Shown piece by piece: positions 1-64,000 of a DNA stretch of 64,000 nt. Source of the stretch: Mycolicibacterium sp. (lineage in GTDB: Bacteria > Actinomycetota > Actinomycetes > Mycobacteriales > Mycobacteriaceae). The number at the start of each line of letters is the position of its first letter. Position 1 is the stretch's first letter. The position numbers were made by a program, and so were the translations under genes. Location: contig JACJWN010000003.1 of the NCBI GenBank assembly GCA_020637165.1, positions 372,001-436,000 on the forward strand, in the 5' to 3' direction. The notes under the pieces are model-generated. The model saw nothing but the letters and a program-made list of their open reading frames with translations, had not been told where the DNA came from and did no database searches.

Positions 1-670
1 CGCCGGCACCCTGGACCAGCGGCTCGATGATCACCGCCGCCAGGTCGTCGGCGTTGGCGCGCAGTTGGTCCTCGAACGCCGCGATGTAGCGCGGGTCGTA
101 CTCGGTGGGCACCGGCGGTGCGAACACCTGCTCGGCCAGCACGTCACGCCACAGCGAGTGCATTCCGCCCTCGGGGTCACAGACGCTCATCGTGGTGAAG
201 GTGTCGCCGTGGTAACCGCCGCGCCAGGTCATAAGGCGGCGTTTCCCGAACCGTCCGTTGCTGCGCCAGTACTGCAGCGCCATCTTGACCGCGACCTCGA
301 CGCCGACCGACCCGGAGTCGGAGAAGAAGACCGTATCCAGGCCTGCCGGGGTGATGTCGACCAGCAGTTGTGCCAGCCGGGCCGCGGGCTCGTGGGTCAG
401 GCCGCCGAACATGACGTGATTCATCACCCGCAGCTGCCGGTTCAGGGCCGCGTCCAGTACGGGGTGGCCGTGACCGTGGACCGCGGTCCACCACGAGGCC
501 ATCGCGTCGAGCACTCGAATCTCGGCCCCGTCGCGAACCAGCGTCAGCCAGGCGCCGGTGGCACCAACCGCCACCAGGGGCTGGATCGCCTCGGCCCCGA
601 CGGTGCTGTACGGGTGCCAGATATGGGCGGCGTCGATGGCGCTGATCTGCTGCGGAGTCAACGCCGGCAC
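1..670 (-). CDS. bioA: Adenosylmethionine-8-amino-7-oxononanoate aminotransferase BioA (N-terminal 223 residues, cut by the window edge)
   Basis: BioA is the PLP enzyme of biotin synthesis that transfers the amino group of S-adenosylmethionine to KAPA, giving DAPA; it is cytosolic. The visible part has class III aminotransferase landmarks in order: IWHPYSTVG near the N terminus, a WWTAVHGHGHP stretch, the cofactor-phosphate loop SDSGSVGVEVAVKMA and the GGYHGDT segment. The PLP lysine lies beyond the window. The family is about 430 residues, so roughly half is present. I chose the GTG start because a TAGGCT -10 hexamer lies exactly 7 nt upstream, which suits a leaderless mRNA, and because homologues start at this point. 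It is divergent from the acyltransferase gene. In M. tuberculosis two genes (Rv1567c and ripD) separate these neighbours; here they are absent from this spot. Confidence 0.95.
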   Translation of the reverse strand, partial: MPALTPQQISAIDAAHIWHPYSTVGAEAIQPLVAVGATGAWLTLVRDGAEIRVLDAMASWWTAVHGHGHPVLDAALNRQLRVMNHVMFGGLTHEPAARLAQLLVDITPAGLDTVFFSDSGSVGVEVAVKMALQYWRSNGRFGKRRLMTWRGGYHGDTFTTMSVCDPEGGMHSLWRDVLAEQVFAPPVPTEYDPRYIAAFEDQLRANADDLAAVIIEPLVQGAG

Positions 671-677
671 GATGTGC

Positions 678-683
678 AGCCTA
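678..683 (-). promoter_or_regulatory. -10 element of bioA (TAGGCT, leaderless type)
   Basis: TAGGCT on the minus strand ends 7 nt before the bioA GTG. A TANNNT hexamer at that distance is the usual arrangement when a mycobacterial transcript starts at the first base of the start codon. The position is read from sequence; promoter function is inferred. Confidence 0.55.
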
Positions 684-755
684 GCCGCGCGGGGGTAGCG
701 CCGAATCGCGGCGGGAAATCGGTAGGTCACGGAATTGGTAGATTGACGGGCGATC

Positions 756-2927
756 ATGGCCACCCTCACCCTGACCCGGCCGGCGAAACCGCCCGCCCCG
801 GGTCCGACCCGCCTCGGACCGGTAGCACCGGACCGTGCTGCGTCGTATCGCCATGATCTGGACGGTCTGCGCGGCATCGCGATCGCCCTGGTGGCGATAT
901 TCCACGTCTGGTTCGGTCGGGTGTCCGGCGGCGTCGACGTGTTCCTCGCACTGTCGGGCTTCTTCTTCGGCAGTTCCCTGCTGCGCACCGCACTGCGGCC
1001 GGGGGCATCGCTGTCGCCGTGGCCGCATGTCAAACGGCTGGCCCGGCGGCTGTTACCGGCGCTGGTGACGGTCCTGGCCGCCGCGGCGGTGCTGACCGTT
1101 TTGATTCAGCCGCAGACCCGGTGGGAGTCCTTCGCCAACCAGTGCCTGGCCAGTCTGGGCTACTACCAGAACTGGGAACTGTCGGCCACGGCGTCGGACT
1201 ACCTGCGCGCCGGTGAGACCGTCTCGCCGTTGCAGCACATCTGGTCGATGTCGGTGCAGGGTCAGTTCTACATCTCGTTCCTGCTGCTCATTCTGGGATT
1301 CACCGCCGCCTTCCGGCGGCTGGGCAGCCGACGGCTGCGCACCGCCTTCATCGCACTGCTGACCGTTCTCACGGTGGCCTCGTTCGTCTACGCGATCATC
1401 GCCCATCAGACCGACCAGGTCAGCGCCTACTACAACAGCTTCGCCCGGGCCTGGGAGCTGCTGCTGGGCGTTCTGGTGGGCGCGCTGGTGCCCTATATCG
1501 GCTGGCCGATGTGGCTGCGCTCCCTGCTGGCCGGTGTGGGCCTGGCGGCCATCCTGTCCTGCGGGGCGCTCATCGACGGCGTCAAGCAGTTCCCGGGACC
1601 GTGGGCGCTGGTGCCGGTCGGCGCCGCGGCGCTGCTCATCCTGGCCGGGGCCAACCGCGGAGCCCGGCCGTCCACACGGGACCGCCTCCCGGCGCCCAAT
1701 CGGCTGCTGGCCAGCAAACCGCTGGTGAAGCTCGGCGCCATGGCCTACTCGCTGTACCTGTGGCACTGGCCCCTGCTGATCTTCTGGCTCGCCTACACCG
1801 GCGGTGAGCGCGCCCAGTTCCTCGACGGCCTGGCGATTCTGCTGATTTCGGGAGTGCTGGCCTACCTGACCATGCGCTTCATCGAGGAGCCGCTGCGCTA
1901 CCGGCGTTCGTCGGCCGCCGACGTCGCGAAGCCCACAGTGCCGGTGCGCAAGCGACTAGCCCGCCCGGCCGCCGTCGGCGGCACCGCCATCGCACTGCTC
2001 GGCGTGGCGCTGGTCACCACCTCGTTCACCTGGCGTGAGCACGTGGCCGCGCAGCGGGCCGGCGGCAACGAGCTCGCCGAACTGGCCGACGGGGACTACC
2101 CCGGCGCCCGGGCATTGCTCGACAGTGCCCGCGTACCGCGGCTGCCCTTCCGGCCCACCGTGCTCGAAGCCAAGGACGACCTGCCCGAATCAACCAACGA
2201 CGGATGCATCAGCGACTTCTCGAACGTCGGGATCATCAACTGCACCTACGGCGACGTCTCGGCGACACGCACCATCGCGCTGGCCGGCGGCTCGCACGCC
2301 GAGCACTGGATCACCGCACTGGACATTCTTGGCAAGCAGCACGGGTTCAAGGTGGTCACCTATCTGAAGATGGGCTGCCCGCTGACCACCGAATCAGTGC
2401 CGCGGGTGATGGGCGACAACCGGCCCTACCCCAAGTGCCATCAGTGGAACGAGCGGGTGATGGCCAAGCTCATCGAGGACCATCCCGACTTCGTGTTCAC
2501 CACCTCGACGCGGCCGTGGAACATCAAACCCGGCGACACCATGCCCGCCACCTACATCGGCATCTGGAAGACGCTGACCAAGCACCAGATCCCGATTCTG
2601 GCGATGCGGGACACCCCCTGGCTGGTGAAGAACGGCAAGGCTTTGGTGCCGGCCGACTGCCTGGCCAAGGGTGGCGATGCGGAGTCGTGCGGGACCAAAC
2701 GGTCCCAGGTGCTCTCCGAACGCAACCAGACCCTCGACTTCCTCTCCCGGTTCCCGACGATGAAGGTGCTCGACATGAGCGACGCGGTGTGCCGGGACGA
2801 CTACTGCCGCGCCATCGAGGGCAACGTGCTGATCTACCACGATTCCCACCACCTCTCGTCGACCTACATGCGGACCATGACACCCGAACTCGGCCGCCAG
2901 CTCGGCGAAGCGACCGGGTGGTGGTGA
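756..2927 (+). CDS. Acyltransferase-3 (OafA/YrhL-type) membrane protein with C-terminal SGNH-like domain, Rv1565c-like
   Basis: 723 residues. Roughly residues 30-385 are an acyltransferase-3 membrane domain with about ten hydrophobic spans. It contains the family signature IFHVWFGR followed by GGVDVFLALSGFFFG, and the late EEPLRYRR motif. A further membrane span at about 405-425 leads to an extracytoplasmic SGNH-hydrolase-like domain (about 480-723) with GGSHAEHW as the nucleophile block (G-G-S-H rather than the common G-D-S-H) and HDSHHLSSTY as the Asp/His block. Such fusions move an acyl group, often acetyl, across the membrane and onto a cell-envelope glycan. The acceptor cannot be read from sequence. 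The length matches the M. tuberculosis counterpart Rv1565c. The gene is alone in its orientation with bioA diverging. A TAGATT hexamer at 739-744 is a possible -10. Confidence 0.9.
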   Translation: MATLTLTRPAKPPAPGPTRLGPVAPDRAASYRHDLDGLRGIAIALVAIFHVWFGRVSGGVDVFLALSGFFFGSSLLRTALRPGASLSPWPHVKRLARRLLPALVTVLAAAAVLTVLIQPQTRWESFANQCLASLGYYQNWELSATASDYLRAGETVSPLQHIWSMSVQGQFYISFLLLILGFTAAFRRLGSRRLRTAFIALLTVLTVASFVYAIIAHQTDQVSAYYNSFARAWELLLGVLVGALVPYIGWPMWLRSLLAGVGLAAILSCGALIDGVKQFPGPWALVPVGAAALLILAGANRGARPSTRDRLPAPNRLLASKPLVKLGAMAYSLYLWHWPLLIFWLAYTGGERAQFLDGLAILLISGVLAYLTMRFIEEPLRYRRSSAADVAKPTVPVRKRLARPAAVGGTAIALLGVALVTTSFTWREHVAAQRAGGNELAELADGDYPGARALLDSARVPRLPFRPTVLEAKDDLPESTNDGCISDFSNVGIINCTYGDVSATRTIALAGGSHAEHWITALDILGKQHGFKVVTYLKMGCPLTTESVPRVMGDNRPYPKCHQWNERVMAKLIEDHPDFVFTTSTRPWNIKPGDTMPATYIGIWKTLTKHQIPILAMRDTPWLVKNGKALVPADCLAKGGDAESCGTKRSQVLSERNQTLDFLSRFPTMKVLDMSDAVCRDDYCRAIEGNVLIYHDSHHLSSTYMRTMTPELGRQLGEATGWW

Positions 2928-2971
2928 CCGCGCGACGCGAGGACGCGTTCTGTCGGGAGGCCGATCTAGAA

Positions 2972-2987
2972 TCGAACGCATGTTCGA
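2972..2987 (+). promoter_or_regulatory. LexA/SOS box overlapping the -10 element and start codon of the 13E12 gene
   Basis: TCGAACGCATGTTCGA is a perfect palindrome, TCGAAC-N4-GTTCGA, which is the mycobacterial/Gram-positive LexA operator consensus. One more matching base on each side makes ATCGAAC/GTTCGAT. It overlaps a TAGAAT -10 hexamer (2967-2972) on its left and contains the ATG at 2980. LexA bound here would block both polymerase and the leaderless start. Sites of this type upstream of 13E12-family genes are known in M. tuberculosis. Confidence 0.88.
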
Positions 2988-4380
2988 TGAGAAAGGCGAC
3001 GCCGAGCTTCTCGGCGTGATGGCCGAGGCGCAGCGCGACGAGCGGGTCGCGGTGGCGCGTCGACTGCTTGCCGCCGGGCGGTTGTGCCAGCTGCGGATGG
3101 CCGATGTCGATGCCGAGGACCGATTTCAGTGGTGTGTGGACAACTGGGAGGCGGTAGCCGCCGAGGTCGGCGCGGAACTGGGGATCAGCCGCCGCCGGGC
3201 CTCGACGCAGATGAACTACGGGGTGGAACTGCTCGAGCGGCTTCCGAAGCTGGGGGCGGTGTTCGCCTCCGGTGAGGTGGATTTTCGGGTGGTCGCCGTG
3301 GCGGTGTTCCGCACCGGATTGGTCACCGACGAGGACGTTCTCACCGCCCTCGACGCCCGCCTGGCCGCTGCGGCGCCTCGGTGGAACGCCTACTCCAACG
3401 CGAGGATCGCCGAACTGGTGGACTGGTGGGTGCGCGAGGCCGACCCTGCCGCGGAGCGCAACGCCCGCAGCGCCGACGCCGACCGCAATGTCACGATCGG
3501 CCCCTCCCGCGACGGGCTGACCGAGTTCTGGGGCACACTGCGCACACCCGACGCCGCGGCGCTGGACCGCCGCCTGAATCAGCTGACCGCCACCGTCTGC
3601 CGCGGGGACCCACGCACCCGGCAGCAGCGCCGGGCCGACGCGATGGCGGTGCTGACCGCCGGCGGCACCTCAATGGTCTGCGGCTGCGAGTCGGCCGACT
3701 GCCGCAAGAGGGGTTCCGTCGCCGCGCCGGGCCAGATCGTGATCCACGTGATGGCCGAGGCCGCCACGGTGAGCGGCACCGGCGATGCCCCCGGTTACCT
3801 GCCCGGCCACGGCGCCATTCCCGCCGACCAGGTCCGCATCCTCGCCGAACGCGCGCTGCTGCGCCCGATGCGAGACGCCGGCGAATTCCAGGCCGAGGCC
3901 CAATACCGACCCTCGACCGCACTGGCGGAATTTGTCAGGAACCGGGACCTATGTTGCCGGTTCCCCGGCTGCGGCAAGCCCGCGGAGGTCTGCGATATCG
4001 ACCACACCGTGCCCTACGGCCGCGGCGGGCCGACTCACCCGTCCAACCTGGCTTTGCTCTGCCGTCTTCATCATCTCCTCAAAACCTTCCTGTGCGGCGA
4101 AAAAGGCTGGCGGGAAGAGCAATTCACGGATGGCACCATCGTCTGGACCTCACCCTCGGGCCGCACCTACACCACCACGCCGGGCGGCGCGCTGTTCTTT
4201 CCGCAACTGGCCGAGCCCAGCGGACCCGTCACCGCAGCCGCGCGCGGGGTGGAGTCCGAGGGGCGCACCCTGATGATGCCGACCCGAAGACGCCCCCGAG
4301 CCGCCGAACGAGCCGCCCGTATCCGCTGGGAGCGCGGCCTCAACGAGGCCCGAATGAACGCCGACCCACCACCGTTCTAG
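2980..4380 (+). CDS. 13E12 repeat family protein: DUF222 domain plus HNH endonuclease domain
   Basis: 466 residues. The N-terminal two thirds is DUF222-like and helical, with a VARRLLAAGRL stretch and a run near RRRASTQMNYG. The C terminus carries a complete HNH nuclease: a CCRFPGC zinc knuckle at about 324-330, CDIDHTVPYGRGG (first His and the Asp pair), NLALLCRLHH (Asn and last His) and KTFLCG. All metal and catalytic positions look intact, so it should be active. The family is multicopy in mycobacteria and behaves like a mobile repeat (REP13E12), but its biological role is not established. The start is fixed by a TAGAAT -10 exactly 7 nt upstream, inside the SOS box. It is inserted between two genes (Rv1565c-like and treX) that are adjacent in M. 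tuberculosis. Confidence 0.9.
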   Translation: MFDEKGDAELLGVMAEAQRDERVAVARRLLAAGRLCQLRMADVDAEDRFQWCVDNWEAVAAEVGAELGISRRRASTQMNYGVELLERLPKLGAVFASGEVDFRVVAVAVFRTGLVTDEDVLTALDARLAAAAPRWNAYSNARIAELVDWWVREADPAAERNARSADADRNVTIGPSRDGLTEFWGTLRTPDAAALDRRLNQLTATVCRGDPRTRQQRRADAMAVLTAGGTSMVCGCESADCRKRGSVAAPGQIVIHVMAEAATVSGTGDAPGYLPGHGAIPADQVRILAERALLRPMRDAGEFQAEAQYRPSTALAEFVRNRDLCCRFPGCGKPAEVCDIDHTVPYGRGGPTHPSNLALLCRLHHLLKTFLCGEKGWREEQFTDGTIVWTSPSGRTYTTTPGGALFFPQLAEPSGPVTAAARGVESEGRTLMMPTRRRPRAAERAARIRWERGLNEARMNADPPPF

Positions 4381-4391
4381 CCCGACGCCGA

Positions 4392-4397
4392 TAAGGT
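4392..4397 (+). promoter_or_regulatory. -10 element of the treXYZ operon (TAAGGT)
   Basis: TAAGGT ends 6 nt before the treX ATG, consistent with leaderless transcription of the treX-treY-treZ operon. It lies just after the stop codon of the 13E12 gene. Function is inferred from spacing. Confidence 0.5.
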
Positions 4398-4403
4398 CGT
4401 CCC

Positions 4404-6545
4404 ATGCCACCGCGCGACTCCCCCCGTCCAGCCGTGTGGCCGGGAAGCCCCTACCCGCTCGGCGCCACCTACGACGGCGCGGGCACCAATTTCTCGTTGT
4501 TCTCCGAGGTCGCCGACAGGGTGGAACTGTGCCTGATCGACGGCGACGGCTCCGAGACCCGGATCGACCTCGAAGAAGTCGACGTCTTCGTCTGGCACGC
4601 CTACCTTCCGACCGTCGCCCCGGGCCAGCGCTACGGGTTCCGGGTGCACGGGCCCTGGAATCCCGGAGCCGGGCTGCGTTGCGACTCCAGCAAGTTGCTG
4701 CTCGACCCGTACGGGAAGTCCTTCGACGGCCATTTCGACTTCAGCCAGGCCCTCTACTCCTACGACCTCGGTTCGGCCGACCCGGCCAGCGGGGGCGTGC
4801 CCCCGCGGATCGACTCGTTGGGGCACACGATGACCAGCGTTGTCATCAACCCCTACTTCCAATGGGGCTCCGACCACGCGCCGCGCACCCCTTATCACGA
4901 GACGATCATCTACGAGGCCCACGTCAAGGGGATGACGCAGACGCACCCTGCGGTGCCGGAGAACCTGCGCGGCACTTATGCCGGTCTGGCGCACCCGGCG
5001 GTGATCGACCACCTGAAATCGCTCAACGTCACGGCGATCGAGCTGATGCCGGTCCATCAGTTCATGGACGACAAGCGACTGCTCGGATTGGGCCTGCGGA
5101 ACTACTGGGGCTACAACACCTTCGGCTATTTCGCACCGCACGCCGGCTACGCCTCCAACCAGCAGGCCGGTGGAGCGGTCGGCGAGTTCAAGACCATGGT
5201 CCGGGCCTTCCACGAGGCCGGCATCGAGGTGATCCTCGACGTGGTCTACAACCACACCGGCGAAAGCGACCACCTCGGGCCGACGATCAGCTTCCGCGGC
5301 ATCGACAACGCCGCCTATTACCGGCTGCTGGACTCGGACCTACGGCTCTACAAGGACTTCACCGGAACCGGCAACAGCCTCAACGTCCGCCACCCGCACA
5401 CCCTGCAGCTGATCATGGACTCGCTGCGCTACTGGGCGCAGGAGATGCACGTCGACGGGTTCCGCTTCGACCTCGCCTCGACGCTGGCCCGGGAGTTCTA
5501 CGACGTAGACCGGCTGTCGGCCTTCTTCGACCTGGTTCAGCAGGATCCGGTGATCAGCCAGTTGAAGCTGATCGCCGAGCCCTGGGACATCGGCGAGGGC
5601 GGTTACCAGGTGGGCAACTTCCCCGGTCTGTGGACCGAGTGGAACGGCAAGTACCGCGACACCGTCCGCGACTACTGGCGCGGCGAACCGGCCGCCCTGG
5701 GAGAGTTCGCCTCCCGGCTGACCGGCTCCTCGGACCTCTACGAGGCCACCGGTCGGCGCCCCATCGCCAGCATCAACTTCGTCACCTGCCACGACGGTTT
5801 CACCCTGGCCGACCTGGTTTCCTACGACGAGAAGCACAACGAAGCAAACGGCGAGGACAACCGCGACGGCGAGAGCCACAACCGATCCTGGAACTGCGGG
5901 GTCGAGGGGCCCACCGAGGATCCCGAGATCCTGGAACTGCGGCATCGGCAGATGCGCAACATCATGGCGACCCTGATGCTGTCCCAGGGCACCCCGATGA
6001 TCAGCCACGGCGACGAGATCGGTCGCACCCAGCGGGGTAACAACAACGGGTACTGCCAGGACAACGACCTCACCTGGATCGACTGGGGCGCCGCCGGGGA
6101 GTACGCCGACATCCTGGAGTTCACCCGCAAGGTCACCACGCTGCGGGCCGATCACCCGGTGTTCCGCCGGCGGCGGTTCTTCGAGGGCAAGCCGATCCGC
6201 GACGGCGACCAGAACCGCGATATCGCCTGGCTCACCCGCAACGCCGTGGAGATGACCCCCGGCGACTGGAACTCGGGCATCAAGTCGGTGGCGGTGTTCC
6301 TTAACGGCGAGGCTATTCCGGAACCCGACAAGCGCGGGGAACGCATCGTCGACGACTCCTTCCTGATGTGTTTCAACGCGCACGCCTACCCGGTGGAGTT
6401 CATCACCCCCGACGGCCAGTACGCCCGACGTTGGACCGTCATCCTCGACACGTTCCACCCGGACGACGGGCAACAGGTGGTTTCCGCGGGCGCGAAGGTA
6501 ACCGTCCCCCCGCGATCCCTGCTCCTGCTTCAGAAGACGGCATAA
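4404..6545 (+). CDS. treX: Glycogen/maltodextrin debranching enzyme TreX (GlgX family)
   Basis: 713 residues. TreX is an isoamylase-type GH13 enzyme that cleaves alpha-1,6 branches of glycogen and gives linear maltodextrins for TreY and TreZ. The N terminus (about 10-100) is a CBM48-like beta-sandwich beginning VWPGSPYPLGATYDGAGTNF. The TIM barrel follows, with DVVYNHTGE (region I), DGFRFDLAST (region II with the nucleophile Asp), LIAEPWDIG (region III with the acid/base Glu) and FVTCHDGFTLADL (region IV). A C-terminal beta domain closes the protein. The length is close to the roughly 720 residues usual for the family. It is the first gene of treX-treY-treZ, 15 nt before treY. The product is cytosolic. 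Its substrate could be storage glycogen or alpha-glucan intermediates. Confidence 0.96.
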   Translation: MPPRDSPRPAVWPGSPYPLGATYDGAGTNFSLFSEVADRVELCLIDGDGSETRIDLEEVDVFVWHAYLPTVAPGQRYGFRVHGPWNPGAGLRCDSSKLLLDPYGKSFDGHFDFSQALYSYDLGSADPASGGVPPRIDSLGHTMTSVVINPYFQWGSDHAPRTPYHETIIYEAHVKGMTQTHPAVPENLRGTYAGLAHPAVIDHLKSLNVTAIELMPVHQFMDDKRLLGLGLRNYWGYNTFGYFAPHAGYASNQQAGGAVGEFKTMVRAFHEAGIEVILDVVYNHTGESDHLGPTISFRGIDNAAYYRLLDSDLRLYKDFTGTGNSLNVRHPHTLQLIMDSLRYWAQEMHVDGFRFDLASTLAREFYDVDRLSAFFDLVQQDPVISQLKLIAEPWDIGEGGYQVGNFPGLWTEWNGKYRDTVRDYWRGEPAALGEFASRLTGSSDLYEATGRRPIASINFVTCHDGFTLADLVSYDEKHNEANGEDNRDGESHNRSWNCGVEGPTEDPEILELRHRQMRNIMATLMLSQGTPMISHGDEIGRTQRGNNNGYCQDNDLTWIDWGAAGEYADILEFTRKVTTLRADHPVFRRRRFFEGKPIRDGDQNRDIAWLTRNAVEMTPGDWNSGIKSVAVFLNGEAIPEPDKRGERIVDDSFLMCFNAHAYPVEFITPDGQYARRWTVILDTFHPDDGQQVVSAGAKVTVPPRSLLLLQKTA

Positions 6546-6560
6546 CGGGAACAGGCAGCT

Positions 6561-8849
6561 GTGCCCTACCCCGTACTGTCCACCTACCGCCTCCAACTCA
6601 GCGGGGCCTTCACCTTCGCCGATGCCGCCGAACTCGTCGATTACATCGCCGAATTGGGTTGTTCGCACCTCTACCTCTCCCCAGTGCTCACCGCCGCGGC
6701 GGGTTCCTCACACGGATACGACGTGACCGACCCGACGACCGTCTCGGCCGAACTGGGTGGGCCAGACGGTTTCGCACGGTTGGCCCGCGCGGCAGAACGC
6801 CGGGGCCTGGGTCTGGTCGTCGACATCGTGCCCAACCACGCCGGGGTCGACCCCTCGGCGAACAACCCCTGGTGGCGGGACGTTCTGCGGCACGGCAGGG
6901 ACTCGCACTACGCGTCCTTCTTCGACATCGACTTCGCCGCCGACCCGCAGGGGCGGATCGTGCTGCCGGTGCTCGGATGCTCCGAGGACTTGCAGCGACT
7001 CGCCATCGACGGCGATGACCTGGCCCTCTACGGGATGCGGTTTCCGATCGCGCCGGGCACGGCCGCCAAGGACGACGACGCCCGTGCCGTGCACGACCGC
7101 CAGCACTACCGCCTGGTCGACTGGCGCACCGGGGTGTGCGGCTACCGGCGCTTCTTCTCGATCACCTCGCTGGCCGGCCTGCGCCAGGAGGATCCGGCGG
7201 TCTTCGACGCGACGCATGCCGAGGTTGCCCGATGGTTCGCCCAGGGGCTCGTCGACGGAGTTCGGGTCGATCATCCCGACGGGCTGACCGACCCGAGCGG
7301 CTACCTGACCCGGCTGCGCGCGACGCTCGGTCCGCGGGCGTGGGTGGTCATCGAGAAGATCCTCGCCCCCGGCGAACCGTTGGACCCGGAACTGCCCATT
7401 CAGGGCACCACCGGATACGACGCGCTGCGCGAGATCGGCGGCCTGTTCGTCGATCCCTCCGGGGCCGGCCCGCTCACCGCGCTGGCCGAGTCCGCCGGAT
7501 TCGACAACTCCAAGGCCGAGGAGTCCCTGCGGCAGTTGAAGATCCGCACCATGACCGAGGCCCTGCCCGCCGAGTTGGACCGGCTACGGCGCACGATTGA
7601 GCGGGACACCGGCGCCACCCACCCGGAACTTACCGGCGCCATCGCCGCGCTGCTGGCCGTTGTCGGTGTCTACCGCAGCGATTATCGGGGGCTGTCCCAG
7701 GTGCTCGGCGCGGCGATGGCGCGCGCGCTGGAGCTCCAGCAGGATTTGGACGATCCGCTGCAGATCGTCTCGGCGGCGCTGACCCATCCGGAGTCCGCGG
7801 CGCGACTGCAGCAGTTGTGCGGCGCGATGACGGCCAAGGCCGTCGAGGACTGCTACTTCTACCGCGACCCGCGGTTGGTCTCGCTCAACGAGGTCGGCGG
7901 TGACCCGCTGCGCTTCGGTGTCAGCGCCGCGGAGTTCCACCGCGCCGCCGCGGTGCGCGGCCAACTGTGGCCGGCCGCCATGACCACCCTGTCCACCCAC
8001 GACACCAAGCGCGGTGAGGACGTCCGGGCCCGCATCGGCGTGCTGTCCCAGGTGCCCACGCTGTGGTCGGAGACGGTGTCGCGGTGCGAAGAGTCGACAC
8101 CTTCCCCCGATCCGGCGACCGGACTTTTCCTCTTGCAGAACATCTTCGGCGTCTGGCCCGCCGGCGGAAACGTCAGCCCCACACTGCGCCGGCGGTTGCA
8201 CGATTACGCCGGGAAGGCGATCCGGGAATCGGGTCGGCGGACTTCCTGGGCACAACCCGACCAGGACTTCGAGCACTCGGTGCACCAGTGGCTGGACGCC
8301 GTGCTGGACGGCCCGCCCGCCACCGCCATCACCGCACTCCTCGGCCACTTGCTGCCCCACGCGCACAGCGACGCCCTCGGCCAGAAACTGCTCGCCCTGA
8401 CCGTCCCCGGCGTCCCCGACGTGTACCAGGGCACCGAACTCTGGGAAGACAGCCTCGTCGACCCCGACAACCGACGGCCGGTGGACTACGGCTGGCGCCG
8501 GGCCGCGCTGCGTCGGGGGGACCATCCGAAACTGCGGGTGGTGGCCGCGGCACTGGCGGCCCGCCGGGACCGGCCGGAGACCTTCACCGGCGGCGGCTAC
8601 CAACCGGTCCTGGCCACCGGTCCTGCCGCCGATCACCTGATCGGATTCCGCCGGGGCACCGACGTCCTGGTCGCCGTCAGCCGCTGGACGATCCAGCTGG
8701 GCGAGAACGGCTGGGGGCCAACGGTTCTGCGGCTGCCGCCCGGCACCTGGACCGACCGGATCACCGGGGCGAGTCACGCCGGTTCGGTAGGTGCATCCGA
8801 ACTGTTCGCCGACCTTCCGGTTGCGCTCCTGGAGAAGACCGATGGCTGA
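6561..8849 (+). CDS. treY: Maltooligosyltrehalose synthase TreY
   Basis: 762 residues. TreY is a GH13 intramolecular transglycosylase that turns the reducing-end alpha-1,4 bond of a maltodextrin into the alpha,alpha-1,1 bond of trehalose. The start is GTG (V-PYPVLSTYRLQLS), and the second residues match the family opening YRLQL. Landmarks are DIVPNHAGVD (region I), GVRVDHPDGL with the nucleophile Asp (region II), WVVIEKIL with the catalytic Glu (region III), and LSTHDTKRGEDVRAR (region IV). A long helical insertion in the middle (about 290-400) is typical of TreY. It is co-transcribed with treX, and its last 8 nt overlap the start of treZ, so translation is probably coupled. The family is usually 700-770 residues. 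Confidence 0.96.
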   Translation: MPYPVLSTYRLQLSGAFTFADAAELVDYIAELGCSHLYLSPVLTAAAGSSHGYDVTDPTTVSAELGGPDGFARLARAAERRGLGLVVDIVPNHAGVDPSANNPWWRDVLRHGRDSHYASFFDIDFAADPQGRIVLPVLGCSEDLQRLAIDGDDLALYGMRFPIAPGTAAKDDDARAVHDRQHYRLVDWRTGVCGYRRFFSITSLAGLRQEDPAVFDATHAEVARWFAQGLVDGVRVDHPDGLTDPSGYLTRLRATLGPRAWVVIEKILAPGEPLDPELPIQGTTGYDALREIGGLFVDPSGAGPLTALAESAGFDNSKAEESLRQLKIRTMTEALPAELDRLRRTIERDTGATHPELTGAIAALLAVVGVYRSDYRGLSQVLGAAMARALELQQDLDDPLQIVSAALTHPESAARLQQLCGAMTAKAVEDCYFYRDPRLVSLNEVGGDPLRFGVSAAEFHRAAAVRGQLWPAAMTTLSTHDTKRGEDVRARIGVLSQVPTLWSETVSRCEESTPSPDPATGLFLLQNIFGVWPAGGNVSPTLRRRLHDYAGKAIRESGRRTSWAQPDQDFEHSVHQWLDAVLDGPPATAITALLGHLLPHAHSDALGQKLLALTVPGVPDVYQGTELWEDSLVDPDNRRPVDYGWRRAALRRGDHPKLRVVAAALAARRDRPETFTGGGYQPVLATGPAADHLIGFRRGTDVLVAVSRWTIQLGENGWGPTVLRLPPGTWTDRITGASHAGSVGASELFADLPVALLEKTDG

Positions 8850-10566
8850 TTTCGCGGTGTGGGCGCCGCTGCCCCGGCTGGTCCGGCTCAACGTCGACGG
8901 CGCCGTGCATCCGATGGCGCGAGACGACGACGGATGGTGGCGGGCGTCGGTGGACTGCGCGCCGGCGTCGCGATACGGCTTTGTCCTCGACGACGACCCG
9001 ACGGTGCTGCCGGACCCGCGCTCACCGCGTCAACCCGACGGTGTGCACGACCGGTCCCAGCTGTGGGACCCACGCGCCGCGCGGTGGACCGACGCCGGAT
9101 GGACAGGCCGCCCGGTACCAGGCGGGGTGATCTACGAACTGCACACCGGGACGTTCACGCCCGAAGGCACCTTCGAGGCGGCCATCGGCAAGCTCGACCA
9201 GCTGGTGGAGCTGGGCGTGGACTTCGTCGAGCTGATGCCGGTCAACGCGTTCAACGGCACCCACGGCTGGGGCTACGACGGGGTGCTGTGGTTCGCGGTG
9301 CACGAACCCTACGGCGGCCCGGACGGGCTGGTCCGGCTGGTGGACGCCTGCCACGCGCGCGGACTGGGAGTGCTGATCGACGCAGTGTTCAACCACTTCG
9401 GGCCGTCGGGCAATTACCTGCCCCGGTTCGGGCCGTACCTGTCATCGGCGACGAACCCCTGGGGCCAGGGTGTGAACCTCAGCGGTCCCGGTTCCGACGA
9501 GGTGCGCCGCATGATCATCGACTGCGCGCTGCGCTGGATGCGCGACTTCCACGCCGACGGACTGCGACTGGACGCCGTGCACGCCATGGTGGACACCACC
9601 GCGATCAACATCCTGGAGGAGCTCGCGGCCGAAACCGACTCGCTGGCAGGGGTTCTCGGGCGGCCGCTGGCGCTGGTCGCCGAGAGCGACCTCAACGATC
9701 CCCGGCTGGTCACGCCACGCGACCACGGCGGATATGGCCTCACCGCGCAGTGGGACGACGACATCCATCACGCCGTCCACACCGCAGTCTCCGGGGAGAG
9801 GCAGGGGTATTACGCCGACTTCGGCACCATGACCACCCTGGCCACCACCCTGCGCAACGGCTATTTCCACGCCGGGACGTACTCGTCGTTCCGGGGTCGC
9901 CGGCACGGCCGTCCACTGGACACCACCCTGATCCCGGCGACCCGGCTGGTGGCCTATACCTGCACCCACGATCAGGTCGGCAACCGCGCCGTGGGTGACC
10001 GCCCCTCGCAGAACCTCGATCAGGGCCAACTGGCGATCAAGGCCGCATTGGTGCTCGGCTCGCCCTACACCGCGATGCTGTTCATGGGCGAGGAGTGGGG
10101 CTCAACCCGGCCGTTCCAGTTCTTCAGCTCCCACCCCGAGCCGGAATTGGCCGCGGCCACCGCGCTGGGCCGCAAATCGGAGTTCGCCGACCACGGCTGG
10201 GATGCCGACGACGTCCCGGACCCGCAGGATCCCGGGACGTTTCTGCGCTCCAAGCTGGACTGGTCGGAGATCGGTCAACCTCACCACGCCCGGCTCCTGG
10301 AGTTCTATCGCGGCCTGATCCGACTGCGACGCACCGAACCCGATATGGCCGATCCGTGGCTGCCCCACCTCGACATCGAGTTCGACGAGCGGCGGCGCTG
10401 GATCGTGATGCGCCGCGGCCGGATCGCGATCGCCTGCAACCTGGGGGCCGATCCGGCCGAGGTCCCGGCCACCGGCCGACTACTGCTGGACTGGGGTGAA
10501 CCGCAGGTCGGCGACGCATCCACCACATTGCCGGGCCACTCCGTCGCGGTGCTCAGAGCCGTCTAG
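8842..10566 (+). CDS. treZ: Malto-oligosyltrehalose trehalohydrolase TreZ
   Basis: 574 residues. TreZ hydrolyses the maltotrehalose made by TreY and releases free trehalose, which mycobacteria need for trehalose mycolates and other glycolipids. An N-terminal early-set domain begins MADFAVWAPLPRLVRLNVD. The GH13 barrel has DAVFNHFGPSGNY (region I), DGLRLDAVHAM (nucleophile Asp), LVAESDLNDPRL (catalytic Glu) and TCTHDQVGNRAVGDR (region IV). I used the ATG inside the end of treY; an open frame continues 51 nt upstream but lacks family similarity. The 3' end meets ilvA: the two stop codons overlap within CTAG, so there is no intergenic terminator between the convergent genes. Confidence 0.95.
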   Translation: MADFAVWAPLPRLVRLNVDGAVHPMARDDDGWWRASVDCAPASRYGFVLDDDPTVLPDPRSPRQPDGVHDRSQLWDPRAARWTDAGWTGRPVPGGVIYELHTGTFTPEGTFEAAIGKLDQLVELGVDFVELMPVNAFNGTHGWGYDGVLWFAVHEPYGGPDGLVRLVDACHARGLGVLIDAVFNHFGPSGNYLPRFGPYLSSATNPWGQGVNLSGPGSDEVRRMIIDCALRWMRDFHADGLRLDAVHAMVDTTAINILEELAAETDSLAGVLGRPLALVAESDLNDPRLVTPRDHGGYGLTAQWDDDIHHAVHTAVSGERQGYYADFGTMTTLATTLRNGYFHAGTYSSFRGRRHGRPLDTTLIPATRLVAYTCTHDQVGNRAVGDRPSQNLDQGQLAIKAALVLGSPYTAMLFMGEEWGSTRPFQFFSSHPEPELAAATALGRKSEFADHGWDADDVPDPQDPGTFLRSKLDWSEIGQPHHARLLEFYRGLIRLRRTEPDMADPWLPHLDIEFDERRRWIVMRRGRIAIACNLGADPAEVPATGRLLLDWGEPQVGDASTTLPGHSVAVLRAV

Positions 10567-11843
10567 GTCAGGTAGCGGTAGGCCGGCGAGCCCGGCTCGA
10601 GCGCCTCGACGTGCAGACCGGAGGCGTTCATCCGGGCGTGCAGCCCGTCGAGGTCGGCCGCCGACCCGAGTTCGATGCCGACCAGCGCCTCGCCGGTTTC
10701 CCGGTTGTTGCGCTTGACGTACTCGAAGATCGTGATGTCGTCGTTGGGGCCCAGAATCTCGTCGAGGAATCGGCGCAGCGCACCGGGCTCCTGGGGGAAG
10801 TCCACCAGGAAGTAGTGCTTGAGCCCCTTGTGCACCAGGGAGCGCTCGAGAACTTCGCCGTAGCGAGACACGTCGTTGTTCCCACCGGAGATCAGGCATA
10901 CCACGGTCGATCCCGGTGTCAGGTCCGCCTCCAGCAGGCCCGCGACCGATAGCGCCCCGGCTGGCTCGGCGATGATGCCTTCGTTCTGGTAGAGATCGAG
11001 CATCGCCGTACAGACCGCACCCTCGTCGACGGTGGTGACCGACACCATGTCCCCCGCGGCCGCGAGCGCCTGGTAGGTCAACGCCCCGGCCCTCTTCACC
11101 GCCGCGCCGTCGACGAACTGATCGACGTGGTCGAGCGTGACCGGCCCGCCGGCCGAGAGTGCGGCCATCATCGACGGCGCGCCGGCCGGTTCGACGCCGA
11201 GCACCGAGGTGGCCGACGTCCGCTCGGCCAGGTAGGTGGTGACTCCGGCGATGCAGCCGCCGCCGCCGACCGGGATAATCACCAGATCCGGCTCGGTGCC
11301 CAGTTGGTCGAGCAACTCCGCGGCGATGGTGCCCTGCCCCGCCATAGTGCGGGGATCGTCATAGGGCGGCACCAGGGTCGCCCCGGTGCGCCCGACATCC
11401 TCGAGGGCGGCCGCGGCGGCATCGTCGTAGCCCGCACCGCCCACGATGACCTGGATGTACTCCCCGCCGTGGTAGCGGATCCGGTCACGCTTCTGTTTGG
11501 GCGTCTTGGCCGGTACGTAGACGCGCCCGTGCACCTGCATGGACCGGCAGGCCACCGCGAAACCCTGGGCGTGGTTGCCCGCCGACGAGCAGACCACACC
11601 CTCCCGCAGTTCCTCCGGGCTCAGCTGCATGATCAGGTTGTAGGCGCCGCGAAGCTTGTAGGACCGCACGCTCTGGAGATCCTCGCGTTTGAGGTAGACC
11701 TCCGCGCCGGTGACCGCAGAGAGCCGATCACTGTGTTGCAGCGGGGTGCGGGCCACCACGCCCGCGATCCGCCGGGCGGCCTCGTCGATGTCGGCCGCGG
11801 ACAGCGGCGATGACAGGCGAGGCTGACTCAGGTCGGCGGACAC
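10563..11843 (-). CDS. ilvA: Threonine ammonia-lyase IlvA (biosynthetic threonine deaminase)
   Basis: 426 residues. IlvA converts threonine to 2-oxobutyrate and ammonia, the first committed step of isoleucine synthesis. The PLP lysine is K63 in the motif SVRSYKLRGAYN, the SSAGNHAQG phosphate-side loop follows, and the glycine-rich PVGGGG loop binds the cofactor phosphate. A single C-terminal ACT-like regulatory domain (about 335-426, starting KHYFLVDFPQEPGALRRF) suggests isoleucine/valine allostery of the short actinobacterial type. The start is GTG. The gene lies 29 nt downstream of the Rv1558-like gene in the same direction, probably one transcript, and is convergent with treZ. Confidence 0.96.
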   Translation of the reverse strand: MSADLSQPRLSSPLSAADIDEAARRIAGVVARTPLQHSDRLSAVTGAEVYLKREDLQSVRSYKLRGAYNLIMQLSPEELREGVVCSSAGNHAQGFAVACRSMQVHGRVYVPAKTPKQKRDRIRYHGGEYIQVIVGGAGYDDAAAAALEDVGRTGATLVPPYDDPRTMAGQGTIAAELLDQLGTEPDLVIIPVGGGGCIAGVTTYLAERTSATSVLGVEPAGAPSMMAALSAGGPVTLDHVDQFVDGAAVKRAGALTYQALAAAGDMVSVTTVDEGAVCTAMLDLYQNEGIIAEPAGALSVAGLLEADLTPGSTVVCLISGGNNDVSRYGEVLERSLVHKGLKHYFLVDFPQEPGALRRFLDEILGPNDDITIFEYVKRNNRETGEALVGIELGSAADLDGLHARMNASGLHVEALEPGSPAYRYLT

Positions 11844-11872
11844 CGATTAATGGTGCCACCGCCGACCCGGAA

Positions 11873-12310
11873 TCACTGAATCGGGGTGAGCACGAACACC
11901 GGGATTTCGCGGTCGGTTTTCCGCTGGTAGTCGGCGTAGTCGGGCCAGACCTCGACAGCGCGGCGCCACCAGGTCGCCTTCTCCTCGCCGAAGACCTCGC
12001 GGGCGTCGTAATCGGCGGTGCGGGTGCCGTCCTGCAACTCCACCCGGGGGTTCTTCTTGACGTTGTAGTACCAGACCGGGTTCTTGGGAGCACCGCCCAG
12101 CGACGCCACGACGGCGTACTCGCCGGCGTGCTCGACCCGCATCAGCGGCGTTTTGCGGAGCTTGCCGGTCTTGGCCCCGACGGTGCTCAGCAACACCACC
12201 GGTTTGCCCTGAAGGGAGGTGCCTTCGGTCCCCCCGGATGACATGTACAACTCGGCGTTCTCCCGGGCCCAGTCCAACGTGCTCGGCTCATAGTCTCCAT
12301 TCAGCGGCAT
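11873..12310 (-). CDS. F420-dependent nitroreductase (Ddn/FDOR-type) family protein, Rv1558-like
   Basis: 145 residues. This is a small split-barrel flavoprotein-like fold of the deazaflavin (F420)-dependent nitroreductase family, whose members use F420H2 to reduce quinones or nitro compounds. Visible signatures are [19 protein letters not shown], the family's phosphate/F420-binding loop, then [16 protein letters not shown] and the closing [11 protein letters not shown]. There is no signal peptide. A TAGGCT -10 lies 6 nt before the chosen ATG, so a leaderless start is likely; a GTG one codon upstream is the alternative. It sits upstream of ilvA in the same order as Rv1558-Rv1559. The physiological substrate is not evident. 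Confidence 0.88.
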
Positions 12311-12415
12311 CACCCCAGCCTAGGCGAGCCAGGTGTTGGGCCGGTAACGTCGAAGTGCCCCGGTGCGATAGCCAAGGCGAATCGGTGTTTCAGTCGATCT
12401 GGAGGTCGGTCAGAA

Positions 12416-12835
12416 GTGCGCAAGTACTATGGATTCGGTATCAGCGTCGTCGCCGTCGCAGCCCTCGCCCTGGGCGGCTCGGGTGTCGCCGCCGCCGACG
12501 ATGAGTTCGTCGGCGAGACCTACGCCGAAGCTCAGCAAGCGATCAGCAAAGCGGGCCTGACCAGCAGGATCGGCACCACGGTCGGCGGCGATCTCCCGAC
12601 GGAGAAGTGCATCGTCTCCGGGTCGCGAACCGTGGAGATCGTTGGCTCGAGCGGAATGACCGGCGGCAGCGAGATCGTTCTCGACCTCGACTGCAGCTTG
12701 TCGGTGGCCTCGCAGAACGAGCAGCAGCAGGCCCCGCAGGAGAGCCAGGAGTCCCAGGAGGGGGCACGGGAGGGCCAGGAGGAATCGGCGCTGCTGCAGG
12801 AGGCCAACCCTGGTGAATCCGGGTCGGTCAACTAG
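12416..12835 (+). CDS. Small secreted PASTA-like protein with Gln/Glu-rich tail
   Basis: 139 residues. There is a clear signal peptide (about 1-27: MRKYYGFG, hydrophobic core, cleavage after VAAA). The mature part opens with VGETYAEAQQAISKAGL, which matches the pattern of a PASTA or PASTA-like repeat, and has two cysteines (in EKCIV and LDCSL) that could form a disulphide outside the cell. From about residue 100 the tail is low complexity and rich in Gln, Glu and Ser. The start is GTG with a strong GGAGGT ribosome site 9 nt upstream. It stands alone, convergent with dnaE1 and divergent from the nitroreductase gene. I do not recognise a named orthologue; a role in binding cell-wall material is only a guess from the fold. 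Confidence 0.8.
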   Translation: MRKYYGFGISVVAVAALALGGSGVAAADDEFVGETYAEAQQAISKAGLTSRIGTTVGGDLPTEKCIVSGSRTVEIVGSSGMTGGSEIVLDLDCSLSVASQNEQQQAPQESQESQEGAREGQEESALLQEANPGESGSVN

Positions 12836-12851
12836 TCCGGAGGTTCGTTCG

Positions 12852-15800
12852 TCAGCCGCCCAGGCAGCCGGGTCCCAGTAGGGCCTTCAAATCGCCCATC
12901 AGCGCTGAGGACGGCGTCACCCGCAGCGACTGGTCGAGCTCCAGCGTGGTGATCCGATCCCCGCTGATCAGCCGCAGATGCACCTGGGAAGTTCCCGGGT
13001 GCCGGGACAGCACCTGCTTGAGCGCGGCCACCTTGTCCAAGGTGCACTGCCGGGTGGGCAGGCTCACCGCCACCGGGCGGTCGGTCTGGGCTGCCGAGAA
13101 ATCGGGCACCACAAGGTCGTTGGCGATCAGTGAGATCCGGTCATCCTGGATACGGACCTTGGCTCCCACGAGCACCACCGCGTCGTCGGCGATCTCGGCG
13201 CCGAACAACGAGTAGGTCTGCGGGAAGAACATCACCTCGATGCCACCGGTGAGGTCTTCCAGTTGCGCCGAGGCCCATGGCAGCCCGCTCTTGTTGACCC
13301 GGCGGTTGACCGAGGCCAGGATCCCGCCGATACGCACTTGTGCGTCGTTGGCCACCTCGCCGGCGAGGATGGCCGGAATCGGGGTGTCGATCTGCGCCGC
13401 CAGCAGATGCGCGATCCCGTTAAGCGGATGCCCGGAGACATAGAGGCCCAACATCTCCCGTTCGAGGGCGAGTTTGTGCTTGTCCTCCCACTCCTCGTCG
13501 GGAACCTTGATGGTGAACGCCGAATCGCCGGCGTCGGTGCCGTCGCTTCCCCCACCGAACAGGTCGAACTGGCCCATGGCTTCGGCCTTCTTGGTGCCCA
13601 GCACCGACTCGACCGCGTCGCTGTGGACGAGGAAAAGCCCCTTGCGCGGATGACCCATCGAGTCGAACGCCCCGGCCTTGACCAGCGACTCGGTGACCTT
13701 CTTATTGCAAGCCCCGATGTCGATCTTGTTGAGGTAGTCGGAGAAGTCGGTGAACTTCCCCTTGGCGGTGCGGGTGGCGATCAGCGACCCCACCACGTTG
13801 GCGCCGACATTGCGCACCGCGCCGAGCCCGAACCGGATGTCGGCACCCACCGAGGCGAAATTCTGCACCGACTCGTTGACGTCGGGCGGAAGTACGGTGA
13901 TCCCCAGCCGGCGGCAGTCGGCCAGGTAGATCGCGGCCTTGTCCTTGTCATCGCCCACCGAGGTGAGCAGACCGGCCATGTACTCGGCTGGATAGTTAGC
14001 CTTGAGGTAGGCGGTCCAGTAGGACACCAGCCCGTAGCCGGCGGCGTGGGACTTGTTGAACGCATACCCGGCGAACGGAAGGATGGTGTCCCACAGCGCC
14101 TTGACCGCGCGCTCGGAGAACCCGTTTGCGGTCATTCCCTCGTAGAAACCCTTGTACTCGGCCTCGAGCACCTCGAGTTTCTTCTTACCCATGGCTTTTC
14201 GCAGCGCGTCGGCCTTTCCCATGGTGTAAGAGGCGACCTTCTGGGCGATGAACATGATCTGCTCTTGGTAGACGATCAGACCGTAGGTCTCGGCGAGGAT
14301 CTCCCGGAGTGGCTCCTCCAATTCGGGATGGATCGGCTTGATGGCCTGTCGGCCGTTCTTGCGATCGGCGTAGTCGTTGTGCGCGTTCATGCCCATCGGG
14401 CCGGGCCGGTACAGCGCCAGCACCGCGACGATGTCGTTGAACTCGGTGGGCTGCATGCGGCGGAGCAGATCCCGCATCGGCCCGCCGTCGAGCTGGAACA
14501 CCCCCAGGGTGTCACCGCGCCCCAGCAGTTCGTATGCCTTGGGGTCGTCCAGAGGCAGCGACTCCAGGTCGAGGTCCACGCCGCGGTTGGCTTTGATGTT
14601 CTCGATGCAGTCGCCGATGATGGTCAGGTTCCGCAGGCCCAGGAAGTCCATCTTCAGCAGACCGATGGCCTCACACGACGGGTAGTCCCAGCCGGTGATG
14701 ATCGCGCCGTCCTGCGGACGGCGCCACAGCGGGATCGCCTCGATCAGCGGCTCCGAGCTCATGATCACCGCACACGCGTGCACACCGGCATTGCGAACCA
14801 GGCCCTCCAGCCCGCGCGCGGTCTCGTAGATGGTGCGCACGTCGGGGTCGGTGTCGATCAGGGTCCGAACCTCGGCGGCCTCCTTGAACCGCTCGTGGTT
14901 GGGATCGGTGATACCGGACAGCGGGATGTCCTTGGCCATGATCGGCGGCGGCAGCGCCTTGGTGATCCGGTCGGCGATGGCGAATCCCGGCTGGCCGAAG
15001 TGCACCCGGGCGGAGTCCTTCAGCGCGGCCTTGGTCTTGATGGTGCCGAAGGTGATGACCTGGGCCACCCGGTCGCTGCCCCACTTCTCGGCGGCATAGC
15101 GCACCATCTCGCCGCGGCGGCGGTCGTCGAAGTCGATGTCGATGTCGGGGGCCGAAGGCCGTTCCGGGTTGAGGAAGCGCTCGAAGAGCAGCCCGTGCGG
15201 GATCGGGTCGATATTGGTGATCCCGAGCGCATAGGCCACCAGCGAGCCGGCGGCCGATCCCCGGCCGGGACCGACGCGGATGTCGATGGAGCGCGCGTAG
15301 TTGATCAGATCGGCGACGATCAGGAAGTAGGCGGGGAAACCCTTGCCGCAGATGACGTCGATCTCGTAACCGGCCCGTTCGGTGTATTCCGGCGGCACGC
15401 CGGCCGGGAAACGCCGGCGCAGACCCGCCTCGACCTCGTGGCGCAACCAGGACCCCTGATCATGGCCCTCGGGCACCGGGAAGATCGGCATACGGTCCCG
15501 CGGGGTCCACACCTCGTCATAGGACTGCACCCGCTCGGCGATGAGCAGCGTCGAGTCGCAGGCACCCGGGATCTCGCCGTCCCACAGAGCGCGCATCTCG
15601 GCGGCGGACTTCAGGTAGTAGCCGTCGCCGTCGAATTTGAACCGGTTCGGGTCCGACAGCGTCTTGCCGGTCTGCACGCACAGCAGGGCCTCGTGGTTGT
15701 GGGCGGCATCGCGGGTGACGTAGTGGCAGTCGTTGGTGGCCAGCGGCGGGATGCCCAGCTTGCGGCCTACCTCCAACAGCCCGTCGCGGACCCGCCGCTC

Positions 15801-16400
15801 GATCGACAGGCCGTGGTCCATCAACTCCAGGAAGTAGTTGTCGGCCCCGAAGATCTCCCGCCACTTGGCGGCCGAGGCGACGGCCTCGTCGAACTGGCCC
15901 AGCCGCAGCCGGGTCTGGACCTCCCCGGACGGGCATCCGGTGGTGGCGATGATGCCCTCGGCGTGCTCGGCGATGATCTCGGCATCCATCCGGTTCCACT
16001 TGCCCAGCTGGCCCTCGAAGGATGCCAGCGAGGTCAGCTTGAACAGGTTGCGCAACCCGGTGGCGTTCTCGGCGACCATCGTCAGGTGGGTGTAGGAGCC
16101 GCTGCCGGAAACATCGTCGGACTTCTGCCCGGGGTCTCCCCAGAGAATCCGGCGGGTGTCGAAGCGGGAACCGGGCGCGACGTACGCCTCGACCCCGATG
16201 ATCGGTTTGATCCCGGCCTTGGTGGCGGAGTTGTAGAACTCGCTGGCCCCAAACATGTTGCCGTGATCGGTCATCCCGATGGCCGGCATCTCCAGCCGCT
16301 GCGCCTCCGACAGCATCGGCGTGATCTTGGCGGCGCCGTCGAGCATGGAGTACTCGGTGTGGTTGTGCAGGTGCACGAAGGCGCCGGTCTGATTGCCCAT
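12852..16400 (-). CDS. dnaE1: DNA polymerase III subunit alpha DnaE1 (replicative polymerase)
   Basis: 1182 residues, essentially the M. tuberculosis length. This is the main replicative DNA polymerase. The N-terminal PHP domain (about 1-280) begins [15 protein letters not shown] with its metal-binding histidines intact; in mycobacteria this domain is the replicative proofreading exonuclease. The palm carries [17 protein letters not shown] and the catalytic aspartates in [15 protein letters not shown]. Thumb, fingers, a tandem helix-hairpin-helix region and a C-terminal OB fold (about 1000-1100, opening [18 protein letters not shown]) follow. The start is ATG, with a TAGACT -10 at 16410-16415 that puts transcription only 1-2 nt upstream. 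This separates it from the operon above. No frameshift was seen. Confidence 0.97.
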
Positions 16401-16409
16401 AGGCCCGAC

Positions 16410-16415
16410 AGTCTA
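16410..16415 (-). promoter_or_regulatory. -10 element of dnaE1 (TAGACT)
   Basis: TAGACT on the minus strand ends 9 nt before the dnaE1 ATG, predicting a leader of only one or two nucleotides. It lies in the 63-nt gap after the SecD-head-like gene, so dnaE1 can be transcribed independently. Inferred from sequence and spacing. Confidence 0.45.
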
Positions 16416-16463
16416 GGGGCGCGGGCCGACGCCCTCGGCGTGTCGGTGAGCCGTGTCTACCGA

Positions 16464-17051
16464 TCAGGCGTCATCGCGCAGCTTGCGGGCGATCTCCTTG
16501 GCCTGCTCGGGGGTCAGTTCCCCGGAGAGCTGGAGCACCTGACCGTCGATCGGGCCGGAGATCTTGGGGCCCCACACCACCGTGCCGTCACGGACGAACG
16601 CGACCTGCTTGCCCACCTGTCCGGCAGTGAATTGGCCGAACTCCTTGGCCGACTCCGGCGTCATCGACATCTGCACGATCTCGACGCCGGTCAGCGGGTT
16701 GAGAAAGGAGTCGACGTCGGTCAGCTGAACCCGCAGGCCCTCGGGCGCCAGTTCGTACACAGCGGTCTTTTCGATATCGCAGACCTTGATCTGCTTGTCC
16801 GGCGGCGTGGGCGCCGGCGGCGGACACTGCTCGGGAGTGGTCACGAAGGCACTGATCACCGGGCGCACCGGCAGCGGTTTGATGGTCAGCACCGGTGCCG
16901 TCGTGGTGGTCGGGGTCGTCGGCATGTCGGCCTGCCGGTTCAGCCGCGGCGCCAGCAGCCCGAGCAGCACCGGCACGACGATCGCCGCCGAGGACAGCGC
17001 TGCCATAACGGCGATCAGGATTTTCCGTTTCCGGCGTCTGGGTTCGGTCAT
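16464..17051 (-). CDS. Membrane-anchored protein with SecDF P1-head-like domain
   Basis: 195 residues. A basic N terminus ([10 protein letters not shown]) is followed by one membrane span (about 11-34), a Thr/Pro linker (PTTPTTTTAP) and an extracytoplasmic domain. The end of that domain, FTAGQVGKQVAFVRDGTVV then GPIDGQVLQLSGELTPEQAKEIARKL, is the pattern of the SecD P1 head subdomain. The SecD transmembrane parts are missing, so this is a stand-alone head, not SecD. In SecD the head engages emerging proteins; what the free head does is unknown. Two cysteines (C76 in PEQCPPP, C91 in KVCDI) may pair. Its ATG overlaps the rarD stop as ATGA, which places it last in the lspA operon. Confidence 0.7.
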   Translation of the reverse strand: MTEPRRRKRKILIAVMAALSSAAIVVPVLLGLLAPRLNRQADMPTTPTTTTAPVLTIKPLPVRPVISAFVTTPEQCPPPAPTPPDKQIKVCDIEKTAVYELAPEGLRVQLTDVDSFLNPLTGVEIVQMSMTPESAKEFGQFTAGQVGKQVAFVRDGTVVWGPKISGPIDGQVLQLSGELTPEQAKEIARKLRDDA

Positions 17052-17998
17052 GATCCCTGCAAGTTACCTGGCCGATCCACCCGGGCGGCTCGCCGCCCGC
17101 CGAACGCGCGGGATAGCGCGTCGGTGCTGAAGATCGCCAACGCCGCCCAGATCAGCGCGAACCCAGCCCAGCGCACCGGCGGCATCGGCTCGTGGTCGAC
17201 TAGCACCCCCCAAGCCATCTGCAGTGACGGGGTGAGGTACTGCAGCAGGCCGAGGGTCACCAGCGGCAGCCGCTGGGCGGCAGCGCCGAACAGCAGCAGT
17301 GGCACCGCGGTCACCGGCCCGCACAGCGCCATCAGCAGCGCATGGCCGGCACCGTGGTTGGTGAAGTGTGAGCTCCCGCTGAGCTGTAAGACCACCAGGT
17401 AGGCCAGGGCAAAGGGAGCGGCGATGGCGGTCTCGACCGCGACACTGACCCGGGGATCGGTCGGAACGATCTTCTTGACGGCGCCGTAGAGGCCGAAGGA
17501 CAGGGCCAGTCCGATCGCGATCAGCGGCGGGCCGTCGAGGCCCACCGAAAGCAGCAGCACCGCGGCCATCGCGATCGTCAGGGCCACCCACTGGCCGGGG
17601 TTGAGTCGCTCGGCGAAGACCGCGACCCCGAGGACCACGCTGACCAGCGGAGTGACGAAGTAACCCAGCGCTGCGTCGACCACATGGTTCGCGTTGACGG
17701 CGTAGATGTAGATCAGCCAGTTCGTCGAGATCAGTGCCGAGGCGCAGGCCAGCAGCAGCCAGGTCCGGCCGGTGATGGCCGCCAGGTCACCCAGCCTCCG
17801 GATAACCACCAGCAGCACGGCCAGGAGAAGCAAGGTCCACACGATGCGGTGGGCGAGCACCTCCACGGTCCCGGCCGGGGCGAGCAGGGTGAAAAACGCC
17901 GGGAACACGCCCCAGAGGCCGTAGGCGCCGAGACCGAAAAGCAGGCCGCGGGGATCACCGACGCGGTGCGGTGCCGTCAAGGGCCGCGGCGTCGTCAA
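17048..17998 (-). CDS. rarD: RarD-type EamA/DMT superfamily transporter
   Basis: 316 residues with about ten membrane spans arranged as two EamA repeats. The sequence opens [19 protein letters not shown], typical of RarD, and has the family [13 protein letters not shown] and ALGYFVTPL motifs. The substrate of this drug/metabolite transporter family is not known. The open frame extends 117 nt into the pseudouridine synthase gene. I chose TTG at 17998 because it overlaps the upstream stop as TTGA, a pattern of translational coupling that also suits the operon, and gives a near-family length (about 295). A second TTG six codons downstream is possible. Its own stop overlaps the next ATG. Confidence 0.82.
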
Positions 17999-18921
17999 GA
18001 CTCCGCTCGCAGCACATCCAGGGCATGCTGCAGGTCGGCCGGGTACGGGCTGGTGATCTCGATACGACGGCCGTCGCCCGGGTGGGCGAATGCCAGTGAG
18101 CGTGCATGCAGCCACTGTCGTTCCAGACCGAGTCGCCGGGCCAGCACCGGGTCCGCCCCGTAGGTCAGATCACCGGCGCAGGGGTGGTGCAGCGCGGCGA
18201 AGTGCACCCGGATCTGGTGGGTCCGGCCGGTCTCCAGGTGGATGTCGAGCAGGCTTGCCGAGCGGAACATCTCCAGCGTGTCGTAGTGGGTGATGCTGTG
18301 TCGTCCGTTCTCGGTGACGGCGAACTTCCAGTCGTGGCCCCGGTGCCGGCCGATCGGGGCGTCGATGGTTCCGCTGGAAGGGTCCGGATGCCCCTGCACC
18401 ACCGCGTGATACCGCTTATCCACGGTGCGCTGCTTGAACGCCCGTTTGAGCACCGTATAGGCCCGCTCGGACAGCGCGACCACCATGACGCCGGAGGTGC
18501 CGACGTCGAGGCGGTGGACGATCCCCTGCCGCTCGTGGATGCCAGAGGTGGAGATCCGGAAGCCGGCGGCAGCCAGCCCGCCCAGCACGGTGGGTCCGTG
18601 CCAGCCCACCGTCGCGTGCGCTGCCACCCCCGGCGGCTTGTCGACGGCGACGATGTCGTCGTCGGAGTAAAGGATCTCCATCCCCTCGATCTCGACCGGG
18701 ATGTTCTGGACCGGTGGCGGCTCCTCCGGGAGGGTCACCGTCAGCCACGCGCCGGCTTCCAGCTTGTCGGACTTACCGACGGCGGTTCCGTCGATCTGGA
18801 CGCCGCCGGCTTCGGCGACCGCGGCCACCGCGGTCCGCGACAGGCCGAGCAGCCTGGCCAGCCCGGCGTCGACGCGCATCCCGGCCAGCCCCTCCGGGAC
18901 CGGCATCGAACGTTCGGCCAT
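17995..18921 (-). CDS. RluA/RluD-family 23S rRNA pseudouridine synthase (Rv1540-like)
   Basis: 308 residues, identical in length to the M. tuberculosis counterpart. It isomerises selected uridines in RNA to pseudouridine. An S4-like RNA-binding segment (about 10-70: [19 protein letters not shown]) is followed by the catalytic domain with [14 protein letters not shown], where the Asp is the catalytic nucleophile, and the late [19 protein letters not shown] motif. I used the ATG whose first base is the last of the lspA stop (TGATG), because [18 protein letters not shown] is the family opening; the longer open frame upstream is lspA sequence in another frame. It belongs to an lspA-rluD-like-rarD operon. 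The exact target uridines are not predictable here. Confidence 0.93.
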
Positions 18922-19472
18922 CAGGTCGCGTCCGGTTCGGCGCCGCGCCCGCCCCGGCCCGGGTTGTCGAAGTCGTACCCGAGGAAGGAGAGCACCACCA
19001 GCAGGACGGCGCCGCCCACCACCGCGGAGTCGGCAACGTTGAACACCGGCCACCATCCGACCGACAGGAAGTCGACCACGTGACCGCGCAGCGGCCCCGG
19101 CGAGCGGAAGAACCTGTCGATCAGGTTGCCGACGGCACCGCCGAGGATCATGCCCAGCCCGAGTGCCCACCAGGGCGAGACCAGGCGCCGGCCCATCCAG
19201 ACGATGCCCGCCACCACGCCTATTGCGACGAGGGTCAGCACCCATGTGTAGCCGGTCGCCATAGAGAAGGCCGCACCCGAGTTGCGGACCAGCGTCCAGG
19301 TGACGGTGTCGCCGATGATCGATACCGGTTGTCCGGGGGTGAGCAACATGACGGCGAGCACCTTGGTGACGACGTCCACGGCGAGCACCACGGCGGCGAC
19401 GGCGAACAGCAGACGCACGCGCCGGCGCGGCGGCGCCGGCGCTTCGGCGGCCCGCGCTGGTTCGTCGATCAC
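18921..19472 (-). CDS. lspA: Lipoprotein signal peptidase LspA (signal peptidase II)
   Basis: 183 residues. This integral membrane aspartic protease removes the signal peptide of prolipoproteins after lipid attachment. Four membrane spans are visible after a short proline-rich cytosolic tail. The conserved motifs are all present: NSGAAFS, GNLIDR with catalytic D119, and FNVADS with catalytic D148, plus [14 protein letters not shown] before the second. The GTG start follows a GGGGGC stretch, and the length is near the 202 residues of the M. tuberculosis protein; the open frame continues upstream without family similarity. First gene of the lspA operon, and divergent from ansA. Confidence 0.95.
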
Positions 19473-19541
19473 GCCCCCATCATTCCCTAGCGCATTCCCT
19501 AGTGCGCTCACACCGCCGACCAAGCTGCAATGATTACCGGC

Positions 19542-20459
19542 ATGCCTCACTTGGTCATGATCACCACCGGCGGCACCATCGCCACCAGCGCGGGCCCCGA
19601 CGGTGCCCTGCGCCCGGCACGCAGCGGCGCAGATCTGGCGGCCGGACTCGATGTCGACGTGGTCGATCTGATCAGCGTGGACAGCTCCCAACTCACCCCC
19701 GACGACTGGATTCGGATCGCTTCGGCCGTCAGCCGGGCGGCATCCTCGGGGGCGGACGGCATCGTGGTCACCCACGGCACCGACACCATGGAGGAGACCG
19801 CGCTGTGGCTGGATGTCGGCTACGACGGCGAGGTTCCGGTGGTACTGACGGGTGCGGCGCGCGCCGCCGACGACCCCCAGGCCGACGGCCCGGCGAATCT
19901 GCGTGATGCGCTGGCCGTGGCGGCCAGTCCGCAGGCCCGGGGCATGGGCGTCCTGTTGAGCTTCGGCGGCGCGGTGCTCGCACCACTGGGTGTGACCAAG
20001 TTCGGCGGTGATGCCGTATTCACCGGCGATACGGTCGGGTCGGTCTCCGGCGGAGTCTTCACGGCACGGACAGAAAAGGAGCGCCCCTACCTGGGGCGGG
20101 TGGCCTCAGCCCCCCGTGTTGACATCGCTGCGGCCTATCCCGGCGCGGACGGGACCGCCTTCGACGCCTTCATCGCCGCCGGCGCGCGCGCCGTAGTGCT
20201 GGAGGGGATGGGCGCCGGTAACGCCGGGACCGCCGTTCTCGACGCGGTCGCGCGCGCCTGCCGGCGCGGTGTGTCGGTGGCGGTCACCACACGGGTTTTC
20301 GAGGGTCAGACCCGGGCGGTCTACGGTCCGGCACATGATCTGGTCGAGGCGGGCGCGATCATGGTGCCGCGGCTGCGCAGCAGCCAGGCCCGGGTGCTGG
20401 TGATGGCCGCGCTCGGGGCGGGTTTACCCGTCGACGACGTCGTCACGCGCTGGGGCTGA
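19542..20459 (+). CDS. ansA: L-asparaginase AnsA
   Basis: 305 residues. AnsA hydrolyses asparagine to aspartate and ammonia, and in M. tuberculosis supports nitrogen use and acid resistance. Both catalytic signatures of the bacterial asparaginase fold are present: [11 protein letters not shown] at the N terminus (nucleophile Thr in GGT) and [15 protein letters not shown] (second Thr-Asp pair). The C-terminal half has the GMGAGNAG turn. No signal peptide is seen. I chose the ATG that gives [11 protein letters not shown]; an ATG 12 nt upstream gives four more residues. The last 36 nt lie antisense to the end of dinX, so the two convergent genes overlap. Confidence 0.92.
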
Positions 20460-21800
20460 TCCCCAGGCCAGGCTGTCGACCGGGTCTGCGGGGGTCAGGT
20501 CGGCGGAGTCGATGGCGAAGGTCCGCATCAGGCCCGGCCCGGTGGCCCGGGTCTCGAACCGCACGCTGACCACGCCGTGGCCGGCGCCCTGAACCCAGCC
20601 GTGGCCATGGACCGGGTGAGTCAGGTCGTCGCCGACCCGCCAGCCCGCCGGTTCATCTGGGAGTTCGGCGGCTGCGGCCGCCGTGGAGACCGACCCGCCG
20701 TGCTGTTCTTCGCCGTGGGGTTCTGCGCCGTACTGTTCCAGTCCGGGGAACAGCGACTCCTGACGAACATCGCTGAGGCCCGAAAACCCCACGCCGACAA
20801 GGCGGATCGGACCGACATCGCGGGGGTCGAGCAGCAGCCGCCGCGCGGTGGCCGTAAGGGTGGCCGCCTCGGCGGTGGCATACGGCAGCGTCGCAGAGCG
20901 GGTCAGCGTCGACATATCGGACTTTCTGAGCTTGACGGTGACCGTCCGCGCACCGCGGCCGTCGCGGGCCAGCCGCCGGTGCGCGTGCTCGGCGATCGGC
21001 CCGACCGCTGCGCGAAGTCGCTCCACCGTGGTGAGGTCGGCCTCGAAGGTCGACTCGGCGCTGATCTGTTTGGCTTCGGCCCGTTCGACAACCGGTCGGT
21101 CGTCGATGCCCCGGGCCAGCCGGTGCAGGGCCGGGCCCACCGCGGCGCCCAGGATGTCGGCGGCCTCGGCTTCGGTCAGCGCCGCGAAACCGCCGACGGT
21201 CTCGATGCCGAGCCGGTGCAGCTTCTCCTCCGCGACCGGGCCGATGCCCCACAACCGGCGGACGGCCAGTCCGGCGAGAAGTTCCGGTTCGTCGGAACGT
21301 GCGATGACCCGCACTCCGTCCGGTTTGGCCAGCCCGGAAGCGATCTTGGCGATCTGCTTGCCCGAACCCGCGCCCACCGACGCAACCAGCCCGGTGCGCT
21401 GCCGAAGCCGCAGCCGCAACTGCGCGCAGAAGCCCTCCACCTGTTGGGCTGAGGCACCGGACAGTTCGGCCGGTTCGGCGAAGGCCTCGTCGAAGGACAG
21501 TTGCTCGAGCACCGGCACCACCGCACGCACGGTATCCATCACCATGGCGCTCGCGACGCTGTAGACGGCACCGCGCGGCGGCAGCACCACCGCGCCCGCG
21601 CCGATCAGCCGACGGGCCTGGTGCACCGGCATCGCCGACCGCGCTCCGAAGGCGCGTGCCTCGTAGCTGGCACCGGCCACCACCCCGCGCCCGCTGCGGC
21701 CTCCGACCAGGACCGGCCGGCCCCGCAGGGTGGGCCGGGTCAACTGCTCCACGGAGGCGAAGAACGCATCCATGTCGAAGTGCAGCACCCAGCGGGACAC
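20424..21800 (-). CDS. dinX: DNA polymerase IV DinX (Y-family translesion polymerase, DinB1)
   Basis: 458 residues. This is an error-prone Y-family polymerase. Catalytic acids are D9 in [13 protein letters not shown] and D104/E105 in LSFDEAF. The thumb, with helix-hairpin-helix, follows ([19 protein letters not shown]), then the little-finger domain. The clamp-binding peptide QESLFPGL is present, so the enzyme should interact with the beta clamp. A C-terminal extension after it (about 375-458) is typical of the mycobacterial DinX form. The GTG start lies 4 nt after the ileS stop, so it is expressed behind the ileS T-box leader. No SOS box was seen at its start. Its 3' end overlaps ansA. Confidence 0.95.
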
Positions 21801-21804
21801 TCAC

Positions 21805-24800
21805 TCATTCTGCGCCGAGTGCGGAGCCACGGGCGATGGCCACCCGGACACCGTCGCCGATCTCCACACCGTCGGCGGGTTCGCCGAACTCGAAGGCGGT
21901 CGCCAGGATCTCCCCGGCGATGAGGTCACGGTGAGCGCGCGCCCACCCGGCCCGTTCGGCGGGCACCGCCATCACCACGGTGATGCGGTCGCTGACCTCC
22001 AGTCCGGATGATTTGCGCAGATCCTGCAGTTCCCGGATGCGGTCCTTGGCCCAGCCCTCGGCCTCCAGTTCCTCGGTGAGGGTGTCGTCGAGCACCACCA
22101 GTCCGGCCCCGTCGGGCAGTGCCGCGGTGCAGCCCGGGTCGGCCGCTACGAGGCGGGAGTCGTACTCCTCCGGATTGAGCACCACCTCCCCTGCGCTGAG
22201 CGTGCCGTCGGCGTTGAGCGTCCCGGCCCCGGCCTTGACCGCCTTGATGGCCGCCTGCACCGCCTTACCCAGTCGCGGGCCTGCCACCCGCGCGTTCACG
22301 GTCAGCTCGAAGCGGCCGTGCGCGGCGACATCACCGGTCAACTCGACGGCCTTGACGTTGAGTTCGTCGGCGATGAGGTCGGCGAACGGCCGCAGCCGCT
22401 CGGGATCCTCCACCGCGACCGTCAGCCTCGGCAGCGGCAGGCGCACCCGCAGCTTCTTGGCCTTGCGCAGCGATGACGCCGCCGAACACACCTCCCGGAC
22501 CTGATCCATGGCGGCGACCAGCGCGGGGTCGGCGGGAACCACGCCGGCCTCCGGCCAGTCGGTCAGATGCACCGAACGGCCGCCGCTGATACCCCGCCAG
22601 ATCACCTCGGTCGCCATCGGCAGCAGTGGCGCCGCCAGCCGGGTGGTGACCTCCAGCACGGTGTGCAGGGTGTCGATGGCCTCGGCGTCCTCCTCCCAGA
22701 ATCGCGAGCGGGACCGCCGCACGTACCAGTTCGTCAGCGCGTCGGTGAACTGGCGAAGCTGCTCGCAGGCACCGGAGATATCGCAGACGTCCAGGGCATC
22801 GGTAAGTTCGTCGCGCAGCACGGCCAGCTTGGCCAGGATGTAGCGATCCAGCACGTGCGTCGAGTCGGTGCGCCAGGTCCCCACCCGCGGTGCATACAGC
22901 GTCAGGAAGCTGTAGGCGTTCCACAGCGGCAGCAGTACCTGGCGCACGCCCTCGCGGATGCCCTGCTCGGTGACGATCAGGTTGCCGCCGCGCAGGATCG
23001 GCGAGGCCATCAGGAACCAGCGCATGGCATCGGAGCCGTCGCGGTCGAACACCTCGTTGACATCCGGGTAGTTACGCAGCGACTTACTCATCTTCGCACC
23101 GTCGTTGCCGAGCACGATGCCGTGCGCCACGCAGGTCTTGAACGCCGGGCGATCGAACAGCGCGGTGGCCAGAACGTGCAGCGTGTAGAACCAGCCTCGG
23201 GTCTGGCCGATGTACTCGACGATGAAGTCACCGGGAAAGTGCGCCTCGGTGTCCGCCGAGCCCGCGAACCAGTCGGAGTTCTCGAACGGGTAGTGCACCT
23301 GGCCGTAGGGCATCGAACCGGAGTCGAACCAGACGTCGAAGACGTCCTCGATCCGGCGCATGGTGGACTTGCCGGCGGGGTCGTCCGGGTTGGGCCTGGT
23401 CAGCTCGTCGATGTAGGGGCGGTGCAGGTTCTCCGGGCGCACGCCGAAGTCCCGTTCGAGTTCGTCGAGACTGCCGTACACGTCGATGCGCGGATGGGCC
23501 GGGTCGTCGGAGACCCACACCGGGATCGGCGTTCCCCAGTAGCGGTTCCGTGAGATCGACCAGTCCCGCGCCCCGGACAGCCACTTACCGAACTGCCCGT
23601 CCTTGACATGCTCGGGATACCAGGTGATCTGCTGGTTGAGTTCGACCATCCGGTCACGGAACTCGCTGACCCGCACGAACCAGGACGACACCGCGCGATA
23701 TATCAGCGGGTTGCGGCAGCGCCAGCAGTGCGGGTACGGGTGGTCGTAGGTCTCGTGCCGGATCAGCACCGGTCCGTTGACCGCGGCCGCACCCGTGCCG
23801 TTCTTCAGGTCCCGGATGATGGCCGCGTTGGCTTCGAACACCTGCTGTCCCTGGTAATCCGGCACCTGGGAGTCGAAGCGCCCCTTCGAGTCCACCGGGG
23901 TGACCGGCACGATCCCGACGGTGTCGGTGGTGGCCTTGTCGTCCTCGCCGTAGGCCGGGGCCATATGCACCACTCCGGTGCCGTCCTCGGTGGTGACGAA
24001 ATCCCCGCGCAGAACCTGGAAGGCGTTCTCCGAATCGGCGAAGTAGGGGAACGGAGGAAGGTAGCGCAGGCCGAGCAGTTGCTCGCCGGTGTAGCGGCCG
24101 ACGATCTCGGGCTCCTCCCCCAGTTCCCGGGCGTAGGCGGCCAGCCGGGCCTGTGCCAGCACCAGACGGCGGCCGGCCGCCGAGACGACGACGTACTCGA
24201 CCTCGGGATTGACCGCGACGGCCTGATTGGACGGCAGGGTCCACGGGGTGGTGGTCCAGACCACGAAGTAGGCGCCGTCGAGATCCGACCCCGGCGAATC
24301 GACCCGGAATCCGACCGTGATGGCCGGGTCCTGGCGGCTCTGGTAGACGTCGTCGTCCATCCGCAGTTCGTGGGCCGACAGCGGTGTCTCGTCGTTCCAG
24401 CAATACGGCAGCACCCGCACGCCTTCGTAGGCCAGGCCCTTGTCCCACAACTGCTTGAAGGCCCAGATCACCGACTCCATGAAGGAGAGGTCCAGGGTCT
24501 TGTAGTCGTTGTCGAAATCCACCCATCGCGCCTGCCGGGTGACGTAGGCCCGCCACTCGCTGGAGTAGCGCAACACCGAGTCGCGGCAGGCGTCGTTGAA
24601 CTTCTCGATGCCCATCTGCTCGATCTGGGCCTTGTCGGTGATTCCGAGCTGGCGCTGCACCTCCAGTTCGGCCGGCAGGCCGTGGGTGTCCCAGCCGAAC
24701 CGGCGCTCCACCTTGTAACCGCGCATGGTGCGGTAGCGCGGGACGATGTCCTTGACGTAACCGGTCAGCAGGTGGCCGTAGTGCGGAAGGCCGTTGGCGA

Positions 24801-24969
24801 ACGGCGGCCCGTCGTAGAAGACATACTCCGGAGCACCGTCGCGGCGGGCCACGCTGGCCCGGAAGGTGTCATCGGATGCCCAGTAATCCAGGACCTCGCG
24901 CTCGAGGGCGGGGAAATCCGGCGAGCCGCCGGGCGGTTTCGGATAGCCGGGCAGGGTGCTATCGCTCAT
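21805..24969 (-). CDS. ileS: Isoleucine-tRNA ligase IleS
   Basis: 1054 residues. IleS charges tRNA-Ile with isoleucine and edits misactivated valine. The HIGH-type signature is [13 protein letters not shown] (HYGH), the editing domain CP1 includes [13 protein letters not shown] and the [16 protein letters not shown] stretch, and the KMSKS loop is intact ([13 protein letters not shown]). The C terminus has the long DUF5915-type actinobacterial extension ending in VRVAIARG. I chose the ATG that follows AGGAG by 11 nt; a GTG ten codons upstream falls inside the regulatory hairpin of the leader. The gene is preceded by a translational T-box riboswitch and followed after 4 nt by dinX. Confidence 0.96.
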
Positions 24970-25186
24970 GCGTGGCCGTTCTCCTGTGCCGTCGGGCACG
25001 GGGACGACGACGCGCGGGTGCGCGAGCGCCGCGGTACCACCCCGCTTACCCGCACCCGCCGTCGGGCGGGCGCGTGTCGCTCCATTGACGGCTGTGACGG
25101 GCCCGCCCGTCCGGTTCTACTGGGCCACCGCCGAGGGGTGCCGTTCTTCCGGAAGCTCCCCGGTGATGGCCGGATCGACGCTGATA
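24970..25186 (-). promoter_or_regulatory. T-box riboswitch leader of ileS (tRNA-Ile sensing, translational type)
   Basis: The T-box core GGGTGGTACCGCGG (25029-25043 on the plus strand as its complement) is unmistakable. Upstream on the minus strand a short stem I holds CCATCACCGGGGAGC, where ATC (25165-25167) is the likely isoleucine specifier, followed by TTCCGGAAGAAC. A stem GACGGGC/GCCCGTC and a CCCGCC/GGCGGG hairpin follow. Next to the start, GTGCC-CGAC-GGCAC (24986-24999) abuts the AGGAG ribosome site (24981-24985), so uncharged tRNA probably controls access to that site rather than termination, as known for actinobacterial ileS leaders. The 5' end is set from the TAGACT -10. Confidence 0.9.
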
Positions 25187-25192
25187 GCGCCG

Positions 25193-25198
25193 AGTCTA
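25193..25198 (-). promoter_or_regulatory. -10 element of the ileS-dinX transcript (TAGACT)
   Basis: TAGACT on the minus strand lies just before the first structured part of the T-box leader, predicting a transcript start near 25186. Inferred from sequence only. Confidence 0.5.
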
Positions 25199-25263
25199 GC
25201 GCCTGCCGGTACGGCGCCGGACGCGACGTTCCGACGCATCCCCGAGTGTTCGTCGCAGGTCAG

Positions 25264-25269
25264 TAACAT
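25264..25269 (+). promoter_or_regulatory. -10 element of the mmpL operon (TAACAT)
   Basis: TAACAT ends 8 nt before the mmpL ATG, predicting a leaderless or one-nucleotide leader. An ATG overlaps the hexamer but is in another frame. It is back to back with the ileS promoter about 70 bp away. Confidence 0.45.
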
Positions 25270-25277
25270 GGTCGCCG

Positions 25278-28200
25278 ATGAGTCGGCATCCGGCAGAGAT
25301 GGCTGAGTCCGCCGGAGGCCAGGGCGTCTTCGGTTGGATCGGCCATGCCGTGACGCGTCGGCCATTGCTGGTCATCGGGGCGTGGATCGCCCTCGCGATC
25401 CTCTTGGCCCAGATCTTCCCCTCCCTGGCTGTTCTGGCGCAGAAGGCACCCGCTTCCATCCTGCCGCCGAACGCCGCCTCGGTGGTCAGCCAGAAGGAGA
25501 TGGCGGACGCCTTCAAGGAGGCCAGTTCCGACAACATCCTGCTGGTCGTGTTGACCAACGAGAACGGCTTCACCAAAGCCGACGAGGACGTCTACCGCAA
25601 GCTGGTCAGCAAACTTCGCGCCGAGACCGAGGACGTCGCGGCACTGCAGGACTTCGTGAGCACCCCGCCACTGCGCGAGATCCTGGTCAGCAAGGACAAC
25701 AAGGCGTGGCTGCTGCCGGTCAACATCGTCGGTGAGGTGGCCACCCCGAAGGCGATCGCCGCCACCAAGCGCGCCATCCAGACGGTCCGCGACACCGTCG
25801 CCGGCACATCGCTGGAGGCCTTCACCACCGGCCCGGCCGGGACGTTCAACGACATCCAGGACATCGGCGACCGGGACGTGTTCGTCATCGAGACGGCCAC
25901 CATCGTGGCTCTGCTGCTGATCCTGCTGATGGTGTACCGCAATCCACTAACCATGATCCTGCCGCTGATCACGATCGGGGTATCGCTGGCCACGGCACAG
26001 GGTGTGGTGGCCGGACTGGGCACCTTGGGCCTGAGTGTCTCCAACCAGACCATCGTGTTGCTCACCGCGATGCTCGCCGGGGCCGGCACCGACTACGCGG
26101 TGTTTCTGATCAGTCGGTATCACGACTACATTCGCAACGGCGATGACCCCGACAGCGCGGTCCGCAACGCGCTGAATTCGGTCGGGAAGGTCATCACCGC
26201 CTCGGCGGCCACCGTCGCGGTGACCTTCATGGGAATGATCTTCACCAAGCTGACCGTCTTCTACACCGTCGGCATAGCGCTGGCCGCAGCCATCGCGGTC
26301 GGCTGCGCCGGGGCCCTGACCTTCCTGCCCTCGCTACTGACGCTGGCCGGCCGGCGCGGGTGGGCCAAGCCGCGAAAGGACCTGACCAGCCGTTTCTGGA
26401 AGCGCTCCGGCATCCGCATCGTGCGCCGGCCGGTCGCGAACCTGCTGGCCAGCCTGGTAATCCTGGTCATCCTCGCCTCTACCGCAGGTCTGGCGACGTA
26501 CAACTACGACGACCGCAAGGCGTTGCCGCCCAGCAGCGACAGCATCCAGGGCTACGACGCGATCACCCGGCACTTCCCGCTCAACGCGAGCCTTCCGCAG
26601 TACATCCTCATCACCTCACCGCATGACCTGCGCACACCCCAGGCGCTGGCCGATATGGAGCAGATGGCCTACCGGGTCAGCCAGGTACCGGATATCGACA
26701 TCGTTCGCGGCATCACCCGCCCGACCGGGGAATCCCTCCAGCAGGCGCGGCTGTCGTTCCAGGCCGGAGAGGTCGGCAAACCGCTGAACCAGACCTCGAG
26801 CCTGATCAACGGGAACGCAGCCAACCTCGACATGCTTGTCTTCGGCGCCGATCAGATCGCCGACGTCCTGGGCGCCGTGCGCGGCCAACTGGGGCAGACG
26901 GTGGCCACCGTCGGCTACCTGGTGCAGTCGCTGGCGTTCCTGCAGAACCAGTACGGCACCGGCAAGTCGCTGCCGGGATTCGACCCGGGCAGCAACCCGC
27001 TCAACACCATCCACGGCCTCGGCGGCAGCATGGGCGTCAACACCCAGGACGCCATCGAGGCCTACGACACCTCGATCGCCCCGGTTCTCAAAGCCCTCGA
27101 CGGCAACCCGGTTTGCGACGCCGATCCGGAGTGCGTCGCAGCCCGAGGCCGGCTGCAGTTGCTCGCCGAAGCCCGCGAGGACGGCACCCTCAACCAGATC
27201 GCCGACCTCTGCCAGGCGCTCCAGGAAGTCCCGACCGACCCCGCGGCGGCACAGCAGGCGCCGGAGGACCCGACCGCACTGCCGGCCGAGCGGCCGACAA
27301 CGCCCCCGTCGACGTCCACCGAGACGACTCCCCCGCCGACGCAGGGCTCGGAGTCGATCCCCGGAAAAGAGAAGCCGGAACCGGTCACGCGGCTGCCCGG
27401 TACCCGGCCCCCCGGTACGCATGCGGCCGAATCCGCACCTCCGGGCATGGGCCTCGCACTGGATTCGATCGGCCAGAGCCTGGAGGCGGCCGGCATCAAC
27501 GATCCCGCCGATCTGGCGGCTCAACTCAATCTGCTCCAGCAGGGCATCGACATGCTGGCAGTCGCCAGCCGCCAGGTGGCGAACGGCGTCAACCTGCTGG
27601 TGGACCAGACCAAGCGGCTCGGCGTCGGCCTCGAACAGGCCTCGCTGTTCCTGCTGTCGATGAAGAACAATGCCACCACCCCGTCGATGGCCGGCTTCTA
27701 CATCCCGGCCCAAATCCTCACCGGCTCGGAGTTCAGGAAGGCCGCGGCGATCTTCATCTCCGCCGACGGACGCACCGCCCGCTATCTGGTGCAGACCAAA
27801 CTGAACCCGTTCAGCCCCGAGGCGATGGACCAGGTCAACGACGTCCTCGACACAGCCCGCGGAGCGCAGCCCAACACCACCCTCGCCGACGCGTCGATCT
27901 CGATGACCGGACTCACGGTGACCCTGCGCGACACCCGCGACTACTACTACCGCGACCTGAAGCTCATCATCACCACCACCGTCCTGGTGGTGTTCGGGAT
28001 CCTGGTCCTGCTGCTGCGAGCCCTCGTGGCGCCGCTCTACCTCATCGTCTCGGTGGTGATCTCGTATCTGTCCGCCCTGGGGATGGGAGTCGCGCTGTTC
28101 GAGTTACTCCTCGACCAGGAGTTGCACTGGAGCGTGCCCGGGCTGACCTTCATCATCCTGGTCGCCGTGGGCGCCGACTACAACCTGCTGCTGATCTCCC

Positions 28201-28526
28201 GAATACGCGACGAGTCCCCCTACGGCATCAGATCCGGGGTGATCCGGACAGTCACCCAGACCGGCGGTGTGATCACCGCCGCGGGGCTGATTTTCGCGGC
28301 CTCGATGATCGGCCTGCAGTTCTCCAGTATCGGCACGCTGGTGCAGATCGGATTCATCATCGCCGCCGGGATCCTGCTGGATACCTTCCTGGTTCGCACC
28401 ATCACGGTGCCCGCAACGGCAGTGCTGGTCGGCAAGGCCAACTGGTGGCCGTCGAAATGGCAGCCGCCGGCGCCCACCCGAACACCGCGCCAACCCGAGC
28501 CCAGCACGGAGGTCGAGCCGCAATGA
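25278..28526 (+). CDS. MmpL-family RND lipid transporter
   Basis: 1082 residues. MmpL proteins move cell-wall lipids or their precursors across the inner membrane using proton motive force. The layout is typical: TM1 (about 32-52), a first periplasmic loop, TM2-6 with GAGTDYAVFLISRYHDY carrying the Asp-Tyr pair of proton relay, a second large loop (about 420-870), then TM7-12 with AVGADYNLLLISRIRDE, the second Asp-Tyr pair. The second loop contains a disordered Pro/Thr/Glu-rich insert (about 655-720, PTTPPSTSTETTPPPTQ). The C-terminal tail is short and proline-rich. The gene overlaps the glycosyltransferase gene as ATGA. By position it matches mmpL12 of M. tuberculosis; the substrate is probably the lipid made by the facing PKS/PapA arm. 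Confidence 0.93.
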   Translation: MSRHPAEMAESAGGQGVFGWIGHAVTRRPLLVIGAWIALAILLAQIFPSLAVLAQKAPASILPPNAASVVSQKEMADAFKEASSDNILLVVLTNENGFTKADEDVYRKLVSKLRAETEDVAALQDFVSTPPLREILVSKDNKAWLLPVNIVGEVATPKAIAATKRAIQTVRDTVAGTSLEAFTTGPAGTFNDIQDIGDRDVFVIETATIVALLLILLMVYRNPLTMILPLITIGVSLATAQGVVAGLGTLGLSVSNQTIVLLTAMLAGAGTDYAVFLISRYHDYIRNGDDPDSAVRNALNSVGKVITASAATVAVTFMGMIFTKLTVFYTVGIALAAAIAVGCAGALTFLPSLLTLAGRRGWAKPRKDLTSRFWKRSGIRIVRRPVANLLASLVILVILASTAGLATYNYDDRKALPPSSDSIQGYDAITRHFPLNASLPQYILITSPHDLRTPQALADMEQMAYRVSQVPDIDIVRGITRPTGESLQQARLSFQAGEVGKPLNQTSSLINGNAANLDMLVFGADQIADVLGAVRGQLGQTVATVGYLVQSLAFLQNQYGTGKSLPGFDPGSNPLNTIHGLGGSMGVNTQDAIEAYDTSIAPVLKALDGNPVCDADPECVAARGRLQLLAEAREDGTLNQIADLCQALQEVPTDPAAAQQAPEDPTALPAERPTTPPSTSTETTPPPTQGSESIPGKEKPEPVTRLPGTRPPGTHAAESAPPGMGLALDSIGQSLEAAGINDPADLAAQLNLLQQGIDMLAVASRQVANGVNLLVDQTKRLGVGLEQASLFLLSMKNNATTPSMAGFYIPAQILTGSEFRKAAAIFISADGRTARYLVQTKLNPFSPEAMDQVNDVLDTARGAQPNTTLADASISMTGLTVTLRDTRDYYYRDLKLIITTTVLVVFGILVLLLRALVAPLYLIVSVVISYLSALGMGVALFELLLDQELHWSVPGLTFIILVAVGADYNLLLISRIRDESPYGIRSGVIRTVTQTGGVITAAGLIFAASMIGLQFSSIGTLVQIGFIIAAGILLDTFLVRTITVPATAVLVGKANWWPSKWQPPAPTRTPRQPEPSTEVEPQ

Positions 28527-29761
28527 AATACGCCATAGCGGTGCACGGGACGCGCGGGGACGTCGAGCCCGCCGCGGCGGTTGCGCTGGAGTTGATCCGC
28601 CGCGGCCACCAGGTCCGGATGGCCGTACCGCCCAATCTGGTGGGTTTCGCCGAGTCGGCGGGTATCCCGGCGCCGGTGCTGTCCTACGGGCCGGACTCCC
28701 AGCAGCAGCTGGAGGCGGAGGTGTTCAGCGAGTGGTGGAGGCTGCGCAATCCGGCCACCGTGGTGCGGCAGGCCCGGGAGTACGTCACCGAGGGGTGGGC
28801 GCAGATGAGCGAGACCCTCGCCGCCATCGCGGCCGACGCGGATCTCATCCTGACCGGCACCACCTATCAGGAGGTCGCCGCCAACGTTGCCGAGCACCAC
28901 GGGATCCCGTTGGCGGCGCTGCATTACTTCCCGGCCAGGGCCAATTCCAAAATCCTGCCGGTGCCGCTGCCCATGAGCATCGTCCGTCCGGGGTGGGCGG
29001 TGGCGGAGTGGGCACACTGGCGTCTGCTCAAGCCCACCGAGGACGAGCAGCGCCGGACCCTCGGTCTGCCCCGGGCACGACACCGCGCGGTGCGGCGGAT
29101 CGTCGAGAGTGGAGCACTGGAAATCCAGGCATATGACGAGGTGTTCTTTCCCGGCCTGGCCGCCGAGTTGGGCCAGAGCCGCCCTCTGGTGGGCTCGATG
29201 ACCCTGCAACTGCCCGCGGAGGTCGACGACGACGTCTCCGCCTGGGTGGCCGAAGGGACACCGCCGGTCTACTTCGGTTTCGGCAGCATGCCGGTTGACG
29301 ACCCGGGCGAGGCCGTCGCGATGATCAGCGACGTCTCGGCCGAACTCGGCGAGCGAGCCCTGATCTGCTCGGGTGCGCTGGAAATCGGCGGTATCCGGGA
29401 GGCCGCCCACGTGAAGGTCGTCCGCACGGTCAACCACGCGCGGATATTCCCCCGATGCCGCGCCATCGTCCACCACGGCGGTGCCGGCACCACCGCCGCC
29501 AGCGTCCGCTCGGGGGTTCCGACCCTGGTGCTGTGGGTCGGAGCCGACCAGCCGGTGTGGGCAAAGGCCGTCCAGCGCCTGGGGGTCGGCACCTCACGCC
29601 GATTCTCGGCCACTACAGCCAGGTCGCTGCGGGAGGATCTCACGACCGTGCTGTCGGCCAACTGCACCCACACCGCCCGGGAGGTGGCCGCCAGGATGAC
29701 ACCTCCGGCGACCAGCGTGGCACGGGCTGCCGACCTGCTTGAACAGGCGGCCGCGCGGTAG
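28523..29761 (+). CDS. GT1-family glycosyltransferase (UGT/GtfA-like, Rv1524/Rv1526c type)
   Basis: 412 residues with a two-domain GT-B fold. The N-terminal acceptor domain opens MKYAIAVHGTRGDVEPAAAV, the signature of macrolide/GPL-type glycosyltransferases. The donor domain contains PVYFGFGSMPV and the nucleotide-sugar motif IVHHGGAGTTAASVRSGVP, followed by the conserved WVGADQPVWAKAV. No membrane span is present. Related mycobacterial enzymes add single rhamnose, glucose or other deoxyhexose units to glycolipid heads. The donor cannot be read from sequence. It is translationally coupled to mmpL (ATGA), and is the only glycosyltransferase in the locus, so the product probably carries few sugars. 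Confidence 0.92.
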   Translation: MKYAIAVHGTRGDVEPAAAVALELIRRGHQVRMAVPPNLVGFAESAGIPAPVLSYGPDSQQQLEAEVFSEWWRLRNPATVVRQAREYVTEGWAQMSETLAAIAADADLILTGTTYQEVAANVAEHHGIPLAALHYFPARANSKILPVPLPMSIVRPGWAVAEWAHWRLLKPTEDEQRRTLGLPRARHRAVRRIVESGALEIQAYDEVFFPGLAAELGQSRPLVGSMTLQLPAEVDDDVSAWVAEGTPPVYFGFGSMPVDDPGEAVAMISDVSAELGERALICSGALEIGGIREAAHVKVVRTVNHARIFPRCRAIVHHGGAGTTAASVRSGVPTLVLWVGADQPVWAKAVQRLGVGTSRRFSATTARSLREDLTTVLSANCTHTAREVAARMTPPATSVARAADLLEQAAAR

Positions 29762-29771
29762 AGTCGGCGCG

Positions 29772-30491
29772 GTGTGGACGTCCGTGCTGGTGCTAGCCAT
29801 CGCGGTCAACCTGGAGCCGACCCGCATCGGGCTGCTGCCACTGCTGCTCTCCCGCAGACAACCGCTGCTTCAACTCCTGGCCTACCTTGTCGGGAGTCTG
29901 ACGATATCGCTCGGATTCGGACTCGCCGTTCTCTTCGTCTTCGACGAGAGCGTGTTCGGAACCAGCGCTTCCGGTGGCGGCAAAGCGCAGATCGCGGTCG
30001 GTGTGCTGGCTCTGCTGGTCGCCGCGGTGATGGCGGTACGAGGCCTCCGGACACGCCGCGGCAGCGGCGTCCCGTCGACCGTTCCGGCCGATGCCGGCGG
30101 GGACGGACTCGAGGACAGGCCGGCCAGCGCCGTCGACAAGTTCACCGTCGCGGTCCGCCGGATCCTGGGCAAAGGGAGCTCGCCCTGGTTCGCCGGCCTG
30201 GTAGGGGCCGGTACCGGTCTGCCGTCGGTGGACTATCTGGCGGTGCTGTTGATCATCGCCACCTCAGGCAAGCCGCCGGTGGTACAGACCGCCGCCCTGA
30301 TCACCTGCGTCACGGTGAGCAGCCTGGTCATTCTCGGCCCGTTGGTCAGCTATCTGCTGGCCCCGGCGAAAACACTTGCCGCCATCGACCGCTTCAATGC
30401 CTGGACCCGGTCACGCAGCACACTGGAATACGCCGGCCTACTGGCGCTGATCGGATGCCTGCTGATCGGTCTGGGCATCAGCCACCAGTAG
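29772..30491 (+). CDS. GAP-like (glycolipid-addressing) small membrane protein
   Basis: 239 residues with six predicted membrane spans, no catalytic motif. The start VWTSVLVLAIAVNLEPTRIGLLPLLLSRRQP, with the NLEPTRIG sequence, is typical of the GAP/Sap family found beside mmpL genes in glycopeptidolipid and sulfolipid loci, where they assist export of the lipid to the surface. I preferred the GTG 10 nt after the glycosyltransferase stop, because it begins with the family motif; the frame stays open upstream to a TTG inside the preceding gene. A hydrophilic loop (about 95-130) separates two three-helix halves. Third gene of the mmpL operon. Confidence 0.82.
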   Translation: MWTSVLVLAIAVNLEPTRIGLLPLLLSRRQPLLQLLAYLVGSLTISLGFGLAVLFVFDESVFGTSASGGGKAQIAVGVLALLVAAVMAVRGLRTRRGSGVPSTVPADAGGDGLEDRPASAVDKFTVAVRRILGKGSSPWFAGLVGAGTGLPSVDYLAVLLIIATSGKPPVVQTAALITCVTVSSLVILGPLVSYLLAPAKTLAAIDRFNAWTRSRSTLEYAGLLALIGCLLIGLGISHQ

Positions 30492-30574
30492 CCGTCCGGG
30501 CCGTCGGCAGAAGTCCGCCGGACGCAGCATCGACACACGGACCCACTCGACGTGCGTTCTCAGGCGATCTTAAG

Positions 30575-30580
30575 GATAAT
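30575..30580 (+). promoter_or_regulatory. -10 element of the PE-PPE-domain hydrolase gene (GATAAT)
   Basis: GATAAT ends 6 nt before the GTG chosen as start of the hydrolase gene. The 95-nt gap after the GAP-like gene suggests that this gene can be transcribed from its own leaderless promoter. Inferred. Confidence 0.4.
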
Positions 30581-30586
30581 GGCGGG

Positions 30587-31825
30587 GTGTTGCGCGACCG
30601 GTCGGCAAGCGGCGGCGCCGGGCGATGCCCTCGGTGGGTCCGCCGGATGAACGCTGCCGCCCTGGTCTGCTGTGCCGGCGCGGCCACCACCGCTACCGCT
30701 CTCGGCCCGCTTCCGACCATGACGGCGGAGGTCGAACTGCTCGCCGCCGACGCACTGATCATGGCCGGAACCGACATGCCGGTGGTCGATCAGGCGTGGA
30801 TCGACATGGCCGTCGGCAGCTACATCCAGCCGACGCTGGGCGGCCATTACACCGGTGTGCCGGTAGACACCCCGGCACAGTTCTGGCCGTTCACCGGCCC
30901 CGAGGACATGCTCTTCGATACATCCGTAGAAGGCGGCACCGCCGCGATCCGGGCGGCGATCGACGCGGAGACGGACCAGAGCGGCCACTCCTCGCCCACG
31001 GTCGTCTTCGGCTACTCCCAAAGCGCCGTCATCGCGACAGCAGCCAAACGCCGACTGGCCGAATCGGTCTCGACTGAGACCGACGCGCCGGCGGTGTCCT
31101 TTGTGATGCTGGCCAACCTCGACCGCCCCAACGGCGGGATCAATGCCCGCTTCGCCGGAGCCGTCATCGAGGAACTGGGGTGGACCTTCGCCCCGGCGGC
31201 GCCGACGGACACCCCCTTCCCCACCGTGGACGTGGCCCGGCAGTACGACCTGTTCGCCGATTTCCCTCGGTATCCGCTCAACGTGTTCGCCCTGGCCAAC
31301 GCCGTGGTGGCCCTGTTCTACGGGGCGCACGACTACACCGAGGTCACCCTGGACCCCACCGATCCCCGCTACGACCCGGACACCGTCGTCCAGCAGTGGG
31401 GAGACACCACCTACTACTTCATCCCCACCGACACATTGCCGTTGCTGCGACCGCTGCGTGATCTGGGCGCCGACCCTGTGCTGCTCGATGCCGTCGAGCC
31501 GGCGCTGCGGGTGCTCGTCGAGGCCGGCTACGACCGCACCACCCCGTTCGGTCAGCCCGCGCCGGCCGTGGAGACGACCCCGCTCGCCGACGCCGATGAG
31601 CTGAACCGGGAGCTGGCGGATGCCATCGAGCAGGGACGGTCCATCTTGGAGTCCGCAGCGCCGCCGGCTGCCGAGCCGAGCACCGCGGCAGCTGCGCCAC
31701 GGTCCCAGCGAGATGTTGCCGAATCCGACCGGGCCGAACCCGTGCGGGCACCGCGGAGGGCCGAACAGGCACCGCGCACGAGACCCCGTTCGGAACCGTC
31801 GGCCGCTAGTCGATCAGGCCGGTGA
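30587..31825 (+). CDS. Secreted PE-PPE-domain serine alpha/beta hydrolase (Chp1/Chp2-like)
   Basis: 412 residues. A basic stretch (RCPRWVRR) and hydrophobic core (about 21-40) form a signal peptide or anchor. The rest is a PE-PPE-type alpha/beta hydrolase: GGHYTGVPVDTPAQFWPF, the nucleophile elbow FGYSQSAVIA (S144, GxSxS) and a late ARQYDLFADFPRYP segment are family hallmarks. No PE or PPE N-terminal domain is present. Relatives next to papA/mmpL genes (Chp2 for polyacyltrehalose, Chp1 for sulfolipid) act as acyltransferases that finish acyltrehaloses outside the membrane, so a final acyl-transfer step is a reasonable inference. The tail (about 340-412) is Ala/Glu/Arg-rich and disordered. Its last 20 nt are antisense to the facing gene. 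Confidence 0.85.
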   Translation: MLRDRSASGGAGRCPRWVRRMNAAALVCCAGAATTATALGPLPTMTAEVELLAADALIMAGTDMPVVDQAWIDMAVGSYIQPTLGGHYTGVPVDTPAQFWPFTGPEDMLFDTSVEGGTAAIRAAIDAETDQSGHSSPTVVFGYSQSAVIATAAKRRLAESVSTETDAPAVSFVMLANLDRPNGGINARFAGAVIEELGWTFAPAAPTDTPFPTVDVARQYDLFADFPRYPLNVFALANAVVALFYGAHDYTEVTLDPTDPRYDPDTVVQQWGDTTYYFIPTDTLPLLRPLRDLGADPVLLDAVEPALRVLVEAGYDRTTPFGQPAPAVETTPLADADELNRELADAIEQGRSILESAAPPAAEPSTAAAAPRSQRDVAESDRAEPVRAPRRAEQAPRTRPRSEPSAASRSGR

Positions 31826-33209
31826 GCCCGAACTCTTCCAGCGTCCGCTCGGCGAGTTCACGCAGGCTCTGATGGGTGTTCTTCCCACCGAGTTGGTAGG
31901 CCTCCACCGAGATGGAGATCTTGCCGTTGATCCGCCCCGAGACCACCACGAGCTGACCGTGGGAGCGTTCCAGCTCACCGATCGTCACATCGGTGTCCAG
32001 GGCGCGAATGAAGACGTTGTCGGCCGGGGTGCCGTCGACCCTGGCCAGATCCGGCGGCAGGTCGCCCAGGTTGGAGCATGACACCGGCAGATCTTCGGAG
32101 TAGGAGAACAGCAGGTCGGCCACACCTTTGACGGCCTTGCGCGGCAACCACGGAATGAGGGCGAAAAGCTCCATCGTGGGATCCGGCTCGTTTTTGGCCT
32201 TCTCCCGCGCCTCCCGGACGGCGTTACGCGATTCGGTGAGGTCGACGGTGACCTTCTCCGGATCGACGGTCGCGCTCGCGAAGGCCATCGCCAGAGCCCG
32301 GTCGTCGTCGAGGCTTTCCCGCAGGTTGATCGCGATGCTCAAGGTCACCGCGCCGTCCGCGCGTCGCCGCCGGTCCAGGTGCTCGGCGAGTTTGGCCGCG
32401 AAACCGGCCAGCAGCGAATAGCTGTTGCCGCCGAGGGCTGCCGCCTTGGCATCCCACTGGGCCACATCGACGTAAATCGCGACGGAGGGCACGACGACGT
32501 GCTCGCCGTGGGCGGTACTGTCCTGGGCGGCCCGCGCGCGGGCGAAATCCTCGCGCTTGGTGCGGTACATCTTCACGGCGTTGACGGCTGTCCGCACCGT
32601 CAAGGGTACGTCGCGCAGGGCTTGGCGGAGGTCGGCACGGATGGCCTCGCCTCGGGTCCGGGCGCCCGGCTGGTCGTACCCGGGGTTGCGGATGTTGCCG
32701 GTGACGGCCTCGAAGACCGCCATCAGCGCACCGACACCGTCGCCGATGACGTGGGAAGCGACAATGCTGACCGCGGTCGAACCGTCCAGCAGCGGCTGGA
32801 CTGCCAGATGCCAGCCGGGACCGGTTTCGGGGTCGATGGGCAGCTTGGCGAGTTCGTCGGCCCAATCCAGCAGTTCGGCACGCGGCCTGGGCTGTTCGGC
32901 GAAGTGGATCGGCGGCGGGGGGTTCACCGGCCGCACCCAGCGCGGCCGGCCGAACGGCAGCGGCGATCGCTCGATCAACCTGCTTCCCAGCGAGGTATAG
33001 AGATTGTGATGGAAACGCTCGAGGCCCTCACGGTCCAGCGGGCGCTCGTAGACCCACACGCACTGCATCAACTGGTTGCGCCCGGTGGCGCGCATCAGTT
33101 CCAGCGCCGCGTGATCGAGGAACGCCAGCCGATGCTCGTCGGGCAGCTCCCGATCGCCGCGGCGGAACAGCTTTCCGCGCGGATGGGCCTGGGTTGTCAC
33201 CGATTCCAC
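31806..33209 (-). CDS. HxxxDG acyltransferase-like protein (condensation/WS-DGAT-like), tandem copy 1
   Basis: 467 residues. The fold pattern is that of CoA-dependent acyltransferases/condensation domains: FLDHAALELM near the start, and the active-site motif VASHVIGDGVGAL with H153, D157 and G158. Only one His is present, where wax-ester synthase/DGAT proteins have HHxxxDG. A later SCSNLGDLPPDLARVDG segment matches the structural DFGWG/NxGP region of the superfamily. No signal peptide or membrane span is seen. It is the last gene of the pks-papA arm and follows copy 2 by one base. The two copies share LPFGRxRWV, PGWxxxVQP, SCSNxGDLPP and other blocks along their full length, so they arose by duplication. 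The acyl donor and acceptor are unknown. Confidence 0.8.
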   Translation of the reverse strand: MESVTTQAHPRGKLFRRGDRELPDEHRLAFLDHAALELMRATGRNQLMQCVWVYERPLDREGLERFHHNLYTSLGSRLIERSPLPFGRPRWVRPVNPPPPIHFAEQPRPRAELLDWADELAKLPIDPETGPGWHLAVQPLLDGSTAVSIVASHVIGDGVGALMAVFEAVTGNIRNPGYDQPGARTRGEAIRADLRQALRDVPLTVRTAVNAVKMYRTKREDFARARAAQDSTAHGEHVVVPSVAIYVDVAQWDAKAAALGGNSYSLLAGFAAKLAEHLDRRRRADGAVTLSIAINLRESLDDDRALAMAFASATVDPEKVTVDLTESRNAVREAREKAKNEPDPTMELFALIPWLPRKAVKGVADLLFSYSEDLPVSCSNLGDLPPDLARVDGTPADNVFIRALDTDVTIGELERSHGQLVVVSGRINGKISISVEAYQLGGKNTHQSLRELAERTLEEFGLTGLID

Positions 33210-33210
33210 C

Positions 33211-34581
33211 TCACAGAACCTTGCCGGACAGACTGAACTCGTCCAGGGTGCGCAGAACCACCTCGTGCAGATGGCCCTGCGAGTTGTCCCCGTCGGGCTG
33301 ATAGCTGATGACCGTGTTGACGATCTTCCCGCCGACCCGTCCGGATGCCACCGTCATCAGCCCCTGGCGGCGGTCCAGGGTGGCCCGGGTGACCTTGCGG
33401 TCAACGCCCCGGAAGCACAGGTACTCCGCGTCGGTGCCGTCCACCCGCAACACCTCCGGGGGCAGGTCGCCCATATTGGAGCACGAGACCGGGAAGTCGG
33501 TGGAGAACCCGAAGGCCGCGTCGGCCATCCGCGCGATCGCCCCCTTGGGCAGGAACGGGATCAGCGGCAGCAGTTCGATCATCTCGTCGGGCACCGCGCG
33601 GGCCTTCTGCAGCGCCTCGCGGATCGCCCCCCGAACCCCCGTCAGATCGTCGGTGACCCCGGCCGGACCGAAGCTGGTATTGGCCAGGGCGACCACGTTG
33701 CCGCCGGTGTCGAAAATGTCCTCGCGGTCGTTGACCGGGATGATCAGCGTGACGTTGCCGTCAGAGGCCCGGGTCCGCCCGAGATGCTCGGCGACTCGCG
33801 CCGCGAAGGCCGCGACGAGCGAGAAGCTGTTGCCGCCAAGGCTTTCAGCGCGGGCATCCCATTCGCCGGTGTCGACGAACACCGATATCGAGGGAACCTT
33901 CGCAATCTCTCCCCCGCGCGTCGCCGGCGGCAGGGCGGCCCGGCCGCGGGTGACCTCCTCGCGCCGGCTAACCGCCACCCTGACCGCCTTGCGCAGGGTC
34001 CGGCCCACCTCGGGGGCGTCCCGCAGCAGCTGCCGCAGGTCGGCCGCCATCACCCGCAACCGGCTCAGCGACCGCGGCGCTGGATATCCCAGGTCGCGGT
34101 GCATACCCAGGACCGCCTGCACCAAACCGATGACGACCGCCCCACCGTCGGCGATGCAGTGCGAGATGACCAGGCTGACGACGGTCGAGCCGTCGGTGAA
34201 GGGTTGGACCCCGAACCGCCAGCCGGGCCCCCATTGCGGATCCAGCGGTAACTCGACCTGTTCGTCAGCCCAGTCGTGGAGTTCGGCCCGGTCCCGGGGC
34301 GTATCGGAGATCGCCAGTTCGGGCGGCGGTCCGGCCGAAACCCAGCGATGACGGCCGAAAGGCAGCGGGGACGGCTCGATGCGGCGGGCCAGCATGCCAC
34401 GGCCGAAGTCGTGGTGAAACCGCTTGAGGCCGTCGAGGTCGATCGGATGCTCGTAGACCCAGAGCACCTGCATGACGGCCTCCTGGCCGGCGCCGCGCAG
34501 GGCGAGGAACAGCGCTTGGTCCGGGTAGGGCAGGACGTTGTCGACCGGCGTCGACTCCTGCCCCCCGGCCACGACGGTCAA
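33211..34581 (-). CDS. HxxxDG acyltransferase-like protein, tandem copy 2
   Basis: 456 residues, paralogous to the gene that follows it. It has LPYPDQALFLAL at the N terminus, the active-site motif VISHCIADGGAV with H141, D145 and G146, and SCSNMGDLPPEVLRVDG late in the protein. Cytosolic, with no signal peptide. The start is TTG, overlapping the PapA stop as TTGA; a GTG three codons in is an alternative. In position it lies between papA and copy 1, in one operon with the PKS. Such an arrangement suggests that the locus attaches more than one acyl group to its product, with PapA and the two copies each serving a different position. This is inference; neither copy has been matched to a characterised enzyme. 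Confidence 0.8.
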   Translation of the reverse strand: MTVVAGGQESTPVDNVLPYPDQALFLALRGAGQEAVMQVLWVYEHPIDLDGLKRFHHDFGRGMLARRIEPSPLPFGRHRWVSAGPPPELAISDTPRDRAELHDWADEQVELPLDPQWGPGWRFGVQPFTDGSTVVSLVISHCIADGGAVVIGLVQAVLGMHRDLGYPAPRSLSRLRVMAADLRQLLRDAPEVGRTLRKAVRVAVSRREEVTRGRAALPPATRGGEIAKVPSISVFVDTGEWDARAESLGGNSFSLVAAFAARVAEHLGRTRASDGNVTLIIPVNDREDIFDTGGNVVALANTSFGPAGVTDDLTGVRGAIREALQKARAVPDEMIELLPLIPFLPKGAIARMADAAFGFSTDFPVSCSNMGDLPPEVLRVDGTDAEYLCFRGVDRKVTRATLDRRQGLMTVASGRVGGKIVNTVISYQPDGDNSQGHLHEVVLRTLDEFSLSGKVL

Positions 34582-36026
34582 ACCGTCACCCGCGGAATCC
34601 GTGGGGACGACACCGAGTCGGCACGCCCCTCGGCCGCACGCAGAAAGAACATCTTCATCAGGTCGACGTACTGGGCCACCGACTCACGCGCCGCGGCGTT
34701 GTCCGGGTAGGCCACCGTGATGGTGGTCCCGGTGTCACGACGGTTGACCCACATGCCGATCTGGTTAGCCGCCCCGAGGTCGGTGTAGAGCGTGCCGTTC
34801 TGCGCCTGCCATTGGCCCATCACCACCGGGTTCAGCGGCGGCAGCCCGATGTCGAGATAGGACAGCATCGGCACGCCGGGACCCGGTTTGCGGATACCAG
34901 GCACCGACTCGGCGAGTTCGAAGACCCGCTCGATGGGCACATTCGCCAGGTGCATACCCGAGTCGAACGATGCCTGGGCGGCGCGGGCGACCTGTTTGAA
35001 CGTCATGCCCTCCACCGGAACCGAGATCGGCACTATTCCGGTGAACCACCCGGTGGTTGCGAACTCCGCAGGGGTGGCGCGGGTGGTGGTCGGAGTGATC
35101 ACCCGGTAGGTGTCGACCCCGGTCAGCTCACGCTCGGCGAGCGCCGCGCAGGCGAACACACCGCCGATGAACCGCACCCCCGCCGACGCGCACACCGCCT
35201 CGAACCGGTCGCTGTCGTGGGCGTCCATCAGCTTCACCGTGATCAGGTCACCGGTGCAGGGAACATCCGGGTCTCCCAGTGGCAGCGGGAATTTGGGCAG
35301 GGTTCCGCCGTTGCCCTGCAGATACTGCAGCCACTCGCCGACTTCCGGGGAATCCAGGGTCAACCCGGAGGTGTACTCACGCTGTCGGGTGCAGTAGTCG
35401 AGATAACGACCCGCCTCCGGCAACTTGATCGGGGCACCGCCCTCCACCAGCGCCGCGTAGTTCATGTGCAACTCCACGAACAGTCCCACCATGAACATGG
35501 CGTCGGCGTGGACGTGGTCGATGCTGGCGTAGAAGGTGAAGTGGTCGGCGCGCTGGATCACCCCGAAGCGAAAGCAGTCCCATTCCAGCGGGCTCGGAGT
35601 CGCGAGGATGTGCTGGCGCCACTGTCCGGCGTTCATCTCCCCGTGTTTGGTCGCCACGAACGTGATGTCGGAGGGATTGGCAACGGTGTGCCGGATGACC
35701 CGGTCGGACGCGTCGTCGCCCTCGGCGAACTCGAACCAGCTGTGATACGTGTCGTGCCGGCGCAGGTAGGAGTTGATGACGTAGGTCATCGCCCGGATGT
35801 CACACCGCCCCGGGATGTTCCAGGAAGGGATGAGCAACCGGGCCATCTCCAGACCGTTCGCCGAATGCGCACGGTAGGTCCGGATGTGCTGCTCCTGCTG
35901 ATAGCTGGGCGGAACATCACTCACCGCCGCCTGCGCCACCTTGGCCACACAGGACGGCGAAGGTCCCCAGGACACCACGGATCCCGGCGCGTCCACCCAG
36001 TCATGGATTGCCGTCAGCGCAACCAC
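34578..36026 (-). CDS. PapA-type polyketide-associated acyltransferase
   Basis: 482 residues. The opening IHDWVDAPGSVVSWGPSP is characteristic of the PapA1/PapA3/PapA4 group, and the catalytic motif is ASIDHVHADAMF with H171 and D175 (HxxxD). LSYLDIGLPPLNP lies in the region of the superfamily's DFGWG turn. PapA proteins transfer a PKS-made methyl-branched acyl chain to trehalose or a related sugar. The gene starts 34 nt after the PKS, with GGGAG ahead of a GTG, which is the usual pks-papA order. It is cytosolic. By position it corresponds to papA4 beside pks5 in M. tuberculosis. The acceptor is probably trehalose or a glycosylated trehalose, but that is not shown by sequence. Confidence 0.92.
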   Translation of the reverse strand: MVALTAIHDWVDAPGSVVSWGPSPSCVAKVAQAAVSDVPPSYQQEQHIRTYRAHSANGLEMARLLIPSWNIPGRCDIRAMTYVINSYLRRHDTYHSWFEFAEGDDASDRVIRHTVANPSDITFVATKHGEMNAGQWRQHILATPSPLEWDCFRFGVIQRADHFTFYASIDHVHADAMFMVGLFVELHMNYAALVEGGAPIKLPEAGRYLDYCTRQREYTSGLTLDSPEVGEWLQYLQGNGGTLPKFPLPLGDPDVPCTGDLITVKLMDAHDSDRFEAVCASAGVRFIGGVFACAALAERELTGVDTYRVITPTTTRATPAEFATTGWFTGIVPISVPVEGMTFKQVARAAQASFDSGMHLANVPIERVFELAESVPGIRKPGPGVPMLSYLDIGLPPLNPVVMGQWQAQNGTLYTDLGAANQIGMWVNRRDTGTTITVAYPDNAAARESVAQYVDLMKMFFLRAAEGRADSVSSPRIPRVTV

Positions 36027-36060
36027 TAAGTCGCTCCCTATCCGACCCCGTCAGCCCGCC

Positions 36061-39000
36061 TCAGCGGGCTGACGTGAGCACACCAGCCAACGTCTCGCAC
36101 AGGCTCTCGGCCAGCGCCCGAACGGTGGTGATGTCCATGGACCGGACACGGATACCCGTCTCGGTCTCGATCCGGGTGCGCAGCTCGAGGTTGCCCAGCG
36201 AGTCCAAACCATACTCCGAGATCGGCCGATCCGGGTCGATCGACCTGCGCAGGATCAGGCTGAGCTGCTCGGCCACCAGACGCCGGACGCGGGTCGGCCA
36301 CTCCTCCCGGGGCAGTGAATGCAGTTCGGCACGGAAGCTGCTGGTGTCGGCCGGACGGTCGTCGCTGGAGGCGAAGGCCTCGGCGAACGGGCTGCGAGCA
36401 GCCAGGTCCGTCAGCCACGGAGTGCCGATCACCGGTGCGTAGCCGGTGTGGGCGCGGTTGTGGCGCAGCATGGCCTCGAAGGCGTAGGCACCCTCCTCCG
36501 GGCTGATCATCGTGGTGTCGCCGGAGGCCGCGAGGTGACGGCCCGCGCCGATCTGGTCCCATGCCGCCCATGCGATCGCCGTGGCGGGGAGGCCCTGAGC
36601 CCGCCGCCACTGGGTGAAGGCGTCCAGCCAGCTGTTCGCCGCGGCGTAGGCGCCCTGGCCCGGGGATCCGAGCAGTGCCGCCGCCGAGGAGAACGAGCAG
36701 AACCAGTCCAGTGGCTGCGTGGTGGTCGCCCGGTGCAGATGCCAGGCGCCGTACACCTTCGGCGCCCAGTCCCGCTCGACCAGATCGTCGGTGATGTTGG
36801 CGAGGATGGCGTCCTCGACCACCGCGGCCGCATGCAGCACGCCGCGCACCGGTAGACCGCTTGCGGTCGCCTCGGCCACCAGGCGGTCGACGGTCTCCGG
36901 GGAAGCGATGTCGCCGGAGACGACCTCGACCTCGGTTCCGGCCGCGCGCATGCGCTCGATCTCGGCGAGCGCATCGGGCTTGGGCGCCGAACGGGAGTTC
37001 AGCACGATGCGCCCGCACCCGGCCGCCGACATCTTCGCGGCGAGGAACAAGCCGAGACCGCCCAGGCCGCCGGTGACGATGTAGGCGCCGTCGCCGCGGA
37101 ACACCCGTGCCTGCTCGGGCGGCACGACCACCTGGCTGTGGCCGACCCGCGGGACCGACAGGATGAGCTTGCCGGTGTGCTCGGCCGCGCTCATCACCCG
37201 GATCGCGGTGGCGGCCTCGGCCAGCGGGTAGTGCGTGGTCTCCGGCTGCGGCAGATATCCCTCGGTGGTCAACCGGTAGACGGTGTCGAGCAGTTCGCGG
37301 ATCCGTTCCGGATGCGTCGAGCACATCAGGGCAAGGTCGACGCCGTAGAAGGACAGGTTGCGCCGGAACGGGAACAACCCCATGCGGGTGTCGCCGTAGA
37401 TGTCCTTCTTGCCGATCTCGACGAACCGGCCGCCGAAGGCCAGCAGTTCAACACCGGCCCGCTGGGCGGCTCCGGTCAGCGAGTTCAGCACGATGTCGAC
37501 GCCGTAGCCGTCGGTGTCCCGCCGGATCTGCTCGGCGAAGGCCGTGCTGCGGGAGTCGTAGACCCGGCGAATGCCCATCCGGCGCAGCATGTTGCGCCGT
37601 TCCTCGGTGCCGGCCGTGGCATAGATCTCCGCACCGGCCATCCGGGCGATGGCGATCGCCGCCTGACCCACACCACCGGTGGCGGAGTGGATCAGCACCT
37701 TCTCCCCCTCCCGGATCCGGGCCAGGTCCTGCAGTCCGTACCAGGCGGTGGCGGCCGCGGTCGAGACCGCTGCGGCCTGGTCGTCGCGCAGCCCTGCGGG
37801 CAGCGTCACCGCAACGTCGGCGTCGCAGGTGACGAACGTTCCCCAGCAGCCGTTCGGGGACATCCCGCCAACCCGGTCACCGACCCGGTGGGTGCTCACG
37901 TCGGGACCGACCGCGGTGACCACACCGGCGAAGTCGATACCCAGCTGCGGGTTGCCCGCGAAACTCGGGTAGCGGCCCATCGCCACCAGAACGTCGGCGA
38001 AGTTGAGGCTGGAGGCCGTCACGGCCACCTCGATCTGGCCCGGCCCCGGGGCGATCCGCTCGAAGGCGGTCAGCTCCATGGTCTGCAGATCGCCGGGGGT
38101 TCGGATCTCCAGCCGCATGCCCTCGCGCTCGTGATCGACGACGGTGGTGTAGCGCTCGTCCGGGCGCAGCGGGCTCGGGTAGAGGTGGGCGGTGTACCAC
38201 TCCGCGTTGCGGAAGGCGGTCTCGTCCTCCTCCGAGCCGAGCAGCAACTGCTGGGCGACGTAGCGGCCCTCGGTCTGCTCGTCGACGTCGATCTGGGTCG
38301 GCCGCAGATGCGGGTGCTCGGCGCCGATGACGCGCAACAAGCCGCGCAGGCCCGCCTGCTCGAGGTTCGGCCGCTCACCCGGCAGGACCGTCTGGGCCCC
38401 CCGGGTGACGACGTAGAGCCGCGGCGGATCGCCGGCGAGATCGGGCAGATCGCGCACGATACGGACCAGGTGCCGAACGTGGTCACCACCGCGGTAGGCC
38501 AGCTGCTCCTTAGGGCAGCCGTTGCGCGGGGCCTCGACCACGACGACGTTGCTGAACCCCACCTGACCGAAGTAGGCGGTGAGCCGTTCGGCGTTGGCGA
38601 GATGGTCGGCGTGCTGCGGCCAGGACATCGTCGTCACGTCGGCATCGTTGAGCTTGAGCGCGTCGGTCAGTTCGGATGCCAGGATGTCGGTGGTGTCCGA
38701 CGTGCTGACCAGCAGCCAGGTCCCGGCACTGAAGTGGTTGGCCGGCTCGGGCAGTTCCTGCTTGCGCCACTCGACGGCCATCAGCCGCTCGCCCAGCACC
38801 CGGTCGCCCTCGGAACCGCCGGTGCCCATCGACAGACCGTCGACGGCGAGCACCACGTCGCCGTGTTCGTCCAGCAGGTGAATGTCGGCCTCGACGCCGG
38901 ATCCCTCCAGGGAGACGATCCGGGTCAGGCAGTAGCGGGCCTTGTTGGCCGCGCCGAAAGTCCGCAGCCGACGGACTCCGAGCGGGAGCAGCAGGCCACC

Positions 39001-42000
39001 GGTACCGGTGTTCTGCACGCCGGGATGCGCCGCGACCGACTGGAAGCAGGCGTCCAGCAGCGCCGGGTGCACACCATAGGCGCTGTGCTGACCCCGGATC
39101 ACCGTCGGCAGACCGATCTCGGCCAGGACGGTGTCGGAGGGGGCGCCGCTGCCGTCCTCACCGGCGTTGACCGCGACCAGCGCGGTGAACGCCGGCCCGA
39201 ACTGCACGCCGCGGGTGTCGAACCAGTGCCGGACGTCGCCACCGTCGGCCCGGTGCGGATGCTCGGCCCGCAGGGCGTCGACGTCATAGGACCCGGGCCG
39301 GTCGCCGGCCTCGGCACCCTGGCACACCGCCAGCACTGCGCTCGCCCGGCGCTCACGCTCGCCGTCCTGGTCGGTCTCGACCAGGAAGTCCAACGTTCCG
39401 TCGCTCTGCGCGGAGGCTGTCGCGCTGACCTGGGTCTCGTCTTCGAGCAGCAGCATCCGCTCGAAGCGGATGTCGCGAACCTCGGCTTCGTCGCCGAGCG
39501 CGGCCCGGGCGGCGGACATCGCCATCTCGCAGAACGCTGCGCCCGGCATCGCCGGCACGTTGTTGACCTGATGGTCGACCAGCCACGGCAGCGCGGCCGT
39601 GCCGACCTCGGCGGCCCAGACATGGCGCTCCGGTTCCTCGAGGAGCCGCACGTGTGAGCCCAGCAGCGGATGGGCAGCCACCAGATGGGCACCCCGTCCG
39701 GTCTCGGCGGACTGCGCCTGCAGCATCAGCGCCCGGTGGGTCCAGGTCGGCAGCGGCGCCTCGACGAGGCGGCCGGACGGCAGCATCGCCGCGAAGTCGA
39801 CCAGCGCACCTGCGGCATAGAGATCGGCGACCAGCGTCCGCAGGCCGTGCGGCATCTCCTGGCCGCGACGCATACCGGCGATCGCCGCCACCGGGATGTC
39901 AAGGGTCGCAGCGGTCTGGTCGACCGGCCGGGTCAGTAGCGGGTGCGGCGACAGCTCGGCGAAGACCCGGAAGCCGTCCTCGAGGGCGGCCTGCACGGCC
40001 GCGGAGAAGCGGACGGTGTGCCGCAGGTTGTCGATCCAGTAATCGACATCGCAATAGGGCTGCTCACGCGGGTCGAACAGCGTCGCGGAGTAGTACGGAA
40101 ACTCCGGTGCCAGCGGGGTGATGTCGTCGAGCATCTCGGCCAGCTCGTCGAGGATGGGCTCCACCTGCGGAGTGTGGGAGGCCACGTCCACGGCGACCTC
40201 GCGGGCCATGATCTCCTGCTGCTCCCACTCGGCGACGATCTGCCGGACCGTCTCGGTGCTGCCGCCGATGACGGTCGACTTCGGCGAGGCGACCACCGCA
40301 ACGACGACGTCCTCGACGCCGCGCCGCTCCAGTTCCTCACGCACCTTCTGCGCGGGCAGCTCCACGGCGGCCATCGCACCGCCGCCGGCGATCTTCAGGC
40401 ACAGCAGCGAGCGGCGGCAGATCACCTTGACGCCGTCCTCCAGCGACAGTGCACCCGAGACCACCGCCGCGGCGACCTCGCCGAGCGAGTGACCGATGAC
40501 CGCGCCCGGGGTCACCCCGTAGGACTTCATCGTCGCGGCCATCGCGACCTGCATCGCGAAGATGGTCGGCTGGACGCGGTGGATTCCGGTCACCGTCTCC
40601 GGCGCCAGCATTGCCTCGGTCACCGAGAAGTCGGACTCGGCGGCGATCAGGGGCTCGAGTTCTGCGATCTTCGCCGCGAAAACGGGCTCGCCGGCGAGCA
40701 GTTCCGCGCCCATGGAGGCCCACTGCGAACCCTGACCGGAGAACACCCACACCGGGCCGCGGTCGTCCTGTCCGACGGCGGCCGGGTACGGCTCGTCACC
40801 GTCGGCGATTGCCCGCAGACCCTCGACCAGAGCGGACCGGTCGGCGGCGATGACCGCCGACCGCGCCGGCCGGTGGCCGCGCCGCCGGGACAGAGTGAAG
40901 GCCAGATCTCCCAGATCCGGCTCGGCGCCCGGATTCTCGACCCACTCGGCCAGACGGCTCGCGGTGCGCCGCAGTTCCCCGGCCGACGTCGAGGAAACCG
41001 GGAAGACCAGTTCCCCGCCGGCCGGGGCCGTTTCCACGGAGTCGGCGACAAAGTCGGACATGGAGGGTTCCGGCGCCTGTTCGAGCACGACGTGCACGTT
41101 GGTGCCCGACATGCCGTAGGAGGAGACGCCCGCGCGGCGCGGGGCCACGCTCTCGTCCACCGGCCAGGCGGTGGTTTCCTGCGGAACGAAAAGCCCGGTC
41201 TCGATCCTGGCCAGATGGTCGGGCAGACGGTTGAAGTGCAGGTTCCGGGGAACGACGCCGTTGTGGACCGACAGCACGGCCTTCATCAGGCCGAGCACGC
41301 CGGCCGCGGACTCGGCGTGGCCGAAGTTGCTCTTGACCGAGGTGAGCGCACAACGTCCGTCGTGGCCGTAGACCGTCGAGACACTGTTGAACTCGATGGT
41401 GTCGCCGACCGGGGTCCCCGTACCGTGGCCCTCGACCATGCCGACGGTGGCGGGGTCGACCCCGGCGTTGGCGAGAGCGGCCCGGAACACCGCGACCTGG
41501 GCGTCCTCGGAGGGGGTCAGGATGTTCTCGGTGCGGCCGTCCTGGTTGGAGGCGGTCCCGCGGATGACCGCGAGCACCCGGTCACCGTCGCGCTGGGCGT
41601 CGTCGAGCCGCTTGAGCATGACGATGCCGCAGCCCTCGGCCCGCACGAAGCCATCGGCCTCGACGTCGAAGGCGTGGCAGCGGCCGGTGGCAGAGAGCAT
41701 GCCCTGCCCGGACGCCGACGCGTAGAGACGCTGGTCGAGCATGAGCATCACACCGCCGGCCAGCGCCATATCGCTCTCGCCCTCGTGCAGACTGCGGCAG
41801 GCCTGGTGCACCGCGACCATGCTCGACGAGCAGGCCGTGTCCATCGTCAGCGCCGGACCGTGCAGACCCAGCGCGTGCGAGATCCGGCCGGAAGCCATGC
41901 TGAACGGGTTACCGGTGAACGCGTAGGCCTGATCGAAGGCGCCCGCGTCGCTGGTGACCATGGCGTAGTCGTCATGGGACATGCCGATGAACACGCCCGT

Positions 42001-42411
42001 AGACGTTCCCGCCATCGACGACGGGGTGCGCCCGGCATGCTCGACGGCCTCCCAGGCGGTTTCCAGCAGCACGCGATGTTGGGGGTCCATCGCCGTGGCC
42101 TCGCGCTCGTTGATGCCGAAGAAGTCCGGGTCGAAACCGGTGACGTCGTCGAGGAAGGCGCCCCACTTCGACACCGAGCGGCCGGCGACACCGGGCTCGG
42201 GATCGAAGTTCTCCTCGGCGTCCCAGCGGTCGCGGGGAATCTCGGTCACGAGGTCTTCGCCCCGCAGTAGTGCCTCCCAGAGCTTGCGGGGAGAGTCGAT
42301 ACCGCCTGGGAGTCGGCAGGCCATACCGACTACGGCGATTGGGGTCATCGAGGATTCGCGCACGTCGTTCACACCTCGTTCTTCGTCGATGCGGGGCAAG
42401 TTGTTTCTCAC
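36061..42411 (-). CDS. Pks5/Mas-type iterative polyketide synthase (KS-AT-DH-ER-KR-ACP)
   Basis: 2116 residues. A single fully reducing module of the mycocerosic-acid-synthase type that elongates a fatty acyl primer. KS: C194 in DTACSSS, H329 in EGHGTGT, H365 in SNFGH. AT: S642 in GHSLGE, and VASH (743-746), the form linked with methylmalonyl-CoA. DH: H947 in [13 protein letters not shown], where Asn replaces the usual Gly of HxxxGxxxxP, with the partner Asp in [40 protein letters not shown] and [15 protein letters not shown]2071 in [10 protein letters not shown]. There is no thioesterase, so release depends on PapA. The GTG start may be replaced by a GTG 13 codons in. The product is probably a short methyl-branched fatty acid, as for LOS-type Pks5. 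Confidence 0.94.
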
Positions 42412-43474
42412 TGCCAGGCGTGCCGCGAGTTCTCAGATGTGAGGCGCGCCGTTGCGTCGACATCAACCCGAAGTAGCCAGAACTGTGCGTAGCTTAACCC
42501 GGCCCAGACAGAAAAGCCAGACTAAGTTTCTGCTCAGAATTACGCCCCCGACGAAACTCGACGGTCTTGCGGGCAATCCCCCACACCGGAGGGGAATGAG
42601 TTAGCTGACAACCGGCCGCCAGATAGCGGCGATGATCGCCCGATGGAGTCGAGAGGTGACGAAAAGTCACACCGGGCCGGGTAAATGCACAGTTCAGATC
42701 GGTTCCATTCCTCAGCGGCCGCCGGTCGCTACGCCGGTTGCCCGCCGAGCGGACACCCCGAACCCGATCGGGGCGAAGGTTGCCGCGGCATTTTCAGCAG
42801 GAATTTGTCAAAAATCGCCCTCTCAGCCGCTACAGCAAATTTCTATTAAAAGCTTTTTCCCGGCCATAACATCGACCCCGGCAAACCGCCAGAAGCATTG
42901 GCCGAACTTCCCGAAACAGGGACCCGGCCGGCGTAGCAACCGAGCTCGTACCCCCGTAGATGCTGAGAGATTCCGCTATCCACCTAAGAAGACTGACAAC
43001 GCTCCAACCTGCAATTTGAAGTTGTTCCTCAGCCCACGGGCAACTTACCTGAGAGCAGCCTGAGACACCTGAATGTATGCCCATAAGCGCCGCCCATGCA
43101 TTCCACAAGGCCACTTAACGATTGCTACTTATCCCCTATCACGGCATAGCTCATCCCTGTCTGGCAACACTTTTGTAGTCAATCTCCGGGCTATTCATTA
43201 CCAATTTGTAATTTTTCACTGAGAACCGGACCAGATGACGGTCTGCGACCTATCTCACGTCGATAAACAAGCAAAAATTCACCCAACCGAGCGGTTAGCT
43301 GATGTTAGCCAGATCACTACCCGCCCCCATGGCTTCAGCCGCAATCCGGCATCTCTGGGCCCCAGGAAACCTTCCCTGCGGGCGGAAAAAACATCTCCGA
43401 GAGCGAAATCGCGGGTGGACAATCCGGCGCGCCGCCGGTCCGAAGCCCCATCCGGGGGCGAACCGGCCGGAAAA
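42412..43474. other. 1.06-kb AT-rich intergenic region upstream of the PKS operon
   Basis: No convincing gene. Base composition falls to about 50% GC between roughly 42780 and 43300, against about 67% around it. Two open frames (42632-43063 + and 42830-43114 -) lack start context, family resemblance and mycobacterial codon bias. On the minus strand, TAAGCT (42491-42496) and TAGTCT (42520-42525) are candidate -10 hexamers for the PKS operon, giving a leader of about 70-110 nt. AT-rich tracts such as TTCTATTAAAAGCTTTTT (42841) and TTTGTAATTTTTCA (43204) are the kind of site the xenogeneic silencer Lsr2 prefers. No repeat ends or transposase remnants were found. Confidence 0.6.
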
Positions 43475-44749
43475 CTACCCTGCCGCCACCCCCGCCGGGA
43501 CCGGGCCGTAGCCGGAGCCGAACTCCACGACGGGCCTGAAACCCCGTTTACGAGCTTCGGCGGCGCCGCGTCGGACCAGTGCCGCGGTACCGATGAACCC
43601 GGCCTGATCGGAGACCACCAACGGGGTGAGCAGCCGATTGTGGACCATCGCGAAGGCCAAGCCCGATTCGGGAATGGCCCAGCCGAAGGAGCCCCCCATT
43701 CCAACGTGCCCGAATCCGGGGAGAACGCCGGGGACGGGAAGTCCATGGAAACCGAGGTGGAACGCCAACGGCATGATCAGATTGCGGTCGGGCCGGAGAC
43801 TGCGCCGACCCGTCAATGCGGACACCCGTTCGGCCGAGAGGTAGCGCCGGCCGTCGATCTCACCACCGTTGGCGATCGCGCCGTACATCCGCGCCAGGGC
43901 CCGCGCGGTGATCACGCCGTTGGCCGACGGCAACTCGGTGTCCAACAACGGGATGTCGCGTTGGACGACCGCCTTCATACCCGGGAAGTACATCGAGCCG
44001 AAGGCCGCGGAGAGTTCCAGCGTGGCCACCGCGGGCGCGACCGCGTTGAAGACCGGGTTGGGCAGGTTGAGTTGGGGACCGATGATCCGGGCGACCTGGG
44101 TGGGCGCCGCCACCGGCGGGCGGCCCAGATGAACGCCATCGGTGTCCAGTGGCGCCGCCACCTCGAGGCGCATGAGTTCCCGCATCCCCTTGCCGGTGAC
44201 GGAGCGGGCCAATCCGGACAGCAGCCACCCGTAGGTCAGTGCGTGGTAGGCGGACTTGCCGAAGTGCCGCCCGACCGGCGCGGCGGCGATCCGTTCCTCC
44301 ATGTGATGGTGGTCCAGCAGCTCGCGTTTGCGCACTCCGCGCAGGTGGGAAAGGCCGGCGCGGTGGCGCATGACGTCGCGGACGGTGATCCCCGCCTTGC
44401 CGTTGGCGCCGAACTCCGGCCAGTACTCGGCCACCGGGGCGTCGTAGTCGATCAGTCCGCGATCCGCCAGCCGATGGATGACGGTCGAGGCCACACCTTT
44501 GGTCGCCGAGAACACCATCGGAGCGGTGTCGGCGGACCAGTGCCGCTTGCCCCGCCGGTCGGACCATCCGGTCCACACATCGACGACGGGCTGGCCGTCG
44601 AGGTATACCGAAAGCGCTCCCCCGCCCAGTCTCGGATGGGGGAACATGGCGGCGAAACCCCGCACGGCACAGGCGAAGCTCGGGTCTGCGGCTCCCTGCA
44701 CCCCGTGGGGCAATTCGAAACCTCGGCCGTCTGCCGCGGTGGAGTTCAC
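43475..44749 (-). CDS. lipL: Beta-lactamase-fold serine esterase, LipL-like
   Basis: 424 residues. Class C beta-lactamase/esterase fold. The nucleophile is the Ser of VFSATKGVAS (SxxK), the Tyr base lies in the ALTYGWLLSG segment (YxxxL type), and GHVGMGGSFGWAIPE provides the late His-Gly-type motif. The N terminus has no clear signal peptide. Related mycobacterial LipL proteins hydrolyse short- to medium-chain esters and are surface-associated; the natural substrate here is unknown. The GTG start has a TAAATT -10 exactly 7 nt upstream, so it has its own leaderless promoter although it follows meaB in the same direction after 53 nt. In M. tuberculosis lipL (Rv1497) is likewise next to meaB (Rv1496). 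Confidence 0.9.
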   Translation of the reverse strand: MNSTAADGRGFELPHGVQGAADPSFACAVRGFAAMFPHPRLGGGALSVYLDGQPVVDVWTGWSDRRGKRHWSADTAPMVFSATKGVASTVIHRLADRGLIDYDAPVAEYWPEFGANGKAGITVRDVMRHRAGLSHLRGVRKRELLDHHHMEERIAAAPVGRHFGKSAYHALTYGWLLSGLARSVTGKGMRELMRLEVAAPLDTDGVHLGRPPVAAPTQVARIIGPQLNLPNPVFNAVAPAVATLELSAAFGSMYFPGMKAVVQRDIPLLDTELPSANGVITARALARMYGAIANGGEIDGRRYLSAERVSALTGRRSLRPDRNLIMPLAFHLGFHGLPVPGVLPGFGHVGMGGSFGWAIPESGLAFAMVHNRLLTPLVVSDQAGFIGTAALVRRGAAEARKRGFRPVVEFGSGYGPVPAGVAAG

Positions 44750-44756
44750 ACAGACG

Positions 44757-44762
44757 AATTTA
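44757..44762 (-). promoter_or_regulatory. -10 element of lipL (TAAATT, leaderless type)
   Basis: TAAATT on the minus strand ends 7 nt before the lipL GTG, within the 53-nt gap after meaB. Spacing matches leaderless mycobacterial promoters; function inferred. Confidence 0.5.
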
Positions 44763-44802
44763 CAAGCCCGACGCGCCGCCTCCGGAAATCGTTGTCGATC
44801 TG

Positions 44803-45795
44803 TTAGCTTCGCCTCGCCGCTTCCAGAATGCGTTGGGCGGCAAGGGTGGGAGTCAGTTCGCCGTCGCGGACCTGCCGCTCCACCTCGGCCCGTATCTCCT
44901 TGACCGCCGGGTGGGTCAACACTCCCTCGAGCACGGCGTCACGCACCATCGCCCAGGTCCAGTCGACCTGCTGGGCCCGCCGGCGGGCCTCGAGTTCGCC
45001 GGCCTCGGAGAGAACACGGCGATGTTGCAGCACCGTGTCCCACAACTCGGCCAGGCCGGTTCCCTCCAGCGCGCTCAGAGTCAGTACCGGTGGGCGCCAG
45101 AGCGTTTCGCGCGGATGGATGAGGCGCAGCGCTGCTGAAAGCTCCCGCGCGGCGGCCTTGGCCTCGGTCGCATGCTCGCCGTCGGCCTTGTTCACCACCA
45201 CGATGTCGGCGAGTTCCAGCACGCCTTTCTTGATGCCCTGGAGTTGATCGCCGGTGCGGGCCAGCGTCAGGAAGACGAAGGTGTCGACCATGTTCGACAC
45301 CGCCACCTCGGACTGTCCCACCCCGACGGTTTCCACCAGGACCACATCGAACCCGGCAGCCTCCAGCAACACGATGGTCTCCCTGGTGGCCTTGGCCACA
45401 CCGCCGAGGGCGCCGGAAGTCGGCGACGGGCGGATGTAGGCGTCGGGGTGTACGGCCAGGCGGGCCATTCTGGTCTTGTCGCCCAGGATCGAGCCGCCGG
45501 TGCGGGTCGATGACGGGTCCACCGCCAGGACCGCCACCCGGTGGCCGCGCTCGATCAGGTACATCCCGAGCGCCTCGATGGTGGTGGACTTGCCGACACC
45601 GGGGACGCCGGTGATTCCAACGTGCATGGCCGAACCCGCGGTGGGCATCAGCTCCATGAGCAGGCGCTGCGCCTGCTCCCGGTGATCGGCCCGGGTCGAC
45701 TCGACCACTGTGATGGCCCTGGCCAGAGCGGCGCGGTCACCGCGGCGGATCGCCTCGGCGAGTTCACCGGCAGGGTCAGGGCCTGACTCTTCCAT
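44803..45795 (-). CDS. meaB: MeaB-type G3E GTPase, methylmalonyl-CoA mutase chaperone
   Basis: 330 residues. MeaB couples GTP hydrolysis to loading and protection of adenosylcobalamin in methylmalonyl-CoA mutase. The P-loop is [10 protein letters not shown], switch regions include [29 protein letters not shown] carries the Walker B-type Glu and Val stretch, and VVNKADG is the NKxD base-recognition motif. The C-terminal helical arm (about 270-330) is used for dimerisation in the family. It lies 16 nt downstream of mutB in the same operon. The older name argK reflects an early misassignment to arginine transport; context here supports the mutase role. Confidence 0.95.
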
Positions 45796-45811
45796 CAGTT
45801 CAGGTCGCCCA

Positions 45812-48093
<2,282 letters not shown>

Positions 48094-48097
<4 letters not shown>

Positions 48098-49980
48098 TGT
48101 CCTGCCCCCAATCGCTTCAGCAGTGCCGAAAGTGCTTGCACCGCATCAATCTTGGCGGTCAGATAGCCGTCCGGTCGGTCATCGTCGGCGACATCGGCGA
48201 CGGCCGACCGTGGCCCGGCCAGGTAGATCTCCTCGATGCCGGCCGCGCGCGCCGCCGACACCACGGCACCGGCCTCGGTGCGGTAGCGGGCGTCGGTTCC
48301 GCAGATGACGGCGATCCGCGCACCGCAGCGCCGCACCTCATCGGCGATGCCGCCGGGCTCGACGGTGCCGGGGTTGACAGCAGCGATCCCGCCGGAGGCC
48401 AGCAGGTTCGTGGCGAACGTCGCCCTGGCGTTGTTCTCGGCCAGCGGCCCCAACGGCAGCAGCAGCACCTGCGGACGCTGTCCGGTCCGGCGCAGGTAAT
48501 CGTCGGAGCGGTTCCGCAACGCCTCGAACGCGGCCGCGTACCTCCGGACGCCCGGGCTGGGCCCAGATTCCAGGAGCCCAGACTCCGGCAGCACAGACTC
48601 CGGTAGGGGCACCTCGGCGAGATTCGCGAACTCGCTGACCCCGGTGACCGCGGTGCGCCGATGGGCGATGTCGTCGTAGCGGCGGGCCGCGGTCGCGTCG
48701 ATCCGGTCGGTCAACAGATCCCGGGCCCGGTCGAATCCGCCGCCGGACTCGATCTCCTGGAAGTGCGACCACGCCTGTGCGGCAAGGGTTTCGGTGAGGT
48801 CCTCGACGTACCAGGAGCCGCCCGCGGGGTCGAGGATACGGCCGATGTGAGACTCCTCGAGCAGCAGCAATTGGGTGTTGCGCGCGATGCGCCGCGCGAA
48901 ATCCGGGCTGGTATCGGGGAATCCGCCAGGTATGGCGTCGTCGAAGGGCAGGACCTGGACCGTGTCGGCTCCCCCGACGCCGGCGCCGAAAGCGGCGATC
49001 GTGGTCCGCAGCATGTTCACCCAGGGATCCCGCTGGGTCATCATCGCCCGGGAGGTGACCGCGTGCAGTCGGACTCCGCCCCGCTCGGGATGTCCCAGCG
49101 TCTGGGCGACACGCGCCCACAGGCGCCGAGCGGCGCGGAATTTCGCGATCGTCATGAACTGGTCGTCGTCGGCGACCAGCCGAAAGCTGATCTGCCCGAG
49201 AGCATCCGCGACGCCGATCCCAGCTCCGGTCAGCAGTCGCAGATAATCGGTCGCCGCGGCGACCGTGCCCGCCAACTCCCAGGCGGCACCGGCACCGCGG
49301 TTGTGGAACGCCGACCCGTCGACGGTGATCGCCCGCAGCCCCGGCCGGCCGGCGATACCGGCGGCGACCGCCACCACCGCCTCCAGAGCCGGCGCGGCGC
49401 GCCCGCTGAGGTCCGCGGTCAGCGGATCGGCGCCCAGGTCGACCGACATCGCCGCTCGCCGGTCGTCGTCGGCGCCGGCCACGAGTCGCGTCATCGCCTC
49501 GGAAGCGGGCCCGAAGGAGTCCCCCGCGTCGAGGATTATCGGGGCGAGTTCCAGGTACACGCCCTCGAACCAGCGGTCGAGTTCGGCCGGGTCCGCGCCG
49601 CCGTCACCAACCCTGAGCACCAGCGCGCTGACTCCCTCGACGAGCGCTCCGAGCAGGGCGGCGTTGCCCTGGGCAGCCGCACCGGAGAAGCCCGGCGCCG
49701 GAAATTCCTCGGCCACCTTCCAGCCCGCCAAAACGTCGCGATGGGGGTCGGCGCCGCGGTCGAACGGCCAGTGACCGGGCAGCGGAGCCTCCGGCCGTGC
49801 GTCCAGCGCGGTGTAGAGAGCACGGATGCAAAAACCCTCGTAGGTAGGCGAGTCGAGCAGCCGCTCCGGGTCGTCGGGCAAGTCCTCGCGGGGAAGCCCT
49901 CCCCGCACGAGAACCTCGCCCACCGCGGCACGCCATCGCGACCGCGCGGACTCCAGGTCTTCCGCCTCTGCTCGGGCCAC
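48094..49980 (-). CDS. mutA: Methylmalonyl-CoA mutase small subunit MutA
   Basis: 628 residues from the chosen GTG. MutA is the non-catalytic partner of MutB and shares its barrel fold ([51 protein letters not shown]). The C-terminal domain is cobalamin-like but lacks the DxHxxG ligand motif. I chose the GTG preceded by AGGAG with 6 nt spacing, because the following sequence aligns with the M. tuberculosis start. A GTG 15 codons upstream (50025), close behind a TAGCCT hexamer at 50037-50042, is a real alternative. First gene of mutA-mutB-meaB; divergent from the TVP38 gene. Confidence 0.93.
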
Positions 49981-50161
49981 CGGCCACTCCTGTGTGTCGT
50001 TCGGCGGCACCCGCCGTCTGGTCACCGCCTGCCCTCAGGCTAGAGGATCGTCGTGCCCGCCCCGCCGCCCGTCGGCCGTGAGCCGACTCACCCCGCCGGG
50101 CCCGCCTTAGGAGCCGGTAACCTCGGGCGCCGCAACCTTGGACCCCGTAGCCTTTGAGGGT

Positions 50162-50878
50162 GTGACCTCACCGATCTTGAGGCGCAGGCTGAGCACCCTG
50201 CTCAGCGTGGGGTCGGCGATGGCGGTCAGTCTGCGGCAGGTGAGCCGCACCCGGATGGTCATCACCGCAATCGCCGCGATCGCCGTGGTGGCAGTGGTCC
50301 TGCTGGTTCCGCTGCCGACCGCGGTCCAATTGCGCGACTGGGCGAGCGCGGCCGGACCCTGGCTCCCGTTGGCGTTCCTCGGCGCGCACATTGTGGTCAC
50401 CGTGCTGCCCTTCCCCCGGACCGCGTTCACGCTGTCGGCGGGCCTGTTGTTCGGCCCGACGCTCGGAGTGGCCATCGCGGTGACCGCAAGCACCATCAGC
50501 GCCCTGATCGCCCTACTGCTGGTACGAGCGTTCGGCTGGCAGCTCAGCAAGCTGGTGAGCCATCCCGGTCTCGACTCACTCAACGCCAGGCTGCGTGAGC
50601 GCGGATGGCCGGCGGTGCTGTCGCTGCGGCTGATTCCGGCCGTGCCGTTCTCGGTGCTCAACTACGCCGTGGGCGCCTCGGCGGTGCGGGTAACCCCGTA
50701 CCTGCTGGCGACCTTCGCCGGGCTGCTACCCGGGACGACGGCGGTGGTCATCCTCGGCGACGCGCTCACCGGGGACGTCAGCCCGCTTCTGGTCCTGGTC
50801 TCGCTGTGCACCGCGACGCTCGGGATCTCCGGGCTGGTCTACGAGACCCGGCGCTACCGGCGGGAATCCGCGCGATAA
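50162..50878 (+). CDS. TVP38/TMEM64 (DedA-like SNARE-associated) membrane protein, Rv1491c-like
   Basis: 238 residues, about six membrane spans. The family block is seen as GPWLPLAFLGAHIVVTVLPFPRT then FTLSAGLLFGPTLGVAIAVTAST, and the second re-entrant motif as LRLIPAVPFSVLNYAVGASAV. TVP38/DedA proteins are linked with lipid scrambling or lipid-carrier flipping in other organisms; the role in mycobacteria is not established. The GTG start follows a TAGCCT -10 (50148-50153) by 8 nt; the frame remains open eight codons upstream to a TTG. It faces away from mutA and ends 4 bp before the end of the hemophore-like gene, so the two are convergent. Confidence 0.88.
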   Translation: MTSPILRRRLSTLLSVGSAMAVSLRQVSRTRMVITAIAAIAVVAVVLLVPLPTAVQLRDWASAAGPWLPLAFLGAHIVVTVLPFPRTAFTLSAGLLFGPTLGVAIAVTASTISALIALLLVRAFGWQLSKLVSHPGLDSLNARLRERGWPAVLSLRLIPAVPFSVLNYAVGASAVRVTPYLLATFAGLLPGTTAVVILGDALTGDVSPLLVLVSLCTATLGISGLVYETRRYRRESAR

Positions 50879-50882
50879 CGGA

Positions 50883-51251
50883 TCAGAGAACGCCGCCGAT
50901 GAGCTGGTCGATCGGGATACCGCAACGGGCCCGCAGATCGAAGACCGGAGCTCGTACGCCGTCGATCTCGTTCTGGACCTGCGGGTTGGCGATGAGATAC
51001 GCCCTGGTCTGCCGCGCGATCTCAGCCGTGGGCAGACCATGAAGGCCGCTGAGGAACGTGTTGACGTCCGGGTGCGTGACCAGGTAAGCCGTCATCCCCG
51101 CAGCGACCTGACTCTCGACCGCGGTGACGTCGGAAGCCATGCAGCCCGGGGTGACGTCGGCGGCGGCCATCCCGGACCCCGCGATCAGCAGGGCTCCTGC
51201 GCCAAAGACTGCGGCCGCTCCCCGGCGGGCTACGACAAAGGCGGTTGACAT
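50883..51251 (-). CDS. Secreted hemophore-like (MHB family) haem-binding protein
   Basis: 122 residues. A signal peptide (about 1-31, ending GMAAAD) precedes a small helical domain of about 90 residues with two cysteines, in TPGCMA and RARCGIP, which form the disulphide of the MHB family. The internal pattern TAYLVTHPDVNTFLSGLHGLP then TRAYLIANPQVQNEIDG is the family's repeat of helical segments. Relatives such as Rv0203 bind haem outside the cell and pass it to MmpL transporters. The ATG has AGGAG close upstream. It is divergent from a small secreted protein gene, with a 77-bp shared promoter region. Haem binding is inferred from the family. Confidence 0.82.
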   Translation of the reverse strand: MSTAFVVARRGAAAVFGAGALLIAGSGMAAADVTPGCMASDVTAVESQVAAGMTAYLVTHPDVNTFLSGLHGLPTAEIARQTRAYLIANPQVQNEIDGVRAPVFDLRARCGIPIDQLIGGVL

Positions 51252-51328
51252 GTGACTCCTGAGATAGGCGGCTGCCGGGACAGCCTCGTCCCAGCTTTCG
51301 GGGTTACGATAACTGAGATTCCCTCCAG

Positions 51329-51619
51329 ATGAAGGACATGCTCATGCACATGGGACGATCCCTGGCTCTTTCCGCCGCGGCGGCAGGAGCCATCGCGGCT
51401 CTGTTGAGCGCCCCCTTGGCCGCGGCCGAAGAATATGGCGGCGGCAGCGCCAACAACCCGCTGATGCCCGGCTGTGAGGTGACCGGCGGAAGTTCGGTCA
51501 CCGGCGGTCAGGACACCGACTGCGCTAGCCCGGGGAACTCCGAACTTCGTGCTACGCCGAATGACCTCGGCATCATGGGAGCCGAGGTCGATCAAGGCTT
51601 CGGGATGTGGGGCTGGTAG
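51329..51619 (+). CDS. Small secreted protein of unknown function
   Basis: 96 residues. A signal peptide (about 1-33: MKDMLMHMGRS, alanine-rich core, cleavage near LAAAEE) leaves a mature part of only about 63 residues. That part is glycine-rich, has two cysteines (PGCEVTGG and TDCASPG) that probably pair, and ends FGMWGW. I do not recognise a family. Codon use is mycobacterial and the reading frame is clean. In-frame ATGs at codons 4, 6 and 8 are possible starts; a TACGAT hexamer at 51305-51310 would suit the first. It lies between the hemophore-like gene and the SPFH gene, both of which point the other way. Confidence 0.7.
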   Translation: MKDMLMHMGRSLALSAAAAGAIAALLSAPLAAAEEYGGGSANNPLMPGCEVTGGSSVTGGQDTDCASPGNSELRATPNDLGIMGAEVDQGFGMWGW

Positions 51620-51643
51620 CGGTCACGGGCTGACGGTTCCCGT

Positions 51644-52858
51644 CTAGCGCGTCGACGGCGGCTGGACCGCCCCCACCGATGGTGAATCGGGCGGAAGAGC
51701 CGCGATCGGGTCTGCGGCTGGGGTGCTGCGTAGATGCGCGGCACCCACCGCCGGCACCGGAACCCTGGCCGCCGCCTCCGCCTTGGCCACCGCCTCGGCG
51801 ATCGCCGGGTCGCTCTGGGTCTCGAACCAGTCGGCAACCTCATCCGAGTCGTCCTCGGGCTTGGGCGCATCGGCCTCGATCGGGGAGGGTTCGAAGCGGA
51901 ACACCCCGTCGGCTCCCGGCGCCCCCAGCAGCTTGGTGAAGCCCTGCAGGGCGGTGCCGAAGTCGCTGGGAACCAGCCATACCTTGTTGGCCTCGCCCTT
52001 GGCCATCTCCGGCAGTGTCTGTAGGTATTGGTAGGCCAGCATCTCCGGGGTGGGACGCCCGGCCTTGATAGCGGCGAAGGTCTTCTCTATCGCCTTGGCC
52101 TGGCCCTGCGCCTGCAGGTATTGCGCCGCCCGCTCGCCCTGAGCCCGCAAAATGCGGGATTGCCGATCGGCCTCGGCGGCCAGGATGGCGGCCTGTTTGG
52201 CGCCCTCGGCGGCCAGAATCTGCGACTGCTTGGCACCCTCGGCCTGCTTGATCGACGCTTCGCGAGTGCCCTCGGCAGTGAGGATCATCGCCCGCTTCTC
52301 GCGGTCGGCGCGCATCTGCTTCTCCATCGAGTCCTGAATCGACGGCGGCGGGTCGATGCTGCGCAATTCCACCCGCGCCACCCGCAGGCCCCAACGGCCG
52401 GTGGCCTCGTCGAGAACACCGCGCAGTTGAGCATTGATCTGGTCACGGCTCGTCAGCGTCTGCTCAAGGGTCATCCCGCCGACGACGTTGCGCAGCGTCG
52501 TGGTGGTCAGTTGCTCCACGCCGACGATGTAGTTGCTGATCTGGTAGACGGCGGCCTGCGGATTGGTCACCTGGAAGTACACCACCGTGTCGATGTTGAC
52601 GGTGAGGTTGTCCTCGGTGATCACCGGCTGTGGAGGAAAGGACACCACCCGCTCGCGCAGGTCGACTCGGGCGCGGATGCGGTCGATGAAGGGGATCAGC
52701 AGGGTCAGCTGGCCGGACACCGTCTTGCTGTAGCGCCCGAGTCGCTCGATCACCGCGGCTTCGGCCTGCGGAATCAGGGCGACGGACTTCGCGACGACGA
52801 TGATGGCGAAGAGCACCAGCACCGCCAGAATCACCAGACTGGCGATCGCACCATCCAT
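51644..52858 (-). CDS. SPFH/Band-7 (stomatin-like) membrane protein, Rv1488-like
   Basis: 404 residues. One N-terminal membrane span (about 5-27) is followed by an SPFH domain (about 28-190) containing ERLGRYSKTVSGQLTLLIPF and NVVGGMTLEQTLTSRDQIN. A long alanine/glutamine/glutamate-rich coiled coil (about 190-260) follows with repeated AEGAKQ and AAEAD units, then a disordered Pro/Ala tail. SPFH proteins oligomerise on membranes and organise microdomains. The start has an excellent AGGAGGAT ribosome site 5-6 nt upstream. It is 25 nt behind the nfeD-like gene; this partnership is a conserved bacterial module (stomatin operon partner). The M. tuberculosis equivalents are Rv1488 and Rv1487. Confidence 0.93.
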   Translation of the reverse strand: MDGAIASLVILAVLVLFAIIVVAKSVALIPQAEAAVIERLGRYSKTVSGQLTLLIPFIDRIRARVDLRERVVSFPPQPVITEDNLTVNIDTVVYFQVTNPQAAVYQISNYIVGVEQLTTTTLRNVVGGMTLEQTLTSRDQINAQLRGVLDEATGRWGLRVARVELRSIDPPPSIQDSMEKQMRADREKRAMILTAEGTREASIKQAEGAKQSQILAAEGAKQAAILAAEADRQSRILRAQGERAAQYLQAQGQAKAIEKTFAAIKAGRPTPEMLAYQYLQTLPEMAKGEANKVWLVPSDFGTALQGFTKLLGAPGADGVFRFEPSPIEADAPKPEDDSDEVADWFETQSDPAIAEAVAKAEAAARVPVPAVGAAHLRSTPAADPIAALPPDSPSVGAVQPPSTR

Positions 52859-52883
52859 ATCGGATCCTCCTATGTGGGAGTCG

Positions 52884-53318
52884 TTAGGGGTTTCTCCAGA
52901 CCACGGCGGTGGCACCGTCGATGTGCATGACGGTTACCCGGTCGCCGGGTTCGTACACCTCGTCCTCGTTATACGGCCGGGCGGTCCAGACTTCGCCGTC
53001 CAGCTTGACCTGGCCCTGGTGGGTGCTGACCCGGTCCAGGACCAGCGCGTGCTTGCCCTCCAGCGCCTTGGCAGGCTCGGGCAGGCTCTTACCGGACACC
53101 AGCCGTCTGCGCAGCGCTGGACGTACCAGAACCAGCAGCAGAACCGAGACCACCAGAAAAACCACGCCGTCGGCCCATACCGGAAGGCCCAGCAGCCAGC
53201 TGGAACCGGCCGCCGCAAACGCCCCGCCGCTGAGCATGATCAGGAACATGTCGCCCGTCAGCGCCTCCGCCCCGGCGAGACCGAGAGCGAAGATCAGCCA
53301 GATCAGCGCCGCGGGCAT
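52884..53318 (-). CDS. NfeD-like membrane protein, partner of the SPFH protein (Rv1487-like)
   Basis: 144 residues, the same length as Rv1487. Two or three membrane spans occupy residues 4-75 ([20 protein letters not shown], then [21 protein letters not shown]). A C-terminal OB-fold domain (about 90-144) contains [20 protein letters not shown] and closes [16 protein letters not shown]. This is the short NfeD form without protease domain. The OB domain is thought to bind the SPFH partner. A TATCGT hexamer lies 6 nt before the ATG (53325-53330), so the pair is likely transcribed leaderless from here. The gene is divergent from the Rv1486c-like gene. Confidence 0.92.
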
Positions 53319-53324
53319 AGTGCC

Positions 53325-53330
53325 ACGATA
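53325..53330 (-). promoter_or_regulatory. -10 element of the NfeD-SPFH operon (TATCGT)
   Basis: TATCGT on the minus strand, 6 nt before the nfeD-like ATG, matches TANNNT leaderless spacing. The opposite gene has its own candidate, TACACT at 53382-53387. Inferred from spacing. Confidence 0.45.
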
Positions 53331-53397
53331 CCCGCAGCGCCCGGGGCGCGGCGTCGGCCGACCGGAAAGGCCCGCAGCAACTACACTTCCGAGCAGT

Positions 53398-54276
53398 ATG
53401 TGGTGCCCGAGCGTCTCGTTATCGGTGTGGGCCAACGCCTGGCTGGCCGGACACGCCGCGCCCGACGACGTCCTCGACGCGCTGACGGCGTGGGCGCCGG
53501 CGCACTCGGTGATCGCCTACGACGCGGTGGCCGCCGGCCGGACCGGGCTGCCCTGGCCGGATGTCGACGCCGCCGGATCGATGTCGCTGCTGCAGACGAT
53601 GCGTACGGCCGCAGCCCGGGACGGTGACGGGTGCTGGCCGGCGCGCCCGGCGATCGGCCTCGCCCTGCCGGTTCCCGGCGACGTTCGGGGGCTGGTCGCC
53701 GGCACGCAATTCCAGGCCGACGCCCTCGAGGCAGGTGAGGCCGTCCTGGTGACCGCCGCCGACGGAACGGCGATAGGTCTGGTCCCGTACTGCGCAGACC
53801 CCGACCCCGACCCCGGCAGCCCAGACCCCGGCCGCGCCGAACCGAAGCATGCCCCACTGCCCGTGCTGTCCTGGTCCGTTTACTCTTTGCCGACCGCTCC
53901 GGTGGCCGACCAGATGGACCTCGGGGAGTCGGAGTACGCCCTGCGATCAGCGGTCCGATCGGCCGCCGAGGCACTGTCCAACCTGCACCTGACCACGGCC
54001 GCCGAGGATCCGCGGGCTCTGGTCGAGGAGGTGGTGGCCGCCGGCGGCCACCACCGCATCCCCGAACACGCACCCGCCCGGGCAGTGCGGGTGCTCTCGA
54101 CCGCGGCGCATGTCGACGCGATCATCACCGTCGGCTCGGATCTGGCGCCGTCGGGCACCCGGAGTTCCTCGGAGGCCCGCATCGCCGACGGGGCACTGCG
54201 GCCGCTTGCAGCGGTGGTCCGGTCCGCGCGCTCGGCGGCCGTCAGCGCGATCCTGCAGTCGGCCTGGAAGCGCTAG
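53398..54276 (+). CDS. Conserved mycobacterial protein of unknown function, Rv1486c-like
   Basis: 292 residues, close to the 288 of Rv1486c. No signal peptide or membrane span; the composition is acidic and alanine-rich, and the start [29 protein letters not shown] is followed by a glycine/proline/aspartate-rich linker near residue 140 ([12 protein letters not shown]). I recognise no catalytic motif. Codon use and position make it a real gene. The ATG follows a TACACT hexamer by 10 nt; the frame is open far upstream but that stretch is antisense to nfeD and not family-like. Its last 35 nt overlap the 3' end of the ferrochelatase gene on the other strand. Confidence 0.8.
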
Positions 54277-55312
54277 CCGCCGCGGCCGCGGTGGCCACGC
54301 ACTCCGCGGTGCAGTACCGGCCGTTGAAACTGGATCCTTGAACGGGAACCGGTTGCCCGCCGGGCACTCTGGCCGGTTCCCGGCCCTCCCGCATCTCGTC
54401 GGCCAGGTCCAGGGCGAGGCGGGCGAAGCGCGGCTGGGAGTTGGGTGTCGTGGCCCGGGCCAGGGCCACGCCGAGTTCCGCGGCCTGCTCGGCCAGTTCG
54501 CTGTCGAGGTCCCAGATCACCTCGATGTGGTCGGCCACGAATCCGACCGGGCACACGATCACCGCGGTCGTTCCGGACTCGGCCAGCACCGAGAGGTGAT
54601 CCCCCACATCGGGTTCCAGCCACGGGACCTGCGGGGGCCCGGACCGGGATTGCCACACCACGTCGTAATCGGTGTAGCCGGCGGCCGCGGCAACCAGGCT
54701 GGACGTGTGCCGGACTTGACGCTCGTAAAGATTTGGCCCGCAACGGTTCTCCGCGCGCAACGGGATCGAGTGCGCGGTGAAGACCAGCCGGGCCTGCCCG
54801 CGCAGCGACTCGGGCAGGGTTGCCGCCGCCTCGGCCACGGCGTCGGCGAACATCTCGACCAGCAGCGGATGGTCGAAGTACTGCCGGAGTTTGACCAGCT
54901 CGGGAGCACCCTCTCCGACGGACCCCCGGGCCCGGGTGATGTCCTCCTGGTACTGCGCGCAGCCGGAGTAACCGCCCCACGCAGAGGTGCTGAACACCGC
55001 GGCCCGGGTGACCCCATCGGTCTTCATCTGCGCGACGGTGTCCTCCACGAACGGTGCGGAGTTGCGGTTTCCGAAGTAGACCGGCAGGTCCTCGCCCCGC
55101 GCGGCCAGTTCGGCACGGATCTGGTCGATCAGCGCGCGGTTGATTCCATTGATCGGGGAAACCCCGTCGAAGTGGTAGTAGTGCTCGGCCACCGACTCGA
55201 GGCGCTCGCGTGGTATGCCCCGGCCCCGGGTGACGTTCTCCAGGAAGGGCATGACCTCCTCGGGCCCCTCCGGGCCACCGAACGACAGCAGCAGCAGCGC
55301 GTCGAACTCCAT
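54242..55312 (-). CDS. hemH: Ferrochelatase HemH (HemZ; coproporphyrin-type of actinobacteria)
   Basis: 356 residues. The enzyme inserts ferrous iron into the porphyrin; in actinobacteria the substrate is coproporphyrin III. Family landmarks: [15 protein letters not shown] at the start, [37 protein letters not shown] and [18 protein letters not shown], which holds the metal-handling Glu and Asp. Cysteines at 118 and in the C-terminal CTAEC (C334, C338) fit the [2Fe-2S] cluster known for the M. tuberculosis enzyme, although I see only two tail cysteines. The ATG is 2 nt after the inhA stop, so fabG1-inhA-hemH is one operon. It overlaps the Rv1486c-like gene at the 3' end. Confidence 0.95.
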
Positions 55313-55314
55313 GG

Positions 55315-56124
55315 CTACAGCAGCTGAGTGCTGGCGCCGCCGTCGGCGTAGATCACCGTTCCGGTGGTCGCCGGCAGCCAGTCCGACACCAACGCGCACA
55401 CGGTCTTGGCGACTGCGGTGGGATCCTTCATGTCCCAGCCGAGCGGCGCCCGCTGGTCCCAGCCCTCTTCCAGCATGGCCATCTCGTCCTTGAACTGGTC
55501 GCCGAGGGCACCGCCCATGATCGCACTCATGGCCAGCGTCCGGATCGGTCCCGCCGCAACGAGATTGGACCGCACCCCCACCTTGCCGGCCTCGCGGGCG
55601 ACGAATCGGTTCACCGATTCCAACGCGCTCTTGGCCACCGTCATCCAGTTGTAGGCGGGCATGGCGCGGGTCGGGTCGAAGTCCATGCCGACGATGCCGC
55701 CGCCCGGGTTCATGATCGGAAGCACCGCCTTGGCCAGCGACGCGTAGGAGAAGGCCGAGATGTGGATGCCCTTCGCGACATCCTCGAACGGGGCGTCGAA
55801 GAAGGGGTTGATCCCCATCCCGCTGGGCGGCATGTAGCCGATGGAGTGGACTACGCCGTCGAGCCTGTTGCCCTCGCCGATCGCCTCAGCGATCCGGTCG
55901 GCCAGGGTGTCGAGGTGCTCGGAGTTCTGGACGTCGAGCTCCAGCAGCGGAGCCGGCTGCGGCAGCCGGGCGATGATGCGGGCGATCAGCTTCATCCGGT
56001 CATAGCCGGTGCAGACGACCTCCGCGCCGGCTTCCTGCGCCACCCGGGCGATGTGGAAAGCGATCGAGGAGTCGGTGATGATCCCCGTGACGAGGATGCG
56101 CTTGCCGTCGAGAAAGCCTGCCAT
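55315..56124 (-). CDS. inhA: NADH-dependent enoyl-ACP reductase InhA
   Basis: 269 residues, exactly the M. tuberculosis length. InhA is the last reductase of the FAS-II cycle that builds mycolic acid chains and is the target of isoniazid and ethionamide. The sequence opens [20 protein letters not shown], with the NADH site, and the catalytic Tyr158 and Lys165 are in [12 protein letters not shown]. Residues changed in isoniazid-resistant tuberculosis strains are wild type here: I16, I21 and S94 (in [10 protein letters not shown]). Position 97 is Tyr where M. tuberculosis has Phe. It lies 41 nt after fabG1 and 2 nt before hemH. Confidence 0.98.
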
Positions 56125-56165
56125 GGAAGTCCTTTCGTCCTTTGCGGGTCGTCTGTCGCGGGCCG

Positions 56166-56948
<783 letters not shown>

Positions 56949-57007
56949 TCACGGCCACCAGCCCGAAATCAGGCGCGCGGTGACGTATCGGACTCCGCGG
57001 GTCGCCG

Positions 57008-58015
57008 TCAGCCGGGCAGCCGGCGGTTGATCAGCAGCGCACCCAATGCGGCCAGAGCCAGTAGCAGCGATCCCAGCCGCAACCAGCCGGCGCTGGCGTC
57101 GCCCTTGGTGGTCTCGTAGCCGATCTGGTCCTGCAGCGAGGTGAAGACCTCCTTGAGCTGTTCCAGGCTCGAGGCGGAGTAGTGGTTTCCGTCGGAGAGT
57201 TCAGCGATCTTCTTGAGCATGTCCACGTCGACCGGAACGGGCTGGCGCTGATCGTTGATCTCGACGTAGCCGTAGGGGGTGCCGAAGGACACCGTCGAGA
57301 TCGGCACGCCCTGGTCCTTGGCGGTCCGGGCCGCGGTGAAGGCGCCCTTGGGGTTGTCCGGGTTGGACGGCACCGTCTCCTTGCCGTCGGACATCAGCAC
57401 GATCCGGGCCGGCGGCGGCCCGTCACCGCCGCCGATGACGGCGCCGACCGTGGCGATGGCCTGCAGCGCGGTGAAGATCGCCTCGCCGGTGGCGGTGCGG
57501 TCGGCCAGTTGCAGCTTGCCGAGGGCCGCCTTGGTGGCCTCCCGGTTGGTGGTCGGCGACACCAACACCGTGGCGGTGCCGGCATAGGCGATCAGGCCCA
57601 GGTTGATACCGGGGGTGAGCTGGTCGGCGAACTGGGCGGCGGCCTCCTCAGCCGCTACCAGACGGCTCGGCTCGACGTCGGTGGCCCGCATGGACTGGGA
57701 GACGTCGATGACGAGCATGACCACCGCTCGATTGCGGGGTATCCGCACGTCGTTTTGCGGACCCGCCATCGCGATGGTCAGCAGAACCAGCGAACTCACC
57801 AGCAGAATCGCCGGCAGGTGCCGCCAACGGCTGGGGCGCTGCGGGGCCACGCTCTCCAGCAGTTCCATGTTCGCGAACCGCAGGATTCGCTTCTGCCTGG
57901 CCACCTGGACCACGACGTAGAGCGCTACCAGGCCCGCGACGACGAGCAGGAACAGGAGGAACCACGGATGGGCGAAGTTGGTCAGCGACATCGGCCCGAG
58001 CAACGGCAACGTCAT
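57008..58015 (-). CDS. Membrane protein with VWA (MIDAS) domain, Rv1481-like
   Basis: 335 residues, identical in length to Rv1481. Two membrane spans near the N terminus (about 15-38 and 65-85) flank a short loop, then a von Willebrand A domain (about 95-290) with an intact metal-ion-dependent adhesion site: DVSQSM, a Thr in RTATGE and a later Asp in LMSDGKE. A final membrane span (about 310-328) leaves a short tail. BatA-type VWA proteins work with a MoxR AAA+ ATPase and a DUF58 protein in envelope maintenance and stress response. It is the third gene of moxR1-DUF58-VWA, 13 nt after the DUF58 gene. Confidence 0.92.
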
Positions 58016-58028
58016 CGCGGCTCCCCGA

Positions 58029-59012
58029 TCACTGGACGCCTGCCATGGCGCCGCGCCGGCGGGAGGCCACGAACCGGACGATGTCGGCGATCCAGTCGCG
58101 GTCGGTGCGCAAGGTCATCAGCGGCGCCCCGCACCGGCGCAGGGTGCGGGCGACCTCTTCGCGATGAGCGGCGGCCGCCCGGGCGAAATCGTCGCGGAGT
58201 TGTTCGTCGATGGTGAACTCTCGGGTGACCCCGGACTCGGTGTCCTGGAGGATGACGTCGCCGACGTCCGGCAGTTCGACGTCTCGTGGGTCGAGCACCT
58301 CGATGCCGAGCACCTCGTGGCGGGCGGCGATGGCCCGCAGCGGCCGGAACCAGTCGATCGGGCCGAGGAAATCGCTGATGATGACGGCCATACCGCGGCG
58401 CCGCTCCGGACGGCGCAGGGCGTCGATGGCGGCACCGAGATCACCGCGCACCCCCAGGGGGGCCCGCGGCGCGGTGGCGATGGCACGCAGCAGCGACTGC
58501 TCATGCTGGCGGCCGCCCCGGGCCGGGATCCGGATGATGTCCTGGCCGTTGGCGATCAACGCGCCGATCCGGTTGCCGCCGCCGCTGTTGAGGTAGGTGA
58601 TCGCCGCGGCCGCCCCGACGGCGAGGTCCCGCTTCTCGCACCCGGCGGTGCCGAAATCGAGACTGGCCGAGACGTCGACCACCAGCCAGGTCTCCAGTTC
58701 GCGGTCGGCGATCATCTGCCGCACGTGCGGATGGGTGGTGCGGGCGGTGACCGACCAGTCCATCCGGCGCACGTCGTCACCGGGCTGGTAGGGGCGCGAC
58801 TCCCCCGGCTCTGAACCGGGACCAGGGATCAGACCGAGATGATTGCCGTGCAGGACCCCGTCGAGTTTGCGCTTGACCGTCAGTTCGAGCGTGCGCAGGG
58901 CGGCGGACAGCTTGGCGTCGCCGATCTCACCCCGCTGGAAGGAGGGCGGGTGGATCGGCTGCGGGTTCGGCTGGGACCCGGCCGCCTCACCGGCGGGAGT
59001 TGGCCCGCTCAC
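58029..59012 (-). CDS. DUF58-domain protein, Rv1480-like
   Basis: 327 residues. The DUF58 signature is seen as [20 protein letters not shown] followed by a VWA-like fold with [10 protein letters not shown] (about 130), [15 protein letters not shown] and [15 protein letters not shown]. No membrane span is evident, so it is probably a cytosolic linker between MoxR1 and the membrane VWA protein. The start is GTG and overlaps the moxR1 stop as GTGA. The partner role is inferred from conserved operon organisation. Confidence 0.9.
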
Positions 59013-60121
59013 CGAGCGCTGGCGCCGGCCACCGGCGCGCCGGCAGGCCCGCCCGGCGCCGCCGCACCGGCGGGAGGCCCTGCGGGCGGCACCGAATGGC
59101 CCTGCTGGGGCACCGCGTTGACCTGGGGCAGCGCAACGGTCTGCAGGATGCGGCCGATCACGGTGTCCGGTTTGACGTCATCGGCCAACGCGTCGTAGGT
59201 GAGCACCAACCGATGCCGCAGCACGTCGGGAATCACCTCGATGACGTCCTGCGGAACGACGTAATCGCGGCCCCGCACCAGGGCCAGCGCCCGGGCCGCG
59301 CCGATGATGCCCAGTGAGGCGCGGGGCGAGGCGCCAAAAGCGATCCAGGACTTGACGTCGGGCATGCCGAACTGCTCCGGACGACGGGTAGCCGTCACCA
59401 CCCGCACGACGTAGTCGACCAGCGCGTGGTGCACGAAGTTGTTGGCTGCGACGCCTTGCAGGCGCAGCAGGTCACCGGTCTCGAGCACCTGCTTGGGCTC
59501 CGGCGGGGTCACACCCATCCGGTAGATGATTTCGCGCTCCTCCTCCGGCGAGGGGTAGTCGACGTTGATCTTGAACAGGAAGCGGTCGCGCTGCGCTTCC
59601 GGCAGCGGGTAGACGCCCTCGTTCTCGATCGGGTTCTGGGTCGCCATCACCAGGAACGGCTTGGGCAGCGGGTAGGTCTTGCCGCCGATCGAGATCTTGC
59701 GCTCGGCCATCACCTCGAGAAGCGCCGACTGGACCTTGGCCGGGGCGCGGTTGATCTCGTCGGCGAGCAGGAAGTTCACCACGACCGGACCGAGTTCGAT
59801 GTCGAACTCCTCGCGGCCCTGGCGATAGATCCGGGTGCCGATGATGTCGGTGGGCACCAGGTCGGGGGTGAACTGGATGCGGGCGAAGGTACCGCCCACC
59901 ACTCGGGCGAACGTCTCGACGGCCAGTGTCTTGGCCACCCCGGGCACACCTTCGAGCAGCACGTGACCTTTGGCGAGCAGGCCGACCAGGATCCGCTCGA
60001 CGAGCTGGTCCTGACCGACGATGATGCGCTTGACCTCGAAGATCGCCCGCTCCAGGGTGTGCACATCAGCGGCCAGGCCATTACCGCCGGGGCCCGCGGG
60101 CGACCCGCCTGGTGACGTCAT
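59009..60121 (-). CDS. moxR1: MoxR-family AAA+ ATPase MoxR1
   Basis: 370 residues. AAA+ ATPase with chaperone-like roles. Walker A is EGVPGVAKTLAVE (GxxGxxKT), Walker B FLLADEINRAPAKVQ, sensor 1 ATQNPIENEGVYPLPEAQ, and the family-specific DRFLFKINVDYP follows. The last 35 residues are Pro/Ala/Gly-rich and probably disordered. The ATG has GGAGG 6 nt upstream; a TTG one codon earlier is possible. First gene of moxR1-DUF58-VWA. Behind ripA-ripB in the same direction, with 157 nt of non-coding sequence between. Confidence 0.95.
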   Translation of the reverse strand: MTSPGGSPAGPGGNGLAADVHTLERAIFEVKRIIVGQDQLVERILVGLLAKGHVLLEGVPGVAKTLAVETFARVVGGTFARIQFTPDLVPTDIIGTRIYRQGREEFDIELGPVVVNFLLADEINRAPAKVQSALLEVMAERKISIGGKTYPLPKPFLVMATQNPIENEGVYPLPEAQRDRFLFKINVDYPSPEEEREIIYRMGVTPPEPKQVLETGDLLRLQGVAANNFVHHALVDYVVRVVTATRRPEQFGMPDVKSWIAFGASPRASLGIIGAARALALVRGRDYVVPQDVIEVIPDVLRHRLVLTYDALADDVKPDTVIGRILQTVALPQVNAVPQQGHSVPPAGPPAGAAAPGGPAGAPVAGASAR

Positions 60122-60278
60122 CAAGTTCCTCCACAGCTGTCAGGTGATGGTCGGGGCAGCCTCGCGCCCCGCAGACAACTATTCCAGGCGTTTCGGAATC
60201 CGTCGATGTGGGTAGTTCGCTGGCGCGTCGGAGTTCCGCGCCGCCGCGCCGCGGGCGCTGCGGGGCTGACGCCTCGGC

Positions 60279-60968
60279 TCAGGTCTCGATGATGCGGGTG
60301 ACGTACGGGGTCATCCCCGCGGTGCGCACCGGGCTGACAGTGACCTGACCGGCCGCTGACGACGCCTCCAGCATCTGCCCGTTGCCCAGATAGAGGGCGA
60401 CGTGCTGGCTGCCCCCCGGACCCCAGAAGATGAGGTCGCCGCGCTTGGCCTGCGAGGGGTGCACCTGCCTGCCGGCGGTGTACTGGTCACCGGAGTACTT
60501 CGGAATCTGCACCCCGACACCGGCGAAGGCGTACCGGGTGAACCCGGAGCAGTCGTAGCCGATTTTGCCGGCGTCCTGATCCACGCCCTCGCTGGGGCCG
60601 TTGATCGCACCGCCGCCCCAGGAGTAGGGCACACCCCGCTGGGAGGCTCCGCGACGGATGACGTACTCGATGGCCTGCGGGCCGCGCACCCGGCCGCCCG
60701 GCAGCGCGGAGGAACCGCCCCCGCCGATGCCGAGACCGGAGAGGAACTTACGGCCGAGGTCCATCGTCGCCTGCGCGGCCTGCTGGGTGAAGGCCAGCGA
60801 TGCCTGCGCCACCGCCACCGGGTCACCCGGGGCCCCGGCGCTGAGAATCTTGGGCAGAGTGGGGTCCCACTCGTCGGCGTGTGCCGGCGAGGCGAACCCG
60901 AGCGACAGCGCCAGCGAGATCAGAACGGATCCGACCGCTTGGAGGCTGCGGGACAGCTTGCGGGACAT
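60279..60968 (-). CDS. ripB: NlpC/P60 peptidoglycan endopeptidase RipB
   Basis: 229 residues. A signal peptide (about 1-31: MSRKLSRSLQAVG, ending SPAHAD) sends it outside the cytoplasmic membrane. The NlpC/P60 domain (about 100-229) has the catalytic Cys in GYDCSGFTRYAF, His in GGSQHVALYLG and a polar third residue just after (GNGQMLEAS). It cuts between D-Glu and meso-DAP in peptide stems. A short variable stretch before the domain (LGIGGGGSS) lacks RipA's long N-terminal helical region. The GC-rich 14-nt spacer after ripA indicates co-transcription, as in M. tuberculosis Rv1477-Rv1478. Confidence 0.96.
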   Translation of the reverse strand: MSRKLSRSLQAVGSVLISLALSLGFASPAHADEWDPTLPKILSAGAPGDPVAVAQASLAFTQQAAQATMDLGRKFLSGLGIGGGGSSALPGGRVRGPQAIEYVIRRGASQRGVPYSWGGGAINGPSEGVDQDAGKIGYDCSGFTRYAFAGVGVQIPKYSGDQYTAGRQVHPSQAKRGDLIFWGPGGSQHVALYLGNGQMLEASSAAGQVTVSPVRTAGMTPYVTRIIET

Positions 60969-60982
60969 GGGCGTCTACCTCG

Positions 60983-62461
60983 TCACCACTCGATGTACCG
61001 GACGGCGAAGGGCGTCATGCCGCTGGTGCGAACCGGGGAGATCTTGACCGTGGAGCCGGTGTAGGGCGCCTCGATCATCTGCCCGTTGCCCAGGAAGATC
61101 GCCACGTGCTGGCTGCCGTTGGGACCCCAGAACAGCACGTCACCGCGGCGCATCTGCGCTGTCGGGATCTTGCGACCCAGGTTGTACTGCGAGCCCGAGT
61201 AGTGCGGCAGCTTGATTCCCGCTCCGGCGAACGCGTAGAGCACCAGGCCCGAGCAGTCGAACCCGACGGTGTTGGCGCCGGAGTCGATTCCCCGGCTCGG
61301 CCCGGCGGCCGTGCCACCGCCCCAGGAATAAGGAACGCCGATCTGGGACTGTGCGCGCTTGATCACGTACTCGATGGCCTGGTTCCCGTAGACCATCGGG
61401 ATGCCGCCGCCATTGGTGATGCCGGTGTCGGTGGGCTTCAGGATGCCCAACTGCTGGAGGAACTTCTTGCCCAGCTGCTGAGTCACCTGGTAGCTGTTCT
61501 GCGCGATCTGTAGAACCGCGTTGATGATCTGGATCGGATCACCGGAGAGGAACGCGCTGGGCACTGCTGGCAGGGTCAGATCCCACTCGGAGGGCTTGCC
61601 GTAGGGCACCTTGACCGCGGCCGTCGGGCCCGAGGCGCGGTCCCAGTTATCGGCCGGCGAGGGGTTCGCCGCGGCGGCGGCCTGCTCGATCGGCGCGGAC
61701 TCCACCGCCCGACCCGCAACCGCCGGGCCCGCGGCGGCCGGGGCGGAAGCGGCGGGTGCGGCGCCCCGGGCGGACTCCAGCTTGCGCTGGGCGACGGCGC
61801 GCGCGGCGGCGACCCGGTCGATCTCGGCCTGCTGCTCGCGGAACACCTCCTGCGCCCGGGTCAGGGCGGCCACTGCGGCATCCTGGCTGATCTGGGCGTC
61901 CTTGACCGCCTGGTCGGCCTTCTGCTTGGCCATCCGGGCGGCGGAATCCTTGTTGACCGCCACGGTCCGGGCCCGACGCAGGCCGACCATCGCCTGCTCG
62001 GAGCTCATGGCTAGCGTCTGGCCAGCCGTCGCGGTGGCGATGATGTCCTCCGGGGTGCGCGCCATCACCAGTGAGGCCGAGGGCCCGTTGACGTAGGTCG
62101 CGGCGGCGAAGACGTCGAAGCGCTTCTGGGCCTCGGCGATCGCGTCATTGGCCTGGGCGACCGCATGACGGCTGGCGTCGATCTCCTGCTGGGCCGCCTG
62201 GGCGGCATCCCGGGCGTCCTGGACCTCGAGGATCGCCTTGTTGACACTCTCCTGCTGGGCCTGCACCTGCGCGCCGATGTCCTGCAGCTGCTGATTGGCC
62301 TCGGCGACGTCGGCCACCAGGGAGGCCACGCTGTTGGGCGCGGAGTCGGTGTCGGCCTCGGCCAGGCCGGGCACGGTCAGCGTCATGGCCACGGTGAGAG
62401 TCAGGGGGCACACCGCACGGGTTGCCCGGACGGTACGAGGACCGCGAGGGAAAGGTCTCAT
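60983..62461 (-). CDS. ripA: NlpC/P60 peptidoglycan endopeptidase RipA (septum-splitting)
   Basis: 492 residues. RipA is the peptidoglycan hydrolase needed for daughter-cell separation; it interacts with Rpf proteins in M. tuberculosis. There is a signal peptide (about 1-38: MRPFPRGPRTVRATRAV, ending LAEAD). Residues about 40-250 form a long helical coiled-coil region with Gln/Ala-rich heptads (inhibitory in relatives). An Ala/Pro-rich linker follows, then a C-terminal NlpC/P60 domain with Cys in GFDCSGLVLYAF and His in GSQHVAIFLG. The length is slightly above the 472 of M. tuberculosis. The ATG has AGGAG about 11 nt upstream; the frame stays open 33 codons further, but that part is not a signal peptide. 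It follows an AT-rich leader. Confidence 0.96.
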   Translation of the reverse strand: MRPFPRGPRTVRATRAVCPLTLTVAMTLTVPGLAEADTDSAPNSVASLVADVAEANQQLQDIGAQVQAQQESVNKAILEVQDARDAAQAAQQEIDASRHAVAQANDAIAEAQKRFDVFAAATYVNGPSASLVMARTPEDIIATATAGQTLAMSSEQAMVGLRRARTVAVNKDSAARMAKQKADQAVKDAQISQDAAVAALTRAQEVFREQQAEIDRVAAARAVAQRKLESARGAAPAASAPAAAGPAVAGRAVESAPIEQAAAAANPSPADNWDRASGPTAAVKVPYGKPSEWDLTLPAVPSAFLSGDPIQIINAVLQIAQNSYQVTQQLGKKFLQQLGILKPTDTGITNGGGIPMVYGNQAIEYVIKRAQSQIGVPYSWGGGTAAGPSRGIDSGANTVGFDCSGLVLYAFAGAGIKLPHYSGSQYNLGRKIPTAQMRRGDVLFWGPNGSQHVAIFLGNGQMIEAPYTGSTVKISPVRTSGMTPFAVRYIEW

Positions 62462-62682
62462 TGGACTCCGACTCCTAATTTGCTCCGCGAACGCCACGCC
62501 AGTAACACACGTCCCATATGCCACTTCAATAACAATGGCGACAGTTGAACCGTACGTCACGTTTGTCGCAGAAGAAACGGGCGGAGAAAATTACATGTTT
62601 GTATTTCCGCAGGTGTGACCGAATAGTAATCTTATGAAATTGCCATAAAAGGGCCGTTACGCAGCGGAAGTCGCCGCGTCGC
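62462..62682 (-). promoter_or_regulatory. AT-rich upstream region of ripA
   Basis: This 221-nt gap between the Rv1476-like stop and the ripA ATG is far richer in A and T than its surroundings. Candidate -10 hexamers TAAGAT (62629-62634) and TACTAT (62623-62628) on the minus strand would give a leader of about 160 nt. Motifs resembling the MtrA half-site (GGTCACACC at 62612-62620, GTAACGG, and GTGACGTACGG) lie around them; MtrA control of ripA is known in M. tuberculosis. No riboswitch consensus was recognised. Confidence 0.5.
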
Positions 62683-63240
62683 CTAGTTCTCGGCTGCCGA
62701 ACTGTGCTTTTCCGGACGGGCCGCGCGACGTTGCAGAAGTCGCGTCACCACCGCGGCGCCCGACACCGCGAATACAAGGCCGATCGTGAATGCGGTCCAC
62801 GGGAAAATCGGGGTGTTCAACTGGTCGACGAAATTCTGCGCGCCCTGCACCGGATCGGGCGTGAGTTTGGCGACGTCCTGGCCCGCTTCGAGCAGCACCC
62901 GGTCATAGGTCGTGCTGTAGCTGCCGGCCCATCCCGGGCTGAGCACAAGCACCGTGGACCCGGGATGCTGCTGCCCCACCTGGGTCGCGATATCCCGCAG
63001 TGGGGTGTCGATCGGCGGGCTGTCCGCCAGCACCACGACCTTGAGGTCCAGACCGCGGTCGCGGGCGCCGGTGACGACCTTCTCCAGGCCGGCGGCGTCG
63101 GCGGCCGGGGCGGCGAAACCGTCGGCAGTCACATCTGCCTGGACCTTGGCCATGCAGGTGTCCAGTGGTGCGCTGACCGGTAATCCGACGGCACTGCACA
63201 CTTCCACCGGTATGTAGGTCGGCGGGGGCAGGGTGGTCAC
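62683..63240 (-). CDS. Conserved membrane protein, Rv1476-like
   Basis: 185 residues, matching Rv1476 (186). The family opening [14 protein letters not shown] leads into an extracytoplasmic or cytosolic domain of about 115 residues with [20 protein letters not shown] and [13 protein letters not shown], which recalls a phosphatase-like/TPM-type fold without clear catalytic residues. One membrane span (about 145-167) follows, then a basic tail ending [12 protein letters not shown] chose the GTG because TACGGT lies 8 nt upstream and the length fits; the frame is open to an ATG 28 codons further. It lies upstream of ripA in the same direction and is divergent from acn. Function unknown. Confidence 0.8.
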
Positions 63241-63346
63241 GGGTCCAGACCGTACCCCGATTGCCGCAACGGGGTGACAGCACGCGCCGTCGGAGACCAG
63301 ACTGGAATCAGCGGGGTCGGCCATCTTTATCGCCCGACCGCCCCGT

Positions 63347-63352
63347 TACTAT
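63347..63352 (+). promoter_or_regulatory. Candidate -10 element of acn (TACTAT)
   Basis: TACTAT lies 34 nt before the acn GTG, predicting a leader of about 27 nt that contains a GGGAG ribosome site (63377-63381). Inferred; the Rv1476-like promoter runs the other way about 100 bp to the left. Confidence 0.4.
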
Positions 63353-63386
63353 CCGACCTGCCGAAAACCACACGCCGGGAGTTGAT

Positions 63387-64000
63387 GTGAGCAGCGCAAT
63401 TTCGTCCCTGAACTCTTTCGGGGCCCGTGACACCCTCAAGGTCGGGTCCGAAAGTTACGAGATCTACCGCCTCGACGCGGTGCCGGGCACCGAGAAGCTC
63501 CCGTACAGCCTCAAGGTGCTCGCGGAGAACCTGCTGCGCACCGAGGACGGCGCCAACATCACCGGCGACCACATCAACGCGATCGCGAACTGGGATCCCG
63601 AGGCTGAGCCGAGCATCGAGATCCAGTTCACCCCGGGCCGCGTGCTGATGCAGGACTTCACCGGAGTGCCATGCATCGTCGACCTGGCCACCATGCGGGA
63701 GGCCGTCGCTGCCCTCGGCGGCGACCCGGACAAGGTCAACCCGCTCTCGCCCGCCGAGATGGTGATCGACCACTCCGTGATCCTGGACGTCTTCGGCACC
63801 GCTGACGCCTTCGAGCGCAACGTCGAACTCGAATACCAGCGCAATGGCGAGCGCTACCAGTTCCTGCGCTGGGGCCAGGGCGCCTTCGACGATTTCAAGG
63901 TCGTCCCGCCCGGCACCGGCATCGTGCACCAGGTCAACATCGAGTATCTGGCCCGCGTCGTGATGACCCGTAATGGTGTCGCGTACCCCGACACCTGCGT
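63387..64000 (+). CDS. acn: Aconitate hydratase Acn (N-terminal 204 residues, cut by the window edge)
   Basis: Aconitase interconverts citrate and isocitrate in the TCA and methylcitrate routes and carries a [4Fe-4S] cluster. The visible part has the AcnA/IRP-type landmarks: [20 protein letters not shown], the [11 protein letters not shown] segment, [26 protein letters not shown], and [25 protein letters not shown]. The family is about 940 residues, so roughly a fifth is present; the cluster cysteines are outside the window. The GTG is preceded by GGGAG and the sequence that follows matches the M. tuberculosis opening SxxSLNSFGA. Divergent from the Rv1476-like gene, the same neighbour as in M. 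tuberculosis. Confidence 0.96.

Follow-up and report, generated by a model that had tools for sequence, protein, structure and literature searches.

A reduced, mosaic gene cluster of probable lipooligosaccharide type in a Mycolicibacterium genome

Gene content of the locus

The locus described here lies in a 64,000-nucleotide stretch of Mycolicibacterium sp. DNA, hereafter the window, and consists of eight genes, four on the forward strand facing four on the reverse strand, all with intact frames (Table 1). Frames, Pfam matches and motifs bear out most of what an earlier sequence-only reading had described, namely mmpL, GT1, GAP-like and PE-PPE genes facing a pks, a papA and two HxxxDG genes; the GAP-like gene is present, but Pfam identifies its product as a Sap-type (SfLAP) protein. 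The genes are tightly packed: the mmpL/GT1 junction is an ATGA overlap, and the convergent 3' ends of chp and acylB overlap by about 20 bp. The true start of chp is probably downstream of position 30488. Judged from translations alone, the flanking genes are ileS, dinX and ansA on one side and lipL, meaB, mutB and mutA on the other, a genomic place that presumably corresponds to that of the M. tuberculosis pks5 region.

Table 1. Genes and upstream features of the locus, in window coordinates
Feature	Position	Strand	Remarks
mmpL, RND-type lipid exporter	25278..28526	+	1082 aa, Pro-rich loop; Pfam MMPL (two stretches)
GT1 glycosyltransferase	28523..29761	+	412 aa; Pfam EryCIII-like_C and Glyco_transf_28
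Sap/SfLAP membrane protein	29772..30491	+	239 aa; Pfam SfLAP, E 6.7e-40
PE-PPE domain serine hydrolase/acyltransferase (Chp type)	30488..31825	+	Pfam PE-PPE, E 5.4e-64; nucleophile motif GYSQS
acylB, WS/DGAT-like acyltransferase	31806..33209	-	HVIGDG at residue 153
acylA, WS/DGAT-like acyltransferase	33211..34581	-	HCIADG at residue 141
papA, trehalose-type polyketide-associated acyltransferase	34578..36026	-	Pfam Condensation; HX3DX14Y at residue 171
pks, MAS-like iterative PKS	36061..42411	-	2116 aa; KS-AT-DH-ER-KR-ACP (Pfam KS, AT, DH, ER, KR, PP-binding)
AT-rich stretch between lipL and pks	42412..43474	no strand	GC 0.57; holds the lowest-GC kilobase of the window
Tandem direct repeat TCTCAGG-CTGC-TCTCAGG	43048..43065	-	putative OmpR/PhoP-type response-regulator box

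A widespread core operon

The pks-papA-acylA-acylB operon recurs in dozens of mycobacteria, and this core is widespread and ordinary. At least two tandem acyl genes are found in 65 of 66 papA-bearing loci (two in 60, three in 5), a count that is biased upward because these loci were drawn from 80 kept loci that had all been found with an acylB alignment as query, so that one acyl gene is present by construction. Within this set, the acyltransferase pair that had been regarded as an extra is a regular component of the operon. The window PKS, which carries all of the KS, AT, KR, ER and ACP motifs, is the one MAS-like PKS of the locus, and the next-best PKS matches in the genome are just 35-41% identical to it. 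Over its full length (2113 aligned positions) it shares 63% identity with its counterpart in G485, one of two smegmatis-clade genomes (G485 and G218) used for comparison. The window and G485 PapAs fall in the same tree group, and the best solved relative of the former is PapA2 (PDB 6AEF); its HX3DX14Y motif is a mark of trehalose PapAs.

The two acyl proteins share 47% identity. By gene order their counterparts are MSMEG_4729 and MSMEG_4730, and no paper in the literature searched was found to mention either by name. Both have the HxxxDG motif, as do 164 of 168 rows. Each is closest to its namesake in G485 (acylB, 52% to acylB versus 48% to acylA; acylA, 51% to acylA versus 49% to acylB), with small margins of 2-5 points in these pairings. 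The support for an acylB clade (SH-aLRT 98) indicates that the split between acylA and acylB is old, an observation that is new here. Neither protein matches a Pfam family at E<=0.001, and the match of acylA to the WS/DGAT model is weak (E 0.00037, far below the model cut-off). In an alignment of 64 members, made up of 62 of 157 rows plus acylA and acylB of the window, 48 match TIGR02946 (best 8e-10) and 30 match PF03007 (best 2.1e-7) at E<=0.01; window acylB matches neither at that threshold. The acyl profile had no match in the PDB with a 5-row alignment and marginal matches with the 64-row alignment. Kinship of the pair with PapA was considered and rejected, as the profile comparison based on the 64-sequence alignment was not significant (probability 0.17%).

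Comparison with known lipid loci

The ER domains of the G485 and G218 PKSs are 96% identical to PDB 5BP4, which we take to be the M. smegmatis enzyme A0R1E8, MSMEG_4727; A0R1E8 and 5BP4 are listed in separate entries, both as MAS-like PKSs and the former as one from M. smegmatis. Published work on M. smegmatis reports that deletion of MSMEG_4727 abolishes the extra glycolipid spot of an lsr2 mutant, that Lsr2 binds upstream of this gene (PMC8125055), and that the lipooligosaccharide (LOS) island alters colony form and phage adsorption (PMC8125055, PMC11139207). The island type of G485 and G218 is the maker of LOS in M. smegmatis. Within about 25 kb, both genomes hold pks, papA, acylA, acylB, fadD, GT2, sap, PE-PPE, GT1 and mmpL genes, and the G485 island, the one examined for these, also holds a pyruvyl transferase and two methyltransferases. 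The gene-neighbourhood search therefore overturns the proposal that the window may hold an undescribed system whose combination of genes matches no named family: judged in these sister genomes, the M. smegmatis LOS island (MSMEG_4727-4737 region) shares all eight families. It also resembles the window locus in its pks-papA-acylA-acylB order, in carrying a single MAS-like PKS, as far as the fetched stretches show, and in being AT-rich upstream of pks. In contrast, the window locus lacks FadD, GT2, the pyruvyl transferase and both methyltransferases, its MmpL comes from a different clade, and it adjoins lipL, meaB and ileS, which the islands do not in the fetched stretches. The homology to the island, the absence of the island extras and the MmpL of another clade lead us to regard the window locus as a reduced, mosaic locus of LOS type.

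By description, the LOS loci of M. marinum and M. kansasii (pks5/pks5.1, papA4, mmpL12) share the logic of a MAS-like PKS with PapA, MmpL and glycosyltransferase, whereas the window has one PKS and one glycosyltransferase only, with no second glycosyltransferase among its eight proteins (Pfam). Published accounts give the M. marinum LOS locus as about 40 genes (PMC13354803) and place two proximal pks5 genes on either side of a pap gene (PMC7261415). No such pks5 pair was found at the window locus or in the smegmatis-clade stretches, each with a single MAS-like PKS. What the window does share with LOS loci is a MAS-like PKS in the same operon setting, a trehalose-type PapA beside it, and GT1. 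M. houstonense is named as a LOS producer in the same paper (PMC7261415), a support weakened by the interrupted PKS frame in its assembly (L079).

A glycopeptidolipid (GPL) locus was ruled out: the eight proteins contain no AMP-binding (adenylation) domain and no NRPS, and the lone Condensation match of the locus is the free-standing PapA. We also consider it very improbable that this is the organism's trehalose polyphleate (TPP) locus, and have set that candidate aside. PKS, PapA, MmpL and PE-PPE hydrolase families are common to both, but a separate TPP-like set occurs on contig C27 of the same genome (fadD, sap, mmpL, papA, 30% PE-PPE similarity and a 3704-aa PKS frame), and its PapA falls in another tree group than the window PapA. 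At the window locus, in turn, the PKS is MAS-like with a single module, GT1 and the two acyl genes are present, and there is no FadD, the nearest one (52%) being that of the C27 locus. The described TPP cluster comprises Pks, PapA3, MmpL10, FadD23 and PE, with no glycosyltransferase or acyl pair (PMC10465359). A further TPP-like locus, in G164, has neither ileS nor lipL in the 75 kb fetched.

The export arm and alternative readings

By tree placement, the export half of the locus has a history that differs from that of the core. In a midpoint-rooted tree, the window MmpL shares a 15-row clade (98/98) with the MmpL of its own genome's TPP-like locus and with those of L076, L077, L084 and L101, in whose stretches GT1 was not found; it falls outside the separate 18-row clade (100/100) formed by the MmpLs of smegmatis-clade LOS islands. 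The window Sap and Chp are just 30% and 38% identical to their G485 counterparts. Sap and PE-PPE proteins are partners of the SL/PAT type. The SL-1 and DAT/PAT loci of M. tuberculosis share Sap, a Chp-type hydrolase, MmpL and a PapA with HX3DX14Y with the window, which differs in its GT1 and acyl pair and in lacking FadD. The locus could instead serve a polyacyltrehalose without a glycan (of DAT/PAT or SL-like kind), with MmpL, Sap and Chp as the arm for acyltrehalose export and remodelling and with GT1 only incidentally there, a reading also favoured by the absence of GT1 from 7 of the 27 loci covering the interval from pks to ileS, 4 of which have sap and mmpL. We judge this rather unlikely. 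GT1 overlaps mmpL, shares 62% identity with its G485 island counterpart and is present in the other 20 of the 27 loci, 19 of them without mmpL there, and Pfam finds no sulfotransferase among the eight proteins. Chp is found in none of the 27 loci, and in G335 its ortholog (68%) lies on another contig; for both reasons, Chp may stand outside the pathway.

If the locus were what is left of a larger LOS island in decay, with FadD and the glycan genes lost and no working product, this would account for the missing island genes, for the lack of acylA in the nearest relative (L031) and for the 19 of 27 pks-to-ileS loci in which mmpL is missing. Yet all eight frames are intact, the PKS motifs are present and the upstream box is kept in relatives, and many species, the cultured M. 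sphagni and M. rhodesiae among them, have short forms, which therefore look like a stable state; we regard decay as improbable. A reduced, mosaic locus of LOS (glycosylated acyltrehalose) type is the reading that we hold with reasonable confidence. The observations that count against this LOS-type reading are the MmpL of another clade, the low Sap and Chp identities, the small acyl margins, the missing FadD, the lack of Chp in all 27 loci and of GT1 in 7, and the non-significant profile tie between acyl proteins and PapA.

The upstream region

Some 620 bp separate the tandem repeat from the called start of pks downstream of it, and the repeat is conserved upstream of pks in relatives, in part of the lineage. 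Its two direct repeats, each of 7 bp and set 4 bp apart, have the architecture of a PhoP site, which is described as TCACAGC repeats with a strict 4-bp spacer (PMC4832192); 5 of 7 letters agree in each repeat. In M. tuberculosis, PhoP-type control has been located upstream of pks2 (PMC3413638). We describe the repeat as a putative PhoP/OmpR-type box, whose conservation in part of the lineage is new here. It is likely that this unusually well conserved repeat is the switch of the locus. The repeat was not found upstream of pks in the G485 and G218 islands, where the 800 bp upstream of the gene are AT-rich (GC 0.58-0.59 versus 0.68-0.69). MprA was rejected as the regulator: the one motif found, from C. 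glutamicum (PMC12113857), does not fit, and a search for a mycobacterial MprA motif among the papers listed found none. An Rfam search of window positions 20000-50000 at the gathering threshold gave no match to an RNA element.

A proposed pathway

From the gene families, motifs, operon conservation, LOS-type island homology and conserved repeat seen in the sequence, we infer substrates, acylated positions, step order, export and regulation as follows. The eight genes probably build, export and finish an LOS-type trehalose lipid that bears many acyl chains and little glycan, with a polyacylated trehalose carrying one added sugar as the predicted product. The MAS-like PKS would take a fatty acyl starter, which a FadD would activate in trans, and extend it with methylmalonyl units into methyl-branched chains. 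PapA would place one chain onto trehalose, and acylA and acylB, products of the old duplication, would acylate further hydroxyls; GT1 would add one hexose in the cytosol. The lipid would then be exported by MmpL with Sap as its partner, by analogy with SL-1, and outside the cell the Chp-type PE-PPE enzyme might shift acyl chains between molecules to yield a more acylated final lipid. The AT-rich upstream region would hold expression down, and a response regulator acting at the tandem repeat would switch it. Gene content likewise backs the earlier expectation of three kinds of acyltransferase and of a lipid, probably built on trehalose, with multiple acyl chains and sparse glycosylation.

More tentatively, the locus could encode a hybrid pathway, a doubtful possibility in which an LOS-type acyl core (PKS, PapA, acylA, acylB and GT1) works with an arm of the acyltrehalose type for export and remodelling (the other-clade MmpL, Sap and Chp). 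Its product would be a mono-glycosylated, hyperacylated trehalose not yet described, with the two WS/DGAT-like enzymes setting distinct acyl positions and a PhoP-type regulator at the tandem repeat switching the whole locus.

Judged by gene content and trees, what is unusual in the reduced, mosaic LOS-type locus is its reduction (no FadD, GT2, pyruvyl or methyl transferase) together with its mosaic export arm. The short locus may represent a minimal set of genes for an LOS-type lipid, and it draws attention to two unstudied acyltransferases, the counterparts of MSMEG_4729 and MSMEG_4730. The conserved repeat, in turn, offers a way to ask whether PhoP-type control reaches the LOS-type loci of environmental species.

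Gene content of the window locus

All eight genes that the sequence-only reading had proposed were found in the window where it had placed them, within a draft genome of 3.85 Mb whose relatives point to the genus Mycobacterium as GTDB defines it. On the forward strand, the facing arm encodes proteins with the Pfam domains MMPL (MmpL), EryCIII-like and Glyco_transf_28 (GT1), SfLAP (Sap, the sulfolipid-1-addressing protein) and PE-PPE (Chp), and the pks arm on the reverse strand encodes a reducing PKS and a Condensation-domain PapA, followed by acylA and acylB, the first- and second-position HxxxDG acyltransferase genes. In PapA the HX3DX14Y motif lies at residue 171; the best relative among solved structures is M. 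tuberculosis PapA2 (6AEF). KS, AT, KR, ER and ACP motifs are all present in the PKS; its DH domain was detected by Pfam, with the strict DH pattern matching only outside it. The top NCBIfam model for this protein is sulfolipid-1 phthioceranic acid synthase, a name we did not adopt despite a score of 3598 bits (cut-off 2400) because other MAS-like enzymes may also pass the model.

The remaining PKS matches in this genome are 35-41% identical. Contig C27 holds a set resembling a trehalose polyphleate (TPP) locus, consisting of fadD, sap, a 30% PE-PPE similarity, mmpL, papA and a 3704-aa PKS frame. The FadD of this set, which shares 52% identity with its counterpart in a related locus (L067), could serve the window PKS in trans. 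Two further genes resembling those of the locus lie on contig C23: searches around the acylA-like gene turned up nothing else from the locus, and those near the papA-like gene only a 30% PE-PPE similarity.

Coordinates of sequence features in the window, its genome and related loci
Feature	Location	Strand	Remarks
Tandem direct repeat TCTCAGG-CTGC-TCTCAGG	window 43048-43065	-	in lipL-pks gap; putative response-regulator box
Further acylA-like gene	G000:C23:533160-534515		40% to acylB; stretch L123
Third papA-like gene	G000:C23:946364-947758		42%; stretch L153
Two sap genes flanking a 427-aa hydrophobic protein	L031:3053-7334		no Pfam match for the 427-aa protein; replaces GT1 and chp
~244-, ~134- and ~231-aa genes between GT1 and ileS	L042:13431-15287		similar places in other sap-GT1 loci without mmpL
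Large GSDH + PKD-domain protein (~1200 aa)	L032:11395-15000		inserted in facing arm
Large GSDH + PKD-domain protein (~1200 aa)	L061:13671-17327		inserted in facing arm
M. houstonense PKS frame, interrupted in assembly	L079:2786-5184		pieces 3-2786, 3596-5173, 5184-8408

A fixed pks arm and a variable facing arm

Scanning the acylB alignment against the species-genome collection confirmed 324 relatives, and the 80 best were retained for analysis. A forward papA was present in 66 of these 80 loci, and at least two tandem acyl genes followed it in 65 of the 66 (two in 60, three in 5), one acyl gene per locus being guaranteed by the acylB-based query. The sole exception, the nearest relative (L031, 90%), is without acylA. 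A third acyl paralog (acylC), in many cases preceded by fadD, is part of the pks arm in L062, L065, L067, L071, L079, L090 and others, and HxxxDG is absent from four acyl rows of the tree set (L062, L077, L084 and L087).

In 62 loci papA comes after pks; 39 of these had at least one window flank (ileS only in 25, lipL or meaB only in 12, both in 2) and 23 had neither within the analysed stretch; L101, L102 and L106 have different neighbours at the place where the window flank was expected. In the 27 loci with both pks and ileS, papA, acylA and acylB were each present in 27, sap and GT1 each in 20, mmpL in 8, fadD in 7 and Chp in none. Their facing arms were of the types sap-GT1 without mmpL (15), sap and mmpL without GT1 (4), fadD-acylC-GT1 (4), fadD-mmpL (3) and sap-GT1-mmpL (1). 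These counts indicate a fixed pks arm opposite a variable facing arm. The gene of about 244 aa that sits between GT1 and ileS in sap-GT1 loci without mmpL was present in 21 of the 27, and the 244-, 134- and 231-aa proteins of L042 had no Pfam match.

The window's facing order, mmpL-GT1-sap-chp, was found again in one genome fragment (L135, G352). The chp gene adjoins acylB in L136 (G268), and L033 shows a partial match to this arrangement; in G335 a Chp ortholog (68%) lies on another contig, where the 18-kb stretch analysed (L134) contains no other gene of those searched for. PE-PPE genes are widespread, with matches at E<=1e-30 in 181 of 248 genomes, and so are AcylA-type proteins within the genus (E<=1e-60 in 310 of 396 genomes). 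Parts of the locus also occur in metagenome bins (L033, L038, L040 and L098) whose labels, Bifidobacterium breve or Gemmatimonadetes, are probably wrong.

Separate histories of the acyl core and the exporter

In a tree of 168 acyl rows, the second-position genes of the window, the smegmatis clade, houstonense and others form an acylB clade of 68 rows (SH-aLRT 98). The first-position acylA genes fall outside this clade, in several groups of the midpoint-rooted tree, and the pair therefore stems from an old duplication rather than a recent one. The PapA tree (57 rows) unites the PapAs of the window and the smegmatis-clade genome G485 in a 35-row group (99/98), and the window genome's second PapA falls elsewhere, together with the PapAs of G164 and G214. 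The 34-row MmpL tree, which is midpoint-rooted and has a long TPP-like row, contains one clade of 15 rows (98/98) with the window MmpL and the TPP-like MmpL of the same genome, and another of 18 rows (100/100) with the smegmatis-clade and houstonense MmpLs. Since the window MmpL and its smegmatis-clade counterparts belong to different clades, the history of the export gene differs from that of the acyl core.

Link to the lipooligosaccharide island

Two smegmatis-clade genomes with a lipooligosaccharide (LOS)-type island, G218 and G485, have PKS genes 96% identical to the ER stretch of PDB 5BP4, which we take to be the M. smegmatis PKS MSMEG_4727. Their islands carry pks, papA, acylA, acylB, fadD and GT2 on one strand and sap, a PE-PPE protein gene and GT1 on the other, with mmpL past GT1 on the pks strand. 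In G485, a pyruvyl transferase and two methyltransferases sit between the PE-PPE gene and GT1; the former fits the pyruvylated LOS of M. smegmatis, which is named in titles of works cited by PMC7261415. In M. smegmatis, deletion of MSMEG_4727 is reported to abolish the extra glycolipid of an lsr2 mutant, and Lsr2 is reported to bind upstream of this gene (PMC8125055). Gene counting in G485 suggests that MSMEG_4733 and MSMEG_4734 are sap and the PE-PPE gene. MSMEG_4729 and MSMEG_4730 would be the acyl pair; these two were not found named in the literature searched, and were removed within a larger deleted block (PMC11139207).

The region upstream of pks

The lipL-pks gap (1063 bp, GC 0.57) contains the lowest-GC kilobase of the window. 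Upstream stretches of 52 relatives, taken as up to 800 bp of whatever content where lipL was absent from the stretch, had a GC below 0.60 in 49 cases and of 0.65-0.68 in three (L102, L106 and L109), and those of the smegmatis clade had 0.58-0.59. Such an AT-rich upstream region would fit Lsr2 silencing as in M. smegmatis.

The same gap holds the tandem repeat. TCTCAG-N5-TCTCAGG occurs once in the genome (reversed control, 0), and a search of the window for TCTCAG-N5-TCTCAG allowing up to 2 mismatches gave one match, which is exact; shuffles give 3.5 such loose matches. In L031-L110 (1,468,103 bases) there are 19 exact matches to TCTCAG-N5-TCTCAG, every one at the site upstream of pks, and in relatives the repeat lies 564-655 bp from the called pks start. 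Mean column conservation over 17 non-redundant rows was 0.91 in the core versus 0.53 and 0.61 in the flanks, the choice of rows for likeness to the window's element favouring core conservation. The repeat did not turn up in the upstream stretches examined from the smegmatis clade and from houstonense-like loci, or in those of L041 and L044. The site bound by PhoP is described as a pair of 7-bp repeats set strictly 4 bp apart, their sequence in the crystal being TCACAGC (PMC4832192), and each repeat of the putative window box matches this site at 5 of 7 letters. Mapping in M. tuberculosis has placed PhoP sites upstream of pks2 (PMC3413638).

A probable reduced, mosaic LOS-type locus

Classification as a full LOS locus was rejected because neither the two-pks feature nor the exporter feature was found in the window. 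The acyl core resembles that of a LOS locus and the export arm that of an acyltrehalose locus, and we class the whole as a LOS-type locus in reduced, mosaic form.
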